The notes under the pieces were generated by a model. That model was given only the letters and a program-made list of their open reading frames with translations. It made no database searches and was not told the DNA's origin. The position numbers and the translations under genes were made by a program. Of a DNA stretch of 64,000 nucleotides, positions 1 through 64,000 are shown in pieces; positions within the stretch are counted from its first letter, which is position 1; each line of letters begins with the position of its first letter. This DNA comes from Strigomonas culicis (lineage: Eukaryota > Euglenozoa > Kinetoplastea > Trypanosomatida > Trypanosomatidae), in NCBI GenBank assembly GCA_000482145.1, contig AUXH01000014.1, positions 1-64,000 of the forward strand, in the 5' to 3' direction.

Positions 1-51
<51 letters not shown>
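1..51. repeat. (TC)n microsatellite
   Basis: An uninterrupted run of about 25 TC dinucleotides opens the window and probably continues to its left. Long pyrimidine runs are common in trypanosomatid spacers and can act as trans-splicing tracts, but no gene starts close downstream, so I assign no role. Confidence 0.95.
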
Positions 52-55
<4 letters not shown>

Positions 56-1220
56 CACATACTCTCTTGTATTATTTTGTCTTTTTTGCTCCTACACGAT
101 AGTTAAAGTTTGAGAGTTCCTTTTTAAGGATTTCAAATAAGAAGGATCAACAAAAAATTGGAAAAAGAAAAAAGAGTAGTGAATATCGAAAGGGAAAATT
201 CCTCTCGTGTGACTCCTTCTTTTCGGTTTTTCTCATTTTTAGCTCCTTTTATTATTCTTTACACAAACAGTTTCATAATTATTTAATTTACATTTTTTTG
301 TTTATTATCTCTTTTTCCCCGCCTGAAGTTTTTTTTTTTTAATTTGTGTCTGTTCCTTCTCTCAGCTGTAATAAAAAGTGGAGATTTCTGTACGTCGTCT
401 TAACTTTAACAACAAAAAAAAGCTGTTTGAAGGAAGCATACGGTAAAGAAGTAGAGTGAAAAAAGGAATAATATTTTTGGATAGGAACATAAAGATAAAA
501 AAAGAAGATAATAATAATAAAAGGTGAAGAAACTTTCTGTGTTTTCTTTTTTCTTTATTGTTTCACATTTCTCTTTTTTATTATTTTTTGTTTTTGTTAT
601 TGTTCGGATTTAGCTTCTTTTTTACCTTCTAATTATTCGGCAGCTAAGCACTAGTTACTTCTGTTTTCTTGTTTTCTTTCTCTTTCACCTTCTTTTGTAT
701 ATAAATCTGACACCTTTTTTTTTTCTAAGATTTGCTGTCGGGTGTTTCCCCCCTTTTTTTTTGTATAATCATTATCATTACTTTTGCCTGTGTGTTTTAT
801 TATTATTGATTTGTTTGTTTTCTCTTCGATTGTTTCTTCTTCTCTCATCTACAGCCGTAGGTTTTGAGAGTACCAACATCAGTCAACATCAGCACTAACA
901 GCAATAAACGTGAAAAAGAAGAGAGAAAAAAAAAAGAGGCGTCATAGGGAGTGTAATTAACGGGAAAACGATAAGAAAGAACGCCTTTAGTAATTGTCAA
1001 CAATCAAAAAAGAAAAGAAAAAGAGGTACATAACTTGTTTTTCTTCATCGTATAAAATTTTTATACTCAGAAGAAACAACGATATAGCAAGTCAGTAACT
1101 ATCAACATACCGAAAACAAAGGGGAAACAAAATTATATACATACATTTTGTAGTATATATATATATACATATAATCCTCAGTATAGTTGACTCTTTAAAA
1201 CTCAAAAAATTAATAATAAT

Positions 1221-1237
1221 ATTCTTTTTCCTCTAAG
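1221..1237 (+). promoter_or_regulatory. candidate trans-splice acceptor for the gene at 1313
   Basis: A short T/C tract (1221-1234) is followed by AG at 1236-1237, 75 bases before the start codon. The tract is weaker than those of later genes, so the site is tentative. The start codon sits in GCCACCATGG, a textbook strong initiation context. Confidence 0.4.
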
Positions 1238-1312
1238 AATAAAGCAAAACGAAAAAAAAAGGAATAACATTTATTTATTATTATAACGATCGTAGGATAA
1301 GCCATCGCCACC

Positions 1313-4300
1313 ATGGGTGCAGCACCATCACGAGAGTGCATCACTCTTTTTTCTTACTTTCGGGGGAGCTACGAAGTAGGTCTCATCCCACTCACAAAAC
1401 AGTACTTTGGCAATCCAGATCACGTTGACGCCTCCGAGTTGGCGGAGCGGGTCGTCTGCAGCTCCACTTCTTCCATCGCGCGGCAGTCGCCGGAGGATGT
1501 GGAGAAGACAAAGCGGACCATGTGGATCCTGCGGCAGCAACTCATCCAGATGCGCAAGGACCCGGCCGTGCTGTATGCCAACGGCCGCGACCGTGCGAAT
1601 ATGCTCGAGACGCTGAAGCACCACCTACACGAGCAGAGGGCGGCAGGGGAGGGGAAGACGGAGAGCGCCGCGCACGCGGACGCGGCGCCGCCCCTCGCGG
1701 ATGAGGCGCTGGAGCAGCTCCTGGGCACCCTCTTCTGGGACATGATGCCCCAGCCCAACTTCGATGCGGACGACCTCGATGCCTTCCTCGACCTGGTCGA
1801 CGGCGTGCTCTACGCGACGGACGAGGCGATGGTGACGGACCCCCGCTACACGCACCCCCCGGGACCGCGGCAGGCGGACGCGGCGGCCACCGACGCGGAG
1901 GGCGATAAGACGCTCCCGCCCTTCTTCATGCCCGTGCCGTGCGCCCTCTGCCTCGCCTACCCGGAGGGTAAGGAGAGGCAGGGGTGCTTCGAACTCGACG
2001 GCCGCAACGTGAACATCATCGGCTACTTCGGCCTCATGACGCGCGAGATGGAGCGTGCCTTCAAGGTGCAGAAGTACAGCGAGGAGGGAGAGGTGCCGCC
2101 GCCGCCGGAGGCTGGAGCAGGTAGCGACGACCCCACGGGCGCCGCGCCGACCACCGTGTACCTCGAGTGCGACCCGGAGGATCCGGCAGACGCGCAGACG
2201 CCCTTCCAGCTCGGCGGGGACTGCGAGCTGTTCCTTAACACAAACATCCTTACCTCCGCCGGCGACCGCACGCTCGAGCGGGTGCTGGTGCTCGCCGCGG
2301 TGATGCTGCGGCACCAGTTCCACACCGTCTACCGCCGCGTCATGATCGGGAAGAAGATCCAGCAGCAGCGCGAGCTGGAGCGCAGCATCGCGGCCGGCGA
2401 CTGGCGCCAGCTCGACCCGGCCGCGCCGCCCATGATGTGGGGCGACCTCATGCTGCGCAAGATCGAGAGCCAGCTACCCTTCGCGCTGCGCGCCGGCAAC
2501 CTGCCGCCGCTGCCGGTGCAGTCCTTCACACCCTATCCGTCCTACGACGGCGGCGACGGCGCGGCCGCCTACCCGCCGCCGCACCTGCGCCTCGGCGTTG
2601 TCAACCCGCTGCTGCAGGCGATGCAGAGCACACAGAGCCTGCTGAACAACAACAACCACAGCGGCAACAACCCTGCCATGGGCGGCCACGTGTCGGCCGA
2701 GTACCTGCCGCTGCTGACGAACCCGCAGGGGCCGCCGGTGATGGGGTTCACGCCGTCCGTGCCGCAGGCCCTTGCGCCGACGCTGGCGGAGGAGGACGCC
2801 ATCACGTGGGGGCTGTTCCACCGCCTCGACACCGTCGGCGTGCGCATCGAGGTTGCGAGCAACAACTATTCGTCGCTCAAGTCGCTGACCGAGAACTTCG
2901 CCTTTCTGCACTGTCAGGTCCTCATCGATCCCAACGAGGGTCACGTGGACTTCCGCCGCGTGCCACGGCAGACGGCGGAGCCCCCGTCCGCGCAGGCAAA
3001 GAGCGAGGAGAGCGTCGCCACGCCGACCAGCGCGACCGCGAGCCCGCCGCCGCTGGGGGAGAGGGAGCCGGAGGCAAAGCGCGGGCCGCACTACGTGCTG
3101 TCCCCCTCCTCCATCATCGTGCTGTCGCTGCAGCCGACCTACTTCCGCCAGGCCGCGCTGTGGGCCAGCTCGCTCTTCCACTACCCCGCTCCGCTACACG
3201 GCGGCAACTGGATCCAGTACAAGCTGAAGGACGAGTCGGAGCAGCTGCGGCTCATCCTGCAGAGCAAGGACACCCTCATCGCACTCTGGCGCCACCAGGA
3301 GGTCGAGCGCGCGGGGGCCTATCTCGGGCCCCGCACCGCCCGCGTTCTCGCGCACGTGCGCAGCCTGCAGGAAGAAACCGAGGCCGCGCGGAAGCTCTCC
3401 GTCGCGTACTGGGCCGAGCACCGCATCTACGAGAACGCGGACGGCCGCAAGTACGCGGTGCACCCGTCGCGGTACGGCACAATGCTCATCGGCGTCCGCG
3501 CGCACGCGCACAGCGGCGCCGCGGGGCCCAACAGCGCGCACAAGGAGGGCGGCAAGTCCGACGGCGGCGGCAGCGGGCACCACAAGGAGGGCGGAGCGGG
3601 CCACGGGTCGGGCAGCCACCGCTCGAGCCGCCTCGGCAGCAAGAAGAACAGCTACGAGAACCGTCTGAACGACCTCGCGCCGGCGGGCGGCATGCCGATG
3701 AATATGTTCCACATGAACAACAACGGCGGCCACCACAACATGCACTTGATGTCCCACCCTTTTAACGCCCCCATGATGGGCGGCGCCTTCAACGGCGGCG
3801 CGCCCATGAACATGAACCTCGGCGGTGGCAGTGGCGGTGGTGGCGGCGGGCTTGGCAACGGCAACAACGCCAACATGAACCAGCGCGCGGGCATGGGACC
3901 CTTCGGGTCCATGAACGTGCCGCCGTCCTTTCTCAGTGCGATGCAGAACAATAACGCCAGCCATGGCGTCAGCGGCGGCGGCCGCGGCATGGGTTTGGGC
4001 GACGGCAGTGGTATGGGCATGGCCGGTGGCATGAATTACAGCATGATGAGTATGAATATGAACAACAGCGGAAACAGCTTCCCGATGGGGTCGGGGACGG
4101 CGATGGTCTACAATCCCGCGACAGGCACGCTCATGCCACTCTCAGCGGCGAACTTGGCCGGGGGCCAGCCGCTGCCACAGCAGCAGCAGCAGCAGCAGCA
4201 AAAACCGCCGCAGCAGCAGCAGCAGCAATCACCGTTTCTCATGAACATCTCCGGTCCGTTGAACGGCGACGGGAATAATAACAATCCTACGAACAACAAC

Positions 4301-5461
4301 AACACGGCGAACGCTCCCTTCTTTCTGGGCCCTAACGCGAATCCTACCAACGCGAGTGGCAACAACAGCAATAATAATACTAATAATAACGCGGTCAACG
4401 CGCAGCAGACCATGTCGATGCTGCAAGCGAATCCACAGCTACTGTCAGCCTTTCAGGCAATGACGTTGCTGAACAATAATAATAACAACGGTGGTAACGG
4501 TACCGGCAGTACAGCTCCTTTTATGATGAGCTCCACCGCTGGTGGCAACAGCGGGGATAAGAATGCCCTCCTCGCCGCCGCACTGCAGAATCTCCAGCAG
4601 CAGCAGCAGCAACAACAACAGCAACAACAACAACAGGCGATGCCATTTATGCCTGCCCCCATCACGGTGCCACAGGGTGTCTCCGGTATGCACCACCAGC
4701 ATCAGAACAGCAGCATGAATGCCAGCATCGCGAACTGGTCCACCCAGTCGCAGCAGTCTTCCTCGCCGTTCGGCAGCCGTGTCCAGAGCAGCACCGCGGT
4801 GAGCAACTTATTCCCGAACGCAAACGCCTCAGGTTTGAATCTCTCCGCATTCAATAACAACAACAGCAATAATAATAATAATAATATGAATGCAATAGGT
4901 GGGGCTGCCGGCAATATGGTGTTCAACCTGCAGGATCTGCACAAACCGGACGGCGCCCTCTCCCCGAATGCGTCCCCCGCCGTGCTACTGGCCGACACGG
5001 CCCTCGGCGTGGTGACGCCGGACGACAGCAGCCACGTGCCGGTGCCGATGCACAAGGCAAGCATGAGCAACAGCAGCAACCCCTTCCACGTGGGGTCGCT
5101 GTGGTCGAGCGACACGCCGCCGCTGCCGATGGCCGCGGCCGGCCACGCGCCGCGCCGCGTGTCCGGCTCCGGCTACAACAGCATCGGTGACGCCTCCAGC
5201 AATGGCAACGTGTCTCCGCCGAGTGCGACCATGCCGCCGGTGAACGTGGTGCAGCACAACGGGCTCTATTACGCGCTGATCGACGGCCAGGCGGTGCCGC
5301 TGAACTTCGGCGCGCCGGGCGCCGGCGCCGGCACAGGCGGCATGGGGAACACCAATCTGAACCCACAGGCGGTGCCCTTCCAGAACAACATGCAGGGCAG
5401 CGGTACCACAAACAACAACAACAACAACAATAACAATCTGAGTACATTTGTGTTCCAATAA
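1313..5461 (+). CDS. Asn/Gln-rich protein with N-myristoylation-type N-terminus
   Basis: 1382 residues, function not recognised. The N-terminus MGAAPSREC has Gly2 and Ser6, the usual N-myristoylation signal, with Cys9 available for palmitoylation, so attachment to a membrane or the flagellum is plausible (inference). Residues 1 to about 760 are fairly complex sequence, acidic and helical in part, with a conserved look around 10-45 and 500-720, but I match no domain. From about 770 the protein is low complexity: Gly/His-rich, then Met/Asn/Gly-rich, then Asn and Gln runs including about 16 Gln near residue 1094, resembling prion-like domains of RNA-granule proteins. Two islands in the tail, YNPATGTLMPL and YYALIDGQAVPLNFG, look like short repeated motifs. 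The start is the first ATG after the candidate splice site. The Asn and Gln runs mix AAC/AAT and CAG/CAA codons, which argues for selection at the protein level rather than recent slippage alone. Confidence 0.85.
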   Translation: MGAAPSRECITLFSYFRGSYEVGLIPLTKQYFGNPDHVDASELAERVVCSSTSSIARQSPEDVEKTKRTMWILRQQLIQMRKDPAVLYANGRDRANMLETLKHHLHEQRAAGEGKTESAAHADAAPPLADEALEQLLGTLFWDMMPQPNFDADDLDAFLDLVDGVLYATDEAMVTDPRYTHPPGPRQADAAATDAEGDKTLPPFFMPVPCALCLAYPEGKERQGCFELDGRNVNIIGYFGLMTREMERAFKVQKYSEEGEVPPPPEAGAGSDDPTGAAPTTVYLECDPEDPADAQTPFQLGGDCELFLNTNILTSAGDRTLERVLVLAAVMLRHQFHTVYRRVMIGKKIQQQRELERSIAAGDWRQLDPAAPPMMWGDLMLRKIESQLPFALRAGNLPPLPVQSFTPYPSYDGGDGAAAYPPPHLRLGVVNPLLQAMQSTQSLLNNNNHSGNNPAMGGHVSAEYLPLLTNPQGPPVMGFTPSVPQALAPTLAEEDAITWGLFHRLDTVGVRIEVASNNYSSLKSLTENFAFLHCQVLIDPNEGHVDFRRVPRQTAEPPSAQAKSEESVATPTSATASPPPLGEREPEAKRGPHYVLSPSSIIVLSLQPTYFRQAALWASSLFHYPAPLHGGNWIQYKLKDESEQLRLILQSKDTLIALWRHQEVERAGAYLGPRTARVLAHVRSLQEETEAARKLSVAYWAEHRIYENADGRKYAVHPSRYGTMLIGVRAHAHSGAAGPNSAHKEGGKSDGGGSGHHKEGGAGHGSGSHRSSRLGSKKNSYENRLNDLAPAGGMPMNMFHMNNNGGHHNMHLMSHPFNAPMMGGAFNGGAPMNMNLGGGSGGGGGGLGNGNNANMNQRAGMGPFGSMNVPPSFLSAMQNNNASHGVSGGGRGMGLGDGSGMGMAGGMNYSMMSMNMNNSGNSFPMGSGTAMVYNPATGTLMPLSAANLAGGQPLPQQQQQQQQKPPQQQQQQSPFLMNISGPLNGDGNNNNPTNNNNTANAPFFLGPNANPTNASGNNSNNNTNNNAVNAQQTMSMLQANPQLLSAFQAMTLLNNNNNNGGNGTGSTAPFMMSSTAGGNSGDKNALLAAALQNLQQQQQQQQQQQQQQAMPFMPAPITVPQGVSGMHHQHQNSSMNASIANWSTQSQQSSSPFGSRVQSSTAVSNLFPNANASGLNLSAFNNNNSNNNNNNMNAIGGAAGNMVFNLQDLHKPDGALSPNASPAVLLADTALGVVTPDDSSHVPVPMHKASMSNSSNPFHVGSLWSSDTPPLPMAAAGHAPRRVSGSGYNSIGDASSNGNVSPPSATMPPVNVVQHNGLYYALIDGQAVPLNFGAPGAGAGTGGMGNTNLNPQAVPFQNNMQGSGTTNNNNNNNNNLSTFVFQ
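4590..4636 (+). repeat. poly-Gln (CAG/CAA) run inside coding sequence
   Basis: A trinucleotide run of mixed CAG and CAA codons encodes about 16 consecutive Gln in the N/Q-rich protein. A shorter interrupted Gln run lies at 4180-4228, and Asn runs at 4279-4310, 4367-4391 and 4852-4887 lie in the same tail. Confidence 0.9.
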
Positions 5462-5871
5462 GCGTGAAAAGAAGAAGGAGAAAGAAAAAAGAAATGAAGA
5501 AAAACACGTATGTGTGGAAGAAAGGCAAAAGAGAAACTAAAGAAAGGATACTCGGGTGGAACTTTTTTTCTTTTGAACATATATATATAGGATGCTATTA
5601 TTTTGTTATAGCTTTAAAATGGTAAGAGAAAAAGAAATGGTCCGATAAAAGAAAAATGATGTCAAAGACACTTTTTTCTCAAGTTGCTTCCAAACTGTCC
5701 GTAATAATATATTTTGGTTTCTCTTTTATCTGAAGACAACTCGAAACGTAATAGTACCCCCTGCGGCGCATCAAGCACAGTTGCTATTTTTTTTTTGTTC
5801 GTACTATTTTTTTTCGTTTCATTCCGTGATCATTCACATATACATACATACATACATTATTTATATGTATG

Positions 5872-5895
5872 TATATATATATATATATATATATA
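5872..5895. repeat. (TA)n microsatellite
   Basis: About twelve TA dinucleotides within the spacer, flanked by degenerate TATG/TACA repeats. Confidence 0.9.
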
Positions 5896-6962
5896 CATAT
5901 TCGTGTCCTTTGTTTTTTTAACGTATGTTCTCATGCTTAATATACTTCTGTGAGTTTCGTTGCGTACTATTTTTCGTTTTTTTTTCTCATATGTATTGAT
6001 TTCCATTTTGTTTGATTCTTTGAGACTGAGTTCGTTTATTTCGTTTTTTCACATTTACTATATATACATATATACATGCATACATTTGCATTTATACGCA
6101 TATGATTACATCCTGAATATGAAGAACTCTTTTCTTTTTTTTTTGGCCTTTGGTTAGTTTTTTTTTGTTGTGTGTGTGTGTCCTCCCTTTTATTTTTGTA
6201 TATATACATGTATATGTATGTGAGTGTATTTTTCACTTTTTTTTGCTTGTACCTCTTTTTCATTTGTCCTTTACAAAAAAAAATCAAAACAAATTGAAGA
6301 ATTGCTGATTCGTTGCATTTTTTTCCTTTTCATTTTAAAGTAGCAAATAACAAAAAAAGGCCTTTTTTGTTTAACTTAAAAGCATATGTCTAAGATTGAA
6401 TGACTACTACCATTAAAAGCTTAAATAAATTGTAATTTTTTTTTTGTTAGCTTCATGAATATATCGCAATGAGCTTCGTTTCTCTTAGTGGCTTATAATG
6501 ATAGTGCGACAGACGTTATGAAAAACAAAAATCTCTCTCTCCTCCCTCTTCTTCCTCCATATTTCTCTCCTTTTACACATAACAATTAAAGCATAGAAAA
6601 GAGTTGCTGTTCTAAGGCAGGATATTACTTTCCTCTAATTTGGTTACTTCTTTTGAAAGAAGAAAAGAAGAAAGACAAAAACGTGTACATCAGCATTGTA
6701 AATAACACTTCCTTTTTCTTTTGTTTTACTTTTTGTTTATCATTTCTTATTATTTGCTTTTCGTGTTGTACTTCAAAAAAAAAATTGTGTTGCTTGTAAT
6801 CATACAGTAGTAATTAGTTGTTCCTTTTTGTTTTATTTTGCATTCAAATACTGTGTACAAATACTATACATTTCAGTGTCTTTACGTTTCCCTTTTTGCT
6901 GTTGTTATTATTGGTTGTCGTTATTCCTCTGACAGTCAGTGTTTACTGTCCATTACTGGTGA

Positions 6963-6988
6963 CTTCTATTTTCCCTTTTTGTGTATAG
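6963..6988 (+). promoter_or_regulatory. trans-splice acceptor of the kinase gene
   Basis: The T/C-rich tract at 6963-6980 is followed by AG at 6987-6988. This gives a 36-base leader with no upstream ATG before the start at 7025. A second AG (7019-7020) lies five bases before the start. Confidence 0.6.
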
Positions 6989-7024
6989 TGCAGCCGTTCA
7001 CGCTCGTGCGCGATCTTCAGAGTT

Positions 7025-10000
7025 ATGCATCGTGCGGTGAGTCCCAACGCAACGCTGAGCTCCTTTGTGCGTGAGTCCAGCGACAGCGGCAGCGGCAGCA
7101 GCTCCTCCGACGAGGGCATCTTCAACGAAAATGTGAAGCTGCGCCGGCGCCGGCCGCAGCCCGCCGAGGCGCGCGTTGGCGCCGCCCCGCTGCCGACCCC
7201 ATCGCCGGTCGCGATAGCCCCTCCTTCGTCGGACGGCAGCAGTCCGCGCGAGCGCAGCGTCGCCGCCGCGGAGGAGCCCGCGCTGCTGCTGTCGCAGAAG
7301 CGCCGCTCCGTCCTGTTCGACGCCCCACTCAGCCTACACGAGCCGTCGGCGCCGCCGGGCCACTCCAGCCCCAGCTCGCTCAAGAGCTCCGGCGCGCGGC
7401 GCGCGGGCCACGGCGAGGACGACCCGCCGCACGCCAGCGCGGCCAGCGGGGGCAGCCACGCCGGCCGCCGCCACCCGCGGCAGGCATCGCAAGACGACGA
7501 GGCGGGGACGGAGCACCACAGCAGCGATGGAAGCAACCACCGCCGCCACCACCACCACTCCCCCGTGCGGCCCGAGCAGGACTTTGGCGCGAGCGGCGAC
7601 GGCAGGAGCACCGTCGGCTCCGTGAGCGCGGAGCACGGGGACCTGCGTCACAGCATGCTGAACGCGCGGCAGCTCAAAGCGAAGGAGATGGAGGACGAGC
7701 AGTACCTCAAGACGTTCAAGATCAACACCATCATCTCCCACCTGTCACTGCAGCTGCTGCAGCACAAGCCGGAGGACCACGTCGAGTTCGCGCGGCAGTG
7801 GCTGCTGCAGAGCCTCGAGACCAAGCACGCGCAGAAGAAGAAGCTGCGCAGGGTGCTGACGGAGGCGAACCCGCCGTACCACCCCAGCCCCGGCGGCGGC
7901 GACAGCAGCGGCGCCGGCGAGGACAACGGGAGCAGCGGGGCCACCTCGAGGATGGCAGGCAGCCTCGCCGGTATGAGCCTCGTCGAGCGCACGGGCCGGT
8001 CGGACACGACGGAGAAGGATCTGCTGCACGCCTCCTCCAGTGGACCCCACCCGTCGCTGCCGTCGGAGGGCGCGCACGTGCCCAGCACGGCCGCGGGAGG
8101 TTCGCTCGGGGAGCGCACGGAGGGGTCCGGCAACACCACGTCCATGTCCGCGTCGTTGACGGCCGGCGAGGCGCGGCGGCACCGCAAGGCGAAGAAGCGC
8201 GCCAAGAAGCGGGAGAAGGACGCGGCGGCGCCGGTGCAGCAGGTGCCGGAGCTCAAGGCGCGCGACGGCCCTCCCAGCCCCACCCTCGGCGGCGGCGCGG
8301 AGGGCGACCCCGTCCATGCGGTGGGCATGCCGAGCCACGGCACCACGCCGCGCGGGCCGCTGCGGGACTCGGCGGACTCCGACAAGGCGGACGCGCCGCA
8401 GCGCGGCAAGACGCCGCTGCATCCCTCCTCGGAGACGGATGGCGGCAGCAGCAGCAGCTCCGCGGACGAGGCCGGCTTCGTCGCCATGCGGGAGGTGACG
8501 CGGCAGAGCACCAGCGTCTCCACCTGGACGATGGAGGGGGGCGACGCGACGCCGATCGACCAGGGCAGCACCGCCACCAAGGCGCGGCGCGACTTACCCG
8601 TCGACCTGCTCCAGACCTGCCTGCCGCACTGCTACAGCTCCGAGGCGGTCGACACCTCCATCGACAACGGCGCGGCGAAGCAGGCGAGCACCAAGGGCAG
8701 CACCGGCGATGACGACACGGATGCCACCGGGCCGCAATCGCCCTTCAACACGACGACCGCCCTGCTCCTCGTGCGCTCCCCGACCGAGGCGGAGCTGCGC
8801 GCCGACCACGCGGCGGCCGCCACGCTGCCGCACGAAGAGGCGGCGGAGCCGTCACAGCAGGAGGCGCCGGAGCTCGACGTGGCTGCCATGTTCCCCGCCC
8901 TCGCGCACATGGTGACCCAGGAGGAGACGGACTTCGCCGTCTTCGCGCCTGTGATGTCCGTCGGCGGCGACGCGCGGGTGCCCAGCCACTCGCCGAAAGA
9001 CCAGAGCACGGTGAGTGCGCCGGCCGGCCTGAGCGTCGCCGACGGGCCCTCCTCCTTCTGGGCGCGCGACGGCAACAAGGGCGCCGCGTCGCCGCTGGAC
9101 CACAGCCACCCGCCGGCCGGCCCCGGCGCCGACGCAGCCACCGCCCCGCTGGCTGCCGTGAGCAAGGCGACCAAGGACAAGAACGCGCGCGGCGCCGATT
9201 TCTTCAGCCCCGTCGCCAACACGAGCTTCGGCTTCGGCACCGGCGTCTCCCACAACACGAGCTTCGCGCGCGTCAACCTGCATGCGCTGACGGAGGGGCT
9301 CGGCGGGCCGGTGGAGGGCGCGAGCAGCCGCGCGCGCTGGCGCACCGGCACCGGCCGCGTCGTCAGCCCGATGCGGCACGGGCCGGAGGAGGAGCGCAGC
9401 GCGAGCCCCATGTCGGAGTACAGCAAGACGGGGTCCATGCGCATGTACGAGGCGGGCGAGTTCCCCTCGCAGCCGGACTTGAACCTGTCGGCCCAGGCGG
9501 CCACGAACAGCCTCAGTCTGCGGGAGGGCTCGCCCATGCCGGATGCGCCCGTGCCGCACCACTCCGCGCTCGAGTCCGAGGGGTGCCGCGCGCGCGTGCT
9601 GGACCTCATGTCGCGGCTCACGACGAACCAGTTCCTCACCACGATGAACTTCCTGACGGAGCTCGTCGAGGGCGGCAACAAGAAGGAGGAGCACCCGCCG
9701 CCGGAGCCGCTCGGCTTTTCGGCGAGCACCCCGGTGCCCAGCGCCGCTGACATCTTCGCGGCGGGGGAGGCCTCCCTGTCGGCGCGCTCGGCCAACGTGG
9801 CGGCCATCATGCGGGACGCCCTCAGCCAGAGCGTGCTGCGCTCGATCCCGTCCGACCACGAGATCCCGCAGGGCTTCCGCGGCCTGCCCCCAGCGGACAG
9901 CCGGGCGGCCTCCGCACCGCCGATGGGCCCGTCCGTCTCCGCCGGCCCCGACGCCTCTCCTGTCTCGCGGGAGGTGACAGCGCGGGTCGCGCGCGCGCCC

Positions 10001-13000
10001 TCCGTGTCCGCCTCGCAGGAGGTCGCGGCGGCGGCGGCCAACACGGTGGTCGAGGTGCGCGCCGGCAGGGGGGCGGGCGCGTCGCCGCCCGCGCCGCCGC
10101 TCTGCGCCACGGAGGAGGAGGCGCCCGTGTTCCTCTTGACGCGCGAGGCGACGGCCGAGCCCTCGTCCTTCAGCACCGACGGCGAGGAGCAGAAGGACAA
10201 GGAAGGCGACGACGAGCGGAAGCGCGATGGCACAAGGAACAAGACGCCGGAGCCGCAAACCGCGGACAGGGAAAAGGTGGAAGCGCCGCAGGGCGACGAA
10301 GCGGCGGAAGTGGACGAGGCCGAAGCGGACGCCGCGCACGGCCGCGAGCAGCCGACGGACCTGCGCCGCAGCTCGCTCACGATGGCGGCGGTCGTCAGCG
10401 ATCCGCTCGACGGCGACCACGCGGAGAGCGGGACGCCCAAGTCGATGCCGTCGATTCTGTTCCTCAGCCCTAGCAGCGGCTCCCCCACCAGCACCGCGCC
10501 GCTCAACGTGGAGGAGAAGGAAACCGCCTTCCCACAAAAGTCCCCGCTCCAGCCGCCCGCCGCGGCCCCCGCCGCCGCCGCCCACGACTTCGTCTCCACC
10601 TCCTCCGAGCCCTTCACCGCGACGTCGACGAACGACGTGGCGGTGACGGCGGCCGCGACGGCGACCAGCAGCAGCCGATGGCACAAGCTGCAGCTCCACA
10701 CGGACCCACTGGATCTCGGCCCGCCGCAGATGGAGCGCTACGAAACCCACAAGGGCTTCGGCGGTAAGCGCGGCAAGGACAGCGCCCACGTCTTCGCGAA
10801 GTCGCAGATCGACCCCATGACGCTGCTCAGTGTGCCGATGATGGAGCAGCGGTGGTCCGCGACCCCTCACGTCGAGGGGGCCCACTCCCAGCGGACGCCG
10901 AACGTGAAGCCGCGCCACTCGTCGCACCAGCGGCACAGCCACAACTACCGCCACCACACCCACAGGGGGTTTTCAGAGAGCCACTTTGGGACCATGCTGT
11001 CGTTGGCAAACAACAGCTTCGAGGCGGCTACGCCGCTGCAGTTCGCTGTCCCGCACGAGGCGAGCCGACTCACGCCGCCGGTCCTCCTCCCTGGCACCTC
11101 CAACACCGCGACGAGCGATTTTCTGTACCCAGACACGGCACTGGAGAACAATATGGTGAGTGTGAACACGTCCAGCAGCAACACGAACCAAAACAACAAC
11201 AACAACAACAACAACAATAACAATATGCACCTCTCGGATGGCCTGCGTGGCGCGTCCGCCGACAGCATGTCGGAGGTTGTGTCCGGCAAGGCGGCGACGG
11301 GGAGCGTGCCCACGGCGGCGCTTCCGGCGGACGCGGGCGAGCCCCCCACCGTCGCCCAGGCGAAGAGCAACTTCTTCAACGCCGAGGGGGGGGACCACCT
11401 CCAGGCAGACGAGCTGCAGCAGGTGCGGGACTCCTACATCCGCTTCGACGCCTTCGCGGCGCTCGACGAGACGCAGCTGGAGACGATGATCCGCTGCACC
11501 ACCCGCCACGTCTACGAGGACGGCGCCGTGCTGCTGCGGGAAGGGGAGACGGGGCAGAGCCGGCTGCTGCTCGTCCTGGCCGGCAAGCTCGTGTGCACCC
11601 GTAAAGGGCTCCTCGTGCGCGTCGTGCAGGCCGGCCAGTTCTACAGCGTCGTGGACGAGTGCTACAACTTCGACCGCTGCCGCCAGACGGTGGTGACGAG
11701 CGGCCCGACCATTGTCTACGCGCTGTCCAAGATAGACTACGAGAAGCTCATCCTCTTCGAGAAGGACGCGCGGCAGTATTTGTTTCTGCAGTACGTCAAC
11801 AAGTCCGCCTTCTTCAGTCGGCTGTCGACCGAAAACAAGATGCGCATCGCCGACGCGCTGCGGGTGTGCCGGATGCCGAAGGGGAGCGTCCTTATGCACC
11901 GCCACAGCCCCGTCGAGTGGCTGTACCTCATCATGTCCGGCGAGGTGCGGCTGACGGCGAAGATCATCAAGCCGCATCCCGGCGAGGTGGCCGCGGCGAG
12001 CACCAACAACAACAGCAACACGAGCGACCCCAACCACGAGGGCGGCGTGGACCCGACCAGCTTCGATCCGGCCTGTGTGCCCAACCAGTCCCTCCTCGAG
12101 GGCAGCACGACGGCGGGCAGGACGAAGGGGTACTCCATCACGCGGAGACCGAAGAGTGCGAAGCGCAAGACCGAGGTGATGCTCGCGACGGAGGCGGACC
12201 CCCTCACGAGCATGACCGACAGCCCGACGCCCCCCGGCGCCTCGAGCGACGCCTCTCCGCTGCTGCCACAGCAGGGACATAAGAGTAAGCGGGCCTCCGC
12301 GAACGGCAGCTTCGGCACCGGCGCCGTGTACACGCTCACGTGCGGCACGGGGCAGCTGGTGGGCGAGTGCGAGTACGTGTTTCGCAGCAAGGGCATCTTT
12401 GACGCCGTGGCCGTGACGCCGCTGCAGGTCGCGCGTATCAACCGCCTCCACCTCCAGGCGATCCTCTCGCGTCAGGCGCTCGACAGTGTGAAGTACTTCA
12501 TCGGGACGAACGAGCACTACAACTTCTTCCAGGCGGTGATGCCGGAGTCCATCCAACAGGAGGTGCGCGCGGTCATCATGCGGCGCAAGGTGGCGCGCGA
12601 CCTCTACGCGCAGCGCGAACAGCTCCTCAGCAGCAAGCGCAGCGGCCACAGCGACTCCAAGGAGCGCCGCCGGCTGATACGGCGCTCGACCATGCAGAAC
12701 GTGGCCGCCGCGAGCTGCTACTCCCCGCAGCTCTTCCACGGCAGCATCGACGGCGTGGGGAGCGGCAGCTACGTGCACGGCAGCAAGGCGGACCTCCCGC
12801 GCTCGAACACCTTGACGACGTGGAACACGGCCAACACGGAGGAGGCCGCCGACGGCCGCAGCGCCAAGCGGTCGCAGGACAAGCGGCGCCTATCCCGGTC
12901 GTCCATGCTCGGGAACGAGTTGCGCGCGAGCTCGGACGCGGTCAGCCCGGACCCCGCGAGCCCCTCGCGCGCCGCGCTGCCGACGCCGCAGGCGGGTGTG

Positions 13001-16000
13001 TCCTCGGCGTCGCGCAAGACATCGCACACGAAGAACCGGCACCCACCGCTGTCCTCGCGGCACCACTCCGGCAACGGCAAGCGCACCTCGCGCCACTCGT
13101 CGTCGCAGACCCAGGCGCGCATCAACGCGGATGGGGAGATTGTCTTCTCCGGCAGCCGCAACATGTACCGCTTCCCGGTGCGCGCGCTCCGACTCGCGAA
13201 CACGGTCTTCATCGCCGTGATCGCGGACGGCACCATCATCCGCTGGAACGCCGTCGCGCAAGAGGCAACCGGCTACGCCCCCTTTCAGGTTGTCGGACAG
13301 AACATCTTCCACTTCCTCGTTGGGAACGAGAGCCGCGACTGGCTCCGCGCGACGCTGCGGCTGGCCTCCGGCTACGCCGGGCGGTGGGACGAGTTTGTGC
13401 AGTCCAACCTCGCGGCGCCCACGCACTACACCTTTCACTGCAAGGGCAACCTCTCCACCGCGAACCTGGTGCTGTCCCCGGTCCCGTCCGTCATCAGCGC
13501 CTCGTCGGAGGTGCTGCTGCTCGTCGGCCACGAGGAGCAGTCGAAGGCGGCGAACACCTTCAACACGGACGTCGCGCTGTGGCTGCGGCAGTCCCTACAG
13601 CCGCACCTGCAGAGCTTCCAGGAGGACCTCCGGCGGCTGGAGCAGCAGGACTGGCGCTTCTCCCCCGAGCGCGCCCTCGCCCTGCGGGCCGACCTCAGCG
13701 TCTGCATGGCGATGGTGGAGCAGTACACGAACCTCTCCCAGGTCAACATGGACACCGTCTCCGAGTCGTGGAAGCCGCTGCGGCTCGTGCGGGTGGTGGA
13801 GGGCTTCCTGCCGGAGGCGAGCCACACGGTGGCCAAGGCGTGCGCGAACGGCCTCTTCAACTGCAACATCAACGAGGTGACACCCCGCGCGGAGGTGTTC
13901 ATGGACCTGAACCGCGTCATGAAGCTGCTGCGGCTGATGCTGCAGATCGCGCTTCTCACGCGCGCGGAGGGGGAGCAGCTCGTTGTCGACCTCACCGTGT
14001 CCGCGGTCGAGCCGGACATGAGCGCGGCCGCGATGGGCGGCCTCGAGCCGGCGCCCACCGCGGGCATGAGCAGCTCCTCCAGCGCACCGGTGCTGGACCA
14101 GAAGGGCAGAGGCATCGCGGTCCTGCACCACGCCGCGGCCACCGTCGACGGCGACGCACCCACCGCGGCAGCACCGGGCGACTCGCCGCTCTTCATGCCC
14201 GCGTCGCTGCCCGTCGTCGCGACGCACGGGCCCAGATCCCCGCTGGCCGACCCCACGCACAGCGCCACCGAGGCGGGGAACCGCAAGACGGTAAAGCTGC
14301 TGCCGTCGTCGCTGCGCCGCATCCGCATCCAGCTGACGTACAACGGCGCGGTCATCCCGGCCTTCGCGGACGGCAGCGGGAGGGAGGGGCGGCGGCCGGA
14401 CGCGAGCACGGCGGACCCCAGCAGTGAGTCTTCCTTTGCCGCGGACGCGCCGCCGCGCCCGGAGGAGACCCTCATCGATCAGGTGAACCACACGATGAAG
14501 TCCATGGGCGGCGTGCTGTACGGGTTCACGCGGCCGTACGTGGAGCGAAACATGCTGCGCGTGGAGCTGCCGCTGCTGGTGGTGCCCGGCGCGGCCGAGG
14601 GCGAGGACGGCATCGACAAGGGGAACAGCGCCTCGGACACGTTGCCGATGGACGGCATCGACGGCATGATGGACTTGCACCGCGGCGGCGGCGGCACGCT
14701 CGTCTCCAGCGTCGGTCGCACGGTGCTGCTGGCGGACAACAATCGCCTCGAGCAGCAGCTGCTGTGCGGCGTGCTCTGGTCGCGGCAGCACGCCGTCGTG
14801 CCGGTTAGCAGCTTCCGCGACCTCATGCGGAAGGTGCTGGAGCCCAAGGGCGCTGACATCCTGCTCATTGAGCCGCTGCAGCTCGACATCACCGCGGAGG
14901 ACTACGAGGACATCGAGGGCGACGATCCGTTCGACGACCTGCTCGCCGCGTCGATGCACATGGTGCTGGTGGTGCTCGCCACGGACTTCACCGACTGGCG
15001 TGTGCAGAAGCTGCTGGACCGCAACGGGGTCATCGAGCTGCCGAAGCTCCACTCCGCGCCGCTCGTGCACATCGCGATGCAGGAGGCGGAGCGCATGGTC
15101 GCGGAGATCCGGGAGGAGGAGGAGCGCATCGACCGCATCCGCCGCACCTTTGTGAACGCGCGCGAGGACCACCACAAGCTCGGCCGCATCATCGGCTCCG
15201 GCACGTTCGGCGATGTCTACGAGGTGGAGGATGTGCTGACCGGCGGCAAAATGGCGATGAAGCGCATGCGCATCCACGACACGCTCACCGCGGACGAGGT
15301 GCTACACGAGATCCTCGCCATGACGGCACTCCGCCACGAAAACATCATCCACTACTTCTTCTGTGAAAAAGAGAACGAGACGACGCTGCGGCTTTACATG
15401 GAGCTCGCGACGGGCGGCTCGCTACTGCAGCTCGTGCGGCGCAGCGAGGGGCAGCCCCTGCCCTTCGACCGCACGGTGCACTTCCTGACCGACCTCTGTC
15501 GCGGCCTCGCCTACGTTCACAGCCAGCACTACGTGCACGCAGACCTCAAGTCCGCGAATCTCCTACTCGACGCCCGCAACCGCCTCAAGATTGGCGACTT
15601 CGGCACCTCCAAACAGCTCCGCCCGGGCCAGAAGCTGCACAAGATGATGGGCACGCCGCTGTACATGGCGCCCGAGGTGCTCACCGCCGACGAGACCACG
15701 AAGGAGGGCGGGTACGACTTCAAGGCGGACATCTGGTCCGTCGGCTGCATCGCACTGGAGATGGCGACCGGCTGGCCGCCGTTCCACCACATCGAGAGCT
15801 CACACGGCCTCGGCATCATGAAGTACCTCAGCGACCTGGTCGAGACGCCGGACCTGTCGCCGCTGTTCCGGGGCAACCCGCTCGTGTACGAGTTTGTGAA
15901 GAGCTGCCTGGACGTGGACCCGCGCAACCGGCCGAGCGCGCAGGACCTGCTGCGCTTCGAGCTGCTGCAGGGCGCCGTCAGCAGCAAGCGCGCGGAGCGG

Positions 16001-16420
16001 ATGGTGAAACGCGCCGAGATGCTGTACAAGCTCAACAAGTACGCGGCGATGCGCGACGACGGGGCGCAGACAGACAGCCAGCGCGACAGCGCGGACAGCG
16101 AGAACAGCGGGGCACTCTTCAACGGCCACCAGAGCGGCAGCGACTACGACATGTCGCCGGCCGATGCGGCGCTGCTCGCGTACAACGACAGCGAGAACTT
16201 CGATGCCGCCGAGAGCGTCTTTTTCTCGTCCGGCTACTCGAGCAGCTACAGCGGGTCCTCCACGGCGAGCGGCAGTGGCTACACGAACAGCAGCACGGTA
16301 TCAGAGGAGGGGGAGGAGGAAGCGTTCAGCAGCGGCATGGAGGGGGACAACGAGAACAGCACGCGGCCAACGACGCCGTACCCCCCGGTGCAGCAAGGCA
16401 GGCCGGCATCCACATCATAG
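7025..16420 (+). CDS. STE-type Ser/Thr kinase fused to degenerate hybrid histidine kinase
   Basis: 3131 residues. Residues 1 to about 1470 are low-complexity Ser/Pro/Ala/Glu-rich sequence with an Asn run (about 1392-1401). Then come two cyclic-nucleotide-binding-like folds (about 1473-1590 and 1590-1826, the second split by a long insertion). Both lack the full phosphate-binding cassette with its Arg, although VGECEY in the second recalls it. A PAS domain follows (about 2049-2168, core IADGTIIRWNAVAQEATGY). Next is a decayed histidine-kinase core: ALWLRQSL (2184-2191) sits where SHELRTPL is expected, so the phospho-His is Leu2185. The N-box around 2297-2316 has lost both Asn and the Lys (Leu2304, Ile2308, Leu2311). 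A receiver-like domain (about 2568-2690) keeps Asp2571 but has Glu2616 at the phospho-Asp position. The C-terminal kinase (2719 to about 2984) has GSGTFG, Lys2746, HADLKSAN with Asp2840, DFG Asp2858 and MAPE, so it looks active. It is non-RD (Ala before Asp2840) and STE11/MAP3K-like. The role, probably signal sensing, is inferred. Confidence 0.9.
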   Translation: MHRAVSPNATLSSFVRESSDSGSGSSSSDEGIFNENVKLRRRRPQPAEARVGAAPLPTPSPVAIAPPSSDGSSPRERSVAAAEEPALLLSQKRRSVLFDAPLSLHEPSAPPGHSSPSSLKSSGARRAGHGEDDPPHASAASGGSHAGRRHPRQASQDDEAGTEHHSSDGSNHRRHHHHSPVRPEQDFGASGDGRSTVGSVSAEHGDLRHSMLNARQLKAKEMEDEQYLKTFKINTIISHLSLQLLQHKPEDHVEFARQWLLQSLETKHAQKKKLRRVLTEANPPYHPSPGGGDSSGAGEDNGSSGATSRMAGSLAGMSLVERTGRSDTTEKDLLHASSSGPHPSLPSEGAHVPSTAAGGSLGERTEGSGNTTSMSASLTAGEARRHRKAKKRAKKREKDAAAPVQQVPELKARDGPPSPTLGGGAEGDPVHAVGMPSHGTTPRGPLRDSADSDKADAPQRGKTPLHPSSETDGGSSSSSADEAGFVAMREVTRQSTSVSTWTMEGGDATPIDQGSTATKARRDLPVDLLQTCLPHCYSSEAVDTSIDNGAAKQASTKGSTGDDDTDATGPQSPFNTTTALLLVRSPTEAELRADHAAAATLPHEEAAEPSQQEAPELDVAAMFPALAHMVTQEETDFAVFAPVMSVGGDARVPSHSPKDQSTVSAPAGLSVADGPSSFWARDGNKGAASPLDHSHPPAGPGADAATAPLAAVSKATKDKNARGADFFSPVANTSFGFGTGVSHNTSFARVNLHALTEGLGGPVEGASSRARWRTGTGRVVSPMRHGPEEERSASPMSEYSKTGSMRMYEAGEFPSQPDLNLSAQAATNSLSLREGSPMPDAPVPHHSALESEGCRARVLDLMSRLTTNQFLTTMNFLTELVEGGNKKEEHPPPEPLGFSASTPVPSAADIFAAGEASLSARSANVAAIMRDALSQSVLRSIPSDHEIPQGFRGLPPADSRAASAPPMGPSVSAGPDASPVSREVTARVARAPSVSASQEVAAAAANTVVEVRAGRGAGASPPAPPLCATEEEAPVFLLTREATAEPSSFSTDGEEQKDKEGDDERKRDGTRNKTPEPQTADREKVEAPQGDEAAEVDEAEADAAHGREQPTDLRRSSLTMAAVVSDPLDGDHAESGTPKSMPSILFLSPSSGSPTSTAPLNVEEKETAFPQKSPLQPPAAAPAAAAHDFVSTSSEPFTATSTNDVAVTAAATATSSSRWHKLQLHTDPLDLGPPQMERYETHKGFGGKRGKDSAHVFAKSQIDPMTLLSVPMMEQRWSATPHVEGAHSQRTPNVKPRHSSHQRHSHNYRHHTHRGFSESHFGTMLSLANNSFEAATPLQFAVPHEASRLTPPVLLPGTSNTATSDFLYPDTALENNMVSVNTSSSNTNQNNNNNNNNNNNMHLSDGLRGASADSMSEVVSGKAATGSVPTAALPADAGEPPTVAQAKSNFFNAEGGDHLQADELQQVRDSYIRFDAFAALDETQLETMIRCTTRHVYEDGAVLLREGETGQSRLLLVLAGKLVCTRKGLLVRVVQAGQFYSVVDECYNFDRCRQTVVTSGPTIVYALSKIDYEKLILFEKDARQYLFLQYVNKSAFFSRLSTENKMRIADALRVCRMPKGSVLMHRHSPVEWLYLIMSGEVRLTAKIIKPHPGEVAAASTNNNSNTSDPNHEGGVDPTSFDPACVPNQSLLEGSTTAGRTKGYSITRRPKSAKRKTEVMLATEADPLTSMTDSPTPPGASSDASPLLPQQGHKSKRASANGSFGTGAVYTLTCGTGQLVGECEYVFRSKGIFDAVAVTPLQVARINRLHLQAILSRQALDSVKYFIGTNEHYNFFQAVMPESIQQEVRAVIMRRKVARDLYAQREQLLSSKRSGHSDSKERRRLIRRSTMQNVAAASCYSPQLFHGSIDGVGSGSYVHGSKADLPRSNTLTTWNTANTEEAADGRSAKRSQDKRRLSRSSMLGNELRASSDAVSPDPASPSRAALPTPQAGVSSASRKTSHTKNRHPPLSSRHHSGNGKRTSRHSSSQTQARINADGEIVFSGSRNMYRFPVRALRLANTVFIAVIADGTIIRWNAVAQEATGYAPFQVVGQNIFHFLVGNESRDWLRATLRLASGYAGRWDEFVQSNLAAPTHYTFHCKGNLSTANLVLSPVPSVISASSEVLLLVGHEEQSKAANTFNTDVALWLRQSLQPHLQSFQEDLRRLEQQDWRFSPERALALRADLSVCMAMVEQYTNLSQVNMDTVSESWKPLRLVRVVEGFLPEASHTVAKACANGLFNCNINEVTPRAEVFMDLNRVMKLLRLMLQIALLTRAEGEQLVVDLTVSAVEPDMSAAAMGGLEPAPTAGMSSSSSAPVLDQKGRGIAVLHHAAATVDGDAPTAAAPGDSPLFMPASLPVVATHGPRSPLADPTHSATEAGNRKTVKLLPSSLRRIRIQLTYNGAVIPAFADGSGREGRRPDASTADPSSESSFAADAPPRPEETLIDQVNHTMKSMGGVLYGFTRPYVERNMLRVELPLLVVPGAAEGEDGIDKGNSASDTLPMDGIDGMMDLHRGGGGTLVSSVGRTVLLADNNRLEQQLLCGVLWSRQHAVVPVSSFRDLMRKVLEPKGADILLIEPLQLDITAEDYEDIEGDDPFDDLLAASMHMVLVVLATDFTDWRVQKLLDRNGVIELPKLHSAPLVHIAMQEAERMVAEIREEEERIDRIRRTFVNAREDHHKLGRIIGSGTFGDVYEVEDVLTGGKMAMKRMRIHDTLTADEVLHEILAMTALRHENIIHYFFCEKENETTLRLYMELATGGSLLQLVRRSEGQPLPFDRTVHFLTDLCRGLAYVHSQHYVHADLKSANLLLDARNRLKIGDFGTSKQLRPGQKLHKMMGTPLYMAPEVLTADETTKEGGYDFKADIWSVGCIALEMATGWPPFHHIESSHGLGIMKYLSDLVETPDLSPLFRGNPLVYEFVKSCLDVDPRNRPSAQDLLRFELLQGAVSSKRAERMVKRAEMLYKLNKYAAMRDDGAQTDSQRDSADSENSGALFNGHQSGSDYDMSPADAALLAYNDSENFDAAESVFFSSGYSSSYSGSSTASGSGYTNSSTVSEEGEEEAFSSGMEGDNENSTRPTTPYPPVQQGRPASTS
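11190..11224 (+). repeat. poly-Asn (AAC/AAT) run inside coding sequence
   Basis: A run of AAC codons ending in AAT encodes eleven consecutive Asn in the kinase protein, shortly before its first cyclic-nucleotide-binding-like domain. Confidence 0.9.
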
Positions 16421-16526
16421 AACATGAAGCTGGATCAGCCTCACCAACCGCGGCGGACCGGGGAAGAGGAGCGAGTAGCTGAGTGGGGCCGCACTGGGCC
16501 TCACGGAAAGGAGGTGCGTACATACT

Positions 16527-16557
<31 letters not shown>

Positions 16558-17020
16558 ACTGCATCTGTATGGAATGCTTCTGTACATTAGTGCACTTTGC
16601 TTTTGTCTGTGTTTTATATTGCTATTATTCTCATTGTTTTCCTTTCTCTCTTCCTTCCTTGGAAATGAAAAAAAAAACATTATAAACAGCATGTGGGTTT
16701 TTTTTTAATCAATTGTAATATGCATGCATTTGTTAATCCACCCACTTTATTAGCATAAAAAAAAAACACTGTATATGCACACAAATAATACTAATTAATT
16801 AATATCACTTATGCTTATTGAACACCTCTTCATTTTATTATTATTATTCACAACAACAAAAAAAAAACATTGTATATATGCATGCATACCACGAAACTCT
16901 GTTGCCAAGATTGCGTGCGGTCGTCCGAATACACGTACACATGTACACCCTCTGCATCTCTCCCCGCTCGCTCCTCTCCTCTGCCCACAGCAAGCACTAG
17001 ACCCGACAGAAGCATCCCTC
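16421..17020. other. spacer with (TA)n microsatellite
   Basis: About 600 bases. A GC-rich 80-base tail of the kinase 3' UTR is followed by a (TA)14 run at 16530-16557, A- and T-rich sequence and the acceptor for the next gene. The reading frame of that gene stays open upstream of 17021 (from 16811), but this part lies before the splice site and has UTR-like composition. Confidence 0.65.
16949..16990 (+). promoter_or_regulatory. trans-splice acceptor of the Misato-like gene
   Basis: A strong 40-base C/T tract (16949-16988) ends in CACAG, with AG at 16989-16990. The first in-frame ATG after it is 17021, giving a 30-base leader. This site decides the start: the in-frame ATGs upstream would be removed by splicing. 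Confidence 0.75.
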
Positions 17021-19087
17021 ATGGAAGAGCGCGAGCTCGTGACGTTGGCGCTCGGCAATTACGCGACCCTCGTGGCCGCGCAGTGGTGCAACGGCAGCTC
17101 CGCCTACGACGTGCACCACCACACGCTGTACCGCGAGTACCGCGGCGACGCCCTGCTCTGCGGCCACGTCGCGGACGACGCGACGGTGACGGCCGGCCGC
17201 GGCCAGGTCCGCCGCGTGCCGCGCGTGCTGCTGCTGGACGCGCCGCACGCCGCCACGCTGCAGGACGTGGGCCGCCTGCGGGCGGAGATGGCGGAGGCGG
17301 AGCAGCAGCGCGCGGCAGACGAGGAAGCGGAGGCGCCGCCGTCGCAGCTCCTCAAGGCCCCGGCCGCCGCGCTCACGCGTGAAGAAGAGGACCTGCACAA
17401 GCTGCTCCACTTCGCTCAGAAGAAGTGGTCCGACCGCTTTGCGCACCCACCGGAAGAGGAGGACGAAGAGGCGCAGGCGGACGAGGAGGGGGATGACGAA
17501 GAAGACGAGGAGGGGGAGCAAGACTTCTGGTACACGACCACGAAGAAGGCAGAGGACGGTGCGCCTGCCGCGGGGGCGAAGCGCAAGAAGGGGAAGCACG
17601 CCACGCCCGCCCTCTTCCGCGAGAAGGACGCGCTCGTCCCGTGGTGGCGCTACATCACGACGGGGCTGCACCCGGACAGCCTTGTCACGCTGCGGCCGCT
17701 GCCCGCCGCGGAGGGCGAGGTGCCCGCCTACCACAGCTACAGCGGCGGCAGCGGCGCCGTCGCCGGCGGGGACGACCTCTGCCTCTACGAGGACGCGCTG
17801 CGGCGCCAGCTGGAGGACGCAGACCGGCTGCAGGGCCTCCAGTGCTACGTGGACGCGGACTCCATGTTCGGCGGACTCGCGCAGCGCGTGCTGGAGAACA
17901 CGCTGGACGAGGCCGGCAGCAAGACGAGCGTCGCCGTGTGGTCCCTCTTCGCCCCGCTGCCGGCCGCCTTCTGGGACACGGCCGCCGCCGCCCACATCAA
18001 CTTCGCGGACCGCCGTCGCGAAGAGACGGTGCTGAACCGGATGCTCGCGACGGTGCAGCTGTCCGCGCCGTCCTCGGTCGTGTACACGCCCATCGAGATC
18101 AAGGACTGGCCCGCCTTCTTCCGGCTGCCGCCCGCGCACGCCGACTGGCTCGAGCACGACCCCTCGACCGCGCAGTACATCGCCGCGGTGACGGACACGG
18201 CGCTCTACGGCGTGCGCGACCGCAGCTGCGTGAGCGCGGCCGCGGCCGGGCCGGCCTACTACCTGCCGCAGTGGTGCCACACCGTGCGGCCGTCACCGTC
18301 GCTGCGCGTGGCCGCGCTGATGGGCGCGCTGCCACTGCCGCTGCAGGCCCCGCCGGCGCCCGTCCCGCATAAGCGCACGCGCGCGGAGGGCGGTGGCGCC
18401 GAGGAGCGGTCGCGGGTCGACCTCTGGGACGTGCTGACCGCGCTGCCGCTGCTTCCCGACGCGCAGCGGGCGGCCGCCGCCGCCGCGCGGCGGGACCACC
18501 GCCCGTGCGCGCCGGTGGCGCCGGGCGGCGGGCAGGGCTATGTGAGCCTCTCTCACGCGATGCGGCACCCGGTGGACAGCGAGGCGGGCCGGGTGCTGGG
18601 CCACGCCGTCAGCCTCCGCGGCGCCGGCGACCTCGCCGCGGAGACGTATGGCGCGCATGAGGCGCTGCTGCGCTACGCGCTGCCGCTGCGCACGAACCTG
18701 TACCTGCCGCTACTCACCGCCACCCCGTACCCCGTGTCGCAGACGTTCCCTGCGGAGCTGCTCGCGTGGGCGGCCGCCGACGCGACCGCGGCGGAGCGGG
18801 AGGCGGGCGCGCGGACGCAGGCGCGGGCGGCGGAGCGCGCGGGGTCGGGCGACGCCACCCTCAACGTGGCCGCACACGTGCTGTCCACGTACAACTCCTA
18901 CGACATGCTCGCGCCGCTGGCCGCGGCCGCGAAGCCGCTCGTGCGGCGCAGCACGCACCGCTACAACGCCACCTACCACATGGAGACGGAGGAGTGGCAG
19001 GAGAAGCTGGAGCAGCTGCAGGAGATCGTGGACGACTACCGACACGAAGATTATGTGGTTGAGGATAATGAGGAAGGCGACTGGTAG
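17021..19087 (+). CDS. Misato/DML1-like tubulin-related protein
   Basis: 688 residues. The N-terminus EELVTLALGNYA-like stretch (exact: MEERELVTLALGNYA), followed by QWCN, YREYRGD and PRVLLLDA, matches the Misato/DML1 family start, where the sequence runs REIVTLQxGxYxNxxGxHWWN, then a prolyl-rich strand carrying the bound-ligand loop of a tubulin-like fold. The Misato segment continues with SVAVWSLFAPLP and YTPIEIKDW (about 305-365). In fungi and animals family members act in mitochondrial distribution and morphology and in tubulin complex biogenesis. It is longer than usual (about 570 in animals) because of an acidic insertion near 140-185 and Ala-rich loops. The start at 17021 is the first ATG after a strong splice acceptor and gives the family N-terminus exactly. 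The function in trypanosomatids is inferred from the family only. Confidence 0.8.
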   Translation: MEERELVTLALGNYATLVAAQWCNGSSAYDVHHHTLYREYRGDALLCGHVADDATVTAGRGQVRRVPRVLLLDAPHAATLQDVGRLRAEMAEAEQQRAADEEAEAPPSQLLKAPAAALTREEEDLHKLLHFAQKKWSDRFAHPPEEEDEEAQADEEGDDEEDEEGEQDFWYTTTKKAEDGAPAAGAKRKKGKHATPALFREKDALVPWWRYITTGLHPDSLVTLRPLPAAEGEVPAYHSYSGGSGAVAGGDDLCLYEDALRRQLEDADRLQGLQCYVDADSMFGGLAQRVLENTLDEAGSKTSVAVWSLFAPLPAAFWDTAAAAHINFADRRREETVLNRMLATVQLSAPSSVVYTPIEIKDWPAFFRLPPAHADWLEHDPSTAQYIAAVTDTALYGVRDRSCVSAAAAGPAYYLPQWCHTVRPSPSLRVAALMGALPLPLQAPPAPVPHKRTRAEGGGAEERSRVDLWDVLTALPLLPDAQRAAAAAARRDHRPCAPVAPGGGQGYVSLSHAMRHPVDSEAGRVLGHAVSLRGAGDLAAETYGAHEALLRYALPLRTNLYLPLLTATPYPVSQTFPAELLAWAAADATAAEREAGARTQARAAERAGSGDATLNVAAHVLSTYNSYDMLAPLAAAAKPLVRRSTHRYNATYHMETEEWQEKLEQLQEIVDDYRHEDYVVEDNEEGDW

Positions 19088-19252
19088 GCGTGCCAGACTA
19101 AAACGGGAAAATAGGATAGAATCATCGATTAATAACGAATAGTAAGATCGAAAAAAAAAAAAAGTATTCCGTGGTAGCTGGTTCCTCCTTGTGTCAATGA
19201 TGTTGTTACACTTTCCATTTACTCTTCTAAATATGGATGGCTTGTGATGTAG

Positions 19253-19294
19253 CATTCTCTGCTCTTTCTTCATGTTTCTCATCCTCCATCACAG
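19253..19294 (+). promoter_or_regulatory. trans-splice acceptor of the TTLL gene
   Basis: The T/C tract (19253-19290) is followed by AG at 19293-19294. The 42-base leader that results is nearly all CA and TACA repeats (19303-19335), with no upstream ATG before 19337. Confidence 0.65.
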
Positions 19295-19336
19295 AAGCAA
19301 ACACGCACACCCACACATACACATACACATACATAC

Positions 19337-21697
19337 ATGTCGACCTCAACGATAGAAAAGGCGCTCGCCCCCTTCCTCGTGGCGCCACCCATCTTCCACG
19401 ATGCGGCGAAGCACACCGAGGGGGACAGCCGCGCGCCGACCAGCCCGCTGGTCACACGGAAGCCCTTTGTGGCGGACGAGCTCGTGCTGATCCCGAGCCC
19501 TTTCCCCAGGCGCCGCGCCACCATCGCCATGACGGGCTGCGACCGCGTGTGCGACGCGGACTGGCTGCGGCTGCAACGCCGCGAGGACGACAGCGCGGCG
19601 CCGGTCGCACTGGCCCTGCGGCAGGAGGGGCTGTGGGACGAGGGCTACTTCGTCCATCCGACGGCCCTGCCGGTGCATGAGGGGAGGCGAGAGGGGACCG
19701 AACCGAAGAACGCGGAGGGCGACGCAGCCACACGCACCTCGAAGGCGACAGGGGCGCGCGTCGACGGGCCCTACAAGAGGGTGTCACGCACGCAAGGGAA
19801 GAACCCGTTTCAAAACCTGACGTTTATTTTTGATGAGGCTGCGACGAACTTCACGGCCGTGCTGTGCACGCTGCAGCACAACGGCCTCGGCTTCCTCTCG
19901 CATCGCAAGAACATGGTGGAGAGCAGCAACAGTCAGTTCAAGAGTAAGTGGTCCTTCAAGTACCTGAAGCGGCCGCTGCCGAGCGACTTTGTGAACATCA
20001 ACATCTACCGCTTTCAGAAGCTGAACCACCTGCCGCAGAGCGGTCGTATCAGCCGCAAGGACGAGCTGCACCAGACGCTGCTGCAGGCGCTGGCACCGCA
20101 CCGCGCGCTGTTCGACACCGCCTTTGCACACACACTCAACCGCGACGAGCGCTTCTTTCCGCTGGGGTGGCTCGTGCCGGGGGAGGCCGCCGCATGCGAG
20201 GCGGCGCTGCGCCGCGCGGACCACACGGGGCGGCTCTTCATCATGAAGCGCGTGGGGGGCACGGGCGGGCTGGACATCTCCCTCCTCCGCGCGGGGCCGT
20301 CCTTCACCCTCGCGGAGGCGCTCGCGGCCGTGCCCTCCGGCGCGGCGCCGGCCGCTGCGGTGCCGGGCGCCGCCGCCGGCCCCAAGACGTACATTGTGCA
20401 GGAATATGTCGACAACCCGTATCTCATCCACAACCACAAGTTCGACCTCCGCGTGTACGTCGTCGTCACGTCGTGCTACCCGCTGCGGATGTACATTTAT
20501 AAGGAGGGCTTGGTGCGCATCGCCACCGCGGCGTACTGCCGGGACGACGGCGGGGACCCCGCAGAAGCGGCCGCGAGCGGCGGGCTCGCCCCCATCGGCC
20601 AGCTCACCGCCCACCTGACGAACTTCACCCTCAACAAGGAGAGCGACAACTTTGCCGCTGGGGCGCCTCCCGGGCCCGCGGCGGCCGACGACTTCGCCTT
20701 CCCCTCGTACAAATGGTCCTTCGCCGCCTTGGAGGCGTACATGGAGGAGGAGAACGAGCGGCGGCGCCGCAGCGGAGCGGGCGGCACCATTGACTTCGCG
20801 GCCACAATGCAGCGCGTGCGACTGATGCTCGTCCAGGTGTTCTTGGCCATGTGCCCGCATGCGCGCGCCGCGCTGGACGACATCCACGCGAAGCAGGAGG
20901 CAAAGCCGAACGCGGACCGCCCCGCTGCTGCTGCTGCGGCGGCGGCGGCGGACGCGCCGCCGGTGGTGCTGCTGCGCCACGCGGCGCCGGTGCGGGTGGA
21001 GGCGCCGGGCCGCGTGCCCTGCACCCACCGCGGCGTCAGCCCCTACTTCCAGATCTTCGGCGTCGACGTGCTGCTGCGGTACAGGGACCAGGAGGCCTTC
21101 GAGCGCGCGCAGCGGTCGACGCCGGGGCCGGCGCCGCAGCCGCCCGCGGAGCTCTTCCCCGTGCTCCTGGAGATCAACAGCATGCCCTCCCTCAGCACCC
21201 ATTACACGCTGCTCGACCAGTGCATCAAGGGCAACGTCGTCGCGGACGCGCTCACGCTGGCCGGTCTCACCTCGCCGTTTATCAAGCCCTCCCCCGCCGG
21301 GCCCAGAGGCGCGGAGCCGGCGGGCGCTGACGCGGAGGCCGGGAAGAAGCCCGCCGCCTCTCCCCATGCACCGGTCCTCCGCCCATCGCAGAGAGCCTTT
21401 CTGCAACAGTTTGTGTCTCCGCGTGCTGACGCAGCTGACGAAACGGCGGATGCGCTGGAGGTGCCGGACTCACTCGTTGCCGATGCGTGCATGACGCTGG
21501 AGGAGGAGCGGCAACGGGCGGGGAACTTCGACTGTGTGTTTCCGTCGAAGGACGCGGTGGCGCTGTTCGCGCCGCGCGGCGGGCAGGCGGCCGCGGACAG
21601 CGGGGACGGGGCCCCGTACGTGCGGTACGACAACGAGGCACTGCTGACCCCACTGGACTACATTCTCTGTGAGTGGGAGAATCTGCGCGGCGAGTAG
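19337..21697 (+). CDS. tubulin tyrosine ligase-like (TTLL) glutamylase/ligase
   Basis: 786 residues with the ATP-grasp core of the tubulin tyrosine ligase-like family, which adds Glu, Gly or Tyr to tubulin tails. Visible markers in order: NHLPQSGRISRKDEL (about 237-252), equivalent to the family's N-h-FP-x-x-x-x-l-T-K-D; FIMKRVGGTGGLDI with Lys304 (nucleotide-binding strand and loop); VQEYVDNPYLIHNHKFDLRV (about 355-375); LTNFTLNK; and VLLEINSMPSL with Glu612 and Asn614, the magnesium ligands. These are all the key ATP-grasp residues, so activity is likely. HNHKFDLRVYV is the family's K-F-D-x-R motif. Family subgroup (initiating or elongating glutamylase) cannot be told by eye. Low-complexity Ala/Pro loops separate the motifs, and residues 1-150 and 650-786 are lineage-specific extensions. 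Expected to act on axonemal or subpellicular microtubules (inference). Confidence 0.88.
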   Translation: MSTSTIEKALAPFLVAPPIFHDAAKHTEGDSRAPTSPLVTRKPFVADELVLIPSPFPRRRATIAMTGCDRVCDADWLRLQRREDDSAAPVALALRQEGLWDEGYFVHPTALPVHEGRREGTEPKNAEGDAATRTSKATGARVDGPYKRVSRTQGKNPFQNLTFIFDEAATNFTAVLCTLQHNGLGFLSHRKNMVESSNSQFKSKWSFKYLKRPLPSDFVNINIYRFQKLNHLPQSGRISRKDELHQTLLQALAPHRALFDTAFAHTLNRDERFFPLGWLVPGEAAACEAALRRADHTGRLFIMKRVGGTGGLDISLLRAGPSFTLAEALAAVPSGAAPAAAVPGAAAGPKTYIVQEYVDNPYLIHNHKFDLRVYVVVTSCYPLRMYIYKEGLVRIATAAYCRDDGGDPAEAAASGGLAPIGQLTAHLTNFTLNKESDNFAAGAPPGPAAADDFAFPSYKWSFAALEAYMEEENERRRRSGAGGTIDFAATMQRVRLMLVQVFLAMCPHARAALDDIHAKQEAKPNADRPAAAAAAAAADAPPVVLLRHAAPVRVEAPGRVPCTHRGVSPYFQIFGVDVLLRYRDQEAFERAQRSTPGPAPQPPAELFPVLLEINSMPSLSTHYTLLDQCIKGNVVADALTLAGLTSPFIKPSPAGPRGAEPAGADAEAGKKPAASPHAPVLRPSQRAFLQQFVSPRADAADETADALEVPDSLVADACMTLEEERQRAGNFDCVFPSKDAVALFAPRGGQAAADSGDGAPYVRYDNEALLTPLDYILCEWENLRGE

Positions 21698-22908
21698 AGC
21701 ATAACTGTATAGTAGGACGAGTAACGCATACAGACAGGTAGCACGCGCGGTGCGAGTAGGAGGGAAAAGAAAAGGATGACTGTTTCAAACGAACACAGTA
21801 TCTGTGTCATGTCAACAATCCAATCGCTGTGATGTAACATTATACATGACATGTTTTCGCTCTCTTCTCTCTCTCCTTTTCTATCTCGCTAGCTATGTCT
21901 CTCATTCCCACATAATAAAGAAGGATTTTGCCTCTTCATATTGCTTCACATATGATTCAACATGGATGAACTTGTCCTCCGCAGATGTGCAAGGAAATGT
22001 ATTTTCCTTGTACAACAGGCTGTATAAACACATCCGAATGAAGTAGAAGTATGTAGAGACGGCAACAGTAATAATTAGTATGGATATCCGCAAGCGCATG
22101 CCGCGTATCGCGTTGTGTCTTCGCTGCATGTTTCTGTTCCTCATATTCCTTTTATGTTATCTGTTTTTTTGTTGTTGTTGTTGTTGTTGCTGTTGTTGTT
22201 ATGTGTGGACGGCAAAGAGCCCTGTGAAGACTGTCTCTCATGGAGTTCTCTCTGTCCTTTTCAACCCCCACGTACGACCGCCACTACATGATTCAACATG
22301 GATGAACTTGTCCTCCGCAGATGTGCAAGGAAATGCATTTTCCCTGTTCAAAAGGCTGTATAAACACATCCGAATGAAGTAGAAGTATGTAGAGACGGCA
22401 ACAGTAATAATTGGTATGGATATCCGCAAGCGCATGCCGCGTATCGCGTTGTGTCTTCGCTGCATGTTTCTGTTTCTCATATGCCTTTTATGGTATCTGC
22501 TGTTTATTTGTTATGTGTGGACAGCAAAGAGCCCTGTGAAGACTGTCTCTCATTATGTTTCTCTCTGTCCTTTTCAACCCCCACGTACGACCGCCACTAC
22601 ATGATTCAACATGGATGAACTTGTCCTCCGCAGATGTGCAAGGAAATGCATTTTCCTTGTACAACAGGCTGTATAAACACATCCGAATGATTACCGTATA
22701 GATGCCTTTTTTTATAGATCACAACATTATTTCCGCTTTCGGTTCGTGGCGTATATATAATTACAGATTTTGACAATGCGGTAGTGAATTGGCGCATGGC
22801 ATTACACAATGGCTTTGCCCTTATGCTCTGTCTCTCTTGTCCGTTTGTTATGCTCATCATAATGAAGGAAAAGAAAAATAAAAGAAGAAAGCTCCCCTAC
22901 TCAGCGTC
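21698..22908. other. 1.2 kb spacer carrying a tandem repeat
   Basis: Apart from the repeat at 21952-22690 the spacer is ordinary AT- and T/C-rich sequence. The acceptor for the Nudix gene probably uses the tract at 22820-22853, with candidate AGs at 22866-22867 and 22903-22904. No standard tRNA or snRNA was recognised. Confidence 0.65.
21952..22690. repeat. tandem direct repeat, about 2.3 copies of a 313-336 base unit
   Basis: Unit 1 is 21952-22287 (336 bases), unit 2 is 22288-22600 (313 bases) and a partial unit 3 is 22601-22690. All open with ATGATTCAACATGGATGAAC. The length difference is mostly contraction of a GTT/TTG run (22171-22200 in unit 1). Other differences are scattered substitutions, about a dozen in all. 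A GC-richer block with no substitutions (22080-22136 and 22416-22472) starts with an ATG and reads MDIRKRMPRIALCLRCMFLF in both units. The + frames extend to 100 and 62 residues with a hydrophobic stretch, and 80-residue frames exist on the - strand in both full units. Whether this is a small membrane protein, a non-coding RNA or passive duplicated UTR cannot be settled here. Confidence 0.9.
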
Positions 22909-23889
22909 ATGAACGCGGCCCCAGCGGTGGCGACGGCCCGCAAGTCCGCGACGCTGGTGCTGCTGGCCAGCCACCGCCTGCGCACGCGCCAGACGACCCC
23001 GAGCGCGGCCGCCGGCGCCGCGGCGAACGACATCGAGGTGCTCCTGATGCGGCGCCACGCCAAGGCGCGCGTGATGCCTGACATGCACGCCTTCCCCGGC
23101 GGCGGTCTGGAGGACCAGGACCTCGCCCTCGCGCGCCGCCAGCTCGGCGGCGGCGCGGAGGTGGTCGAGGTGGCCGAGCGCGCGGCGCGGCTCGCCGCGC
23201 TGCGCGAGACCGCGGAGGAGACGGCGCTCGTGCTGCGGCCGGACCTCGCGCTGGAGACCGCCAAGGCCTTCCGCGCGGCGCGGCCGGCCGGCGCCCCGAC
23301 CTACGCGCCGGAGGCAGCCGCCGCGCTGCGGACGCTCGGCCACTGGACGACGCCGACGACGGTGCGGTACCGCAACGAGACGTACTTCTACACGGCGATT
23401 GTGCAGCCGGCGGCGTGCGGCGCGGCGCCGCAGGAGGTGCGCATGACGGAGCAGGCGGACGAGGTGGACGGGCTGACGTGGATGCGGCCGGTGGACGCGC
23501 TGCGGCAGCACGAGGACGCCGCCCAGCCCTTCATGCTGCCGCCGCCGACGTTCTTTCTCCTGCGCGCGCTCGCGGCGCTGCCGCCGCTCGCGGAGGTCGC
23601 CGCCGCGTGGCGGCGCGTCCCGCCGGCGAGCACGGCGGACGTCCACACGTACCAGTGCGTCACGCCGGTTGTGCGGGGGGAGGGCGAGCACGTGCGGCAC
23701 ATCCAGATCCCGGACCGCTATTACAACCCGGCGCTGCTGAACCTGCGGCCCACGGCGGAGGGGCTGCCGGCGGTGCTGGGGCGGGGGTGCTACCAGTACG
23801 TGGACGCCTCTCTTGCCGGTGGGCGTGTCACGGCGCTGGTGGGCGGCGCCACGGAGGAGGGGACGGTGTGCCAGATGATTAAGCATTAG
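22909..23889 (+). CDS. NUDT19-type Nudix hydrolase
   Basis: 326 residues. The Nudix signature is split by an insertion: FPGGGLE at 62-68, then about 30 residues later RETAEETAL at 99-107 (consensus REUxEExGU, with Ala for Gly). A Nudix box interrupted in this way is typical of the NUDT19/RP2p group, whose members hydrolyse CoA and acyl-CoA diphosphates in peroxisomes or mitochondria. The early strand VLLMRRH and the later GHWTTPTTVRYRNETYFY agree with that group (its W-x-T-P-x-x-x-x-x-R-F-x-T-x-F-F pattern). Both metal-binding Glu pairs are present, so activity is likely. The C-terminus QMIKH is not a PTS1 peroxisomal signal. I see no clear presequence beyond an Ala-rich start, so location is open. 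Substrate is inferred from the family. Confidence 0.82.
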   Translation: MNAAPAVATARKSATLVLLASHRLRTRQTTPSAAAGAAANDIEVLLMRRHAKARVMPDMHAFPGGGLEDQDLALARRQLGGGAEVVEVAERAARLAALRETAEETALVLRPDLALETAKAFRAARPAGAPTYAPEAAAALRTLGHWTTPTTVRYRNETYFYTAIVQPAACGAAPQEVRMTEQADEVDGLTWMRPVDALRQHEDAAQPFMLPPPTFFLLRALAALPPLAEVAAAWRRVPPASTADVHTYQCVTPVVRGEGEHVRHIQIPDRYYNPALLNLRPTAEGLPAVLGRGCYQYVDASLAGGRVTALVGGATEEGTVCQMIKH

Positions 23890-24327
23890 TCCAGCTAGTT
23901 AAACGTGAGTGAGTGAGAGAGGTTGTAATTGTTTTTTGGTGTTGTTTTGTGCAATGGGGCATCGCAAAGAAAAACTTCTTGCTCTTACCATTCTTATACC
24001 TTGCTCCTGCACATTGCATTCACGGTTTCCTGTCACATTATATCAATTGTTTTCTTTTTCTGTTTTCATGTTTATTTGTTTCCCTCGAGCCATTATATCG
24101 CTTAGCCATGCATCACCAGTAAATCCAAATCGCGTTGTCTTTTCCCTCCCACTCCTCTTTGTTCTGTTTTCTTTTAGTCTATATCGTTGAGTTTCCGTTG
24201 CTTTTTTTTATTATTTCTTGTCATTACCAATAGTTTGTGTTTGGTCTTATACACATATACCAGTGTGATTGCACTTATTTCCATCTGTATCGTACTTTCC
24301 CCTACTCGCTGCCACTTGCACGTGAAA
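23890..24327. other. spacer, T-rich
   Basis: About 440 bases of 3' UTR-like T-rich sequence followed by the acceptor of the NSF gene. The small open frames at 23909-24190 are not credible genes. Confidence 0.65.
24137..24177 (+). promoter_or_regulatory. trans-splice acceptor of the NSF gene
   Basis: A nearly pure T/C tract (24137-24175) ends in TTTTAG, with AG at 24176-24177. A second possible AG is at about 24230. Either leaves no upstream ATG before 24328. The frame is open upstream to 24187, but only from a TTG, so 24328 is the start. Confidence 0.75.
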
Positions 24328-26526
24328 ATGACGAGCTACTTTCTCGTGTGCTCCGTCCCGTCGGACGATGACACCAAGTCGAACAACATCTTTCTGAACC
24401 CGGCCGACTACAAGCAGAGCATCGCGGCCGCCGCCCAGGGCTTCGTGATGGTCAATCAGTACCCCTTTGTCGTGAAGCCGCACCCCAACGTGCCGGCCGG
24501 CAGCATCGCCTTGAACGGCATCCAGCGCCGCATGCTGAACCTGTCGACGGCGGCGGGCAGCACGGTGAGCCTGCAGCCGATGGCGTCGCCCAAGCAGCCC
24601 GCCATCGTGCAGCTGAATTTCCGTGTGGAGCACTTCGTGGCCAGCAAGAAGGGCGGCGCGATCGACTGCGTGGAGTTCACGAAGGACGTGCACAAGTTCT
24701 TCAACGGCCAGGTTCTGCGCGACACGCAACAACTCGCGGTCGTGATGACGAACGGCATGCGGCTGCTGGCGACGCTGGAGGGCCTGATGCTGGACCCCAG
24801 CGTGCCCACCAAGACGGACGACATGGGTCTCTTCACCAACAACGCGGTCGTGCTCGTGACGACGACGGAGAAGAGCGAGATCACGCTCACGAACGTGTCG
24901 GAGAAGCAGCTGGACGCGCAGCAGAGTAGCATCGTGCAGGACTTCGATCTCGAGAACCTCGGCATCGGCGGTCTGCACGCGGAGTTCGGCCAAGTGTTCC
25001 GCCGCGCCTTTGCGAGTCGCATCTTCCCCGCCTCCTACGTGAAGAAGCTCGGCATCAAGCACGTGAAGGGCGTGCTGCTCTTCGGCCCGCCGGGCACCGG
25101 CAAGACGCTCATCGCCCGGAAGATCGGCGAGATCCTCAAGTGCCACGAGCCGAAGATTGTGAACGGCCCGGAGGTCTTCAGCAAGTACGTCGGCGGCACG
25201 GAGGAGAACATCCGGAAGCTCTTCGCTGACGCGGAGGCGGAGCAGGCCTCCAAGGGCGACCAGTCCCAGCTGCACCTCGTCATCTTCGACGAGTTCGATG
25301 CCATCTGTAAGCAGCGCGGTGCCGTCCGCGACTCCACCGGCGTGAACGACAACGTCGTCAACCAGCTCCTCTCCAAGATCGACGGTGTGAACTCGCTCAA
25401 CAATGTGCTGCTGATCGGCATGACGAACCGCAAGGACCTCATCGACGAGGCCATCCTGCGGCCGGGCCGCTTTGAGGTGCACGTCGAGATCGGACTGCCG
25501 GATGAGCCGGGCCGCTTCGAGATCTTCCGCATCCACACGCGCGGCATGCGGGACAACAAGGTGATGGCCAGCGACGTCAACCTGGAGGAGCTCGCCGCGC
25601 TGACGAAGAACTACTCCGGTGCCGAGATCGAGGGTGTGGTGCGCGCGGCCACGTCGAACGCGTTCAACCGCCACATGGACCGCGACCACCCCGGCAAGGT
25701 GGTGGACCCCGACAACATCTTCATCGGCCACGCGGACTTCATGGCCGCGATCGACGAGGTGACGCCCGCGTTCGGCCAGGCCAAGGAGGAGTGCGCGAAC
25801 CTGAAGCGCGGCGGCATCCTCGAGTACGGCCCCATGTGGGAGGCGGTCAAGTCGCGCTGTCAGCGCTACGTGCAGCAGCTGAACAGCGACGGCAAGCGCA
25901 TCCAATCGCTGTCGGTGCTCATCGACGGCCCCACCGGCTGCGGCAAGTCCGCGACCGCGGCCTACCTGGCCGAGCTCGCCGGCTTCCCCTACGTGAAGGT
26001 CATCTCGAGCGAGGACATGGTCGGCTACGGCGAGGCGCAGAAGGTGAACATCATCCGCAAGTCGTTCGAGGACGCGTACAAGTCCCCGGCGAGCTGTATC
26101 GTGCTGGACGACCTGGAGCGTCTCATTGAGTTCTCGCAGCTCGGCGGGCGCTACAGCAACGCGCTGTTGCAGGCGCTTCTCGTGCTCGTGAAGAGGCCGC
26201 CGCCGGAGAACAAGAAGCTGCTCATCATCGGCACCACGTCGCAGCACGACATCATGGACAGCCTCGAGCTGGTCTCTTGCTTCGCGGTGAAGCTACAGGT
26301 GCCGCTGCTGCAGGCCGACGCGCTGCCCATCGTCGCCGCGCAGATGGGTATCCAGTTCGCGACCCGGCAGGACGCGTCCAGCTGCATGGACCTCTTCCCC
26401 CGCGCGCTGCCGCTGCGGCAGCTCATGCTGCTGCTCGAGACCGCGGCGGAGAGTGTCAACGGTGGCAAGCCCGTCGTCACGTACCAGTCCTTCCAGCAGT
26501 CGCTCGAGTCTGCGGGTATTTACTGA
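24328..26526 (+). CDS. NSF: N-ethylmaleimide-sensitive factor (NSF/Sec18) AAA+ ATPase
   Basis: 732 residues, close to the normal length of about 745. NSF is the hexameric ATPase that takes apart SNARE complexes after membrane fusion throughout the secretory and endocytic system. Residues 1 to about 200 form the N domain, which binds SNAP and SNARE. The D1 AAA domain has Walker A GPPGTGKT at 253-260 and Walker B LVIFDEFDA (about 325-333). The conserved DGVNSLNNVLLIGMTNR stretch and the arginine-finger region RPGRFEVHVEIGLPD follow. The D2 domain has Walker A GPTGCGKS at 534-541 and IVLDDLERL with the DD in place of DE, as usual in NSF D2, which mainly holds the hexamer together. Start at the first ATG after the strong acceptor. 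All expected catalytic residues are present and nothing is odd. Confidence 0.95.
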   Translation: MTSYFLVCSVPSDDDTKSNNIFLNPADYKQSIAAAAQGFVMVNQYPFVVKPHPNVPAGSIALNGIQRRMLNLSTAAGSTVSLQPMASPKQPAIVQLNFRVEHFVASKKGGAIDCVEFTKDVHKFFNGQVLRDTQQLAVVMTNGMRLLATLEGLMLDPSVPTKTDDMGLFTNNAVVLVTTTEKSEITLTNVSEKQLDAQQSSIVQDFDLENLGIGGLHAEFGQVFRRAFASRIFPASYVKKLGIKHVKGVLLFGPPGTGKTLIARKIGEILKCHEPKIVNGPEVFSKYVGGTEENIRKLFADAEAEQASKGDQSQLHLVIFDEFDAICKQRGAVRDSTGVNDNVVNQLLSKIDGVNSLNNVLLIGMTNRKDLIDEAILRPGRFEVHVEIGLPDEPGRFEIFRIHTRGMRDNKVMASDVNLEELAALTKNYSGAEIEGVVRAATSNAFNRHMDRDHPGKVVDPDNIFIGHADFMAAIDEVTPAFGQAKEECANLKRGGILEYGPMWEAVKSRCQRYVQQLNSDGKRIQSLSVLIDGPTGCGKSATAAYLAELAGFPYVKVISSEDMVGYGEAQKVNIIRKSFEDAYKSPASCIVLDDLERLIEFSQLGGRYSNALLQALLVLVKRPPPENKKLLIIGTTSQHDIMDSLELVSCFAVKLQVPLLQADALPIVAAQMGIQFATRQDASSCMDLFPRALPLRQLMLLLETAAESVNGGKPVVTYQSFQQSLESAGIY

Positions 26527-26829
26527 GTGCATAGGGTGCATGCTTTTTGGAAAGAGCAGGGCCAAAAAGAAAAAAAAGTAGAAAAAAAAAAGCGATAATG
26601 CTAAAACAGAAAACCTCGTTAATATGCTAAAGAGGATATTAACAATATACTTGCATTGATCGTATCATCATTGAATAATGAGTGAGAAAAAAGAAAAGAA
26701 GATAAACGTTTTGACCTTTGTTTTACTTGTGACACTAGAAAAAAAAAAGGAGAGTATTCCATTATTCTACCTGCTGCCACTTCGTATCTCCCTCCTTCAC
26801 CTTCTCCTCTTCGTTACCCTTAGCTTAGT
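26527..26829. other. short spacer with acceptor touching the start codon
   Basis: An A-rich 3' UTR of about 230 bases is followed by a C/T tract at 26762-26821 with AG at 26822-26823 and again at 26827-26828. The next gene starts at 26830, so its own leader would be only six or one base after the spliced leader. Confidence 0.6.
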
Positions 26830-28680
26830 ATGTATACCTCTAACGCCTCCAATCCTACGAATCTCACCGAAGCGCGTAACAATAATAATAATAATAATAA
26901 TAATAGCAATGTCGCAAAGGACAACACCAAAACGGCTGGCAGCGCTGGACTAGACTCCTTCTTCCCTTACGTCAGCGCGGCGACGCTCACGTACACGACG
27001 GCGCCGTACCCCTTCTTGCTGGAGCCCATCTGGTCCTCGCTCTTTCTGCAGAAGCGCGAAGAGGAGGCCGCGCGGCAGAACGCGAAAAAGTCGGAGCAGC
27101 TCATCCAGCGCATGCAGCTTGAGGATGAGGAGGAGCAGCAGCTCTTCCAGCGGGCCGCGGGCGGACTCGACGACGACGACGAGAACGAGGGCAGCTCCCC
27201 GCGCGCCGGCGGCCTCGCCGCGCACGCCAACCGCTACTACACAAGCGGTCTCACCGCCGTGCAGGGCTGGATGCAGCGCGCGTGGACGGGGGTGAAGACG
27301 TTCACCGCGAACCGCTCCGTGTCGCAGCGCCAGCTCTGCTTCACGCAGCTCTTTGAGCGCCAGCTGGAGCAGCTGCCGCCGGCCGTGGCGGGCCCGGCCG
27401 TGTACCCGCCCTCCAGGATCGCCCCCACGCGGCAGACTCGTCACGGCACGGAGGCGGAGAGCAACATCACAGACGCCTGCTCCGTGTCCCCGCCGCCGAG
27501 CAGCGCCGCCTCGCGCGACGCGGCGCCGCTGCCGCCCGGCTCGACCGTGTTCGCGAGTGTGTGCTGCGCTGTGATGAGCCTCGGCCAGCCGCAGGCCGGC
27601 ACGCTGTTCCTCACGAGCGAGGGCTTCTACTTCGCCTCCGATGTGCTCCTCGAGCGCGAGATGAACTCCAAGTCGCATGGCAACAACAACAACAACAACA
27701 ACAACAAGGCGAACAGCGTCCACGCGGACGGTGGGGCGAACCACGACTACGCGGCGCTCCGGCTCGCCTACATGAAGCACCGACGGCGCAGCCAGCGCAT
27801 GTGGCGTACGAGCAACCCTGGCTCCTCGTCCAGCGGCGACGACGACGACGACGACGCCGTGGACGCCGACGCGCACGGCGGCGCCCTCCCCGGGTTCTAC
27901 GAGAACAGCGACGATGAGGGCGCCGTCTCCACGAGCCACTTCCTCGACGGCCGCGAGGTGATCAAGGACTGGGTGCCCATGGCGGACGTCGCGTCCCTCC
28001 TGCCGTCCGTGTACTTCCCGCTCCGCATCCCGAAGGAGGCGGCACCGGCCGACCCTCACGCGGACAGCGCACATGGCCACACGTCGGAGGACCAGTACTA
28101 CTACTACGACGGCGGCTTCTACTTCCAGGGGATACCGCACCTCCTCGTGCGGCCCAGCGCGCTGCAGCTCTTCGCGCGGCAGTCGCGACAGCTGTACCAG
28201 TTCATCGGCATGCACTCGGTCGTCATCAAGCCGCCCAAGCGCGTCCGCCATGCCAGTAGCAGCCCGCCGTCTCCGCGCCAGGCGGGTGGAGTCGGCGGCG
28301 GCACCGCGGTGGATCTTCCGTCCGCGGCGGCGGCCGTCAGCGACGGCGACGTGATCACATGGGAGGAGTACACGGTGCTGAAGGAGCTGGACGGCGCCTA
28401 CGCGGCCTTCATTGTGTGCGTGCTCGCGGGGCGGCTGTGGGCGCAGCAGCGGCGGCGGCAGCGGTGGCACCAGCAGCACGCGCGCTCGACGCGGCCGCCG
28501 TCGTCGATGGGCACGCGGCGTGGCAGCTGCACAACAGAGTCGCGTGCGATGAGCTGTCATGGCGACGAGGACGACTGGGCGTTCGCCGTGGACGATCGAG
28601 AAGAGGAGGAAGACGAGGGGTGGCTTGTGGATGCGTCCCTCTTGATGTTGCCAGATGTGGCGTACGCAGCCCCATGCTAG
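26830..28680 (+). CDS. GRAM-domain-like protein with Asn run
   Basis: 616 residues, tentative assignment. Residues 237-280 (FASVCCAVMSLGQPQAGTLF then LTSEGFYFASD) fit the first strands of a GRAM/PH-like fold (pattern: xxCxLxxxxxxxGxLYLTxxxxxFYS). The later strands appear after a long low-complexity insertion: DWVPMADVASLLPSVYFPLRI (about 377-397) and GIPHLLVRPSALQLFARQSRQLYQF (about 435-460). GRAM domains bind phosphoinositides on intracellular membranes. Near the N-terminus there is a nine-Asn run, then PFLLEPIW and a charged helix (about 70-110). A second run of eight Asn and an Asp run lie inside the GRAM insertion. No membrane segment or signal peptide is seen. The start at 26830 is the only Met before residue 95 in this frame, despite the very short leader it implies. 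Lipid binding is inferred. Confidence 0.65.
   Translation: MYTSNASNPTNLTEARNNNNNNNNNSNVAKDNTKTAGSAGLDSFFPYVSAATLTYTTAPYPFLLEPIWSSLFLQKREEEAARQNAKKSEQLIQRMQLEDEEEQQLFQRAAGGLDDDDENEGSSPRAGGLAAHANRYYTSGLTAVQGWMQRAWTGVKTFTANRSVSQRQLCFTQLFERQLEQLPPAVAGPAVYPPSRIAPTRQTRHGTEAESNITDACSVSPPPSSAASRDAAPLPPGSTVFASVCCAVMSLGQPQAGTLFLTSEGFYFASDVLLEREMNSKSHGNNNNNNNNKANSVHADGGANHDYAALRLAYMKHRRRSQRMWRTSNPGSSSSGDDDDDDAVDADAHGGALPGFYENSDDEGAVSTSHFLDGREVIKDWVPMADVASLLPSVYFPLRIPKEAAPADPHADSAHGHTSEDQYYYYDGGFYFQGIPHLLVRPSALQLFARQSRQLYQFIGMHSVVIKPPKRVRHASSSPPSPRQAGGVGGGTAVDLPSAAAAVSDGDVITWEEYTVLKELDGAYAAFIVCVLAGRLWAQQRRRQRWHQQHARSTRPPSSMGTRRGSCTTESRAMSCHGDEDDWAFAVDDREEEEDEGWLVDASLLMLPDVAYAAPC
26878..26904 (+). repeat. 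poly-Asn (AAC/AAT) run near the start of the GRAM-like protein
   Basis: Nine Asn codons, mostly AAT, beginning 16 codons after the start. A second run of eight AAC codons lies at 27682-27705. Confidence 0.9.
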
Positions 28681-29085
28681 CATCCCTGTTGCTGCTCTTG
28701 TCCGTGTTTTTGAGTTTTTTTTTCTTTGAAAATAAAATGGAAGAGCAGCTATTTATACATATCACAGGCGTGTATACTATTATGTTGATGACAAAAAAGT
28801 GTGCGCATTCTGCTCCACTTCATTATGATTGTTATTACTGGTGTCCTTTTGTTTTTATGGCTCTTATTGGCTTGCGGGATTGTGATACTGTAAACGATTG
28901 CAACTCGTTCTTCTTCACCATTTTCTTATCCTTCTGACTTGATTGTTATTAACACAACACGTTAAGATACAAATAAAATAATCACGTCCTTTTCATACCC
29001 ACTTAAAAAAAAAAAGAATTGCTAATTTCCGTTCTTCCGATTGCTTGTTTTATTTCTAATACCACTACCAACTATATTTCAACCC
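28681..29085. other. spacer, T-rich
   Basis: About 400 bases of 3' UTR-like sequence. The last AG before the next start is 29025-29026, directly after a poly-A run, with a modest C/T tract at 28984-29003. The bases between that AG and the start are pyrimidine-rich themselves. No gene seen. Confidence 0.55.
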
Positions 29086-30231
29086 ATGTCGGCGCCTGTG
29101 ACTCGCATCGAGACCTTCACGCTGCTCTCCAAGAAGCTGCGTAAGCCGAACTCGCCCGTCACGAAGAACGTGGCGGTGTCGAACTTCGCGTACAAGATAG
29201 AGGTCTTCATCCCCAACACGCATCAGCCGCTCAACGAGGACGGCACGCCCATGACGTACCCCATCCTCTTCGCGCTCGACGGCGCCGCGATCTTCAGCAC
29301 GCTGTGTAGCATGTGCACCATCGTGTCGAACCCGCGCCGGCTGCACCCCCACATGAAGCCGACCGCCGTCGTCGCCGTGGACTACGAGACGGAGGTGGTC
29401 GCCTCGGAGGACGTGCAGGACGGCGACGCGCGGCAGGAGGCGGAGGCGCCGCTCTCCGCGGAGGAGCAGAAGGAGCGCATGATGAAGAAGCAGTTTCACC
29501 AGTTCCAAATCGACAAGCGCACGAAGGACTTCACGCCCGCGCCGACGCACCACTCGATTGAGAACGACGCCAAGTTCGGCGGTGCGGACGACTTCCACAC
29601 CTTTCTCGAGGATGAGCTCATCCCCTTCTTGAAGGAGAAGTACGGCCTGCTCCCCGCGGCGGAGGCCCCGGCGAAGGACCGCATCTTCTTCGACTTTGAC
29701 AACACGACGCTCTTTGGCCACTCACTCGCCGGGCTCTTCGCGATGCACGTCTTCTTCCACTACCCGCGGACGTTCCACAAGTACTGCGCCGCGAGCCCGT
29801 CGCTGTGGTTCGATGACTTCCGCCTTGTGCACGAGCTCCTCGCGTGGGAGGAGGCGGAGAAGCAGCAGCAGCAGCTGGAGAGCGCGGCCGGCCAGGCGGA
29901 GCCGCCGCATTACCCGTCCGTGGTGGTCACCTACGGAACGAAGGAGAACCTCGGCCCCAGTCAGCGCACCAAGGAGGAGATGGAGCAGCTCAAAACCAAA
30001 TTCATCGACTGCTGCCATGACCTACACAGGGACTACATGGCCACCGTGCGCGCGAACAAGGAGCGGAAGGACAGCGGCTGCACCGCGCCCGCCGAGCTCG
30101 TGCATCCCGTGTGGTGCTTCGAGCACCCCGGTGAGCACCACATCATGAACTTCTTCTCCTCCGCTCCGAAGGCAGTCGTGCTGGCGTCGTCCACGTCGGA
30201 GGAGGCGTGCAAGTACCTGTTTAATGAATAA
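29086..30231 (+). CDS. IroE/Fes-type alpha/beta-hydrolase esterase
   Basis: 381 residues. It resembles the putative esterase family of enterochelin esterase and IroE-like serine hydrolases. Visible: FIPNTHQPL...YPILFALDG (strand pair with oxyanion Leu-Asp-Gly), a D-F-T-P-A-P-T segment that matches the family's RxxDLTP motif (about 146-151), FLEDELIPFLKEKY (about 175-188), the nucleophile elbow FGHSLAG with Ser213, AASPSLWFDD after it (the family's s-P-S-l-W-W), and a C-terminal GEHHIMNF with His351/His352 as the likely triad His. The family hydrolyses esters such as siderophore or carbohydrate esters, but no substrate can be assigned here. Two Glu/Gln-rich insertions make it longer than bacterial relatives (about 280-300). 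No signal peptide, so probably cytosolic. The family resemblance to bacterial enzymes makes an old lateral transfer possible, though composition matches its neighbours. Confidence 0.8.
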   Translation: MSAPVTRIETFTLLSKKLRKPNSPVTKNVAVSNFAYKIEVFIPNTHQPLNEDGTPMTYPILFALDGAAIFSTLCSMCTIVSNPRRLHPHMKPTAVVAVDYETEVVASEDVQDGDARQEAEAPLSAEEQKERMMKKQFHQFQIDKRTKDFTPAPTHHSIENDAKFGGADDFHTFLEDELIPFLKEKYGLLPAAEAPAKDRIFFDFDNTTLFGHSLAGLFAMHVFFHYPRTFHKYCAASPSLWFDDFRLVHELLAWEEAEKQQQQLESAAGQAEPPHYPSVVVTYGTKENLGPSQRTKEEMEQLKTKFIDCCHDLHRDYMATVRANKERKDSGCTAPAELVHPVWCFEHPGEHHIMNFFSSAPKAVVLASSTSEEACKYLFNE

Positions 30232-31071
30232 AACGTAATACGAGTGGGAAGAAAGAGAGGGGGGTAGGAAGGCAGAAGAGAAAAGAGATCATTTCATTCG
30301 GTGTCTTTCTTTTTCTTCCTTTCTCTCGCGTCCTTCTTCTATTATATTCGATTGATATTACTAATTTGCGTGGAATAAACACACTGTTGCCTTAGAGCAC
30401 CTTTTTACTTTTCTTTTGATTCTTGTTTTATCCAAATATTCTTTTATCAACTTTTCCTCTCTGATCACGTAAATATATACATAATAAAAAAACATAATTA
30501 TATATACTGTTGTATGAGTATCATCTTAAAGAGGAGAAAAAGGAAAAACAGCTGTGTTTATATAACAGTCCTCATATATACGCTTGCTTCTGTGGTTTTT
30601 TTTTTTACTTCTTTCTTTTTTCGGTTTTCAGTGGTGCACTTCAAACTCGTAAATACATTTCATGTAAAGAGAGTTAAGTGTTCTGAAACGGAAACAGCTA
30701 CATCAAAGAAACAGTGGAGGCATGTTTTCACTTACAAAAAGAGAAGGAAAAAAGAAGATACACTAATGAATACTAAAACGCTGAATCTCTCTTGACTGTA
30801 TACATGTTGAGGGTGATTGTTTTCTTTTTTCAGTAGTTGACATTATTACTACAGGTTGCATATGGTAATATGGAAAGAACAGGTTTTTTTTTAAAAGTAA
30901 TACAGACAATGACACTGAGATCTTACTTAAAAGCAAGCAACAGCAACAACAGAATATATTTCTTCTGCTTCACAACTCTCTCTCTCTTTCGAAGAATACG
31001 TTTGTGAGCATACACACAAAAAAAAAAAGGTACGAAGGGAATGCAGACACGGTACTCTCCACAACTGTGTA
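30232..31071. other. spacer, 840 bases, AT-rich
   Basis: AT-rich 3' UTR-like sequence. The open frame at 30514-30795 has A/T-driven composition and no matching features, so I do not call it. A (TC) tract at 30961-30990 with AG at 30993-30994 is the likely acceptor of the next gene, leaving a 77-base leader with one upstream ATG at 31041. Confidence 0.6.
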
Positions 31072-31100
31072 ATGCTCACTGTTTGCTTCACCGCCACTGA
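31041..31100 (+). promoter_or_regulatory. possible upstream ORF overlapping the next start codon
   Basis: An ATG at 31041 opens a 19-codon frame ending in TGA at 31098-31100, overlapping the first 29 bases of the gene at 31072 in another frame. It is in the mRNA only if splicing uses AG 30993-30994. The AG at 31045-31046 would remove it. If present it would be expected to lower translation of the transferase. Confidence 0.4.
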
Positions 31101-32142
31101 TACCGCTGCCGCCTCCACAGAGCAGCTGCACGTTCTGCGGCGCCTGCTGAGTGAACAGGACGATGTGCGGCAACGCGTGGAGGGCACTCTGGCACCGCTG
31201 CACGGCCGCCGCCCGACGGAAGCCGCCGCCCTTCGCGTGGTGTGCCACGGCTGGCTGTGTGGTCGGCTGCTGCTGCTCCACGCACTCTTCTGCCACCATG
31301 CGCCGCCTCCCCCCGGTGGCCACCACAGTGATGGCGGCCGGCTCAAGCGTTTCCTCTCCCGCACCGTGCTGCGGCGAACCGAAATGGGGAACCCCGTCTT
31401 CATCCCGGCGCCGGCCACCGACCGCACCGCCGCGCTGGCCTGCAGCGTCGCGCACGCCGGCTGCTACGCCTGCTGTGCGGCCGCCGTGGCGGACGCGTCC
31501 AGCGTGGGGGTGGACCTCCTCCCGCTCCCCTCTTTTCTGGGTCCTGCGTGTTCGGAGAGCTCTCGACGGGAAGAGGAGGAAGTGGAGGCGCTGCACCTCT
31601 TCACACCGGCGGCACAGGTGGAGGAGATGCGGGCCCGCCTCGGGCCATGCGGCGGGCGCGACGGCGACCACCCCGCCGTGACGCACGTGATCCTCTATCT
31701 GCTCTTTTCCCTCAAGGAGAGCGTCCTGAAGCTGCTGGGCTACGGCCTTGCTCACCCCAGTGTGTCCCTGCCCGACCTCCGCATTGCACATCACGCCATC
31801 TTTGATGTATGTCTGGCGTGCATGTTAGGGGAGGAACAGTCCTCGTATCTCTATCCGGTGCAACAGCGGCACAGCAACGACACAAGAAGCAAAACCACGA
31901 AAGCACACGACATTCGCGTGCGTATCCATGACACGGAGTACAGCTTTCTTTTTTCGTTTTTGCTCCTGCATGCCTCGCCGTCTCCACCGGCTGCGGGGGA
32001 CCCCGATGACCCTCGTGCCCTCCACCGGCGCGTGCTGGCCACAGTAGTCTATACACGAGATGGTGAGGGTCCATGTATGGCCGCGCGAGAAAATTTGGTT
32101 TGTTGGCGTCAAATGGACGTCTCTTTTTTCACTGCTTTGTGA
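31072..32142 (+). CDS. 4'-phosphopantetheinyl transferase, AASDHPPT/Sfp type
   Basis: 356 residues. The enzyme moves phosphopantetheine from CoA to a Ser of acyl carrier proteins. Markers in order: MGNPVF (105-110, family G-K-P), CSVAHAGCYA (124-133, family N-h-S-H-x-x), VGVDLL with Asp148 (magnesium site; the second acidic residue is replaced by Leu150, as it is by Met in the human enzyme), LFTPAAQVEEM (about 177-186), and SLKESVLKLLGYGL with Lys215 and Glu216 (213-226, family W-x-x-K-E-s-x-x-K-x-x-G-x-G-l). All essential residues are present, so it is probably active. Likely clients are the mitochondrial acyl carrier protein of type II fatty acid synthesis (inference). The C-terminal third (after about 255) is unlike the family and Ser/Arg/His-rich. 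The context is an ordinary polycistronic neighbourhood. Confidence 0.82.
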   Translation: MLTVCFTATDTAAASTEQLHVLRRLLSEQDDVRQRVEGTLAPLHGRRPTEAAALRVVCHGWLCGRLLLLHALFCHHAPPPPGGHHSDGGRLKRFLSRTVLRRTEMGNPVFIPAPATDRTAALACSVAHAGCYACCAAAVADASSVGVDLLPLPSFLGPACSESSRREEEEVEALHLFTPAAQVEEMRARLGPCGGRDGDHPAVTHVILYLLFSLKESVLKLLGYGLAHPSVSLPDLRIAHHAIFDVCLACMLGEEQSSYLYPVQQRHSNDTRSKTTKAHDIRVRIHDTEYSFLFSFLLLHASPSPPAAGDPDDPRALHRRVLATVVYTRDGEGPCMAARENLVCWRQMDVSFFTAL

Positions 32143-32451
32143 CCCGTCACACACACACATATAAATATATATACGAGCAATACATCTGATAACTGTTGGA
32201 AATCCCTTCTTTAGCTGTGATCAAGCACAATTGGGCTTGATGGCTAGTGGACGTAAATTGGACCCCACATCCCTTCTCCCCCTCTTCCTCTTTAGACAGC
32301 ACCGTCAAACGTTCATGCAGTGAATTACAATCAAAACAAAAAAAAAGTGTGACATCACCACTATTATTATTTTTTTGCTTTACTTCACATATCTACAAAG
32401 GGAAAGAACAAAAAACAGTAAGAACTAGAAGAAAAAAGTATAAAAAAAAAC
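32143..32451. other. spacer with two candidate acceptors
   Basis: About 310 bases. A strong C/T tract at 32271-32293 with AG at 32294-32295 would leave a leader with a two-codon upstream ORF (ATG at 32315). A second tract at 32361-32390 with AG at 32399-32400 would leave a clean 51-base A-rich leader. The second is the more likely start of the SCO1 mRNA. Confidence 0.55.
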
Positions 32452-33600
32452 ATGTTCTCAAAAGCTTCCCAGCTCCTCCATCTGTCTCACACCGCGCACC
32501 TGCGGCGCTTTGCCGCACCGGCCGCTATGACATACAGCACCCCGCTGTACCCTTCCATGCGTGCCGCTGCGACCGCGCAGCCGGAAGGAGAGCCGCACAA
32601 CAACGGCAACAACAACAATAATAATAATAATAATAATAATAACGATAATAATAACAGGGAGCAGAAGCGGAGGAGTAAGTGGGCCCCACGCTCGCGCGCG
32701 GAGCTGTACGGCCTCATCCTGGGCGCCGCCGTGTTCCCGATCTCCGCCTCGTACATGAAGTACCGCGAGGACCAGCGCCTGCTGCAGGACCCACCGCAGC
32801 TCGCCCCCGACTTCGCGGCCTCCCGCAAGGACGGCGGGCTGAAGGTGCACATGGCACCCAAGCAGCAGCTGGGCGGGCCGTTCGAGCTGCTCGAGAGCGC
32901 CACCGGGCGGCCGACCACCGACGCGGACATCTTTTCCGACCGCTGGACGCTGCTCTACTTCGGCTTCTCCAAGTGCGCGGAGGTGTGCCCGAACACGCTG
33001 CGCTTCCTCGCGGAGCTGATGGATGCATGCGACGTCGCGTACGGCAACACGCGCGTCGACGGCGCGGCGCCCTTCCACATCGCGAAGAAGGAGGACGAGG
33101 AGGCGATCCGAGAGGCGACCGCGGCGAGCCCCGACACCGCCGCGAAGCAGGCGAAGCTGCAGACGGTCTTTGTCAGCGTTGACTACGTCCGCGACGCGCC
33201 GCCGGTGCTGGACGCCTTCCTCCAGCGCTATCGCGAGACGCAGCCCGACCCCGCGCGCATCCGCGGGCTGTGCGGCGGCAAGGACGCGGTGGAGCAGGCC
33301 GCGCGCGTCTGGCGCGTCTACTTCTCCTCCATGGACGAGACAGAAGAGGAGCGCCTGGCGCGGGAGGCGAAGGGCGTCGACGCGCCCAAGCCGATCGACG
33401 ACACGTTCCAGTTTGACCACAGCAGCGCCATCTATCTCGTCGGGCCGGACGGTAAAATGAAGGACTTCTTCTTCCGCGAGATGGGTCTGCAGAACGCGCT
33501 CGATCGTGTCGGCGTGCACTACGACGACGTCTACGGCTTCAGCGACACTCGCACGAAGCCGGACGACGAGGCGCCCGCCGCCGGGGGACAAGTGAAGTGA
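32452..33600 (+). CDS. SCO1: SCO1/SCO2-type cytochrome oxidase copper chaperone
   Basis: 382 residues. SCO proteins sit in the inner mitochondrial membrane and load copper into the CuA site of cytochrome c oxidase subunit 2. The N-terminus (MFSKASQLLHLSHTAHLRRF) is Arg/His/Ser-rich without acids, a good mitochondrial presequence. A 15-residue Asn-rich run follows (about 50-69), then one membrane segment (YGLILGAAVFPISASYM, about 85-101), then the thioredoxin-like domain with LYFGFSKCAEVCPNTL: Cys175 and Cys179 are the CxxxC copper ligands, and FDHSSAIYLVGPDGKM supplies His323, the third ligand. The metal site is therefore complete. Compared with other SCO proteins there are two long Ala/Glu-rich insertions between the Cys pair and the His. 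Start at the first ATG after the acceptor gives the presequence. Confidence 0.92.
   Translation: MFSKASQLLHLSHTAHLRRFAAPAAMTYSTPLYPSMRAAATAQPEGEPHNNGNNNNNNNNNNNNDNNNREQKRRSKWAPRSRAELYGLILGAAVFPISASYMKYREDQRLLQDPPQLAPDFAASRKDGGLKVHMAPKQQLGGPFELLESATGRPTTDADIFSDRWTLLYFGFSKCAEVCPNTLRFLAELMDACDVAYGNTRVDGAAPFHIAKKEDEEAIREATAASPDTAAKQAKLQTVFVSVDYVRDAPPVLDAFLQRYRETQPDPARIRGLCGGKDAVEQAARVWRVYFSSMDETEEERLAREAKGVDAPKPIDDTFQFDHSSAIYLVGPDGKMKDFFFREMGLQNALDRVGVHYDDVYGFSDTRTKPDDEAPAAGGQVK
32599..32658 (+). repeat. poly-Asn (AAC/AAT) run in the SCO1 gene
   Basis: A run of AAC and AAT codons interrupted once by Gly and once by Asp encodes about 17 Asn between the presequence and the membrane segment. Confidence 0.9.
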
Positions 33601-34090
33601 TGAAAGGTGCTTTATCATATGTAAGCTACGACGTCGAGGCTCACAGACCTTTTTTTTTTCATGAATACTATAATCCACACTAGTTGCTATCCAGTGCAAC
33701 TTGCCTTTATCGAAGTGCTACGAGTCCTGTCGTTTGAGCAGCTCAAAGAAGAGAAGCTTAAATCCAAACAAAACCGTTACGAAAACAACAGTCAAATGTG
33801 CTTTACTGAGATATGATATGGTTGTTTACATTCACTTACTTTTCCTCTTCTTGATTTCCTTTTTTTTTTCAATGGTTGTACACACTCACACACTGTCGAA
33901 CCTAGCTCAATACGGCAAGGAAAAAATAGAAATAGAAATAGCATAGAGTTTCTTTTTCTTTCTTCATATATAAATACATACATATATATCATATTATAGT
34001 TTTGTCTTGTTCCTCATTTACATAGATTTTTTGGTGTTGTTATTGTTTCCTCCGAAGAGTATTTAAAAAAAAAACGAAAAGGAAGAAAAA
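33601..34090. other. spacer, AT-rich, with acceptor
   Basis: About 490 bases of AT-rich sequence. The T-rich tract at 34029-34053 with AG at 34056-34057 is the probable acceptor of the next gene, giving a 33-base A-rich leader with no upstream ATG. The open frame at 33701-33946 is not credible. Confidence 0.6.
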
Positions 34091-37000
34091 ATGAAGCCGA
34101 CGCCGCCATCGCTGCGTCGCCTCATCCTGGGGATGAGCGTGGAGGACGCACAGAGTAAGTTCGATACGGTTGAGTCGCGCCTCCGCGTCCGTCTGGCACA
34201 CGAGCACCACAACCAACACGTGCTCCACGAACTGCACCGCGCGCAGAAGGCACGGAACGTGCTGCCGGCGGAGCGCAAGTGCCACATCAACCGCTTCGCG
34301 AAGCCGTCCGTGCCGGGCTTCCAGGCGGTCGTCAAGGAGAGCCCGTCGGACTACTACGTGGAGGAGCTGTGGGAGCCGGAGGGGAGCCGCCCCGCCGCGG
34401 CGGCCGTCGCGCTCGAGGGCGGCGCCGCGGCCGCCGGCGCGGGTCTGGCTGCCAACCAGATGGGGCGTGCGGAGCTGGCAGAGGAGGGCGGCGACCTCAC
34501 GTTGGCCGCCCCGCCGACGGCGGCGCCGAGCGAGGCGGCGGACGGCCGCAGCGAGCTCGTGCCGTACGCGAAGGTGCGGGAGGAGGCGGACGAGTTTGTG
34601 CAGCAACGCCACCACGTGGTGCGCGCGCTGCAGGAGTCGCTCGACATCGTGGCCGACAACGTCTTCGCGGAGCTGACGGCGCGGCGCAGCAGCGGCTCGC
34701 TCGTGACCGGGCAGCAGCGCAGCCTGATCGACCAGCTCGTCGACCGGAACAAGGAGGCGACGCAGAAGAACTACAAGCGCGTGTCTTCCTCCTCCCACCT
34801 GCTGGACTCGGTCGAGATGACGCTGAGTCTGTACAACCGCAAGGACAAGACCGTGGCGGAGGCGTTCCGCAGCCCGGCGCTGTACATCCCGGCCCGCGAG
34901 GCCTCCGTGTCCTTCTCGCTGTGGGTCTCCGGTGGCCTCCTGGCGCGGGAGCAGCTCTGTGCGGAGTTCCCGTTCCACATCGCCAAGTACGTCGTGGACA
35001 CGGAGCAGCAGCAGCAGCAGCAGCAGGGCGGCGTCAGCGCGCATCTCATCCCCCGCCTCATCGTCGAGGTCTACTTCTCCTCCGAGCTCTATCTGCTGTC
35101 GTCGCTCGTCGGCACGGACGGCATCGTGGCGCTGCGGCGCTACGTCGGGGCGGTCATGCGGCAGCAGCACGAGCCGGTGCCGACCTCCGCGAGCCTGCTG
35201 CTCAACACGCTCCGTGCGGAGCAGGAGTCGCTTTTCCACCCGCACGCCTATCTCGTCGCCGGCGGCGGCAGCGCACCCACGGACGACCGCTCCGTCGACG
35301 TCCCCACCCACATCCGGATCCCCTGGCGGGATGCCCGCGTCGCGGGAGGCAGCGCGGACGCCGCCGCCGCGCCGCTGCGGGCGAGGATCACAGGGACGGT
35401 GCTGGACGGCAACCACAAGGAGGGTGAGAATCCGAGTACGAACAGCAGCAGCAGCGCCTCGATCGGGCTGGACAAGATGAAGGAGGGCATTCAGTACGTG
35501 TGGAAAACGTGGGGTCACTTAGTGAAGGACCTCCACGTGTACGCAGACCTGGACTACCTCTACGTCTCCATCGATCGCGAGAAGGAGATGAAGGAGAACA
35601 ACGACTACATGAACGAGGTGAAGTCGCTGGACGACAAGCTGCGCTCTGGCGGCGCGCTGCCCTCGCCGCAGGCGTCGAACAGCTACCCCCACCTCGCGAC
35701 GGCGGGTGTGGTGGACGGCGCGGTGGCCACGATCCAGCACCACCTGACCTCCGGCGCGGCGGGCGGCATGAGCGCCGGCGGGATGCAGAAGGTGGTGCAC
35801 GTGCCGCTCTCCGCCGACTTCACCGTGATCGAGTGCATCCTCGAGCGCAAGGGACTTCACCACAACATGGTACTGGAGGACATCACGCAGACGCTCACCG
35901 AGATGCAGAACCAGGCGCTGGAGGCCGTCCGACTCGCCTTCATCGACGAGATGGAGAACTACGTGGCCGCGCTCGAGGAGGAGGAGCAGCAGCAGCAGGC
36001 GGCTCAGGAGGCCGCCGCGGCGCGCGGCAAACGGAAAGGTAAGGGAAAGGCGGCCCCGGTGCGCCGGCCGCCGCGGCACACGCTGTCGTCCATTGTGCCG
36101 GTGCTGTACGCGCCGAAGGTGGTCGTCACGCACGCCGGCACCATTGAGAATGGCACGCATAGCTTCCAGAAGATCCGCATCCGCGGCAGCAGCCTCGCCC
36201 ACGTCGAGGGCCTGTGCCGGGCGCTGCAGCAGGAGCACTACTTCACGTCGGGCGTGCCGCCGTCGGTCGAGCAGCTCGGCGGCGCCGCGGCGCCCATCCT
36301 GGCACTGCCGCCGAACCTTTCCTTTGTGAACTCGCACAACAGCATGCCGTACCTGGTGGAGAGCGGCGAGGGCGCCAGCGCGGCCGCGCCGGCGGCGCCC
36401 GGCGGCGAGGGCGCCCGCCTCTCTGTGCGAGAGCGGCTGCTGCTCCGCGGCCGGCGGCGCGCCAGTCCGCCGCCGGCCGCGCGTCGCCGCCCCCACGACG
36501 GGGACGGCACGGGCCAGGGCCGCCCCGGCGCGGCGGCCGATGCGTACGTCGCCACCGCGGAGGAGCGCGAGTTCTGGCGCGAGCACTACTACAGGCTGAC
36601 GGAGCCGCGGCTGCTGCTGCACGACCGCGTCGACGCGGCCGATGCGCTCGTCGCGCAGCAGCACCACCCGAACTCCAAGGCGCTGCGCGACACGGTGAGC
36701 GCGCGGCTGCGCGAGCACCTGCGCGTGGTGAACAGCCGCCTGCAGGCGGAGGAGGCGGAGGACGGGGGGCCGGGCGACGGCAAGAGCGGCAGGGCCTCGC
36801 GGCGCGCGGCGATCGATCTCCAGCGCATCGCACCGGACAAGCTCTACGAGTACCTGTGCACGGACTGCGAGGCGGAGACCGCCATGTGGGACTTGCGCGT
36901 GGGGGACCACAAGGGCTACTTCTACAAGCTGAACCTCACCCACATCCCCTCCAAGGACATGAAACAGCACGTGCCACAGGCGCTACAGAGCGTGCAGCGC

Positions 37001-39349
37001 AAGGGCTTCATTAACTATTTCGGCCCGGAGCGCTTTGGCGGCTACACGAAGCTGAACATGCACCCGGGCCTGCACCTGCTCAAGGGCGACTTCCGCGCGG
37101 CCGCGCACATCATCGTGCAGCAGTTCTACGTGGACGCGGCGCTGCGGGCGCAGCAGCAGCTGCAGAGCAACTTCTCGCTGACGGCGGCCATGCTACCGCG
37201 GCTCGCGGACTTCCCCGTCCTCGGCGGGGCGGGCCCGAACGCGCTCTACCACCAGCCCTTCGGCGGGGCGCATGCGGGCGGCAAGCGCAGCGTCGCGCAG
37301 GACGGCACCGCACTGCAGCGCGTGCTGAACAACGCGCTGCAGGCCTCGCTGCTCCTGGCGGAGACGCGGCCGGCCGCGGCCGGCGGCGCCGCCGCGGCGC
37401 CACTGGACGACCCGTGTGCAGAAGCGTTTCTGAGCGTCGTGGGGCCCAACGCCTGCCGCGTGCTCATCCACGAGTTCCTTGCCTTCGTGTGGAACGACAT
37501 TGTGAACCAGCGGCTCCAGCGCTACGGCACGTACTGCGTGCTGCCGGGCGACCTGGTGCGGCGCAAGTCGCAGCGCACCTCGCCGTCCTTCAACTACACC
37601 GCCGCGCTCGCAGACAGTGCGCGGCAGACGATCGACATCACGGAGATCTTCCAGGACCCGCATGAGCTCACCTTTGTCCAGCAGCGCGACATCGACGAGC
37701 GGCTTTACACGCCCTTCGACGTGCTGCTGCCGCTGCCCGGCGCGGAGATGCTGCTGCCGCAGAACCACACGGCCGACCTGTACGTCATTACCCTCCGCCG
37801 CTACGGCCTCGTCTTCAACCCGGAGGCGCGGCAGTGGCACAGCTTCTACCCGGGGCAGGCGGAGGACCGCCGGCGCGCGGCGGCGGCCTCGCCGTACCAC
37901 AACCTCACCTCCTCCTTCAGCATCATGGAGGAGGACCTGGCGAGCGCGACGAGCTACGACGAGTCGTACAGCACCGCGCCGAAGGTCTTCTCCAAGGAGA
38001 GCTACCAGCCCGCCGGGGGGCGGGCAGATGGCAGGAAGCGGGGCCAGGCGCCAGAGCCGCCGGTGGACGCCGCCGCGTGGCGCGCGGACCTGCGGCGGGC
38101 GGACGGCAACGCGTGCGGCCTGTGGATCCACGCAAACTACCGCGCGCCGCTGGTGAACCCGTGCGCGCCGACGCCGCCGCTGACCTCCGTGCGGCCTGTG
38201 CGCTCGTCGCTGTACAGCGCGGCGACCGCCGCGGCGCCGGCGGCGACCGTCTCGGGGGTGCCCGTCTTAAGCTTCGTGGCAAGCGCGAGTGAGGCAGACA
38301 GCGGCAGCAGCAGCAGCAGCGCTGCCCTCGCCGCTCACGCGGGCAGCAGCCGCGGCGGGGAGGCGGCCGCGCAGCGGTACCATGAGGCGCAGCACAAGGC
38401 GAACGCGATGAAGAGCCCGTTTCAGCGGTGGGGTGTGTCGCGCCGGTTGTCGCAGCAGTCCTTCACGGCGGCCTCCCTCGCCGCCGAGCTGCAGCGGCAC
38501 CGCCCGCGGCAGGCGGACGACGACGTCGAGGGCAATGGCGTCGCGGCGGCCACGTCGACGTCGTCGATCATTGACACGGAGGGCATGCTGGAGATCGAGG
38601 AGATCAACAAGACCGCACACCGTCTGCACAAGCCGAGCAGCGCCGACGCCGTCGACGGCGAGGGGCCGGATTACGACTACGCGGACGTTGAGACCAACCC
38701 CTTCGCGCTGCCAAACGGAGAGGAGCTCATCACGGGCCGCGCGCCGCGCCAGACGGCGCCTCCACGGCAGGCGCCGTCTGGCGCGGGAGCCTCACCGCGG
38801 GCCGCCGCCCTCTTCGTGTACGAGAGCCCGGGCCAGCGCAAGGGCAGACCCTGTAAGGTGCTGCCGCTGCCGCGACTACCGACCGCACTCGCCGCCACGC
38901 GCGACGCTTCGCAGCCACCGGCGCGGTCGGGGGAGGCGGAGCGGCGCCGCAGCCTGAACAACAACATCACGACGATTATCCCCTACTGGCGGTACGAAGC
39001 GCTCTGTGAGCCGCACGCCGTGCAGTTACAGTTCCAGCTCCCGAGCGGCACCTACAGCAGCATGCTGCTGCGTGAAGTGACCAAGATGGACGTCAACTAC
39101 GCGGACCGTGACGTGCTGCTCGCCTCCCGCCGGCGGGAGCAGCAGCAGCAGCAAGACAGCGCGCAGCACCAGAAGCAACAGCAGCAGCAGCAGCGCTTAG
39201 TGGCGAAGCGCCGTGCGCAGCGGCTGCTGTACGACCGGCGCCCGCGCGCGCTCAGTGTGGGCCTGCTGCACCAGAGCGTCTTCCGATCGGAGGGCATCCG
39301 CCAGAGCCTGCTGCCCACGCTCCGGAGCTATGACAGTGTTAGTAAGTAA
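34091..39349 (+). CDS. giant TruD/PUS7-family pseudouridine synthase-like protein
   Basis: 1752 residues, more than twice the usual PUS7 length (about 660). TruD-family enzymes convert uridine to pseudouridine in tRNA and other RNAs. The family signposts are in order but spread out by low-complexity insertions: INRFAKPSVPGFQAVVKESPSDYYVEE-like motif I (about 66-95, family KexPeDFxVeEi); the catalytic-motif region THAGTIENGTHSFQKIRI (678-695); then INYFGPERFGG (974-984, family NYFGxQRFG) and HLLKGDF; and the C-terminal QLQFQLPSGTYSSMLLREV (about 1641-1659, family F-x-L-P-x-G-x-Y-A-T-x-x-L-R-E). In the catalytic motif the family has GTKDKRAVTxQ; here it reads GTIENGTHSFQ, so the catalytic Asp aligns with Glu685 and the Lys with Ile684. 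The protein may be catalytically dead or altered. It could serve as an RNA-binding or assembly factor (inference). Gln runs and Ser-rich segments fill 1380-1600. Confidence 0.82.
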   Translation: MKPTPPSLRRLILGMSVEDAQSKFDTVESRLRVRLAHEHHNQHVLHELHRAQKARNVLPAERKCHINRFAKPSVPGFQAVVKESPSDYYVEELWEPEGSRPAAAAVALEGGAAAAGAGLAANQMGRAELAEEGGDLTLAAPPTAAPSEAADGRSELVPYAKVREEADEFVQQRHHVVRALQESLDIVADNVFAELTARRSSGSLVTGQQRSLIDQLVDRNKEATQKNYKRVSSSSHLLDSVEMTLSLYNRKDKTVAEAFRSPALYIPAREASVSFSLWVSGGLLAREQLCAEFPFHIAKYVVDTEQQQQQQQGGVSAHLIPRLIVEVYFSSELYLLSSLVGTDGIVALRRYVGAVMRQQHEPVPTSASLLLNTLRAEQESLFHPHAYLVAGGGSAPTDDRSVDVPTHIRIPWRDARVAGGSADAAAAPLRARITGTVLDGNHKEGENPSTNSSSSASIGLDKMKEGIQYVWKTWGHLVKDLHVYADLDYLYVSIDREKEMKENNDYMNEVKSLDDKLRSGGALPSPQASNSYPHLATAGVVDGAVATIQHHLTSGAAGGMSAGGMQKVVHVPLSADFTVIECILERKGLHHNMVLEDITQTLTEMQNQALEAVRLAFIDEMENYVAALEEEEQQQQAAQEAAAARGKRKGKGKAAPVRRPPRHTLSSIVPVLYAPKVVVTHAGTIENGTHSFQKIRIRGSSLAHVEGLCRALQQEHYFTSGVPPSVEQLGGAAAPILALPPNLSFVNSHNSMPYLVESGEGASAAAPAAPGGEGARLSVRERLLLRGRRRASPPPAARRRPHDGDGTGQGRPGAAADAYVATAEEREFWREHYYRLTEPRLLLHDRVDAADALVAQQHHPNSKALRDTVSARLREHLRVVNSRLQAEEAEDGGPGDGKSGRASRRAAIDLQRIAPDKLYEYLCTDCEAETAMWDLRVGDHKGYFYKLNLTHIPSKDMKQHVPQALQSVQRKGFINYFGPERFGGYTKLNMHPGLHLLKGDFRAAAHIIVQQFYVDAALRAQQQLQSNFSLTAAMLPRLADFPVLGGAGPNALYHQPFGGAHAGGKRSVAQDGTALQRVLNNALQASLLLAETRPAAAGGAAAAPLDDPCAEAFLSVVGPNACRVLIHEFLAFVWNDIVNQRLQRYGTYCVLPGDLVRRKSQRTSPSFNYTAALADSARQTIDITEIFQDPHELTFVQQRDIDERLYTPFDVLLPLPGAEMLLPQNHTADLYVITLRRYGLVFNPEARQWHSFYPGQAEDRRRAAAASPYHNLTSSFSIMEEDLASATSYDESYSTAPKVFSKESYQPAGGRADGRKRGQAPEPPVDAAAWRADLRRADGNACGLWIHANYRAPLVNPCAPTPPLTSVRPVRSSLYSAATAAAPAATVSGVPVLSFVASASEADSGSSSSSAALAAHAGSSRGGEAAAQRYHEAQHKANAMKSPFQRWGVSRRLSQQSFTAASLAAELQRHRPRQADDDVEGNGVAAATSTSSIIDTEGMLEIEEINKTAHRLHKPSSADAVDGEGPDYDYADVETNPFALPNGEELITGRAPRQTAPPRQAPSGAGASPRAAALFVYESPGQRKGRPCKVLPLPRLPTALAATRDASQPPARSGEAERRRSLNNNITTIIPYWRYEALCEPHAVQLQFQLPSGTYSSMLLREVTKMDVNYADRDVLLASRRREQQQQQDSAQHQKQQQQQQRLVAKRRAQRLLYDRRPRALSVGLLHQSVFRSEGIRQSLLPTLRSYDSVSK

Positions 39350-39979
39350 TAGAGGATGCTGTCTTACGCCTCGGTTTTGTGTGTGTGTGTTTGTGTGTGT
39401 GTGTAGGTTGTTGCTAACAACCCTAATAAAGAAGAAGAAAAAAGCAGTTTAGCCTGCCAAAACGAAAAGAAAGGTTGATAGAGATTCGTTCGATTTTTTT
39501 TCCTATGAGTGATCTTGTTTACATAGACATAAGACTATAAATGTTTTAACTTCCTTCCTTTTTTTTGCCACAGTTCTTCTTTGTTTTTCGTTCCATTTTT
39601 ACGATGGATAAATAGATCCAAATACAGGTGAGTAGAGAGGGGAAGTGTGTATGGTGGTGTTAGTGTTGTTGATTTTGTTCCCCTCTATTAATCATACATG
39701 CAAAAAAAAAAAAACTACATAGCGTACATACACATATATACATATATAATACCATAAAATAAAAAACTGCGCTCCACTTTTCTTACGTTCTCTATGATGC
39801 ACATTGGTGCATGATCTCTTTTTTTGTGTGTGTACTTGACTTATTCCGTTGTGTTGCATGTGTCATGCGGTCATCTCCTTCCTCTGTCTCTTTCCTTCTC
39901 TTCCCGAGCCGCTGAAGCGCTCGATTGCTGTCCCTCTCTCTCTCTCTTTCTTAATCGTTCTAGTTGGCTATACGTGTAG
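39350..39979. other. spacer, 630 bases, with acceptor
   Basis: GT-rich, T-rich and TA-rich 3' UTR-like sequence, then a C/T tract with a (TC) run (39925-39960) and AG at 39962-39963, giving a 16-base leader for the next gene. Another AG lies directly before its ATG. No gene seen. Confidence 0.6.
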
Positions 39980-41146
39980 ATGCAGCGGGACGCCTATGCG
40001 GCCTTTCTCAAAAGACGAAACGAGCACCTCGTTCCACTGCGCCTTGTCCAGCCGGACGGCAGCACGAAGCTGGAGCACATCTTTCCGGACGTCTTCAACG
40101 GCTACAAGGCGCGCCGCCTGGTGCTGATGGCGCTGCCCACCGTCACGCGGGCCGTCGTCGAGCACCCGGCGCAGCGCCACCGCGAGATCATCGTGGAGAC
40201 GGAGGAGAAGCGCGGGGTGCTCGTCCCCACCTTCGAGGCGCTGCTGCAGCTCCACCGGCCGCACTGTATCTACCGCCTGCTGCCGCTGCTGTGCACGTCG
40301 CTGGACGCCTTTGCCGCGGCGCAGGCCTTCTGCGCGGACCGCTACTCCTTCTTCGACCTCTTGGACCGGCGCGACCCCATGACGTTGCGCCTGCGGCTGT
40401 CGCCGTCGCTGCTGCATCCACCGCACGCGGCGGCGACACGGGGAGAGCCAGACGCGGCCGCGCAGGCGCCCACACTCCGCGCGGTCAACTTCGATGCCGT
40501 GCTGTGCTGTGAGCGCAAGGCGGTGAATGTGCGGTACCATGCGAAGGCGGAGGGGGGGGCCGTGCCGTGCGGCAGCGACGCGGCGGCCGCCCCCACGTGC
40601 GCCAACGAGCTCCGCAGCGGCGCGGCGCTCTTCACGGTGCATGAGAACATCTCGGAGAGCGCCATCCGGCAGCGTGACGCACTGAAGAGGTTCTTCCACT
40701 CCGAGCCGTACCGGCAGATGGGCTCCAACAGCGACCTGTTTCGTCTCCTCTTCCGCATCGACGAGGCCCACACGACCCAGTGCTTGCGGCGCCAACAGGA
40801 GGCGCAGCTAGCCCAGCAGTCGCATCTTGAGTCCGCGGCTGCTGCCTGCCGGCATCGGACGTGTTTCTTCCACGTCATGGCCTCCAAGTCGCTCGTAGGC
40901 GCCGTGACGCCTTACACCGTACTGGGTGGGCCGCACAGCGGATATTCCAGCACAAAGGATGGTAACAACAGCACAGATCCTAGTAATAATAGCACCTCAC
41001 AACCGTCATCGCAGTCCGCGGCGGAACTTCTCGTGAACCCCACACTACGTAGGCGCCTCATCGAGCTCGCGGCTCGGCAGGACATTCTGCTGTATGAGAG
41101 GCTTGTGGACGGCTCTTACCGATTTGTCGGCTGGCCATCTCCATAG
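39980..41146 (+). CDS. hypothetical protein, function unknown
   Basis: 388 residues, no family recognised. It has no signal peptide, membrane segment or zinc motif. The first 150 residues are mixed helix and strand with a conserved look: FLKRRNEHLVPLRLVQPDGS, HIFPDVFNGYKARRLVLMAL, and a Leu/Cys-rich helix around CIYRLLPLLCTSLDAFAAAQ. A Ser/Thr/Asn-rich linker (about 316-345) precedes a C-terminal piece, RRRLIELAARQDILLYERLV, ending YRFVGWPSP. Codon use and GC content match the neighbouring real genes, a strong splice acceptor precedes it, and its open frame fills the gap between two clear spacers, so it is a real gene. The complex N-terminus suggests orthologs in other trypanosomatids. Confidence 0.8.
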   Translation: MQRDAYAAFLKRRNEHLVPLRLVQPDGSTKLEHIFPDVFNGYKARRLVLMALPTVTRAVVEHPAQRHREIIVETEEKRGVLVPTFEALLQLHRPHCIYRLLPLLCTSLDAFAAAQAFCADRYSFFDLLDRRDPMTLRLRLSPSLLHPPHAAATRGEPDAAAQAPTLRAVNFDAVLCCERKAVNVRYHAKAEGGAVPCGSDAAAAPTCANELRSGAALFTVHENISESAIRQRDALKRFFHSEPYRQMGSNSDLFRLLFRIDEAHTTQCLRRQQEAQLAQQSHLESAAAACRHRTCFFHVMASKSLVGAVTPYTVLGGPHSGYSSTKDGNNSTDPSNNSTSQPSSQSAAELLVNPTLRRRLIELAARQDILLYERLVDGSYRFVGWPSP

Positions 41147-41718
41147 GTACTTTTTTTTGCTTGGTTGCTTTGCGAATTGGTATTGTACATTTTTTTTTCT
41201 TTACAAATCAAAAGAAAAAAATGCTCCCTCCTTATACCTTTTAGTTGCATAATTTACACGTATGTGTGATACTTCATTTGCACTGTGTGGATCGATAGAA
41301 GAAAAGATGCCTGTCTCTCCTTCTTTGATTTCGATCTTAAAGATATAGTATTTGTTTGAATTGTTGGTTGCGTTTTTTCTGTTCTTTTTTTTTGTTTCTG
41401 TAGTTACACTCAGTTACAGTCTCACAGATCTTTGATTTATTTTTTGATCTCCTACATTTTTTTCAGTGTATTGTTTTTCTTCTTCTTCTTTTAGTTTGTA
41501 GAAACAAGTTTTGAATTCTGTATATAAAACACACTATCTATATACACTTTTTTTTTAGTCTTCTGTGTTCTATTCTTCTCGCACACAGGAAAAAAAAAAG
41601 TCAGGGAAGAAAGGAAAAGGAATAGCACTACCTAATCACTACCAACACATCCCCTTGTTTGTACAACGGTTCTACTGCAAGCGCATTACGTTTCGCGTAG
41701 GGAGCGACGTCGCATTGT
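41147..41718. other. spacer, 570 bases, with acceptor
   Basis: T-rich sequence throughout. The T/C tract at 41549-41580 with AG at 41587-41588 is the likely acceptor, leaving a 130-base leader that has no upstream ATG. No gene or RNA gene recognised. Confidence 0.6.
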
Positions 41719-44700
41719 ATGGACACCGTAGGTAGCGGAAGCACTGGCGGGAGAGGCGGTGCCAATGTGGCTGCGGCTGTGCCAGAGCACGGCAATAGCA
41801 ACACAAGAAGAAGAAATAGCACGTCTCACAACGTTGCCATGTACTCGAATAGCGAAATAGGGATGTATAACGACGCTTCGTTATCGTCACCGCTGAAGCT
41901 ACGAACACGCCGCAACCCGCTGTTGCCTTCGGCGGCGTACCCTTCCGAAATCCGTTTCTTCAGCGCGGTCGGGGGTCACGGGAATAGCACAGGTAACATG
42001 ACGAGCGCCAACAACCGAGCCGGCAGCAGCGGATACCTCCACTCGCCGCAGGAGGACACGCTGTGGGACGCCACGGCGACGGATGAGCACCACACCGCCA
42101 CAAGTCACGTCTCCGCTGTCAGCGAGGCGGACGGCCCGAGCCGCTCCGCAACGCCTGAGACGGCGGACGACGCGGAGTACGCGCGTGACGGCACCGGCGG
42201 CAGCCCCCGTTGCCGCAAAGGGAGCCGAGGGGAGGCCCGGCGGGGCCACGGGCGGAGGCCGGGCAGCCGCGAGCCGGTTCACCGGCGCGGCAGCAGGGCA
42301 CCCTACGGCGCCGGCGCCGCGGTGGAGGAAGAGGTCTTCGTCTTCGACGGCACCGACACGGCGCCGTCGGACGACGACGACGCGCGCCGCGCACCGACGA
42401 CGGTGGTGCCGCTGCGGAGCACGGAGGAGGCGCCGCACGTCGCGGCGGCCCCGGCCGCGTCCTACCTGCTGCAGCACGTGACGGGGGACCTGCTGCACCG
42501 CATCCTGTCCTTCTGTCCGCTGCGCGTGTGCTTCACGTTTCGCCTCGTGTGCACACTCTTCAACGAGACGGTTCTCGCCGACGTGCTGACCGCGCTCGTC
42601 ACCAACCTCCACGAGGAGCACGAGGGGGGCCCGCGCCACCGTGACCGCCGCGCGCCGGGGGAGGCCGACCCGGAGGGCCAGGGGTCCGCGCGCATCGGCT
42701 CCTTCCGCGCGTGGGGCGCGCTGCCGCGCTGCGGCGGCCGCTCGCTCGCCGACGTGATCACCCTACGGCGGCGCGCGCTGCAGGTGCAGCAGGCGGCGTA
42801 CGACGCGTGGATGCACGGCCACATCCGCCGCCAGATCGACCGCCTCGTGACCGCCGCGCCGGCGGACGGCGTCGTGCGCGAGCCGGCGCAGGAGGCCGAC
42901 GCGCGGGAGGAGCGGGAGCGGCAGATCCAGCTGACGCGCGTGACCTTCGCGCGACACTCACTCGCGACGGCGGTCACCGCGCTGCTGCAGCACCACTGTC
43001 AACAGCGCCGCGTCCTCTACAACATGCGGCACAACTACTTCAACGTGGTGCCGATCGGCCGCGGTATGCAGTGGAGTCGGACGCTCTCCGAGGGGCTGCA
43101 GTCCGTGCTCCACCCCTTGACCGCGAAGCCCATCGTGTTCCCGGACGGCAGTGTGGGGACGGTCGAAATCGATATGCTCTTCTGCGTGTACGGCCGCCGG
43201 CGCCCGTGTGAGACACTGCCGAACCCCTTCTACCAGTGCGCCTTCACCCACGGCGCCGTGCACCACGACAGTGGGGACGGCAGCGGCCTGTCGCGGGGAT
43301 CGGCCGCGTGGCACGCGGAGCGGGCCCGCCGCCGCCTCAACTGCATCGACCGTGAGGGGGACAAGACGGAGTGGGTGTGCGAGGCGATCATCGACCTCGG
43401 CTCGCACATCTACGGCACCCACTACGACCCGGTCGCGAACGTGGTGCACGCCAGCGCGCGCGACCGCGAGTACCTGTTGCGCTACCACAGCCGCAGCGAT
43501 CGGGCGCTGGAGAACCGTCTCGGCACCGATGTGCCGCGCTGCTGCATCGAGTACCTGCCCATCTACACCGCCTCCGGCCAGTACAACCACCGGCGGCGGC
43601 GCCAGCGCCACAACCGCAACGTAGTGAACACCGCCGCCTATCTCAGCACGCACGACGTCCACGGCGACCGGCTGCGGACGGACACGGACGACGAGGAGTA
43701 CAACCGCCGCAACCGGCAGCGCGTCGCCTGCCAGCGCCACTACATTGAGTGCTACGAGCGCAAGATGCAGGAGGCAGAGGAGGGCACGCTGCTGCGGCTC
43801 GAGGACGGTAGCCCGCAGGTCCAGGTGCAGGGCATCTACGCGCTGCCGAGCAGCGCGGCCGGCCACCACGTCACGCGCGAGAGCAGCACGACGCGGCTGC
43901 CCACCTTCGGCTGGACCGCCACCCGCGTCGCGCAGAAACTGCGCCTGCTCGACCGCATGCGCCGCGCGGCGCACCGGCGGATGGGCCAGCAGATCGCGGC
44001 GCAAGGCGGGCGGCCGCCGCCGCCGCTCCCGGCGCGGCCGCACGCCAGTGGTGATGCGCTGGTCGGCCCCGACGGCCTGCCCTACCGCCTGCTCATCGTC
44101 GACGGGGAGGACGACATCACCGAGAGCGTCATGCGCAAGCCGGTCCCCGACGTGGAGCTGACCTTCGAGGACGTGTTTGGGCTGCGCGCCCTGCGCGACA
44201 GCCTCCAACAGCGCTGCGAGCGGTTGGCCATGCCGCCATGGGTCTTCGACGTGGACGTGCCCACGCCGACGAACCCCTCGTCCACCCATCCAGCGACGGA
44301 ATCCGCGACCGCCGTGTCCACGACGGCGGCGGCGCCGGACACCACCGTCGCGGCCGAGAGGCTCGAGGGGAACGTGCTGCCCTCGGTGGAGTCCGACGAC
44401 GCGGCACCGGCGGTGTCCGTCTCGGCCGCCATGGAAGACCCCACGACAAGAGCAAGAACCGCCCCGGGCACTCTCCACGGGGAGGAGCAGGAAGTGAACG
44501 TCAACCGCTACATTTTTGCGAACTTTGAGCGCAACACCAGCCTCTGCGCGCGCGCCGGGCAGCGCAGCGGGGACCTCGCCATCACAATCGACGCAGAGCG
44601 CACCTGCCGTGTCCTGGCGGCCAAGAGCGATGCGTACATCAGCGACGTCGTCGTGTTCGAGGCGCCGTGCTTCACCAGAGGCCGCGCGTCGCACGCCGCG

Positions 44701-47700
44701 ATGCCGGGCGAGGCCGTTTCGTCCACCGACGACGACAGGAGCGAGGACGACGACCCACTCTACCCCGAGGTGGACTCCAACGTGAACGACGACAGCAACG
44801 AGGAGGAAGGCGAGGACGAGGACGACACGACCCAACAGGTGATCGACAGCAGCCACACCATCCTCGGGGCCGCGCCGGGACACGCCTCCTCACCACCCGA
44901 GCGGCAGCCGCTGCAGCGCGAGGAGGAGGAAGAGAGGGAGAACAACGACGAGGAGGGAGCGCAGCCGCAACCCCACCAGCGCCAGCCGGCGCGGCCGAAA
45001 CGGAAGGAAAAGAAGGCTACGGCCGGCGCCATCCGGCGCGGCCGGACGCTGCTCCTCGGCTTCGGCGACCGCACCGTCGTCGTCTTTGGCGCGACGGTGC
45101 ACCGCCGCCGCGTGTCGGCGAAGGGCGTCATGTTGGACAGCCTCTCGAGTCCGCTGCGGCGGGAGTGGGCGATCCAGACGAACACCGCGGCCGGCGGCGG
45201 CCGCCGCGGCCAGCAAGACAGCGAAGGCGACGTGTCACAGCAGGAGACGCTCTCGTTGGGGGATATGCGGCAGCGGATGCAGGCGCTGCCGAGCGAGCCC
45301 CGGCCGCCTTCGGCGGCGGGCGAGGGGGCGGACCTCCAGCGGCCCTTCTACAATGCGCGGCTGCGCACGTGCACCTACTTCTTCCTCACCGGCTACTTGT
45401 ACTACAGCAAGTCGTACAACGTCACCATCAAGGGCGGCCTACGGCAGGTGTACTACGTCGCCTCGCCGCGGCCGTGGATCGCCGCGCTGCGCACGCAGTT
45501 TCAGTCCCACGTCGTGGACGCGCCGGAGCGGCTGCTGCGGCTGCGTGAGGCGATGGTGCAGGCGGTCCTGCGCTTCATGCGCGGCAAGGGACTCCCCGCG
45601 GCGGAGGCGGAAGACCTCGTGGAGCACTTCCTGGCCGACACGCGCTACCGCCCCGCCGCGGCTCCGCCGCGGCGGCTGACGCTGCGGGTGCGCGCGTACC
45701 CACGCCTCGCGGAGTACTACCACCGGCTGGGCGCGCCGCCGCCGGGTCGCGCGCACACGCCGGTGGCGTTCTACCGCGAGCAGCAGCAGCGGCAGCGCCC
45801 GTCCACGGACTGCGCCGTCTGTGTGGCGGACGCAGACGGGGACGAGGCGGAGGCGCAGCCGTACCCCGCCGCGCCGCCGCCGCCGTCCACGGGCAGCCTG
45901 TGGTCGCCCGCGGAGGATGGCCACCCGTACTTCTCGCAGCCCTTTCTCCTCGTCGCGCACCACGCGTGTACGACGGAGCGCGGCCTCGTGCCGGCCCCGC
46001 TCGAGGTCGCGGACATGGGCAACAAGACCGCCTGCACCCGCCGCAAGGTGCTCGCGCTTGTCAAGTGGATGCCCAAGACGCAGACGGAGGTGCGCGTCTG
46101 CGCGGTCACTGAGGACGACGGCGACAAGTGGGTGTACGGCAACCTCCAGGTCGTGCCGCTCTTCGCGCTCGGCACATGCGTGGAGCGCATCCTACATGTG
46201 CGCCTGGCGGCCTCTCCGCCGGCCTGGCAGCAGCAGGCGGAAGAGAGGCGGCCGCAGCAGCCGCAGCCGCCCACGGTGCTGGAGGTGGAGCAGGAAGAGC
46301 GCGCCTACGGCCTGCGGCCCGGCGTCGCGGAGTGGGTGCACGACCACCTGTTCTGCCCGACCAGCATGGCGATCTCGCCCTGCCACGCCTACTTCGTCGT
46401 CGCGACCGCCGCTGGCCATCTGCTGCTCGTCGCTCCCTCGCTGCACTACCCACCCGACGGGACCCCCACGACGAATACCGCAGAGGGAGCGGAGGGGGGG
46501 GAGCCGAAGCGCCTCATCGTGAAGCGGGTGACGCAGAGCATGGTGTACGAGGTGGAGCGGGTCGCACCCAGCGGGCGGCCCAGCGGCGCGGCGGCGCCGT
46601 GCAGCGCACCATCGCCATTGTCGCAGAGTGAGGGAGAGGAGGAGGGCGTGGGGGTGGACGGGACGACGCCTGCGTCGGCGAGCGCCGCGCTGTTGCCGCA
46701 CACAGACAGCGTCTGCGGGGAGGGCTTTCGCGGGCTGCAGAGCAACGCGGCCTTCAACTGCTACGAGGCGGAGACGGGCGACCCGGCGCACCTGCCGTCC
46801 TCGCGCTTCTACCAGCACCAGACGGCGCAGGAGGCGCAGCAGGCGGCCGAGCGCCGGTGCACGGAGCAGGATCGGATGGACCTCGCGCTGCGCCGCGACG
46901 ACCCCACCGGCGCCGCGCCGCACACCGTCGCGGCCACGACCACTTCCGCCGCCGCCGCCGCGAACTTTGGGCGCGCCGGCCTCGGCGGCAGCAGCGGCGC
47001 GCAGAGCACGACGAGCCCCTTCTCGCCCTTCTTCGAGCCGATCCTCACGAAACGCCGTGCGCTGACCGCCGCAGGCGCGGCCGACGGGGGCGGCGCGGAG
47101 ACGTACCTCAACGATGCGGACGACCCCCTACATGGGGTCCTGACGCAGTCCGAGCAGCGACAGATGACGCGGCTCCCCTTCTCCTGCGAGGAGATCTTTG
47201 GTCCCTTCTACAAAAACGATGCGCAGCTGCACTTCATCCAAAAACGGTTCCCCAACTGCAACCCGTCTGCGCCGTCCACGCTGCCCTATGCGATGGCGAC
47301 GACGGCGGCGACAACGCTGCCCTCGGCAACGGACCGCTGCGGCAGTGCGGCGGGCGCGCCGACGGCCCCTGGCGTGTACCCGGGCGAGAACCTGCAGCGC
47401 TGGTGTCGCTACCGGTCCGCGGCGGATGAGCTCCGGCAGGCGTACGGCGACGCGCCAGCGGCCGGCAGCTCGACGGAGGCGCTGGACCCGGGCCCCTCCA
47501 ACGAGGACGGCGCGCACATGTTCAGCAACGAGGGGGCGGGGGTGGCCGCGGACAGGCCGCCGCGCGCCCGCCAGGCGCCGCGCGCCTTCTTGCCGTTTCC
47601 CCTCCAAATTCCGCTCTACTTCACCTTCTTGAAGCATGACAGCGACGTGCCCTTCGACCTGTTCCAGCGCACGTCGCCGGAGGCGATGCATGTGCCCGAG

Positions 47701-50013
47701 CGGTTCTCCAACAACCACATTTTTGTCGAGAGCATGCACCTGGACGAGTTCAAGCTCACGACAATGAGTACCATGTACGAAATCGTCATCTACGACCTGT
47801 CGCCGCTGGACCCCACCTCGTCCTATTACCGCAAAGTCCCAGAGAACAGCGGTAAGAAGCGCCAGACCGCCACGGATGCGGATGTTGACCACAGCGTCGT
47901 GCCGCCCGCCGACGCGATGGCGTCCTTCGCCTTCGCGTCGCACTGCCCGCTGCTGATCCCGCTCCTCTCCATCGGCGCCTTCGCGACCCCCTCCGTGGAG
48001 CGGCTCAAGGCGGAGTACTCCCTCTACGAGAAGTGTTTGCGGGGGTGCTTCTACTACGGGAACTACCTGACCGCAGCGGCTACCAACCACTATCTGTGGT
48101 ACATCAGCGACGTGGGCCGCTTCATGTGCTGGCGCGACGACATACAGACGACGGTGCGCCGCAGCGACGGGCCGTCCGCCGGGTTCCAGTGGCAGAACGG
48201 GCTGCTCTGTGTGGACTGCTATCCCTTCAAGACGGAGACCGTGTGCGTCGACTTCTCCATCGGCTTCGGTGATGCCGCCGCCGCGCAGCAGCGCGCAGCG
48301 GAGAAGAAGGGCTGCCGGAAGGCACGACGCACGGAGGGGGCAGGGAAGGGCGCGCACACACTGTCGTACCGCTTCACGAACACGCCAGACTCGCAGGCGT
48401 ACTTCCGCACCGGCCGCAACCGAAGGCACCGGCTGTGGGAGTACTACAGGGGCGTGAAGCCAAGACGCAGCAAAGAGGAGGAGGCAGAGGCAGACGAGGA
48501 GCGGGACATGCGTCTAAACTATTGGAAGTACAGCAGTCTGGACGTAACGGACCGCAAGATTCTGCAGTACCTCCTCGCGGAGCGCGAGGCCCTTCTCGCA
48601 CCCGGGCGTCGCACCATCGAGACCGCGGAGGAGGTGGAGGAAGTCACCGCCGGCGGGGGCAAGAAACGGATCGTCACCCGTCGGTGTCAACAGACCCAAA
48701 GCGTCGCGCTGGATGAGGTACCGCCGTCGCCGGCTGCCGCTGCGTTGGCAGACGACAACGCCGCCGCGGATGCCGCGGCGTCCTGCACCATCCTGACGGC
48801 GCGGCAGAAGGAACGACTGATGCAGATTGACAGCCAAATCGAGCGCGTTTACCAAAAAGAGAAACGGCGGAAGAAGAACGCACCCTACTACCCCGTGCTC
48901 TTCCCCAGCTACTGGGCGCAGCTGTGGCTGCACTTGCTGAAGCCGCTGTGGGGTGTGCTGCTGATCATCGCCACCGTGCTGCTGAGCCTGAACCTGCGCG
49001 CGAAGGTGAAGGAGGCCGCGCACTACGTGGTGCCCTTCTACGTGCCCTTCATCTTGTACCTGCCGATCCCCGTCACCTGCCTCCTGTCCGACTGCCTCGC
49101 CTTCCGCCGGCACCTTTCCTCCGCGGGCGTCTGCGTGTTGGTGCTGCACCTCCTGCAGCACGTCTGCGCCCTCGTCCTCTTTCCCCTCTTCTTCATGCTG
49201 AAGCACCTGCTGCTGCCGCCGTACTCGCAGTCCTTCACCTCGAGGGAGCTGTGGCCGTACGTGCCGATCTCCGTGACGACCTTCAGCTCCATGAGCAACA
49301 TGATGGACGCCATCGACGTCACGGTGCTGCAGCGGCTGCTGCAGGAGAAGCAGGACGCCTTCTTCGCAGACAAGTGGTACCGCCCGCTGCCCGTGACGTG
49401 GCTGCAGGTGAGCTGCTTCCTCGTGGCCGCCGCGGTGCTGCGCCTCCTCACGCAGATCTATCTCTACGTCGAAGAGCGCCGTTTCCGCCGGTACCGCATG
49501 CCCGGCGTGCGGCGCTACTTTCTGTGGATGTCCTACCCCTGCGCTCCCACACTCTCGCTGCTGCCGATGCGGCCCTCGCTTGACTTCAACCTTCCGCTCT
49601 GCGCCTGCCTCATTCCGTTTGTGCTGCTCTTTGGCCGCTTCTTCGACGCGCCGCTGGCCGGCACGGTGCACCACGCCCCGTGGCCGCTCACCTTTGCCTT
49701 CATCCCACTCTTCCTCGCGTTTCTATTTGTGTGCGCCAACAGCATCTACCGCCACATCTGTTCGCGGACACTGCAGGCGTTTGGCCCCATCTTCTTCGTC
49801 ATCCTCGTCATGATTGCTATCTTTTATACGCTCGCTGATATATCCTCGTATTGGCAGTGGGTGCACAACGGAATGGCCAGCGCCGACCGGCCCTCCCTGT
49901 TGACAGAGATGATGGTCGTGGTTGTTTTGGAACTCCTCGTCGTGATAACACTGTTACTGCAGCGTCTCCCCATCATGTATATATTGAGTGCTGTCGATAA
50001 TACGAATCTGTGA
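41719..50013 (+). CDS. F-box protein with about eight C-terminal membrane segments
   Basis: 2764 residues. Residues 249-290 read LLQHVTGDLLHRILSFCPLR followed by VCFTFRLVCTLFNETV, a good F-box (pattern LPxELLxxIFSFLxxxDLxxxRLVCKxW), the Skp1-binding motif of SCF ubiquitin ligases. The middle (about 330-2350) is mixed; stretches such as SMAISPCHAYFVVATAAGHL (about 1550-1570) look like WD40 blades, but I cannot count repeats. Residues 2398-2757 contain about eight hydrophobic segments, for instance GVLLIIATVLLSLNL, VVPFYVPFILYLPIPV, VCVLVLHLLQHVCALVLF, LTFAFIPLFLAFLFVCA and FFVILVMIAIFYTLADI. Their spacing, with WPLTFAFIPLFL after an HHAPW turn, recalls the TMEM185/Fragile-X-F-associated membrane family (weak resemblance). 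A membrane-tethered ubiquitin ligase adaptor is the inferred role. An F-box on a polytopic membrane protein is unusual outside kinetoplastids. Confidence 0.75.
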   Translation: MDTVGSGSTGGRGGANVAAAVPEHGNSNTRRRNSTSHNVAMYSNSEIGMYNDASLSSPLKLRTRRNPLLPSAAYPSEIRFFSAVGGHGNSTGNMTSANNRAGSSGYLHSPQEDTLWDATATDEHHTATSHVSAVSEADGPSRSATPETADDAEYARDGTGGSPRCRKGSRGEARRGHGRRPGSREPVHRRGSRAPYGAGAAVEEEVFVFDGTDTAPSDDDDARRAPTTVVPLRSTEEAPHVAAAPAASYLLQHVTGDLLHRILSFCPLRVCFTFRLVCTLFNETVLADVLTALVTNLHEEHEGGPRHRDRRAPGEADPEGQGSARIGSFRAWGALPRCGGRSLADVITLRRRALQVQQAAYDAWMHGHIRRQIDRLVTAAPADGVVREPAQEADAREERERQIQLTRVTFARHSLATAVTALLQHHCQQRRVLYNMRHNYFNVVPIGRGMQWSRTLSEGLQSVLHPLTAKPIVFPDGSVGTVEIDMLFCVYGRRRPCETLPNPFYQCAFTHGAVHHDSGDGSGLSRGSAAWHAERARRRLNCIDREGDKTEWVCEAIIDLGSHIYGTHYDPVANVVHASARDREYLLRYHSRSDRALENRLGTDVPRCCIEYLPIYTASGQYNHRRRRQRHNRNVVNTAAYLSTHDVHGDRLRTDTDDEEYNRRNRQRVACQRHYIECYERKMQEAEEGTLLRLEDGSPQVQVQGIYALPSSAAGHHVTRESSTTRLPTFGWTATRVAQKLRLLDRMRRAAHRRMGQQIAAQGGRPPPPLPARPHASGDALVGPDGLPYRLLIVDGEDDITESVMRKPVPDVELTFEDVFGLRALRDSLQQRCERLAMPPWVFDVDVPTPTNPSSTHPATESATAVSTTAAAPDTTVAAERLEGNVLPSVESDDAAPAVSVSAAMEDPTTRARTAPGTLHGEEQEVNVNRYIFANFERNTSLCARAGQRSGDLAITIDAERTCRVLAAKSDAYISDVVVFEAPCFTRGRASHAAMPGEAVSSTDDDRSEDDDPLYPEVDSNVNDDSNEEEGEDEDDTTQQVIDSSHTILGAAPGHASSPPERQPLQREEEEERENNDEEGAQPQPHQRQPARPKRKEKKATAGAIRRGRTLLLGFGDRTVVVFGATVHRRRVSAKGVMLDSLSSPLRREWAIQTNTAAGGGRRGQQDSEGDVSQQETLSLGDMRQRMQALPSEPRPPSAAGEGADLQRPFYNARLRTCTYFFLTGYLYYSKSYNVTIKGGLRQVYYVASPRPWIAALRTQFQSHVVDAPERLLRLREAMVQAVLRFMRGKGLPAAEAEDLVEHFLADTRYRPAAAPPRRLTLRVRAYPRLAEYYHRLGAPPPGRAHTPVAFYREQQQRQRPSTDCAVCVADADGDEAEAQPYPAAPPPPSTGSLWSPAEDGHPYFSQPFLLVAHHACTTERGLVPAPLEVADMGNKTACTRRKVLALVKWMPKTQTEVRVCAVTEDDGDKWVYGNLQVVPLFALGTCVERILHVRLAASPPAWQQQAEERRPQQPQPPTVLEVEQEERAYGLRPGVAEWVHDHLFCPTSMAISPCHAYFVVATAAGHLLLVAPSLHYPPDGTPTTNTAEGAEGGEPKRLIVKRVTQSMVYEVERVAPSGRPSGAAAPCSAPSPLSQSEGEEEGVGVDGTTPASASAALLPHTDSVCGEGFRGLQSNAAFNCYEAETGDPAHLPSSRFYQHQTAQEAQQAAERRCTEQDRMDLALRRDDPTGAAPHTVAATTTSAAAAANFGRAGLGGSSGAQSTTSPFSPFFEPILTKRRALTAAGAADGGGAETYLNDADDPLHGVLTQSEQRQMTRLPFSCEEIFGPFYKNDAQLHFIQKRFPNCNPSAPSTLPYAMATTAATTLPSATDRCGSAAGAPTAPGVYPGENLQRWCRYRSAADELRQAYGDAPAAGSSTEALDPGPSNEDGAHMFSNEGAGVAADRPPRARQAPRAFLPFPLQIPLYFTFLKHDSDVPFDLFQRTSPEAMHVPERFSNNHIFVESMHLDEFKLTTMSTMYEIVIYDLSPLDPTSSYYRKVPENSGKKRQTATDADVDHSVVPPADAMASFAFASHCPLLIPLLSIGAFATPSVERLKAEYSLYEKCLRGCFYYGNYLTAAATNHYLWYISDVGRFMCWRDDIQTTVRRSDGPSAGFQWQNGLLCVDCYPFKTETVCVDFSIGFGDAAAAQQRAAEKKGCRKARRTEGAGKGAHTLSYRFTNTPDSQAYFRTGRNRRHRLWEYYRGVKPRRSKEEEAEADEERDMRLNYWKYSSLDVTDRKILQYLLAEREALLAPGRRTIETAEEVEEVTAGGGKKRIVTRRCQQTQSVALDEVPPSPAAAALADDNAAADAAASCTILTARQKERLMQIDSQIERVYQKEKRRKKNAPYYPVLFPSYWAQLWLHLLKPLWGVLLIIATVLLSLNLRAKVKEAAHYVVPFYVPFILYLPIPVTCLLSDCLAFRRHLSSAGVCVLVLHLLQHVCALVLFPLFFMLKHLLLPPYSQSFTSRELWPYVPISVTTFSSMSNMMDAIDVTVLQRLLQEKQDAFFADKWYRPLPVTWLQVSCFLVAAAVLRLLTQIYLYVEERRFRRYRMPGVRRYFLWMSYPCAPTLSLLPMRPSLDFNLPLCACLIPFVLLFGRFFDAPLAGTVHHAPWPLTFAFIPLFLAFLFVCANSIYRHICSRTLQAFGPIFFVILVMIAIFYTLADISSYWQWVHNGMASADRPSLLTEMMVVVVLELLVVITLLLQRLPIMYILSAVDNTNL

Positions 50014-50500
50014 ACCCACAAAACTGCTGTAACAACTGCACTTACCATTTTTTTCGAGTTTTGAATTCTCTTCTTAACGGGTACTTCTTTACTTTTTTTT
50101 CTTTTTTTGAGTCAGTGGTTTGATTGATGCATAAAAAGAAACGCAAATCAAAGCGTAAAAAAAATGGACCAAAAGGGGGAAAAAGCTCTGTTCTTACTTT
50201 TTCTTACAGTTTTAATCGATCATTAGTTGTTGTAAATGTCGAAACTTTGTGTCAAGTTATTTGTATTGTTATTTTTTTTTCAATTGTACATTCATATTTC
50301 ATTGCGTTACTTATGGATACTTATTTGAGCATGCCTTCTATCATCATTTCTTGCTAACTCCTATCATTGATGTTGTGGATGCGAATTTTGCAGAACACAC
50401 ACACACACACACACTTTCTCTCTTTGGTCATTTCTTCTTTTCCCTCACCCTCACCAACCCCCGTAGTGCTTACATACACATTCCATTTGGCCCATCCCGA
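50014..50500. other. spacer, T-rich, with (CA)n run
   Basis: About 490 bases. T-rich 3' UTR-like sequence, a (CA) run at 50396-50413 and the acceptor of the ankyrin-type gene. The frame of that gene is open back to 50249, but this lies upstream of the splice site. Confidence 0.6.
50414..50466 (+). promoter_or_regulatory. trans-splice acceptor of the ankyrin-type gene
   Basis: A 50-base C/T tract (50414-50463) with AG at 50465-50466. The next in-frame ATG is 50501, a 34-base leader without upstream ATG. This fixes the start at 50501. Confidence 0.75.
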
Positions 50501-52531
50501 ATGAGCAAATCCCAAAAGGGAAAGAAAAGAGGAGGAGGGGCACCTCCGGCCGCCACCCCTGGCGACCCCCGTGCGGCTGGCAGCAGCGACCCCATCGAGG
50601 CCGCGCTGTGGCAGGCGGTGAAGCAGGACGACGCGGAGGCGCTCACGGAGCTGCTCTTCTCGGCCGTCGCTGCCGACGCGCCGGGGGACGCCAGCGGCGC
50701 CGCCGCGCAGCCGTCGGATGCGCTGGTACTCGTGCCGAAGCCATCCGCGCGCAAATGGCTGCAGACCCCCTCCGCGATGCGGACGAACAAGCACGGGCAG
50801 CCGCAGCTGCTGCTGCGCTACGCGGTCGACAGCGGTGGGAGCGAGGCGCTACTCACGCTGCTGCTCCGCGCCGGTGCCTCCTGCACCGCGCGCGAGGACG
50901 GCGGCACGAAGGCCACCAACGGCAAGGCCAGCAGCAGCAACGTCTTTTTAGACGCGTGTTGGGAGGAGAACGAGTCCCTCCTATCGTTATTCCTTAAGTA
51001 CAACACGAACCAGACGTCTTCCGCGACGGCGGGTGGCATCCACTTCGGCGCGACGGATGGCGCGAAGCAGAACGCCTTCCATATTTTGCTCTCCTCCCCC
51101 TCCTCCACCGGGGTGCTGCGGCTCTTCCTCACGCATCCGAACTCGCCCTTGCTGCTGCGGCGCGCCCAGCCGCCGGGGGACGCCGAAGCGCCGCCGCCGC
51201 AGCAGCAGCAGCAGCAGCCATGGAGCGAGGCGGCGATCGACCTGTGCCTGCGCCTGTGGACGATGGCCGACGCGGCGGGCCGCACGCCGCTGCACATCGC
51301 GGCGCAGCACGCCTGCGACGAGCCCGCGCAGCGGGTGCTGCACCTGCTGCGGCAGTGGGCCCGGCCGCCGGACGGCGAGGGCGCGGTGGCGGACGCGGCG
51401 GGCCGGCAGGAGCGCGTGCGCGCCGCGGTGGCGGCGCAGCACGGCGGCGACACGTGTCTGCATGCCTTTGTGTCCAACGAGCGCAATGCCTCCCTTACAG
51501 CCGCCCCCGCACCCAACCCGCTCGACACGCGTACGACGGAAGACGCGGATACCACGCCGGCGCTCCTGTCTGCCACGGATTACCTCCACTTTTTTGTGGC
51601 CGAGATGGGCGTCGACCCTTTCCAGCTGAACCATAAGAACCAAAGTGCCCTTTTTGTTTTTATTCAAAACAACAGCGGCGGCCATCCCAACGACAGTGCG
51701 GTCCCTCTCGAGCGCTTGTATGAGAGCTTGGTGACCACCATGACGGCCCGCGCGCAGGACAATGCGACTGCGAAGTGGGAGGACGTCCTGACGGCCGTCG
51801 ACACCGACAGCGGCCTCGCGCTCGTACACCTCTGCATTGTGAAGAAGAACTTTATGGCCCTGGAGATCCTTACCCGCCACTTGCAGAACCAGCCGCAGGG
51901 TGCGAGTGGCCACGGCGTCGATTTCAAAAAGTGCCTCGGCGATGTCTTGACGCGGGACGGCATCACGACGACGGAGCTGCTGGCCTCGCAGCGCTTCCAC
52001 CAGCGGGGCGGTCGCCCGTCCGATGGGCTGCAGCGCATCGCGCAGCACCTCACCGAGTCACTTCACGTCCTGCAGACGGACGAGCTGGAGGAGATGGAGA
52101 AGGACCTGGCGCAGCTGCAGCAGCAGCAGCAGCAGCAGCTACCGGAGGAGACGCGCGGCAGCGGTGCGGATGCCGACAGCGCGCACGAAGACGGTGAAGG
52201 GGAGGACGAGGAGCGAGCCGCCGGCCGCGCGCGCCAGCAGCCGCACAAGAAGGGCGGCCTCTCCCGCGCCCAGCTGGCGAAGCGCGGCAACCAGACACGC
52301 CGAGAGGCGCCCCCACACGCGGCGGCGGGGGCCCCGGCGGAGGCGCTGCTGCAGCACCGTCGCGGACAGGTGCCGACGGATGCGCACCGCAAAGGAGGAG
52401 GAGGTGGTCTGTCTGTGTCCAAGAGCGCCATGTATATCAAAGCACTGGTAGTGCTTGTGGTGGCCAGTGTGGCGCTGGTCGCGCTGTCTATCGTGACGCA
52501 GGCTCCCGCTGACGTGCCTCGTCCGCCGTAG
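50501..52531 (+). CDS. ankyrin-repeat-like tail-anchored membrane protein
   Basis: 676 residues. Residues 257-271 (DAAGRTPLHIAAQHA) are a clear ankyrin-repeat helix pair start. Neighbouring stretches such as ALWQAVKQDDAEALTELLF (about 33-51), LLRYAVDSGGSEALLTLLLR (about 108-127) and HFFVAEMGVDPFQLNHKNQS (about 363-382) have ankyrin-like spacing but are degenerate. A Gln run and basic Arg/Lys-rich segment precede a single hydrophobic helix at 644-667 (MYIKALVVLVVASVALVALS), with only nine residues after it. With no signal peptide this is a C-terminal tail anchor: the ankyrin part would face the cytosol, and the anchor would sit in ER, mitochondrial or peroxisomal membrane (inference). Function unknown. 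The N-terminus is Lys-rich (MSKSQKGKKRGGG). Confidence 0.75.
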   Translation: MSKSQKGKKRGGGAPPAATPGDPRAAGSSDPIEAALWQAVKQDDAEALTELLFSAVAADAPGDASGAAAQPSDALVLVPKPSARKWLQTPSAMRTNKHGQPQLLLRYAVDSGGSEALLTLLLRAGASCTAREDGGTKATNGKASSSNVFLDACWEENESLLSLFLKYNTNQTSSATAGGIHFGATDGAKQNAFHILLSSPSSTGVLRLFLTHPNSPLLLRRAQPPGDAEAPPPQQQQQQPWSEAAIDLCLRLWTMADAAGRTPLHIAAQHACDEPAQRVLHLLRQWARPPDGEGAVADAAGRQERVRAAVAAQHGGDTCLHAFVSNERNASLTAAPAPNPLDTRTTEDADTTPALLSATDYLHFFVAEMGVDPFQLNHKNQSALFVFIQNNSGGHPNDSAVPLERLYESLVTTMTARAQDNATAKWEDVLTAVDTDSGLALVHLCIVKKNFMALEILTRHLQNQPQGASGHGVDFKKCLGDVLTRDGITTTELLASQRFHQRGGRPSDGLQRIAQHLTESLHVLQTDELEEMEKDLAQLQQQQQQQLPEETRGSGADADSAHEDGEGEDEERAAGRARQQPHKKGGLSRAQLAKRGNQTRREAPPHAAAGAPAEALLQHRRGQVPTDAHRKGGGGGLSVSKSAMYIKALVVLVVASVALVALSIVTQAPADVPRPP

Positions 52532-52904
52532 GCCGCAGGCATACACATTCGAATGGACATTTTTTTTTCCTGGTTCTTTGCTTTTCGAACCATTGAGTGT
52601 GCTGACGCTGTTGTTAATTGTTAAACCTCACATACAAATATGTTGAAGTGGTGCATGCACCGTATGTTTTGGTTTCGTCAGGATTACCTTTTTTGTTTTC
52701 TTCATTTTGAACCACCGCAACGCTCTTTATGTTTCCCCCTTTTCCTCTTATCTTTACCAAATGTATGTAGTTGTCATCGTTGTTGTTTTGTAGACGAAAA
52801 AAAGCGCACAAGTCACAACTGAAGCTAGCGGATCGCTCTATTTCTTAGTTAACTCTTGTTTTTTTCTTTTTTCTTTTTTCTCCCACACCTAGTCCCAACC
52901 GCCC
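52532..52904. other. spacer, T-rich
   Basis: About 370 bases of T-rich 3' UTR-like sequence followed by the helicase acceptor. No gene seen. Confidence 0.6.
52853..52892 (+). promoter_or_regulatory. trans-splice acceptor of the DEAD-box helicase gene
   Basis: A strong T/C tract (52853-52890) with AG at 52891-52892, leaving a 12-base leader and ATG at 52905 in CCCATGG context. Confidence 0.75.
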
Positions 52905-55238
52905 ATGGCCACCACCGCGACCTGGCAACGGTGCCTCTCCTTGCCGCACCTCACAACCACCACGGACAAAAAAAAAGAGGAGGAGGAGGTGGCGGGCGGC
53001 TCGTCGATCGATGAAAGCACATGGCTGCGCGAAAACCTGCAGGCCCAGCTGCACTACGAGGCCCCGCTGCCCATCCAGCAGCGGCTCGTGCCGGTCATCA
53101 CGCGTCACCTGCTGAGCTCGCTGCCGCTGGACATCAGCCTCACCGCGCCGACCGGCAGCGGCAAGACGCTGTGCTACCTGCTGCCGCTGCTGCTCTACCT
53201 GGTGGGGTGGGATAAGCGTCACGCGATGGAGGCCACCGTGCTGCGCGGCCTCGTGCTCGTGCCGACGCGCGCGCTCGGGCAGCAGGTGTACCGCGAGGCG
53301 GTGCGGCTAACCGCGCGGACGAACATCCGCGTTGTGCAGCTCTGTGACGAGGGCGGCGGCACCGCCGCGCACACCGGCGTCCGCGCGGAGGGCGCCCAGC
53401 TCGTGCGCGAGGTGGCCGCGTCCAGCGGCGGCGGCAGGAAACGCTACTACTCCCTCGCGGACCTCATCATCGCGACGCCGCAGAAGCTGCTGCGCCACTT
53501 GGATTACACGGAGGGCTTTACGCTGCGCGACCTGAAGCTGTGCGTTGTCGACGAGGCGGATGAGCTCCTCGCCGTGGGCAACTTCGCGAACTTGATCAGC
53601 AAGATCATCCGCCGCCAGGAAGAGGAGGTGCGGCTCTACTACGATGCGATGGAGAACCAATATGTAGAAGTAGAAGAGGAGGAGGAAGAAGAGGCGCGCC
53701 AGGCCGGTGCCTCACTTCTCCCCGCGGAGCTCGCGGCCCCGCGCGAGTACCCCATCCTGCAGAAGATCATGTGCAGCGCGACGCTGACGTCCCGCATCAC
53801 GCAGACGTCGGAGATGGACCTACACAACTGCCAGTACTACGTTCTGGACAGCAACGGCGACCTCGTCGATGCGAACGCCACCCTCCACGGCGCCGCGCCG
53901 CGGGTGAAGGAGCAGGGCGGCAAGAAGCCCAAGGCGGCGGTGGCAGGCCCCTCCTTCGCCCTGCCGCCCAAGCTGCAGGAGCACGTACTGCTGGTCGAGA
54001 CCAAGTACAAGCCGGCTGCGCTGCTGAAGCTCGTCTTCGAGCTGACGCGGAAGATATCGGCCGCGGTGTGGGCGCGGCAGCAGCGCGGCCGCGAAGAGCG
54101 GGAGCGCCTCAAGTTAAAGCAATTCGAAACAGAGGACACCGACAGCACCGCGGCGGAGAAGGAAGAGGCGAAGGGGGCGAGCGGAGGCGACCCGGGGGAC
54201 CAGCAGTACCCCACCGCGCAGGACGTGGCCGCGGCGGGGCCCTCCATCGTCATCTTCGCCGGCAGCGCGGAGGACGCGCGTATCGTGGGCCACTTCCTGT
54301 CGAACAGCGGCTTCCCGAACATCATTGAGTTCACCATCCTCACGGAGCTCGCGGAGCGGCAGAAGGCGCTGTTGGGGTCCGGCGGCAAGTACAACGCGCG
54401 CTACCGGGGCGACCAGGCGCCGCCGCCCGCCGACCTCTCCGCGATCGCGGACCTCAAGTCCTACCTGGACGACACCATCTACTACTTCCCTCTGCTGCTC
54501 GTCGCGACGGATGCGCTGGTGCGCGGCATTGACATCCCGCAGGTCGGCCACGTCATCAACTACGAGGCGCCCCGCACCCTGCAGAGCTACATCCACCGCG
54601 CCGGGCGCACGGCCCGCGCGCTGCGCCGCGGCCACGTCCACACACTGCTGAACGCGAAGCGCGCGCACCCCAGCCAGGGCAGCAGCCATGAGGCGGCGCG
54701 CGAGGAGACGGAGTACGAGCGCTACCAGGCAAAGATCAACCCCTTCATCGCGCGCACGCTGCCGCTCCGCTACGAGCGGTCGTTTTTCAAGTTCGAGAAG
54801 GAGACCCTGCCCGTCGCACCGCGCAGCGGCGGTGCGCAGGAAAAGGAAACGACGCCAGCAGACGAGGGGGGACCCGTGGAGGGGGAGAAGGAGGAAGGCG
54901 ACACTGACGACAAGACGGACGAGGTCACGCCCCCCGCGGTGGTGGACTTCAAGAAGAAGCCCTTCACGGTAAAGTGGTTCATCAAGGAAGCGAACGCGTA
55001 CATGTCGGCGTCCGTGCTGTCGCTCAGCGACTTCTGGGGCTCGGCACTCCAGCACAAGAAGGCGGATCAGAAGGCCCATGCGCCGCCGTCGCCGCCGCCC
55101 GCCGACGCGGCCGCGAAGAGTCCGGATAGCCTCACCAAGAAGCCGCAGCAGCAGAAACCGCACGCCGCCGCGAAGAAGCGAAATAGGGAGGAGCGGCCCC
55201 ACAACCCAACGAGTAGCAAAGCGAAGAAGACTGACTAG
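52905..55238 (+). CDS. DEAD-box RNA helicase, DDX51/Dbp6-like
   Basis: 777 residues with all helicase motifs: PIQQ (Q motif region, about 56-59), APTGSGKT at 81-88 (motif I, Lys87), LVPTRAL (Ia), ATPQKLL, DEAD at 216-219, SATLTSR (III), then in the second domain VIFAGSAEDARIV, VATDALVRGIDIPQVGHVIN (V) and HRAGRTAR from His564 (VI). The late NYEAPRTLQSYIHRAGRTAR and the start-of-domain YLLPLLLYL fit the Dbp6/DDX51 group, which works on early 60S ribosomal subunit assembly in the nucleolus. I am surer of the helicase than of the subgroup. A Glu-rich insertion (about 248-262) follows the DEAD motif and a Lys-rich tail (720-777) would suit nucleolar targeting. The ribosome-biogenesis gene AATF lies 7 kb downstream, but this is not evidence of a shared operon job. 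Confidence 0.88.
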   Translation: MATTATWQRCLSLPHLTTTTDKKKEEEEVAGGSSIDESTWLRENLQAQLHYEAPLPIQQRLVPVITRHLLSSLPLDISLTAPTGSGKTLCYLLPLLLYLVGWDKRHAMEATVLRGLVLVPTRALGQQVYREAVRLTARTNIRVVQLCDEGGGTAAHTGVRAEGAQLVREVAASSGGGRKRYYSLADLIIATPQKLLRHLDYTEGFTLRDLKLCVVDEADELLAVGNFANLISKIIRRQEEEVRLYYDAMENQYVEVEEEEEEEARQAGASLLPAELAAPREYPILQKIMCSATLTSRITQTSEMDLHNCQYYVLDSNGDLVDANATLHGAAPRVKEQGGKKPKAAVAGPSFALPPKLQEHVLLVETKYKPAALLKLVFELTRKISAAVWARQQRGREERERLKLKQFETEDTDSTAAEKEEAKGASGGDPGDQQYPTAQDVAAAGPSIVIFAGSAEDARIVGHFLSNSGFPNIIEFTILTELAERQKALLGSGGKYNARYRGDQAPPPADLSAIADLKSYLDDTIYYFPLLLVATDALVRGIDIPQVGHVINYEAPRTLQSYIHRAGRTARALRRGHVHTLLNAKRAHPSQGSSHEAAREETEYERYQAKINPFIARTLPLRYERSFFKFEKETLPVAPRSGGAQEKETTPADEGGPVEGEKEEGDTDDKTDEVTPPAVVDFKKKPFTVKWFIKEANAYMSASVLSLSDFWGSALQHKKADQKAHAPPSPPPADAAAKSPDSLTKKPQQQKPHAAAKKRNREERPHNPTSSKAKKTD

Positions 55239-55697
55239 AGACAGCGTCGGAAGAAGATCATCGTGTACATGGCCGCGCTTTTTCTTTGTTGTGTCCGTTG
55301 TTGCCTCCTGTTTTGGCGTGATCATCGAAGCATCAAGGCTTCAGATCCACATAATCATCTGCGTACGTATAACTCACCACCGTTTAAATTGAAATTCTAA
55401 TATATCCATTATTAAAAACAAAATGTTCTCGCATTAACTATCAAACACTAATTACTAAATCTAAGTCTCCTGACGCCACAAACACACACAAAAAAAAAGT
55501 AATCAAACAGAAAAAAAAAAGACAGCATGATATTTATTTTCGCGATACGTTTCAGTGAATACACTACTGCAAATGGCACCAGTTACAATGCCAATAGAAA
55601 ACACATCGATATCTATTACATTGGCCCTCTGTCATTTTCTCTCCATAGAAGAAGGAAAGAAGCATCAGACACACACACACACACACCGAACACCCCC
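55239..55697. other. spacer with acceptor of the first Elf1-like gene
   Basis: About 460 bases, AT-rich with A runs. A C/T tract at 55621-55646 ends in CATAG, with AG at 55647-55648, and a CA-rich leader of 49 bases leads to ATG 55698. The frame is open upstream to 55527, but that precedes the acceptor. Confidence 0.65.
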
Positions 55698-56294
55698 ATG
55701 GGCGGCAAACGCAAGAAGTCCTCGAACGCGCCCCTCAAAAAGGAGAGCAAGTACAAGATCCCGTCGCGCTTCGACTGCCCCCTGTGTGATGCAAAGAGCA
55801 GCATCGCGGTGAAGTTCGTCCGCGCGCGCGGCGTGGCGACGCTGCACTGCCGCCGCTGCCACGTCGGCGAGGGCCGCGAGTGGGAGGTGCTGCAGTTGGA
55901 GAAGTCGGTCGACGTGTTTTTCCGCTTCCGCGAGCGCCTGGTGCAGATCGACCGTGCAATGCAGGAGGAGCAGCAGCAGCGCCAGCAGCAGCACCTGCCG
56001 GCCGGCGACCGCATCCTGCCCAGCGACATTCAGGCCGCCGTGCTTTATCAGTTCAACCAGGCGGCGCCGGTCCCGGTGGGGGCGGCGCCCGCCGCCGCGA
56101 GCCAGGCGCCCCTGCAGGCCCCGCGGCTGGGGCTCGCGCAGCTGTCGCAGGTCGCCGCCGGTGGCGCCGTCCGGCCCATCAACCTGGGCCTGGACGACAT
56201 GGACGAGAAGCTCGCCGGCGCGGTTAGCCACTTCGAGCCGCAGCAGAGCGTGGAGAAAGACGCGGAGGAGGAGTTTAACAGTCTGTTCTCTTGA
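55698..56294 (+). CDS. Elf1/ELOF1-type transcription elongation factor, copy 1
   Basis: 198 residues. The N-terminus MGGKRKKSSNAPLKK is the basic lead of Elf1 (human ELOF1 starts MGRRKxKRK), followed by the zinc ribbon FDCPLCDAKSSIAVKF ... TLHCRRC: Cys27, Cys30, Cys51 and Cys54. The Val-Asp-Val-Phe-Phe segment (SVDVFFRFRERL) corresponds to the family's PIDVYSDWIDACE. Elf1 binds elongating RNA polymerase II near the DNA entry and helps passage through nucleosomes and transcription-coupled repair. The body is standard (about 83 residues in most eukaryotes); here a 115-residue Gln/Ala/Pro-rich tail is added. A second, divergent Elf1-like gene starts 247 bases downstream on the same strand. Start at 55698 is chosen by the acceptor and the family N-terminus. 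Confidence 0.88.
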   Translation: MGGKRKKSSNAPLKKESKYKIPSRFDCPLCDAKSSIAVKFVRARGVATLHCRRCHVGEGREWEVLQLEKSVDVFFRFRERLVQIDRAMQEEQQQRQQQHLPAGDRILPSDIQAAVLYQFNQAAPVPVGAAPAAASQAPLQAPRLGLAQLSQVAAGGAVRPINLGLDDMDEKLAGAVSHFEPQQSVEKDAEEEFNSLFS

Positions 56295-56470
56295 TGTATA
56301 GGTATATACAGTATTATCTCGGTGTGAGTGGGCGTGCGCCAGTGGGGAGTGGCTATGGTCGCGACAGCAGTCGCAGAAATGTAAAAAAAAAAAAACTGCT
56401 CTTTTACTATTATTATTATTATTATCATGATTCTGTATTTGGTTTTATGATTGCAACCTATACATTGGAC

Positions 56471-56539
56471 ATGCTTACTTCTCTCCCTCGCACTTCACTT
56501 CCTCACTACTTTACTGCTAGTATTTTTTTTTCTACTTAG
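56471..56539 (+). promoter_or_regulatory. acceptor region of the second Elf1-like gene
   Basis: C/T-rich sequence from 56471 with AG at 56519-56520 and again at 56538-56539, the latter only two bases before ATG 56542. The rest of the 247-base spacer (56295-56541) is AT-rich without a gene. Confidence 0.6.
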
Positions 56540-56541
56540 TC

Positions 56542-57357
56542 ATGTCCGGAAACAGCAAGTCCTTGCAGCTGTCCAAGCACGGACAGCGTGCGAACAAGAA
56601 CATCAAACAGAATGCGAACGCCCGCGGTACCTTTGACATCCGCCTGCAGCACCAGAACGCGTTCAAGCAAGGCATCCACACCCTCACGGAGTTCAACTGC
56701 CCCATCTGTCGCTGCCGGAACACCATCCGCATCGAGCTGCAGGCCAAGAACAAGACGGCGACCGTCTCGTGCGGGTACTGCCTCTCCGTCGCACGCAACA
56801 GCGGTGCGGGCGGCGGCGGCGCCGGGCGCAGCGACGACCTGCCGTACCCCTTCCAGACCGCGTTTGTGCCCAAGCTCGAGAAGAAGGCAGATGTCTTCTT
56901 CAAGTTTCTCAACGCTTACAATGAGGTGCTGCGGCGGCAGGAGGGCGAGGAAGGGCACAAGTCGGATGCAGGCGTGGGCCGCGCGGAAGGGGGCTCCGAC
57001 GACGAGGACAGCGCGTCTGCCCACTCCGACCGCCCAGATGGCAACACGACGACCAGTACCGGCTTGTTCAATTATGATTTCTTAGCCAACGAGTTGGACG
57101 CCTATACATCAGCAGACACGCATCCGAAACGCGAGAGGGACGAGGAAGAGGAAGAAGCGGAGGAAGAAGGGGAAGAAAATGGTGCGAAGCGGACTCGAAC
57201 CGAACACACATCCAATGGCATGAATAAGGAGGACGGCGATGGTTTTCCTTCAGCCGAAGGTGGGAGTGAAAACGGAAACGATGCCGATGCTCCGGATAAC
57301 GAGGACGCGGGAGAGGATATGGTCGACGACGTAAACGCCTTCTTTAATGACGACTAA
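56542..57357 (+). CDS. Elf1/ELOF1-like zinc-ribbon protein, copy 2
   Basis: 271 residues. FNCPICRCRNTIRIELQAKN (51-70) and VSCGYC (75-80) form the same zinc ribbon as the upstream gene, with Cys53, Cys56, Cys77 and Cys80 (a further Cys at 58). The family's post-ribbon segment appears as KKADVFFKFLNAYNEVL (about 114-130), compared with SVDVFFRFRERLVQI in copy 1. The basic leader is different: a 50-residue Lys/Asn/Gln-rich N-terminus (SLQLSKHGQRANKNIKQNAN) replaces the short Elf1 lead. The tail is acidic (about 190-271: Glu and Asp runs with Lys/Arg blocks, ending VDDVNAFFNDD). The two genes are neighbours, suggesting duplication, but outside the ribbon and the DVFF segment they share little, so the split is old. 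Function is inferred to be RNA polymerase II-linked; division of labour unknown. Confidence 0.82.
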   Translation: MSGNSKSLQLSKHGQRANKNIKQNANARGTFDIRLQHQNAFKQGIHTLTEFNCPICRCRNTIRIELQAKNKTATVSCGYCLSVARNSGAGGGGAGRSDDLPYPFQTAFVPKLEKKADVFFKFLNAYNEVLRRQEGEEGHKSDAGVGRAEGGSDDEDSASAHSDRPDGNTTTSTGLFNYDFLANELDAYTSADTHPKRERDEEEEEAEEEGEENGAKRTRTEHTSNGMNKEDGDGFPSAEGGSENGNDADAPDNEDAGEDMVDDVNAFFNDD

Positions 57358-57656
57358 AACGAATAAGTGTTTGCGTGTGAGTGGGTGGGTGGAGGTGTGT
57401 ATTATTATCACTGTTATGTTTTCAGTACAACTTGCGTTGGGTTGTTGTACTTTGGAGCAATGCATCTACAAAAAAAAAAAATGTGTATCTTTTCTAACAA
57501 TGTGTATGTGGGGTTACTCGTTGTTATTGTTGTGAAGAATACCGCTAGCCATAGAAAGTGTTATTGCTTGATAAGCATTTGCGTGTGCTCTTCTATTTTG
57601 CTCCTTCTATCCACATATTTCACATCTTATAGTTTGCTATTGTTCTTAGATGTTTA
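57358..57656. other. spacer with acceptor next to the start codon
   Basis: About 300 bases, GT- and T-rich. AG at 57648-57649 is one base before an ATG at 57650 (short frame ending at 57670) and eight before the gene's ATG at 57657. Another AG is at about 57632. An additional tract-plus-AG lies inside the gene at 57711-57726. Confidence 0.5.
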
Positions 57657-60600
57657 ATGCGTTCTCTTAATGGTACTCGGATCGGTACCACTACACGAAT
57701 CGTACCCACACCATCTTCCTTTTTAGGCAGTCCGGCGAGCGCGCCTCCCCATCTCGTATGCTGCAGACGGCACGACCTTGCCTCCACACAGACCAGACTC
57801 TATCGCCTGTCGCCGGATGGGGGGCCCGAGAGCTACGCGGCCACGGCCAAACAAGGCTACTCCACGTCCATGACCATGGCCGATTATTACAATATCGTTG
57901 AGGCCTATCACAGCAAGAACAACACGCCTAACAGCAGCCCGCGCCATCCGAGCAGCAGCGGTGGGCTCGGTGCGGCAGCGACCAGCGAGGTGGAGACGCA
58001 AACGCGCATCCTGAAAGTGCCCGTGCCGGCGCCCTCCCAGGAGCAGTTTTTTTTAGTGTCGTCCGCGGGGTCCGCCGCGCGCGGCGCGCCGCCGCGGCAG
58101 CAGGACCGCGCGGATGGCGACCGCGGCGGCGCCCCATCCCGTTTTTTCCACACGCCGTCGCCGCAGGCCTCTCGCGCCTCGACCTACTTCTGTGTACTGT
58201 GTAACGAGGTGTTCGACGAGGAGCTGCAGCAGCAGAAGGTGCACATCAACGCCTCGTCTCGCACCTCCCCGCTGAACCACTCCTCGCGCGAGGTGCTGCT
58301 GGACCACTGCTGCTTCCTGCTGCTGCTGGGGCTGCCCCTGGACCTGCCGTCGCAGCTGCCGCCACCGCCTGGCGCGGCGGCGGCGGCGATGCCGGTGGAG
58401 CGGGCGTCCCTCCACCCGCTCACGGCCGTGTGGGCCGACTTGCTGTATTACAAAAACGAGACCAGCACAGGCGAAGATGCCATCCGCGACTTTGGCTATG
58501 CCCGGCTGCGCCACCAAGCGCAGCCGCACGAGCCGCTGCCCCACCGCGCGCGCCAGCTGTGCCGCCTGCTGCTCTACCTGAAGCAGGAGGGCGTCCTGAG
58601 CTTGGATGCGTCGTATCTGGTGCCGGAATCCGGCCTCAGCATCGCTGAGCTGCGCGCCGCCCCTCCACTCCGCCCGCCGTCCACCGCCGCGACGTCGCTG
58701 CCGTTCCGCCACTCCCTCGCGGAGAACATCGTGCGGCGGCGGCAGCGCCTCGCCTTCGAGCGCGGGGAGTACATCGGTGACAACTGCTGGGGCTGCCACA
58801 TGAGCGCGCGCCTCTTCACGCTCTTCGACGCGATGCAGCAGTACCGACACGCGGCGAGCAGCTACAGCTTCAACGCGATGCGTGACGGACTCGAGACGAA
58901 CCGCATGGCGGAGGACTTCTTCGACTTTCTGAAGCTGGAGCGCGTCGTGCTGCACACCGTCACAGGCGATGCGACCGACGCCGCCCACCCAGATGCAGCG
59001 CACGGGCCGCCCGCGGTGGACAACAGCGCGCTGCGCAAGCAACTGGAGGAAGAGAAGTTAGCCTTCCTGTATACGAAGAAGATGAAGGCGGATATTATCG
59101 AGAACCTTTTTGGGGACCTTCATCTTTTCCTCGTCAAGATGGACCCGCAGCTCGAGGAGAGTAACTCTTCTTTCCTGTACGGGCACTATTATAACGCCGG
59201 CAGGCACCACGACGACAAGCCGCAGAATAAGAACCGCTACCACTACGTGCTGGTCCAGCACTGCCTCAGCGAGCTGTATGACCTGCTGCTGCTGTACCTG
59301 CTGGAGGAGATGCGCGCGCCGGCCGTCGCCGTGGCGAAGCGCATCGTCGCGTCGCTCGTCTGGCTGACACCGCGCATCAGCAAATACAAAAGAGGTACGC
59401 ATCGTGGATTACTGCGCATGAGCCTGCCACGCCCCAGTGGGCCCGGCGCCACCAGCGGCAGCTTGCGGGCCTCGCGGCACGTCCTGCCAGCGTGTCCACG
59501 CCTCCACGAGGAGAGCGTCGCGTATCCATCGCTCGCGCAGAATCTGTTTCTTCAGAGTGAAGCTGACGTCCCTTATGAGCAGCGAAGGTACATTCGAAAA
59601 TACTACACCAAACACCAATCCGTCGGTGCAGACAGCGGTCCTACCACGACCAACGACACGGCTGCTCCTGCATCCGCGTCAGGCGCTACCACTGCGACAG
59701 CAAAAACAAAACAAGAGGAGGCGCTCGAAACATACTACCATCGTTTTCAAAACGCATTTGAGAAGTACCAGCTGGTGAGCACCCCTCAGTCGCCCATGAC
59801 GATGTACGACTATCAGCTTCGCATGAAGAGGGTGAAGAAGCCCTTGTTTATCCCATGCATCCAGTCCGCCGTACCTTTCATAGACCTGTCGCAGATTACG
59901 GCAGCGGCCTCACCATCGCCAGCAGTGGGGGACGAGGAAGCGGCAACAGATGACCACGATGCGAACTCAGTGAAGGGCCCTCGGCATCTTTTGATGACGG
60001 ACATGGACGCGTACGAAGCCCAACACCTCTCCTTCTTTCGCGATAGCTATTACGAGCTCTTTGAGCGGCCTCTCCCCACGGCCGCCTTACTGCATCCGGC
60101 ATCGGCCTCGACCTTTTCATGGGAACGCGTGCGGGTGCGCACGGCGGGGGAACCAGAAAAGGGAGGCGACCCACTCGACCGACGCATCCAGCGGCTGCCA
60201 TCACTGCGACTCCCCTTCGTGACCCCTGGCTCGCCGCTGCCATCCGCGGAAGCGTCTGTCGACTTCATCCGGTCGAACTTCCTGCCGCAGCTGAGTGCGG
60301 AAAAACAAAGTGAGGGTGCGGAGGAGGAGGAAGAGGATGATGGCGGCTGCGCGGACGAGGCGGAGGACGACAGCTTCTATCAGCTGCTGCCCTCGGCGGA
60401 CGCAGCCACGGGTCCCACAACGCGGAGCAAAAACAAGAAGAGCTCGCCTAAACGGGTGCCAATGCTGTACAAGCAATCGCGCTACGTGCCACCGTCGGTG
60501 CGGCCTCCTTCGGCCGGAGTCATCCTTGCACCGGAGCATCAGCCGAGTTACTACTCAGTGGGTCAGTTTGCTTACCTCAACGTCGGCGTCGGCGACCCTT

Positions 60601-60800
60601 TGAAGATAGTTCGAAACCCTTTGCAACAGAATTATCCGCACCATAACCACAGTGAAGGGGATCGTGGGGACACGGCGGATGCGCAGCAAACAGCGGAGGA
60701 GGAGGTGCAGAATGCGGTGAAGCGGTGGAAGCAGATAAACGAAGAAAAGTGGTTCAAAGAAAACAACTATTTTGCCGAGCGAAAGCGCATGTTGGACTAA
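57657..60800 (+). CDS. hypothetical large protein, possible mitochondrial presequence
   Basis: 1047 residues, family not recognised. The start MRSLNGTRIGTTTRIVPTPS is rich in Arg/Ser/Thr and lacks acids for 35 residues, like a mitochondrial presequence. A CxxC pair (YFCVLCNEVF, Cys179 and Cys182) with His/Cys further on (DHCC, about 217-220) suggests a zinc knuckle. Helical stretches such as HCLSELYDLLLLYLLEEMR and VAVAKRIVASLVWLTPRISK (about 537-580) and a C-terminal AVKRWKQINEEKWFKENNYF look conserved, with low-complexity linkers (650-690, 740-790, 880-920) between. Large linkered proteins of this type are frequent among kinetoplastid mitochondrial ribosome and RNA-editing components, but I cannot place it. 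The start is uncertain: a T/C tract and AG at 57711-57726 inside the frame could give a shorter form beginning at Met72 (57870). Confidence 0.75.
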   Translation: MRSLNGTRIGTTTRIVPTPSSFLGSPASAPPHLVCCRRHDLASTQTRLYRLSPDGGPESYAATAKQGYSTSMTMADYYNIVEAYHSKNNTPNSSPRHPSSSGGLGAAATSEVETQTRILKVPVPAPSQEQFFLVSSAGSAARGAPPRQQDRADGDRGGAPSRFFHTPSPQASRASTYFCVLCNEVFDEELQQQKVHINASSRTSPLNHSSREVLLDHCCFLLLLGLPLDLPSQLPPPPGAAAAAMPVERASLHPLTAVWADLLYYKNETSTGEDAIRDFGYARLRHQAQPHEPLPHRARQLCRLLLYLKQEGVLSLDASYLVPESGLSIAELRAAPPLRPPSTAATSLPFRHSLAENIVRRRQRLAFERGEYIGDNCWGCHMSARLFTLFDAMQQYRHAASSYSFNAMRDGLETNRMAEDFFDFLKLERVVLHTVTGDATDAAHPDAAHGPPAVDNSALRKQLEEEKLAFLYTKKMKADIIENLFGDLHLFLVKMDPQLEESNSSFLYGHYYNAGRHHDDKPQNKNRYHYVLVQHCLSELYDLLLLYLLEEMRAPAVAVAKRIVASLVWLTPRISKYKRGTHRGLLRMSLPRPSGPGATSGSLRASRHVLPACPRLHEESVAYPSLAQNLFLQSEADVPYEQRRYIRKYYTKHQSVGADSGPTTTNDTAAPASASGATTATAKTKQEEALETYYHRFQNAFEKYQLVSTPQSPMTMYDYQLRMKRVKKPLFIPCIQSAVPFIDLSQITAAASPSPAVGDEEAATDDHDANSVKGPRHLLMTDMDAYEAQHLSFFRDSYYELFERPLPTAALLHPASASTFSWERVRVRTAGEPEKGGDPLDRRIQRLPSLRLPFVTPGSPLPSAEASVDFIRSNFLPQLSAEKQSEGAEEEEEDDGGCADEAEDDSFYQLLPSADAATGPTTRSKNKKSSPKRVPMLYKQSRYVPPSVRPPSAGVILAPEHQPSYYSVGQFAYLNVGVGDPLKIVRNPLQQNYPHHNHSEGDRGDTADAQQTAEEEVQNAVKRWKQINEEKWFKENNYFAERKRMLD

Positions 60801-60950
60801 CCCAATGAAGTTTTGTACAGTATATAATCAGAACTCACACAACTTAAAGAACAAAAAAAAAGGATGTAATACTCAAGGAAGAGGTTCCTTTTTTTTTCCC
60901 TGCTGATGCCGTTTGCTTTCACATATGCATTATTTGAGCGCATACATGCC

Positions 60951-60979
60951 ATCGTTTCCGCCTCTCTTGTACTCAAAAG
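60951..60979 (+). promoter_or_regulatory. candidate acceptor of the gene at 61021
   Basis: C/T tract (60951-60970) with AG at 60978-60979, giving a 41-base A/G-rich leader and ATG 61021. Upstream ATGs at 60906-60955 would be removed by splicing, so the 36 codons open before 61021 are not coding. The rest of the 220-base spacer is featureless. Confidence 0.55.
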
Positions 60980-61020
60980 ACTCCCTCTCGAAAAAAAAAA
61001 AAAGAGAAAAGGGGAAAGAC

Positions 61021-61836
61021 ATGGCGCACGCGGCCGCGGACGCGAGCCAGAAGGACTACGTCCTCATGTCGCTCGACCCCTCCATCATTCACTTCACCTT
61101 CTCGCGCGTGCGGCCGTCCTTCTCCTGCGGCCGGCCGATCCTCGCGACACTGCAGCAGATCCTGGACGGGGAGGTGCGCATCGAGGACCTGCCACAGCTG
61201 CTGGTCTTCCAGAACGAGGAGAGGGTCGGAGACGAGGAGGAGGAGGAGGAGGAGGACAGCGAGGGCGATCAGAAGAAAAGAAAGATGAAGAAGAAGAAAA
61301 AACAGCAAAGTTCGGACGCGGCGAACGGTGCCACAAAGATTACGTACTTCTCGCAGAACAACAGACGCCTGTACATGTACAAGCTTCTGAAGGAAAAACA
61401 CCATGCGATCGAGACCATCCCAGTCCGCGTGAGGCGGCTCCCCCAGACCAAGCGGATGGCGGATAAGTATAACTCTAAGAAGTGCTCCCTGACCGCTGTG
61501 CTGATGGGGAAGCAAGAAGCAGATGCTGAAAAGGAGGAGGACGACGAGAGCGACAAGGATGCAGAAACAGAATGTGCAGCGGATGCCTGCCCACCTCCGC
61601 AGGAGAAGCGGCAAACCAAGAAAGGGATGGTGCCGTCCTCTGAGGATGAAGATGTCGACGCCGGCGATGGCACACGCAAAGGGAAGAGCAGTACCAATAG
61701 TAATGCGAATGCTGCTTCATCGTCTACGCAGCAACGAAAAGAAAAGCGAAAACAGAAAAAGCAGCAGCGCCATGAAACCAATAATGATAATAATAAAAGC
61801 CTAGAAGATGAATTGAAGGCCATGGGATTTGCGTAA
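61021..61836 (+). CDS. conserved acidic/basic protein of unknown function
   Basis: 271 residues. The first 90 (LDPSIIHFTFSRVRPSFSCG ... ILDGEVRIEDLPQLLVF) and a second block after an acidic-basic linker (ITYFSQNNRRLYMYKLLKE, then VPVRVRRLP-like IPVRVRRLPQTKRMADKYNS) look like an uncharacterised eukaryotic module seen in plants, protists and animals, in which an F-T-H-S-x-I-R-x-x-F-S-x-G block is followed by S-x-x-N-R-R-L-x-x-x-K and a T-K-R-M-x-x-K-Y segment. I recall that pattern but no function. The tail (about 165-271) is Glu/Asp, Ser/Asn and Lys-rich, ending in a short helix (SLEDELKAMGFA). No membrane segment or signal. Nuclear location would suit the charged tail (inference). Confidence 0.78.
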   Translation: MAHAAADASQKDYVLMSLDPSIIHFTFSRVRPSFSCGRPILATLQQILDGEVRIEDLPQLLVFQNEERVGDEEEEEEEDSEGDQKKRKMKKKKKQQSSDAANGATKITYFSQNNRRLYMYKLLKEKHHAIETIPVRVRRLPQTKRMADKYNSKKCSLTAVLMGKQEADAEKEEDDESDKDAETECAADACPPPQEKRQTKKGMVPSSEDEDVDAGDGTRKGKSSTNSNANAASSSTQQRKEKRKQKKQQRHETNNDNNKSLEDELKAMGFA

Positions 61837-62206
61837 TCATCACGACGCTTCTAAACGGTGTACAGACGGTGACATTTATGTATATCTCCTCCGGTAGCCA
61901 AATAACAGTTTGACGACACACGGTAATATAATATGCTTCGATTAACTGTAAAATTGTATAAAACAATACAAAAAAAATATATAGAAAAGATAATTAAAAC
62001 CTTTGTTTACTAATTAAGTATTCTACTTTTTTCGTTTACTTGATGGCGTTCATGATAAAAAAAAAGATCTCCTCTCGTATCTTCACTTATTTAATATCAT
62101 ACATATGTACTAGCTTGTACGAAGAATAAATATCTCTTTATTAACATCCTTCGTTCTGGTTAGTGGTGTTGTACAAAAACGCGATTAATTAAAAAGGTCA
62201 AAAAAA
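61837..62206. other. spacer, AT-rich, with acceptor
   Basis: About 370 bases of AT-rich sequence. The tract at 62132-62160 (TATCTCTTTATTAACATCC... T/C-rich) with AG at 62162-62163 is the likely acceptor for the next gene, leaving a 43-base A-rich leader. No gene or RNA gene recognised. Confidence 0.6.
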
Positions 62207-64000
62207 ATGCCACGCTTCGGTGTCAACTCCGAAACGCGAAACAGCATGGTGGAGCTGAAAAAGAAGAAGAAGACCGTCGCAGAGAAGGTCAACGAGCAGA
62301 TCATTAGCGAGGCGACCCATCAGGCGTCCACCGGGGACGAGCCCCGGCACTACGGCGGGGTCGTGGAGGAGTATGACATGAATTTTAGTGACACCGACAG
62401 TGATCGCGCGGAGACCCACGACAGCTCGAGTAAGGTCAGTAGGAAGAGGCCCCGTGATGCGGAGAAGTCCAGCCGCAAGGCAGCCTTGTTACTAAAGCGG
62501 GGGCCGCTTGACGATTCGCTCTCGCAAGGCAAGTACGCGGCCAAGGCGGCCGCCTCCTCGTTTTACGACCACACCGCGAACGAAAAGGGCTACACGTTTG
62601 AGGACGAGGAGGAAGACGATGAAGAGGGGGAGGAGGAGCCGTTGGCGCAGGCGGGTGATCGCCGCTACACCAAGCAAGACGCGGCCGCCGCCGTGGACGA
62701 TCTCTTCTCCTTCCTGGACATGGATGCGGATGCCACCGGCGGCGCCTCGGCGTCCGCCGTCGACGCGATCGACGCGGAGGGGGAGGAGGACGTGTACCTC
62801 TACTCGAACGAGGACGAGATGACCCCGTCGGACGAGGACGAGGCGGAGGGAAAGAAAAAAAAGGCGAAGCGCCGCACAGAGCGCAAGGCGGTGAAGGCGA
62901 AGGATCTATCGGAGGAGGACTACATGAACTACCTCGAGGCGAAGCGCAGCCGACGGCGGGCGAAGCAGCCGACCCCCGTGTACGATAGCAAGCAGCTCAA
63001 GGAGCTGTTCGATGAGGGCGACGACGACGAGGCGGACGCGGAGGGCGCCGACACGAGCGCGGAGAAGCACATCCTGCAGCAGCTACAGCAGCTGCGGCAG
63101 AGCCAGCTGGGGCTGCTCTCGTCGTCGGCGGACGCCGCGGCCAGCGCCGACGACGACGCGGCGGCGCACGTGCGGCGGCTACAGGAAGAGACGAAGCGGT
63201 TTATTTTCCTCTACGGGCAGCTGCTGCGCATCCGCGTCGCGCTGCAGCAGTGCGTCTGCCGTGGCCTCCGCCTGCCGCCCTACTACGCGAAGCGGCTGTT
63301 CACGTCAGCGAGGGGGGCCGCGCCGGGCAGTGGCGGGGATGAGGCGGACCGCGTCCTTGACGGCGCCGTGCTCCGCCGCGCGTACGACCGCGTGACGGCG
63401 CGGCTGCAGGGGCTGCTGACCCAGTTCTATCAGAGCGCCACGCAGCAGGGCGGCGACGCGACCAAGGCCAAGTCGGCGAGCGCGTCGAAAAAACGGAAGG
63501 TGGAGAAGCCAAGCGCCGACGCGGAGGCGGACGAAGACGGCGACGACGGCGCGGCAGGTGAGATCACACCCTTTGAGAGCATCGACGCCCACTTCCAAAA
63601 GACGGTGAAGGCGCTCGCCGACCCGTGCCTCTCCTTCTGGGGCGACAAGCTCATCCTGAAGCAGACCGGCGCCACGGGCAGCCAGCTCAAGTCCATCGGC
63701 CAGCCACTGCCGGTGCAGATCAAGAACATCATCGCCTCGCAGATGACGAAGATGCGGCACAAGGTGCAGAAGAACAACGCCCACCTGGTGATACTGGGGC
63801 ACCCCATCCACTTCCGCGCGAATGAGGAGCTGCCCGACGCACAGGCGGCGCCGGGGGAGGGCGACGGGGCGCCGGCGACGCGCGAGCTGTACGTGGAGGC
63901 CCGCACGAAGCGGGCGCAGCAGATCGCGGAGGGCGACTTCGACGCCGAAATCTTCAACGACGAACTATTCCTCAAGGAGCTGGTGCACAAGAGCGGCGGG
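62207..64000 (+). CDS. AATF/Bfr2-like ribosome biogenesis factor, 3' end cut by window
   Basis: At least 598 codons; the frame is open to the window end with no stop, so the C-terminus is missing. The start MPRFGVNSETRNSM is the first ATG after the acceptor. After Glu/Asp-rich acidic stretches (about 126-260) the AATF/Bfr2 signature appears: ETKRFIFLYGQLLRIRVALQ (about 328-347), then LRLPPYY, a long linker and the TRAUB-domain-like C-terminal part: FWGDKLILKQTGATGSQLKS, PLPVQIKNIIASQMTKMRHK (about 505-525), and EIFNDELFLKELV at the very end (family eIFDDxDFYxxLLrEl). AATF/Bfr2 works with the small-subunit processome on early pre-rRNA cleavage in the nucleolus. Basic nuclear-type clusters (KKKKAKRR, about 222-230) fit. 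The function in this organism is inferred from the family. Confidence 0.82.
   Translation, partial: MPRFGVNSETRNSMVELKKKKKTVAEKVNEQIISEATHQASTGDEPRHYGGVVEEYDMNFSDTDSDRAETHDSSSKVSRKRPRDAEKSSRKAALLLKRGPLDDSLSQGKYAAKAAASSFYDHTANEKGYTFEDEEEDDEEGEEEPLAQAGDRRYTKQDAAAAVDDLFSFLDMDADATGGASASAVDAIDAEGEEDVYLYSNEDEMTPSDEDEAEGKKKKAKRRTERKAVKAKDLSEEDYMNYLEAKRSRRRAKQPTPVYDSKQLKELFDEGDDDEADAEGADTSAEKHILQQLQQLRQSQLGLLSSSADAAASADDDAAAHVRRLQEETKRFIFLYGQLLRIRVALQQCVCRGLRLPPYYAKRLFTSARGAAPGSGGDEADRVLDGAVLRRAYDRVTARLQGLLTQFYQSATQQGGDATKAKSASASKKRKVEKPSADAEADEDGDDGAAGEITPFESIDAHFQKTVKALADPCLSFWGDKLILKQTGATGSQLKSIGQPLPVQIKNIIASQMTKMRHKVQKNNAHLVILGHPIHFRANEELPDAQAAPGEGDGAPATRELYVEARTKRAQQIAEGDFDAEIFNDELFLKELVHKSGG

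What the first reader, a model, noticed from the sequence alone, without database searches (positions are those of the whole stretch)
13170..15980. Decayed hybrid histidine kinase fused to an apparently active Ser/Thr kinase
In one protein, PAS, histidine-kinase phosphotransfer region, ATPase-like region and receiver-like region lie in exactly the order of a bacterial or fungal hybrid histidine kinase, followed directly by an STE-type kinase. Seen in the sequence: phospho-His replaced by Leu2185 in ALWLRQSL, N-box Asn and Lys lost at 2304/2308/2311, receiver phospho-Asp replaced by Glu2616 with Asp2571 kept, while the Ser/Thr kinase keeps Lys2746, Asp2840 and Asp2858. Known: trypanosomatids lack classical two-component phosphorelay. 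Inference: an ancestral sensor kinase was captured as a regulatory scaffold and its chemistry abandoned, with Glu2616 perhaps mimicking a permanently phosphorylated receiver. RDK1-type STE11 kinases of trypanosomes may be relatives; I could not compare.
Basis: partly seen in the sequence, partly recalled or inferred. Interest (0 to 1): 0.85.

Follow-up and report, generated by a model that had tools for sequence, protein, structure and literature searches.

The report
Kinase carrying a dead bacterial-type sensor
This single-celled parasite relative makes a giant protein kinase that still carries the worn-down parts of a bacterial-style sensor kinase, an arrangement already published for a sister protein, and its relatives show which parts were lost and which are still kept.

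The parts
7025..16420 (+). Single ORF, 3131 aa; whole kinase
11507..11752 (+). CNB-A (residues 1495-1576), resembles trypanosomatid PKA regulatory subunit; ribose-binding motif degenerate
   Evidence: Pfam 8.2e-10; PDB PKAR 6h4g 4.8e-14, 6flo 1.2e-13 for 1480-1840
11819..12535 (+). CNB-B (about 1599-1837, limits set by eye), split by a long insertion; keeps GECE at 1780
   Evidence: two stretches (the second weak, i-E 0.34); motif
13172..13540 (+). PAS domain (about 2050-2172)
   Evidence: Pfam 6.6e-5; model strands and helices; PAS-only Foldseek rows
13544..13738 (+). DHp-like pair of long helices (2175-2207, 2214-2238); His position = Gln2189 at 13589-13591
   Evidence: model; alignments to P0188
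13748..14584 (+). CA / GHKL ATPase-like domain (about 2242-2520); N-box Asn -> Ile2308, G1 Asp -> Tyr2439
14030..14311 (+). Low-confidence insertion (2336-2429) inside the CA domain
   Evidence: pLDDT under 50 at model 297-390 and 298-389
14717..15094 (+). Receiver domain (about 2565-2690): D2571, N2572, E2616 (14870-14872, GAG), L2651, K2674
15056..15157 (+). Continuous helix 2678-2711: end of the receiver running towards the kinase domain
   Evidence: model H639-672
15179..15955 (+). STE-type Ser/Thr kinase (2719-2977) with K2746, D2840, D2858; HAD in place of HRD
   Evidence: Pfam 4.5e-57; closest PDB sequences MAP3K5/ASK1, MINK1, MAP4K3 at about 1e-36

Best explanation
It is a soluble relative of the 'dual ancestor' kinases of kinetoplastids: a hybrid-histidine-kinase cassette (PAS-DHp-CA-REC), preceded by a CNB pair resembling the PKA regulatory subunit and followed by a STE/MAP3K-type kinase. 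Shown: the predicted folds, their order, and loss of His, N-box Asn and G1 Asp. Inferred: the cassette no longer transfers phosphate from His. It works as a dimeric scaffold: ligand or conformational changes in CNB/PAS alter the DHp helix bundle, move the receiver, and through the receiver's last helix, continuous with the kinase leader, switch the STE kinase on or off, much as degenerate histidine-kinase modules pass signals in plant phytochromes (recalled analogy). In this species the receiver is itself a pseudo-receiver (Asp57, Asp13 and Thr87 lost); in the sister set it may still be phosphorylated or bind Mg.
For: Structure and fold matches; profile hits to histidine kinases and receivers; profile-profile matches with reversed controls; Pfam HATPase_c above cut-off in 8 of 15 relatives scanned: P0083, P0087, P0092, P0100-P0103, P0188; His box in P0188; continuous helix 2678-2711; CNB match to PKAR; mean pairwise identity of 21 members: kinase 0.73, receiver 0.62, PAS 0.59, DHp 0.54, CA 0.46 and 0.42, so the receiver is the best-kept part of the cassette; published sister DAK.
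Against: No experiment on this protein. The gating step is not tested; domain placing in a single-chain model with pTM 0.48 is no evidence of contacts, and dimerisation was not modelled. The 15 relatives gave no HisKA hit, not even P0188, and no Response_reg hit above cut-off (best 0.045). 7 of the 15 had no HATPase_c above cut-off, and most of the 8 that did were picked because the listing already showed it. The sister profile matches the window family's DHp-CA or CA only over 76 columns at 78.5-83.5%. VIA tested CA and receiver; PAS and DHp were barely tested there. Only one sequence carries Glu2616, with no reads to check it. The window gene has a long branch (0.63, own paralog 0.27), so some losses may be relaxed constraint.
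Confidence: 0.6

Rival explanations
1. The receiver is still a working switch in this family: an unknown donor phosphorylates it, or it senses Mg, and the Glu of the window is a natural locked-on version.
For: Asp57 in 23 of 24 and Lys109 in 24 of 24 window-family rows; near-complete receiver set in the sister proteins.
Against: Asp13 (N/S/R/K in 23 of 24, one gap) and Thr87 (M/Y/L/V/I in 24 of 24) are lost in the window family; no donor known; Glu2616 seen in one sequence.
Confidence: 0.2
2. The cassette is relaxed, decaying baggage in the window lineage and the kinase is controlled by its long disordered parts or partners.
For: Long branch; CA 26-29% identical to P0008, P0010 and P0018 against 68-70% for the kinase, though that CA range includes the low-confidence insertion; PAS has 3 of 20 otherwise invariant columns changed, against 0-2 of 17-19 in five yardstick rows; G1 Asp and Asp57 changed here.
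Against: Open frame of 3131 aa; receiver 66-67% identical to P0008/P0010, close to the kinase; of 19 receiver columns invariant in 22 others only D2616E changed.
Confidence: 0.15
3. The CA-like module has turned into a Ser/Thr phosphotransferase or nucleotide sensor of its own, as in PDK-type mitochondrial kinases (recalled, and described in Parsons 2005).
For: GHKL fold kept; ATPase boxes good in diplonemid-type and PhF_6 relatives.
Against: In the window N-box Asn and G1 Asp are gone; nucleotide binding unlikely here.
Confidence: 0.05

Closest known systems
DAK, dual ancestor kinase, Tb927.9.3120 and orthologs (Jensen et al. 2021, PMC8519429; abstract, passages, sections 12 and 15 seen)
   Same: PAS-DHp-CA-REC cassette followed by a eukaryotic kinase; phospho-His mutated; reported by its authors in T. 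cruzi, L. major and Bodo orthologs.
   Different: DAK has predicted transmembrane segments, its kinase at 737-980, and keeps the receiver Asp; no CNB pair is mentioned in what was seen. The window protein has no strongly hydrophobic segment, two CNB domains, and Glu at the Asp position.
LmjF15.1200 (Parsons et al. 2005, PMC1266030; passages seen)
   Same: Very large STE kinase with two cNMP-related domains and a PAS domain.
   Different: Histidine kinase and receiver parts are not named for it in the passages seen.
Plant phytochromes
   Same: Top Foldseek rows and top profile rows, mainly through PAS; degenerate histidine-kinase-related module (recalled).
   Different: No receiver, no STE kinase; light-sensing core (recalled).
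ShkA, bacterial hybrid kinase (6qrj)
   Same: DHp-CA-REC collinear in profile and matched in structure.
   Different: The entry title gives an AMPPNP-bound protein, i.e. a usable ATP site; no STE kinase.
Kinetoplastid PKA regulatory subunit (eLife 2024, PMC10959531; passages seen)
   Same: Closest solved relative of the CNB pair.
   Different: By a motif search both ribose-binding glutamates are kept in 22 of 29 sister proteins and one in 7 of 29; the window has only GECE in site B.

Membership tests
Hybrid histidine kinase | PAS, DHp, CA, REC in this order | tested here: met
   DHp rests on the predicted helices and profile, not on the VIA rows
Hybrid histidine kinase | Phospho-accepting His in the DHp | tested here: not met
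   Gln2189; no His at that column in 24 of 24 window-family rows. His in 2 of 41 rows of the wider set: P0188, and P0090, perhaps by chance
Hybrid histidine kinase | N-box Asn and G1 Asp of the ATP site | tested here: not met
   I2308, Y2439
Hybrid histidine kinase | Receiver Asp57 | tested here: not met
   E2616; Asp in the other 23 of 24 rows
DAK (dual ancestor kinase) | Hybrid-HK cassette directly before a eukaryotic kinase | tested here: met
DAK (dual ancestor kinase) | Transmembrane segments | tested here: not met
   no 19-residue window above 1.8 on the Kyte-Doolittle scale in P0001; present in L027 and L028; TMHMM not run
DAK (dual ancestor kinase) | Orthology to Tb927.9.3120 | tested here: inconclusive
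   DAK sequence was not at hand. Own L027 (1026 aa) has its kinase at 741-988 (735-982 in the slice), near DAK's 737-980; own L028 is collinear with the diplonemid-type/PhF_6 profile at 93.6%
STE-group protein kinase, active | Catalytic Lys, HxD Asp, DFG Asp | tested here: met
   kept in 24, 23 and 23 of 24 rows, one row gapped
RDK1 | TMD and cyclase-like domain | tested here: not met
   no cyclase hit, no TM-like segment; RDK1 layout
Nucleoside-binding kinetoplastid CNB | Glu in both ribose-binding cassettes | tested here: not met
   site A degenerate, site B GECE only; binding itself not testable here

The most novel reading that the evidence does not exclude
The soluble branch is a nucleoside-gated MAP3K-like kinase whose receiver is an orphan phospho-switch: in the sister proteins CNBs with the ribose-binding glutamates sense purine nucleosides while a chemically near-complete receiver, with no phospho-His to feed it in the same chain, directly gates a eukaryotic kinase; the window's Glu2616 would be a natural locked version. 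PhF_6 still carries a His-bearing hybrid kinase fused to the same kinase.
Probability: 0.12. Interest if true: 0.85.

Novelty: new variant of a known kind. Interest (0 to 1): 0.55.

Why it matters
It shows a bacterial-type phosphorelay module turned step by step into a regulator of a eukaryotic kinase: His still present in one PhF_6 relative, good ATPase boxes in four diplonemid-type relatives, receiver acids kept in one kinetoplastid branch, nearly all chemistry gone in the window protein. The trail now reaches diplonemids, beyond the bodonid-trypanosomatid ancestor named in 2021. Deletion of LmxM.15.1200, probably an ortholog of the own paralog L013 (inference), is reported in a review to give a loss of fitness in establishing sand fly infection (PMC7618733, passage seen; the main text of the screen, PMC7902614, does not hold that gene name). 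The review calls the gene unique to Leishmania; T. cruzi relatives were found here. So the family's role can be tested in the organism.

Tried and rejected
Pfam on the window protein alone: no HisKA, HATPase_c or Response_reg; PF00072 over the own genome: 0 matches; PF02518: 7 places, none on C14 or C402. Plain domain searches miss the cassette here.

RDK1 as relative: rejected on its published layout. Leu2185 as the phospho-His position: rejected by two alignments with P0188. Glu2616 as a conserved phosphomimic: rejected. A sequencing or assembly error at the GAG codon cannot be excluded.

One search counts for the window family were spoiled by wrong anchors (P0001 and P0021 among them) and are not used; one search replaces them. 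Its counts for the 29-protein sister set and its motif lists are used. That set includes P0096, which the trees put nearer the window family (support 90-91, open forks). One search's profile part printed nothing useful and was repeated: L028 matched the diplonemid-type/PhF_6 profile at 93.6% but the window and sister profiles only at 16.9% and 12.7%; L027 matched only over its PAS (11-46%), so its cassette is undecided. The slices used for L027 and L028 lack their first 6 and 16 residues.

Foldseek whole-chain rows for the cassette have rmsd 18-31 for multi-domain hits; VIA rows 8vc9, 6qrj, 8isi and similar also have high rmsd, so only single-domain rows are leaned on. The fold search with the kinase included listed kinase entries in the 50 rows shown (two titles do not say).

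Rows left out: P0002 and P0003 are not in the, 82 counts (24 rows); P0017 is left out of the invariant counts, and P0001, P0017 and P0026 of the pairwise identities; the two own membrane-type rows and P0097 of the tree. each took 46 chosen sequences. The protein searches were capped: one search scored 7981 candidates, one search listed 120 of 271, one search listed 14. Trees are quick ones with SH-aLRT only.

Papers: 8 searches, 10 papers opened, by passages or sections. Of those opened only Jensen 2021 describes such a cassette. One search listed 20 of 58 papers, 10 of 767; listed papers not opened were judged by title. PMC4561360 and PMC11006142 held none of the terms sought.

Full report
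WHAT IS THERE. The window is part of an assembly of 17.7 Mb in 670 contigs with 139 Pkinase matches. Its longest ORFs lie on the + strand and the best relatives of this one are in Leishmania, Leptomonas, Porcisia, Lotmaria, Phytomonas and Trypanosoma, which marks it as a trypanosomatid. The species is not known. The ORF 7025-16420 encodes 3131 aa. Pfam sees the kinase, a cNMP domain and PAS, and nothing between PAS and kinase.

SEQUENCE. The A2 profile hits PDB histidine kinases and receivers; it holds better-kept relatives. The window-family profile matches the diplonemid-type/PhF_6 profile in PAS 98.6%, DHp-CA 98.2%, CA 97.3% and REC 99.0%, and the sister profile in PAS 99.7% and REC 99.4%, but in DHp-CA only 78.5% and in CA 83.5%, both over 76 columns; controls were 0.2-6.5%. 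Of 15 relatives scanned 8 carry HATPase_c above the Pfam cut-off, 0 HisKA and 0 Response_reg above cut-off.

PARALOGS. The own genome holds L013 (C402, 2136 aa), with the same layout and two CNBs, and two membrane-type PAS-kinases: L028 (975 aa), collinear with the diplonemid-type/PhF_6 profile at 93.6%, and L027 (1026 aa), of which only the PAS and kinase are supported. L027's kinase (741-988) lies near DAK's coordinates (737-980). Quick trees put the 16 window-family rows in one clade (100) and L013 with Leishmania, Trypanosoma, Phytomonas and Bodo proteins in another (100); P0027 and P0096 sit beside the window family on open forks, P0188 beside the other side at 82-83 with a long branch.

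WHICH RESIDUES ARE LOST. Window family (24 rows): His position G13 E3 D3 S2 N2 Q1; N-box D20 E2 I1 S1; G1 Asp D19 and five others; receiver acid 12 D22 E1 gap1; acid 13 N12 S6 R4 K1 gap1; Asp57 D23 E1; Thr87 M16 Y5 L1 V1 I1; Lys109 K24. Sister set (29 rows): first acid E29; second acid D22 E3 Q2 S1 T1; Asp57 D29; Thr87 T29; Lys109 K28 Q1. The four diplonemid-type rows keep N and G1 boxes without His. P0188 (PhF_6) keeps His, Pro, N and G1 boxes but has Asn at Asp57. On the 41-row tree the fewest changes are His 2, N-box 2, G1 5, Asp57 4, all read from the alignment; its diplonemid-type Asp57 letters (E, S, E, D) depend on the alignment, since one search aligns Asp in all four.

CNB PAIR. L013's pair matches trypanosome PKAR at 5.9e-51, the window's at 4.8e-14 to 2.4e-13, P0188's at 4e-50. 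The eLife 2024 passages explain that a glutamate in place of Ala and loss of Arg turn PKAR to nucleosides. In the sister set both GELE motifs occur in 22 of 29 proteins and one in 7 of 29; the window keeps one related motif. Nucleoside binding by these kinases is a prediction.

MECHANISM. Shown: order, predicted folds, residue losses, a predicted helix running from the receiver towards the kinase. Inferred: dimer scaffold and gating. HAD in place of HRD (R in only 4 of 24) would fit control by something other than activation-loop phosphorylation; that link is recalled knowledge.

NOVELTY. The idea of the finding is in print for DAK. What I did not find in the searches named is the CNB-bearing soluble branch described as carrying the cassette, its diplonemid relatives, or the His-bearing PhF_6 protein. 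That PhF_6 is a prokinetoplastid and that Hpha in P0100 and P0103 is the diplonemid Hemistasia are recalled, not from a call; Diplonema is named in the listing for P0102; the organism of P0101 is not named and is grouped here by the tree.

Noticed in passing
window 16811-19087, 19337-21697, 24187-26526, 34091-39349, 52905-55238 (+): Neighbours: Tubulin_3-domain protein, tubulin-tyrosine-ligase family, AAA ATPase, TruD-like pseudouridine synthase, DEAD helicase; ordinary one-strand gene cluster (9 of the long + strand ORFs scanned, 3 without any hit).
   Followed up: partly
L030 538-2121 (+), G000:C451: PAS domain directly fused to a phosphoglycerate-kinase-like sequence (PAS; the kinase part read by eye).
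   Followed up: no
L028 893-3820 (+) and L027 680-3760 (-), G000:C103 and C56: Two further membrane-type PAS kinases; one collinear with the histidine-kinase cassette of the diplonemid-type profile, the other only in PAS.
   Followed up: partly
P0090, T. vivax sister-set protein: A His stands at the aligned phospho-His column (FLIHQVS) although its relatives lack it; may be chance or a return.
   Followed up: no
window about 7751-7819 (residues 243-265): Weak RIIa (PKA regulatory dimerisation) hit, E 0.036, below cut-off; of interest because the CNB pair is PKAR-like.
   Followed up: no
window 14030-14311: Low-confidence insertion inside the ATPase-like domain between its N- and G1-box parts.
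   Followed up: no
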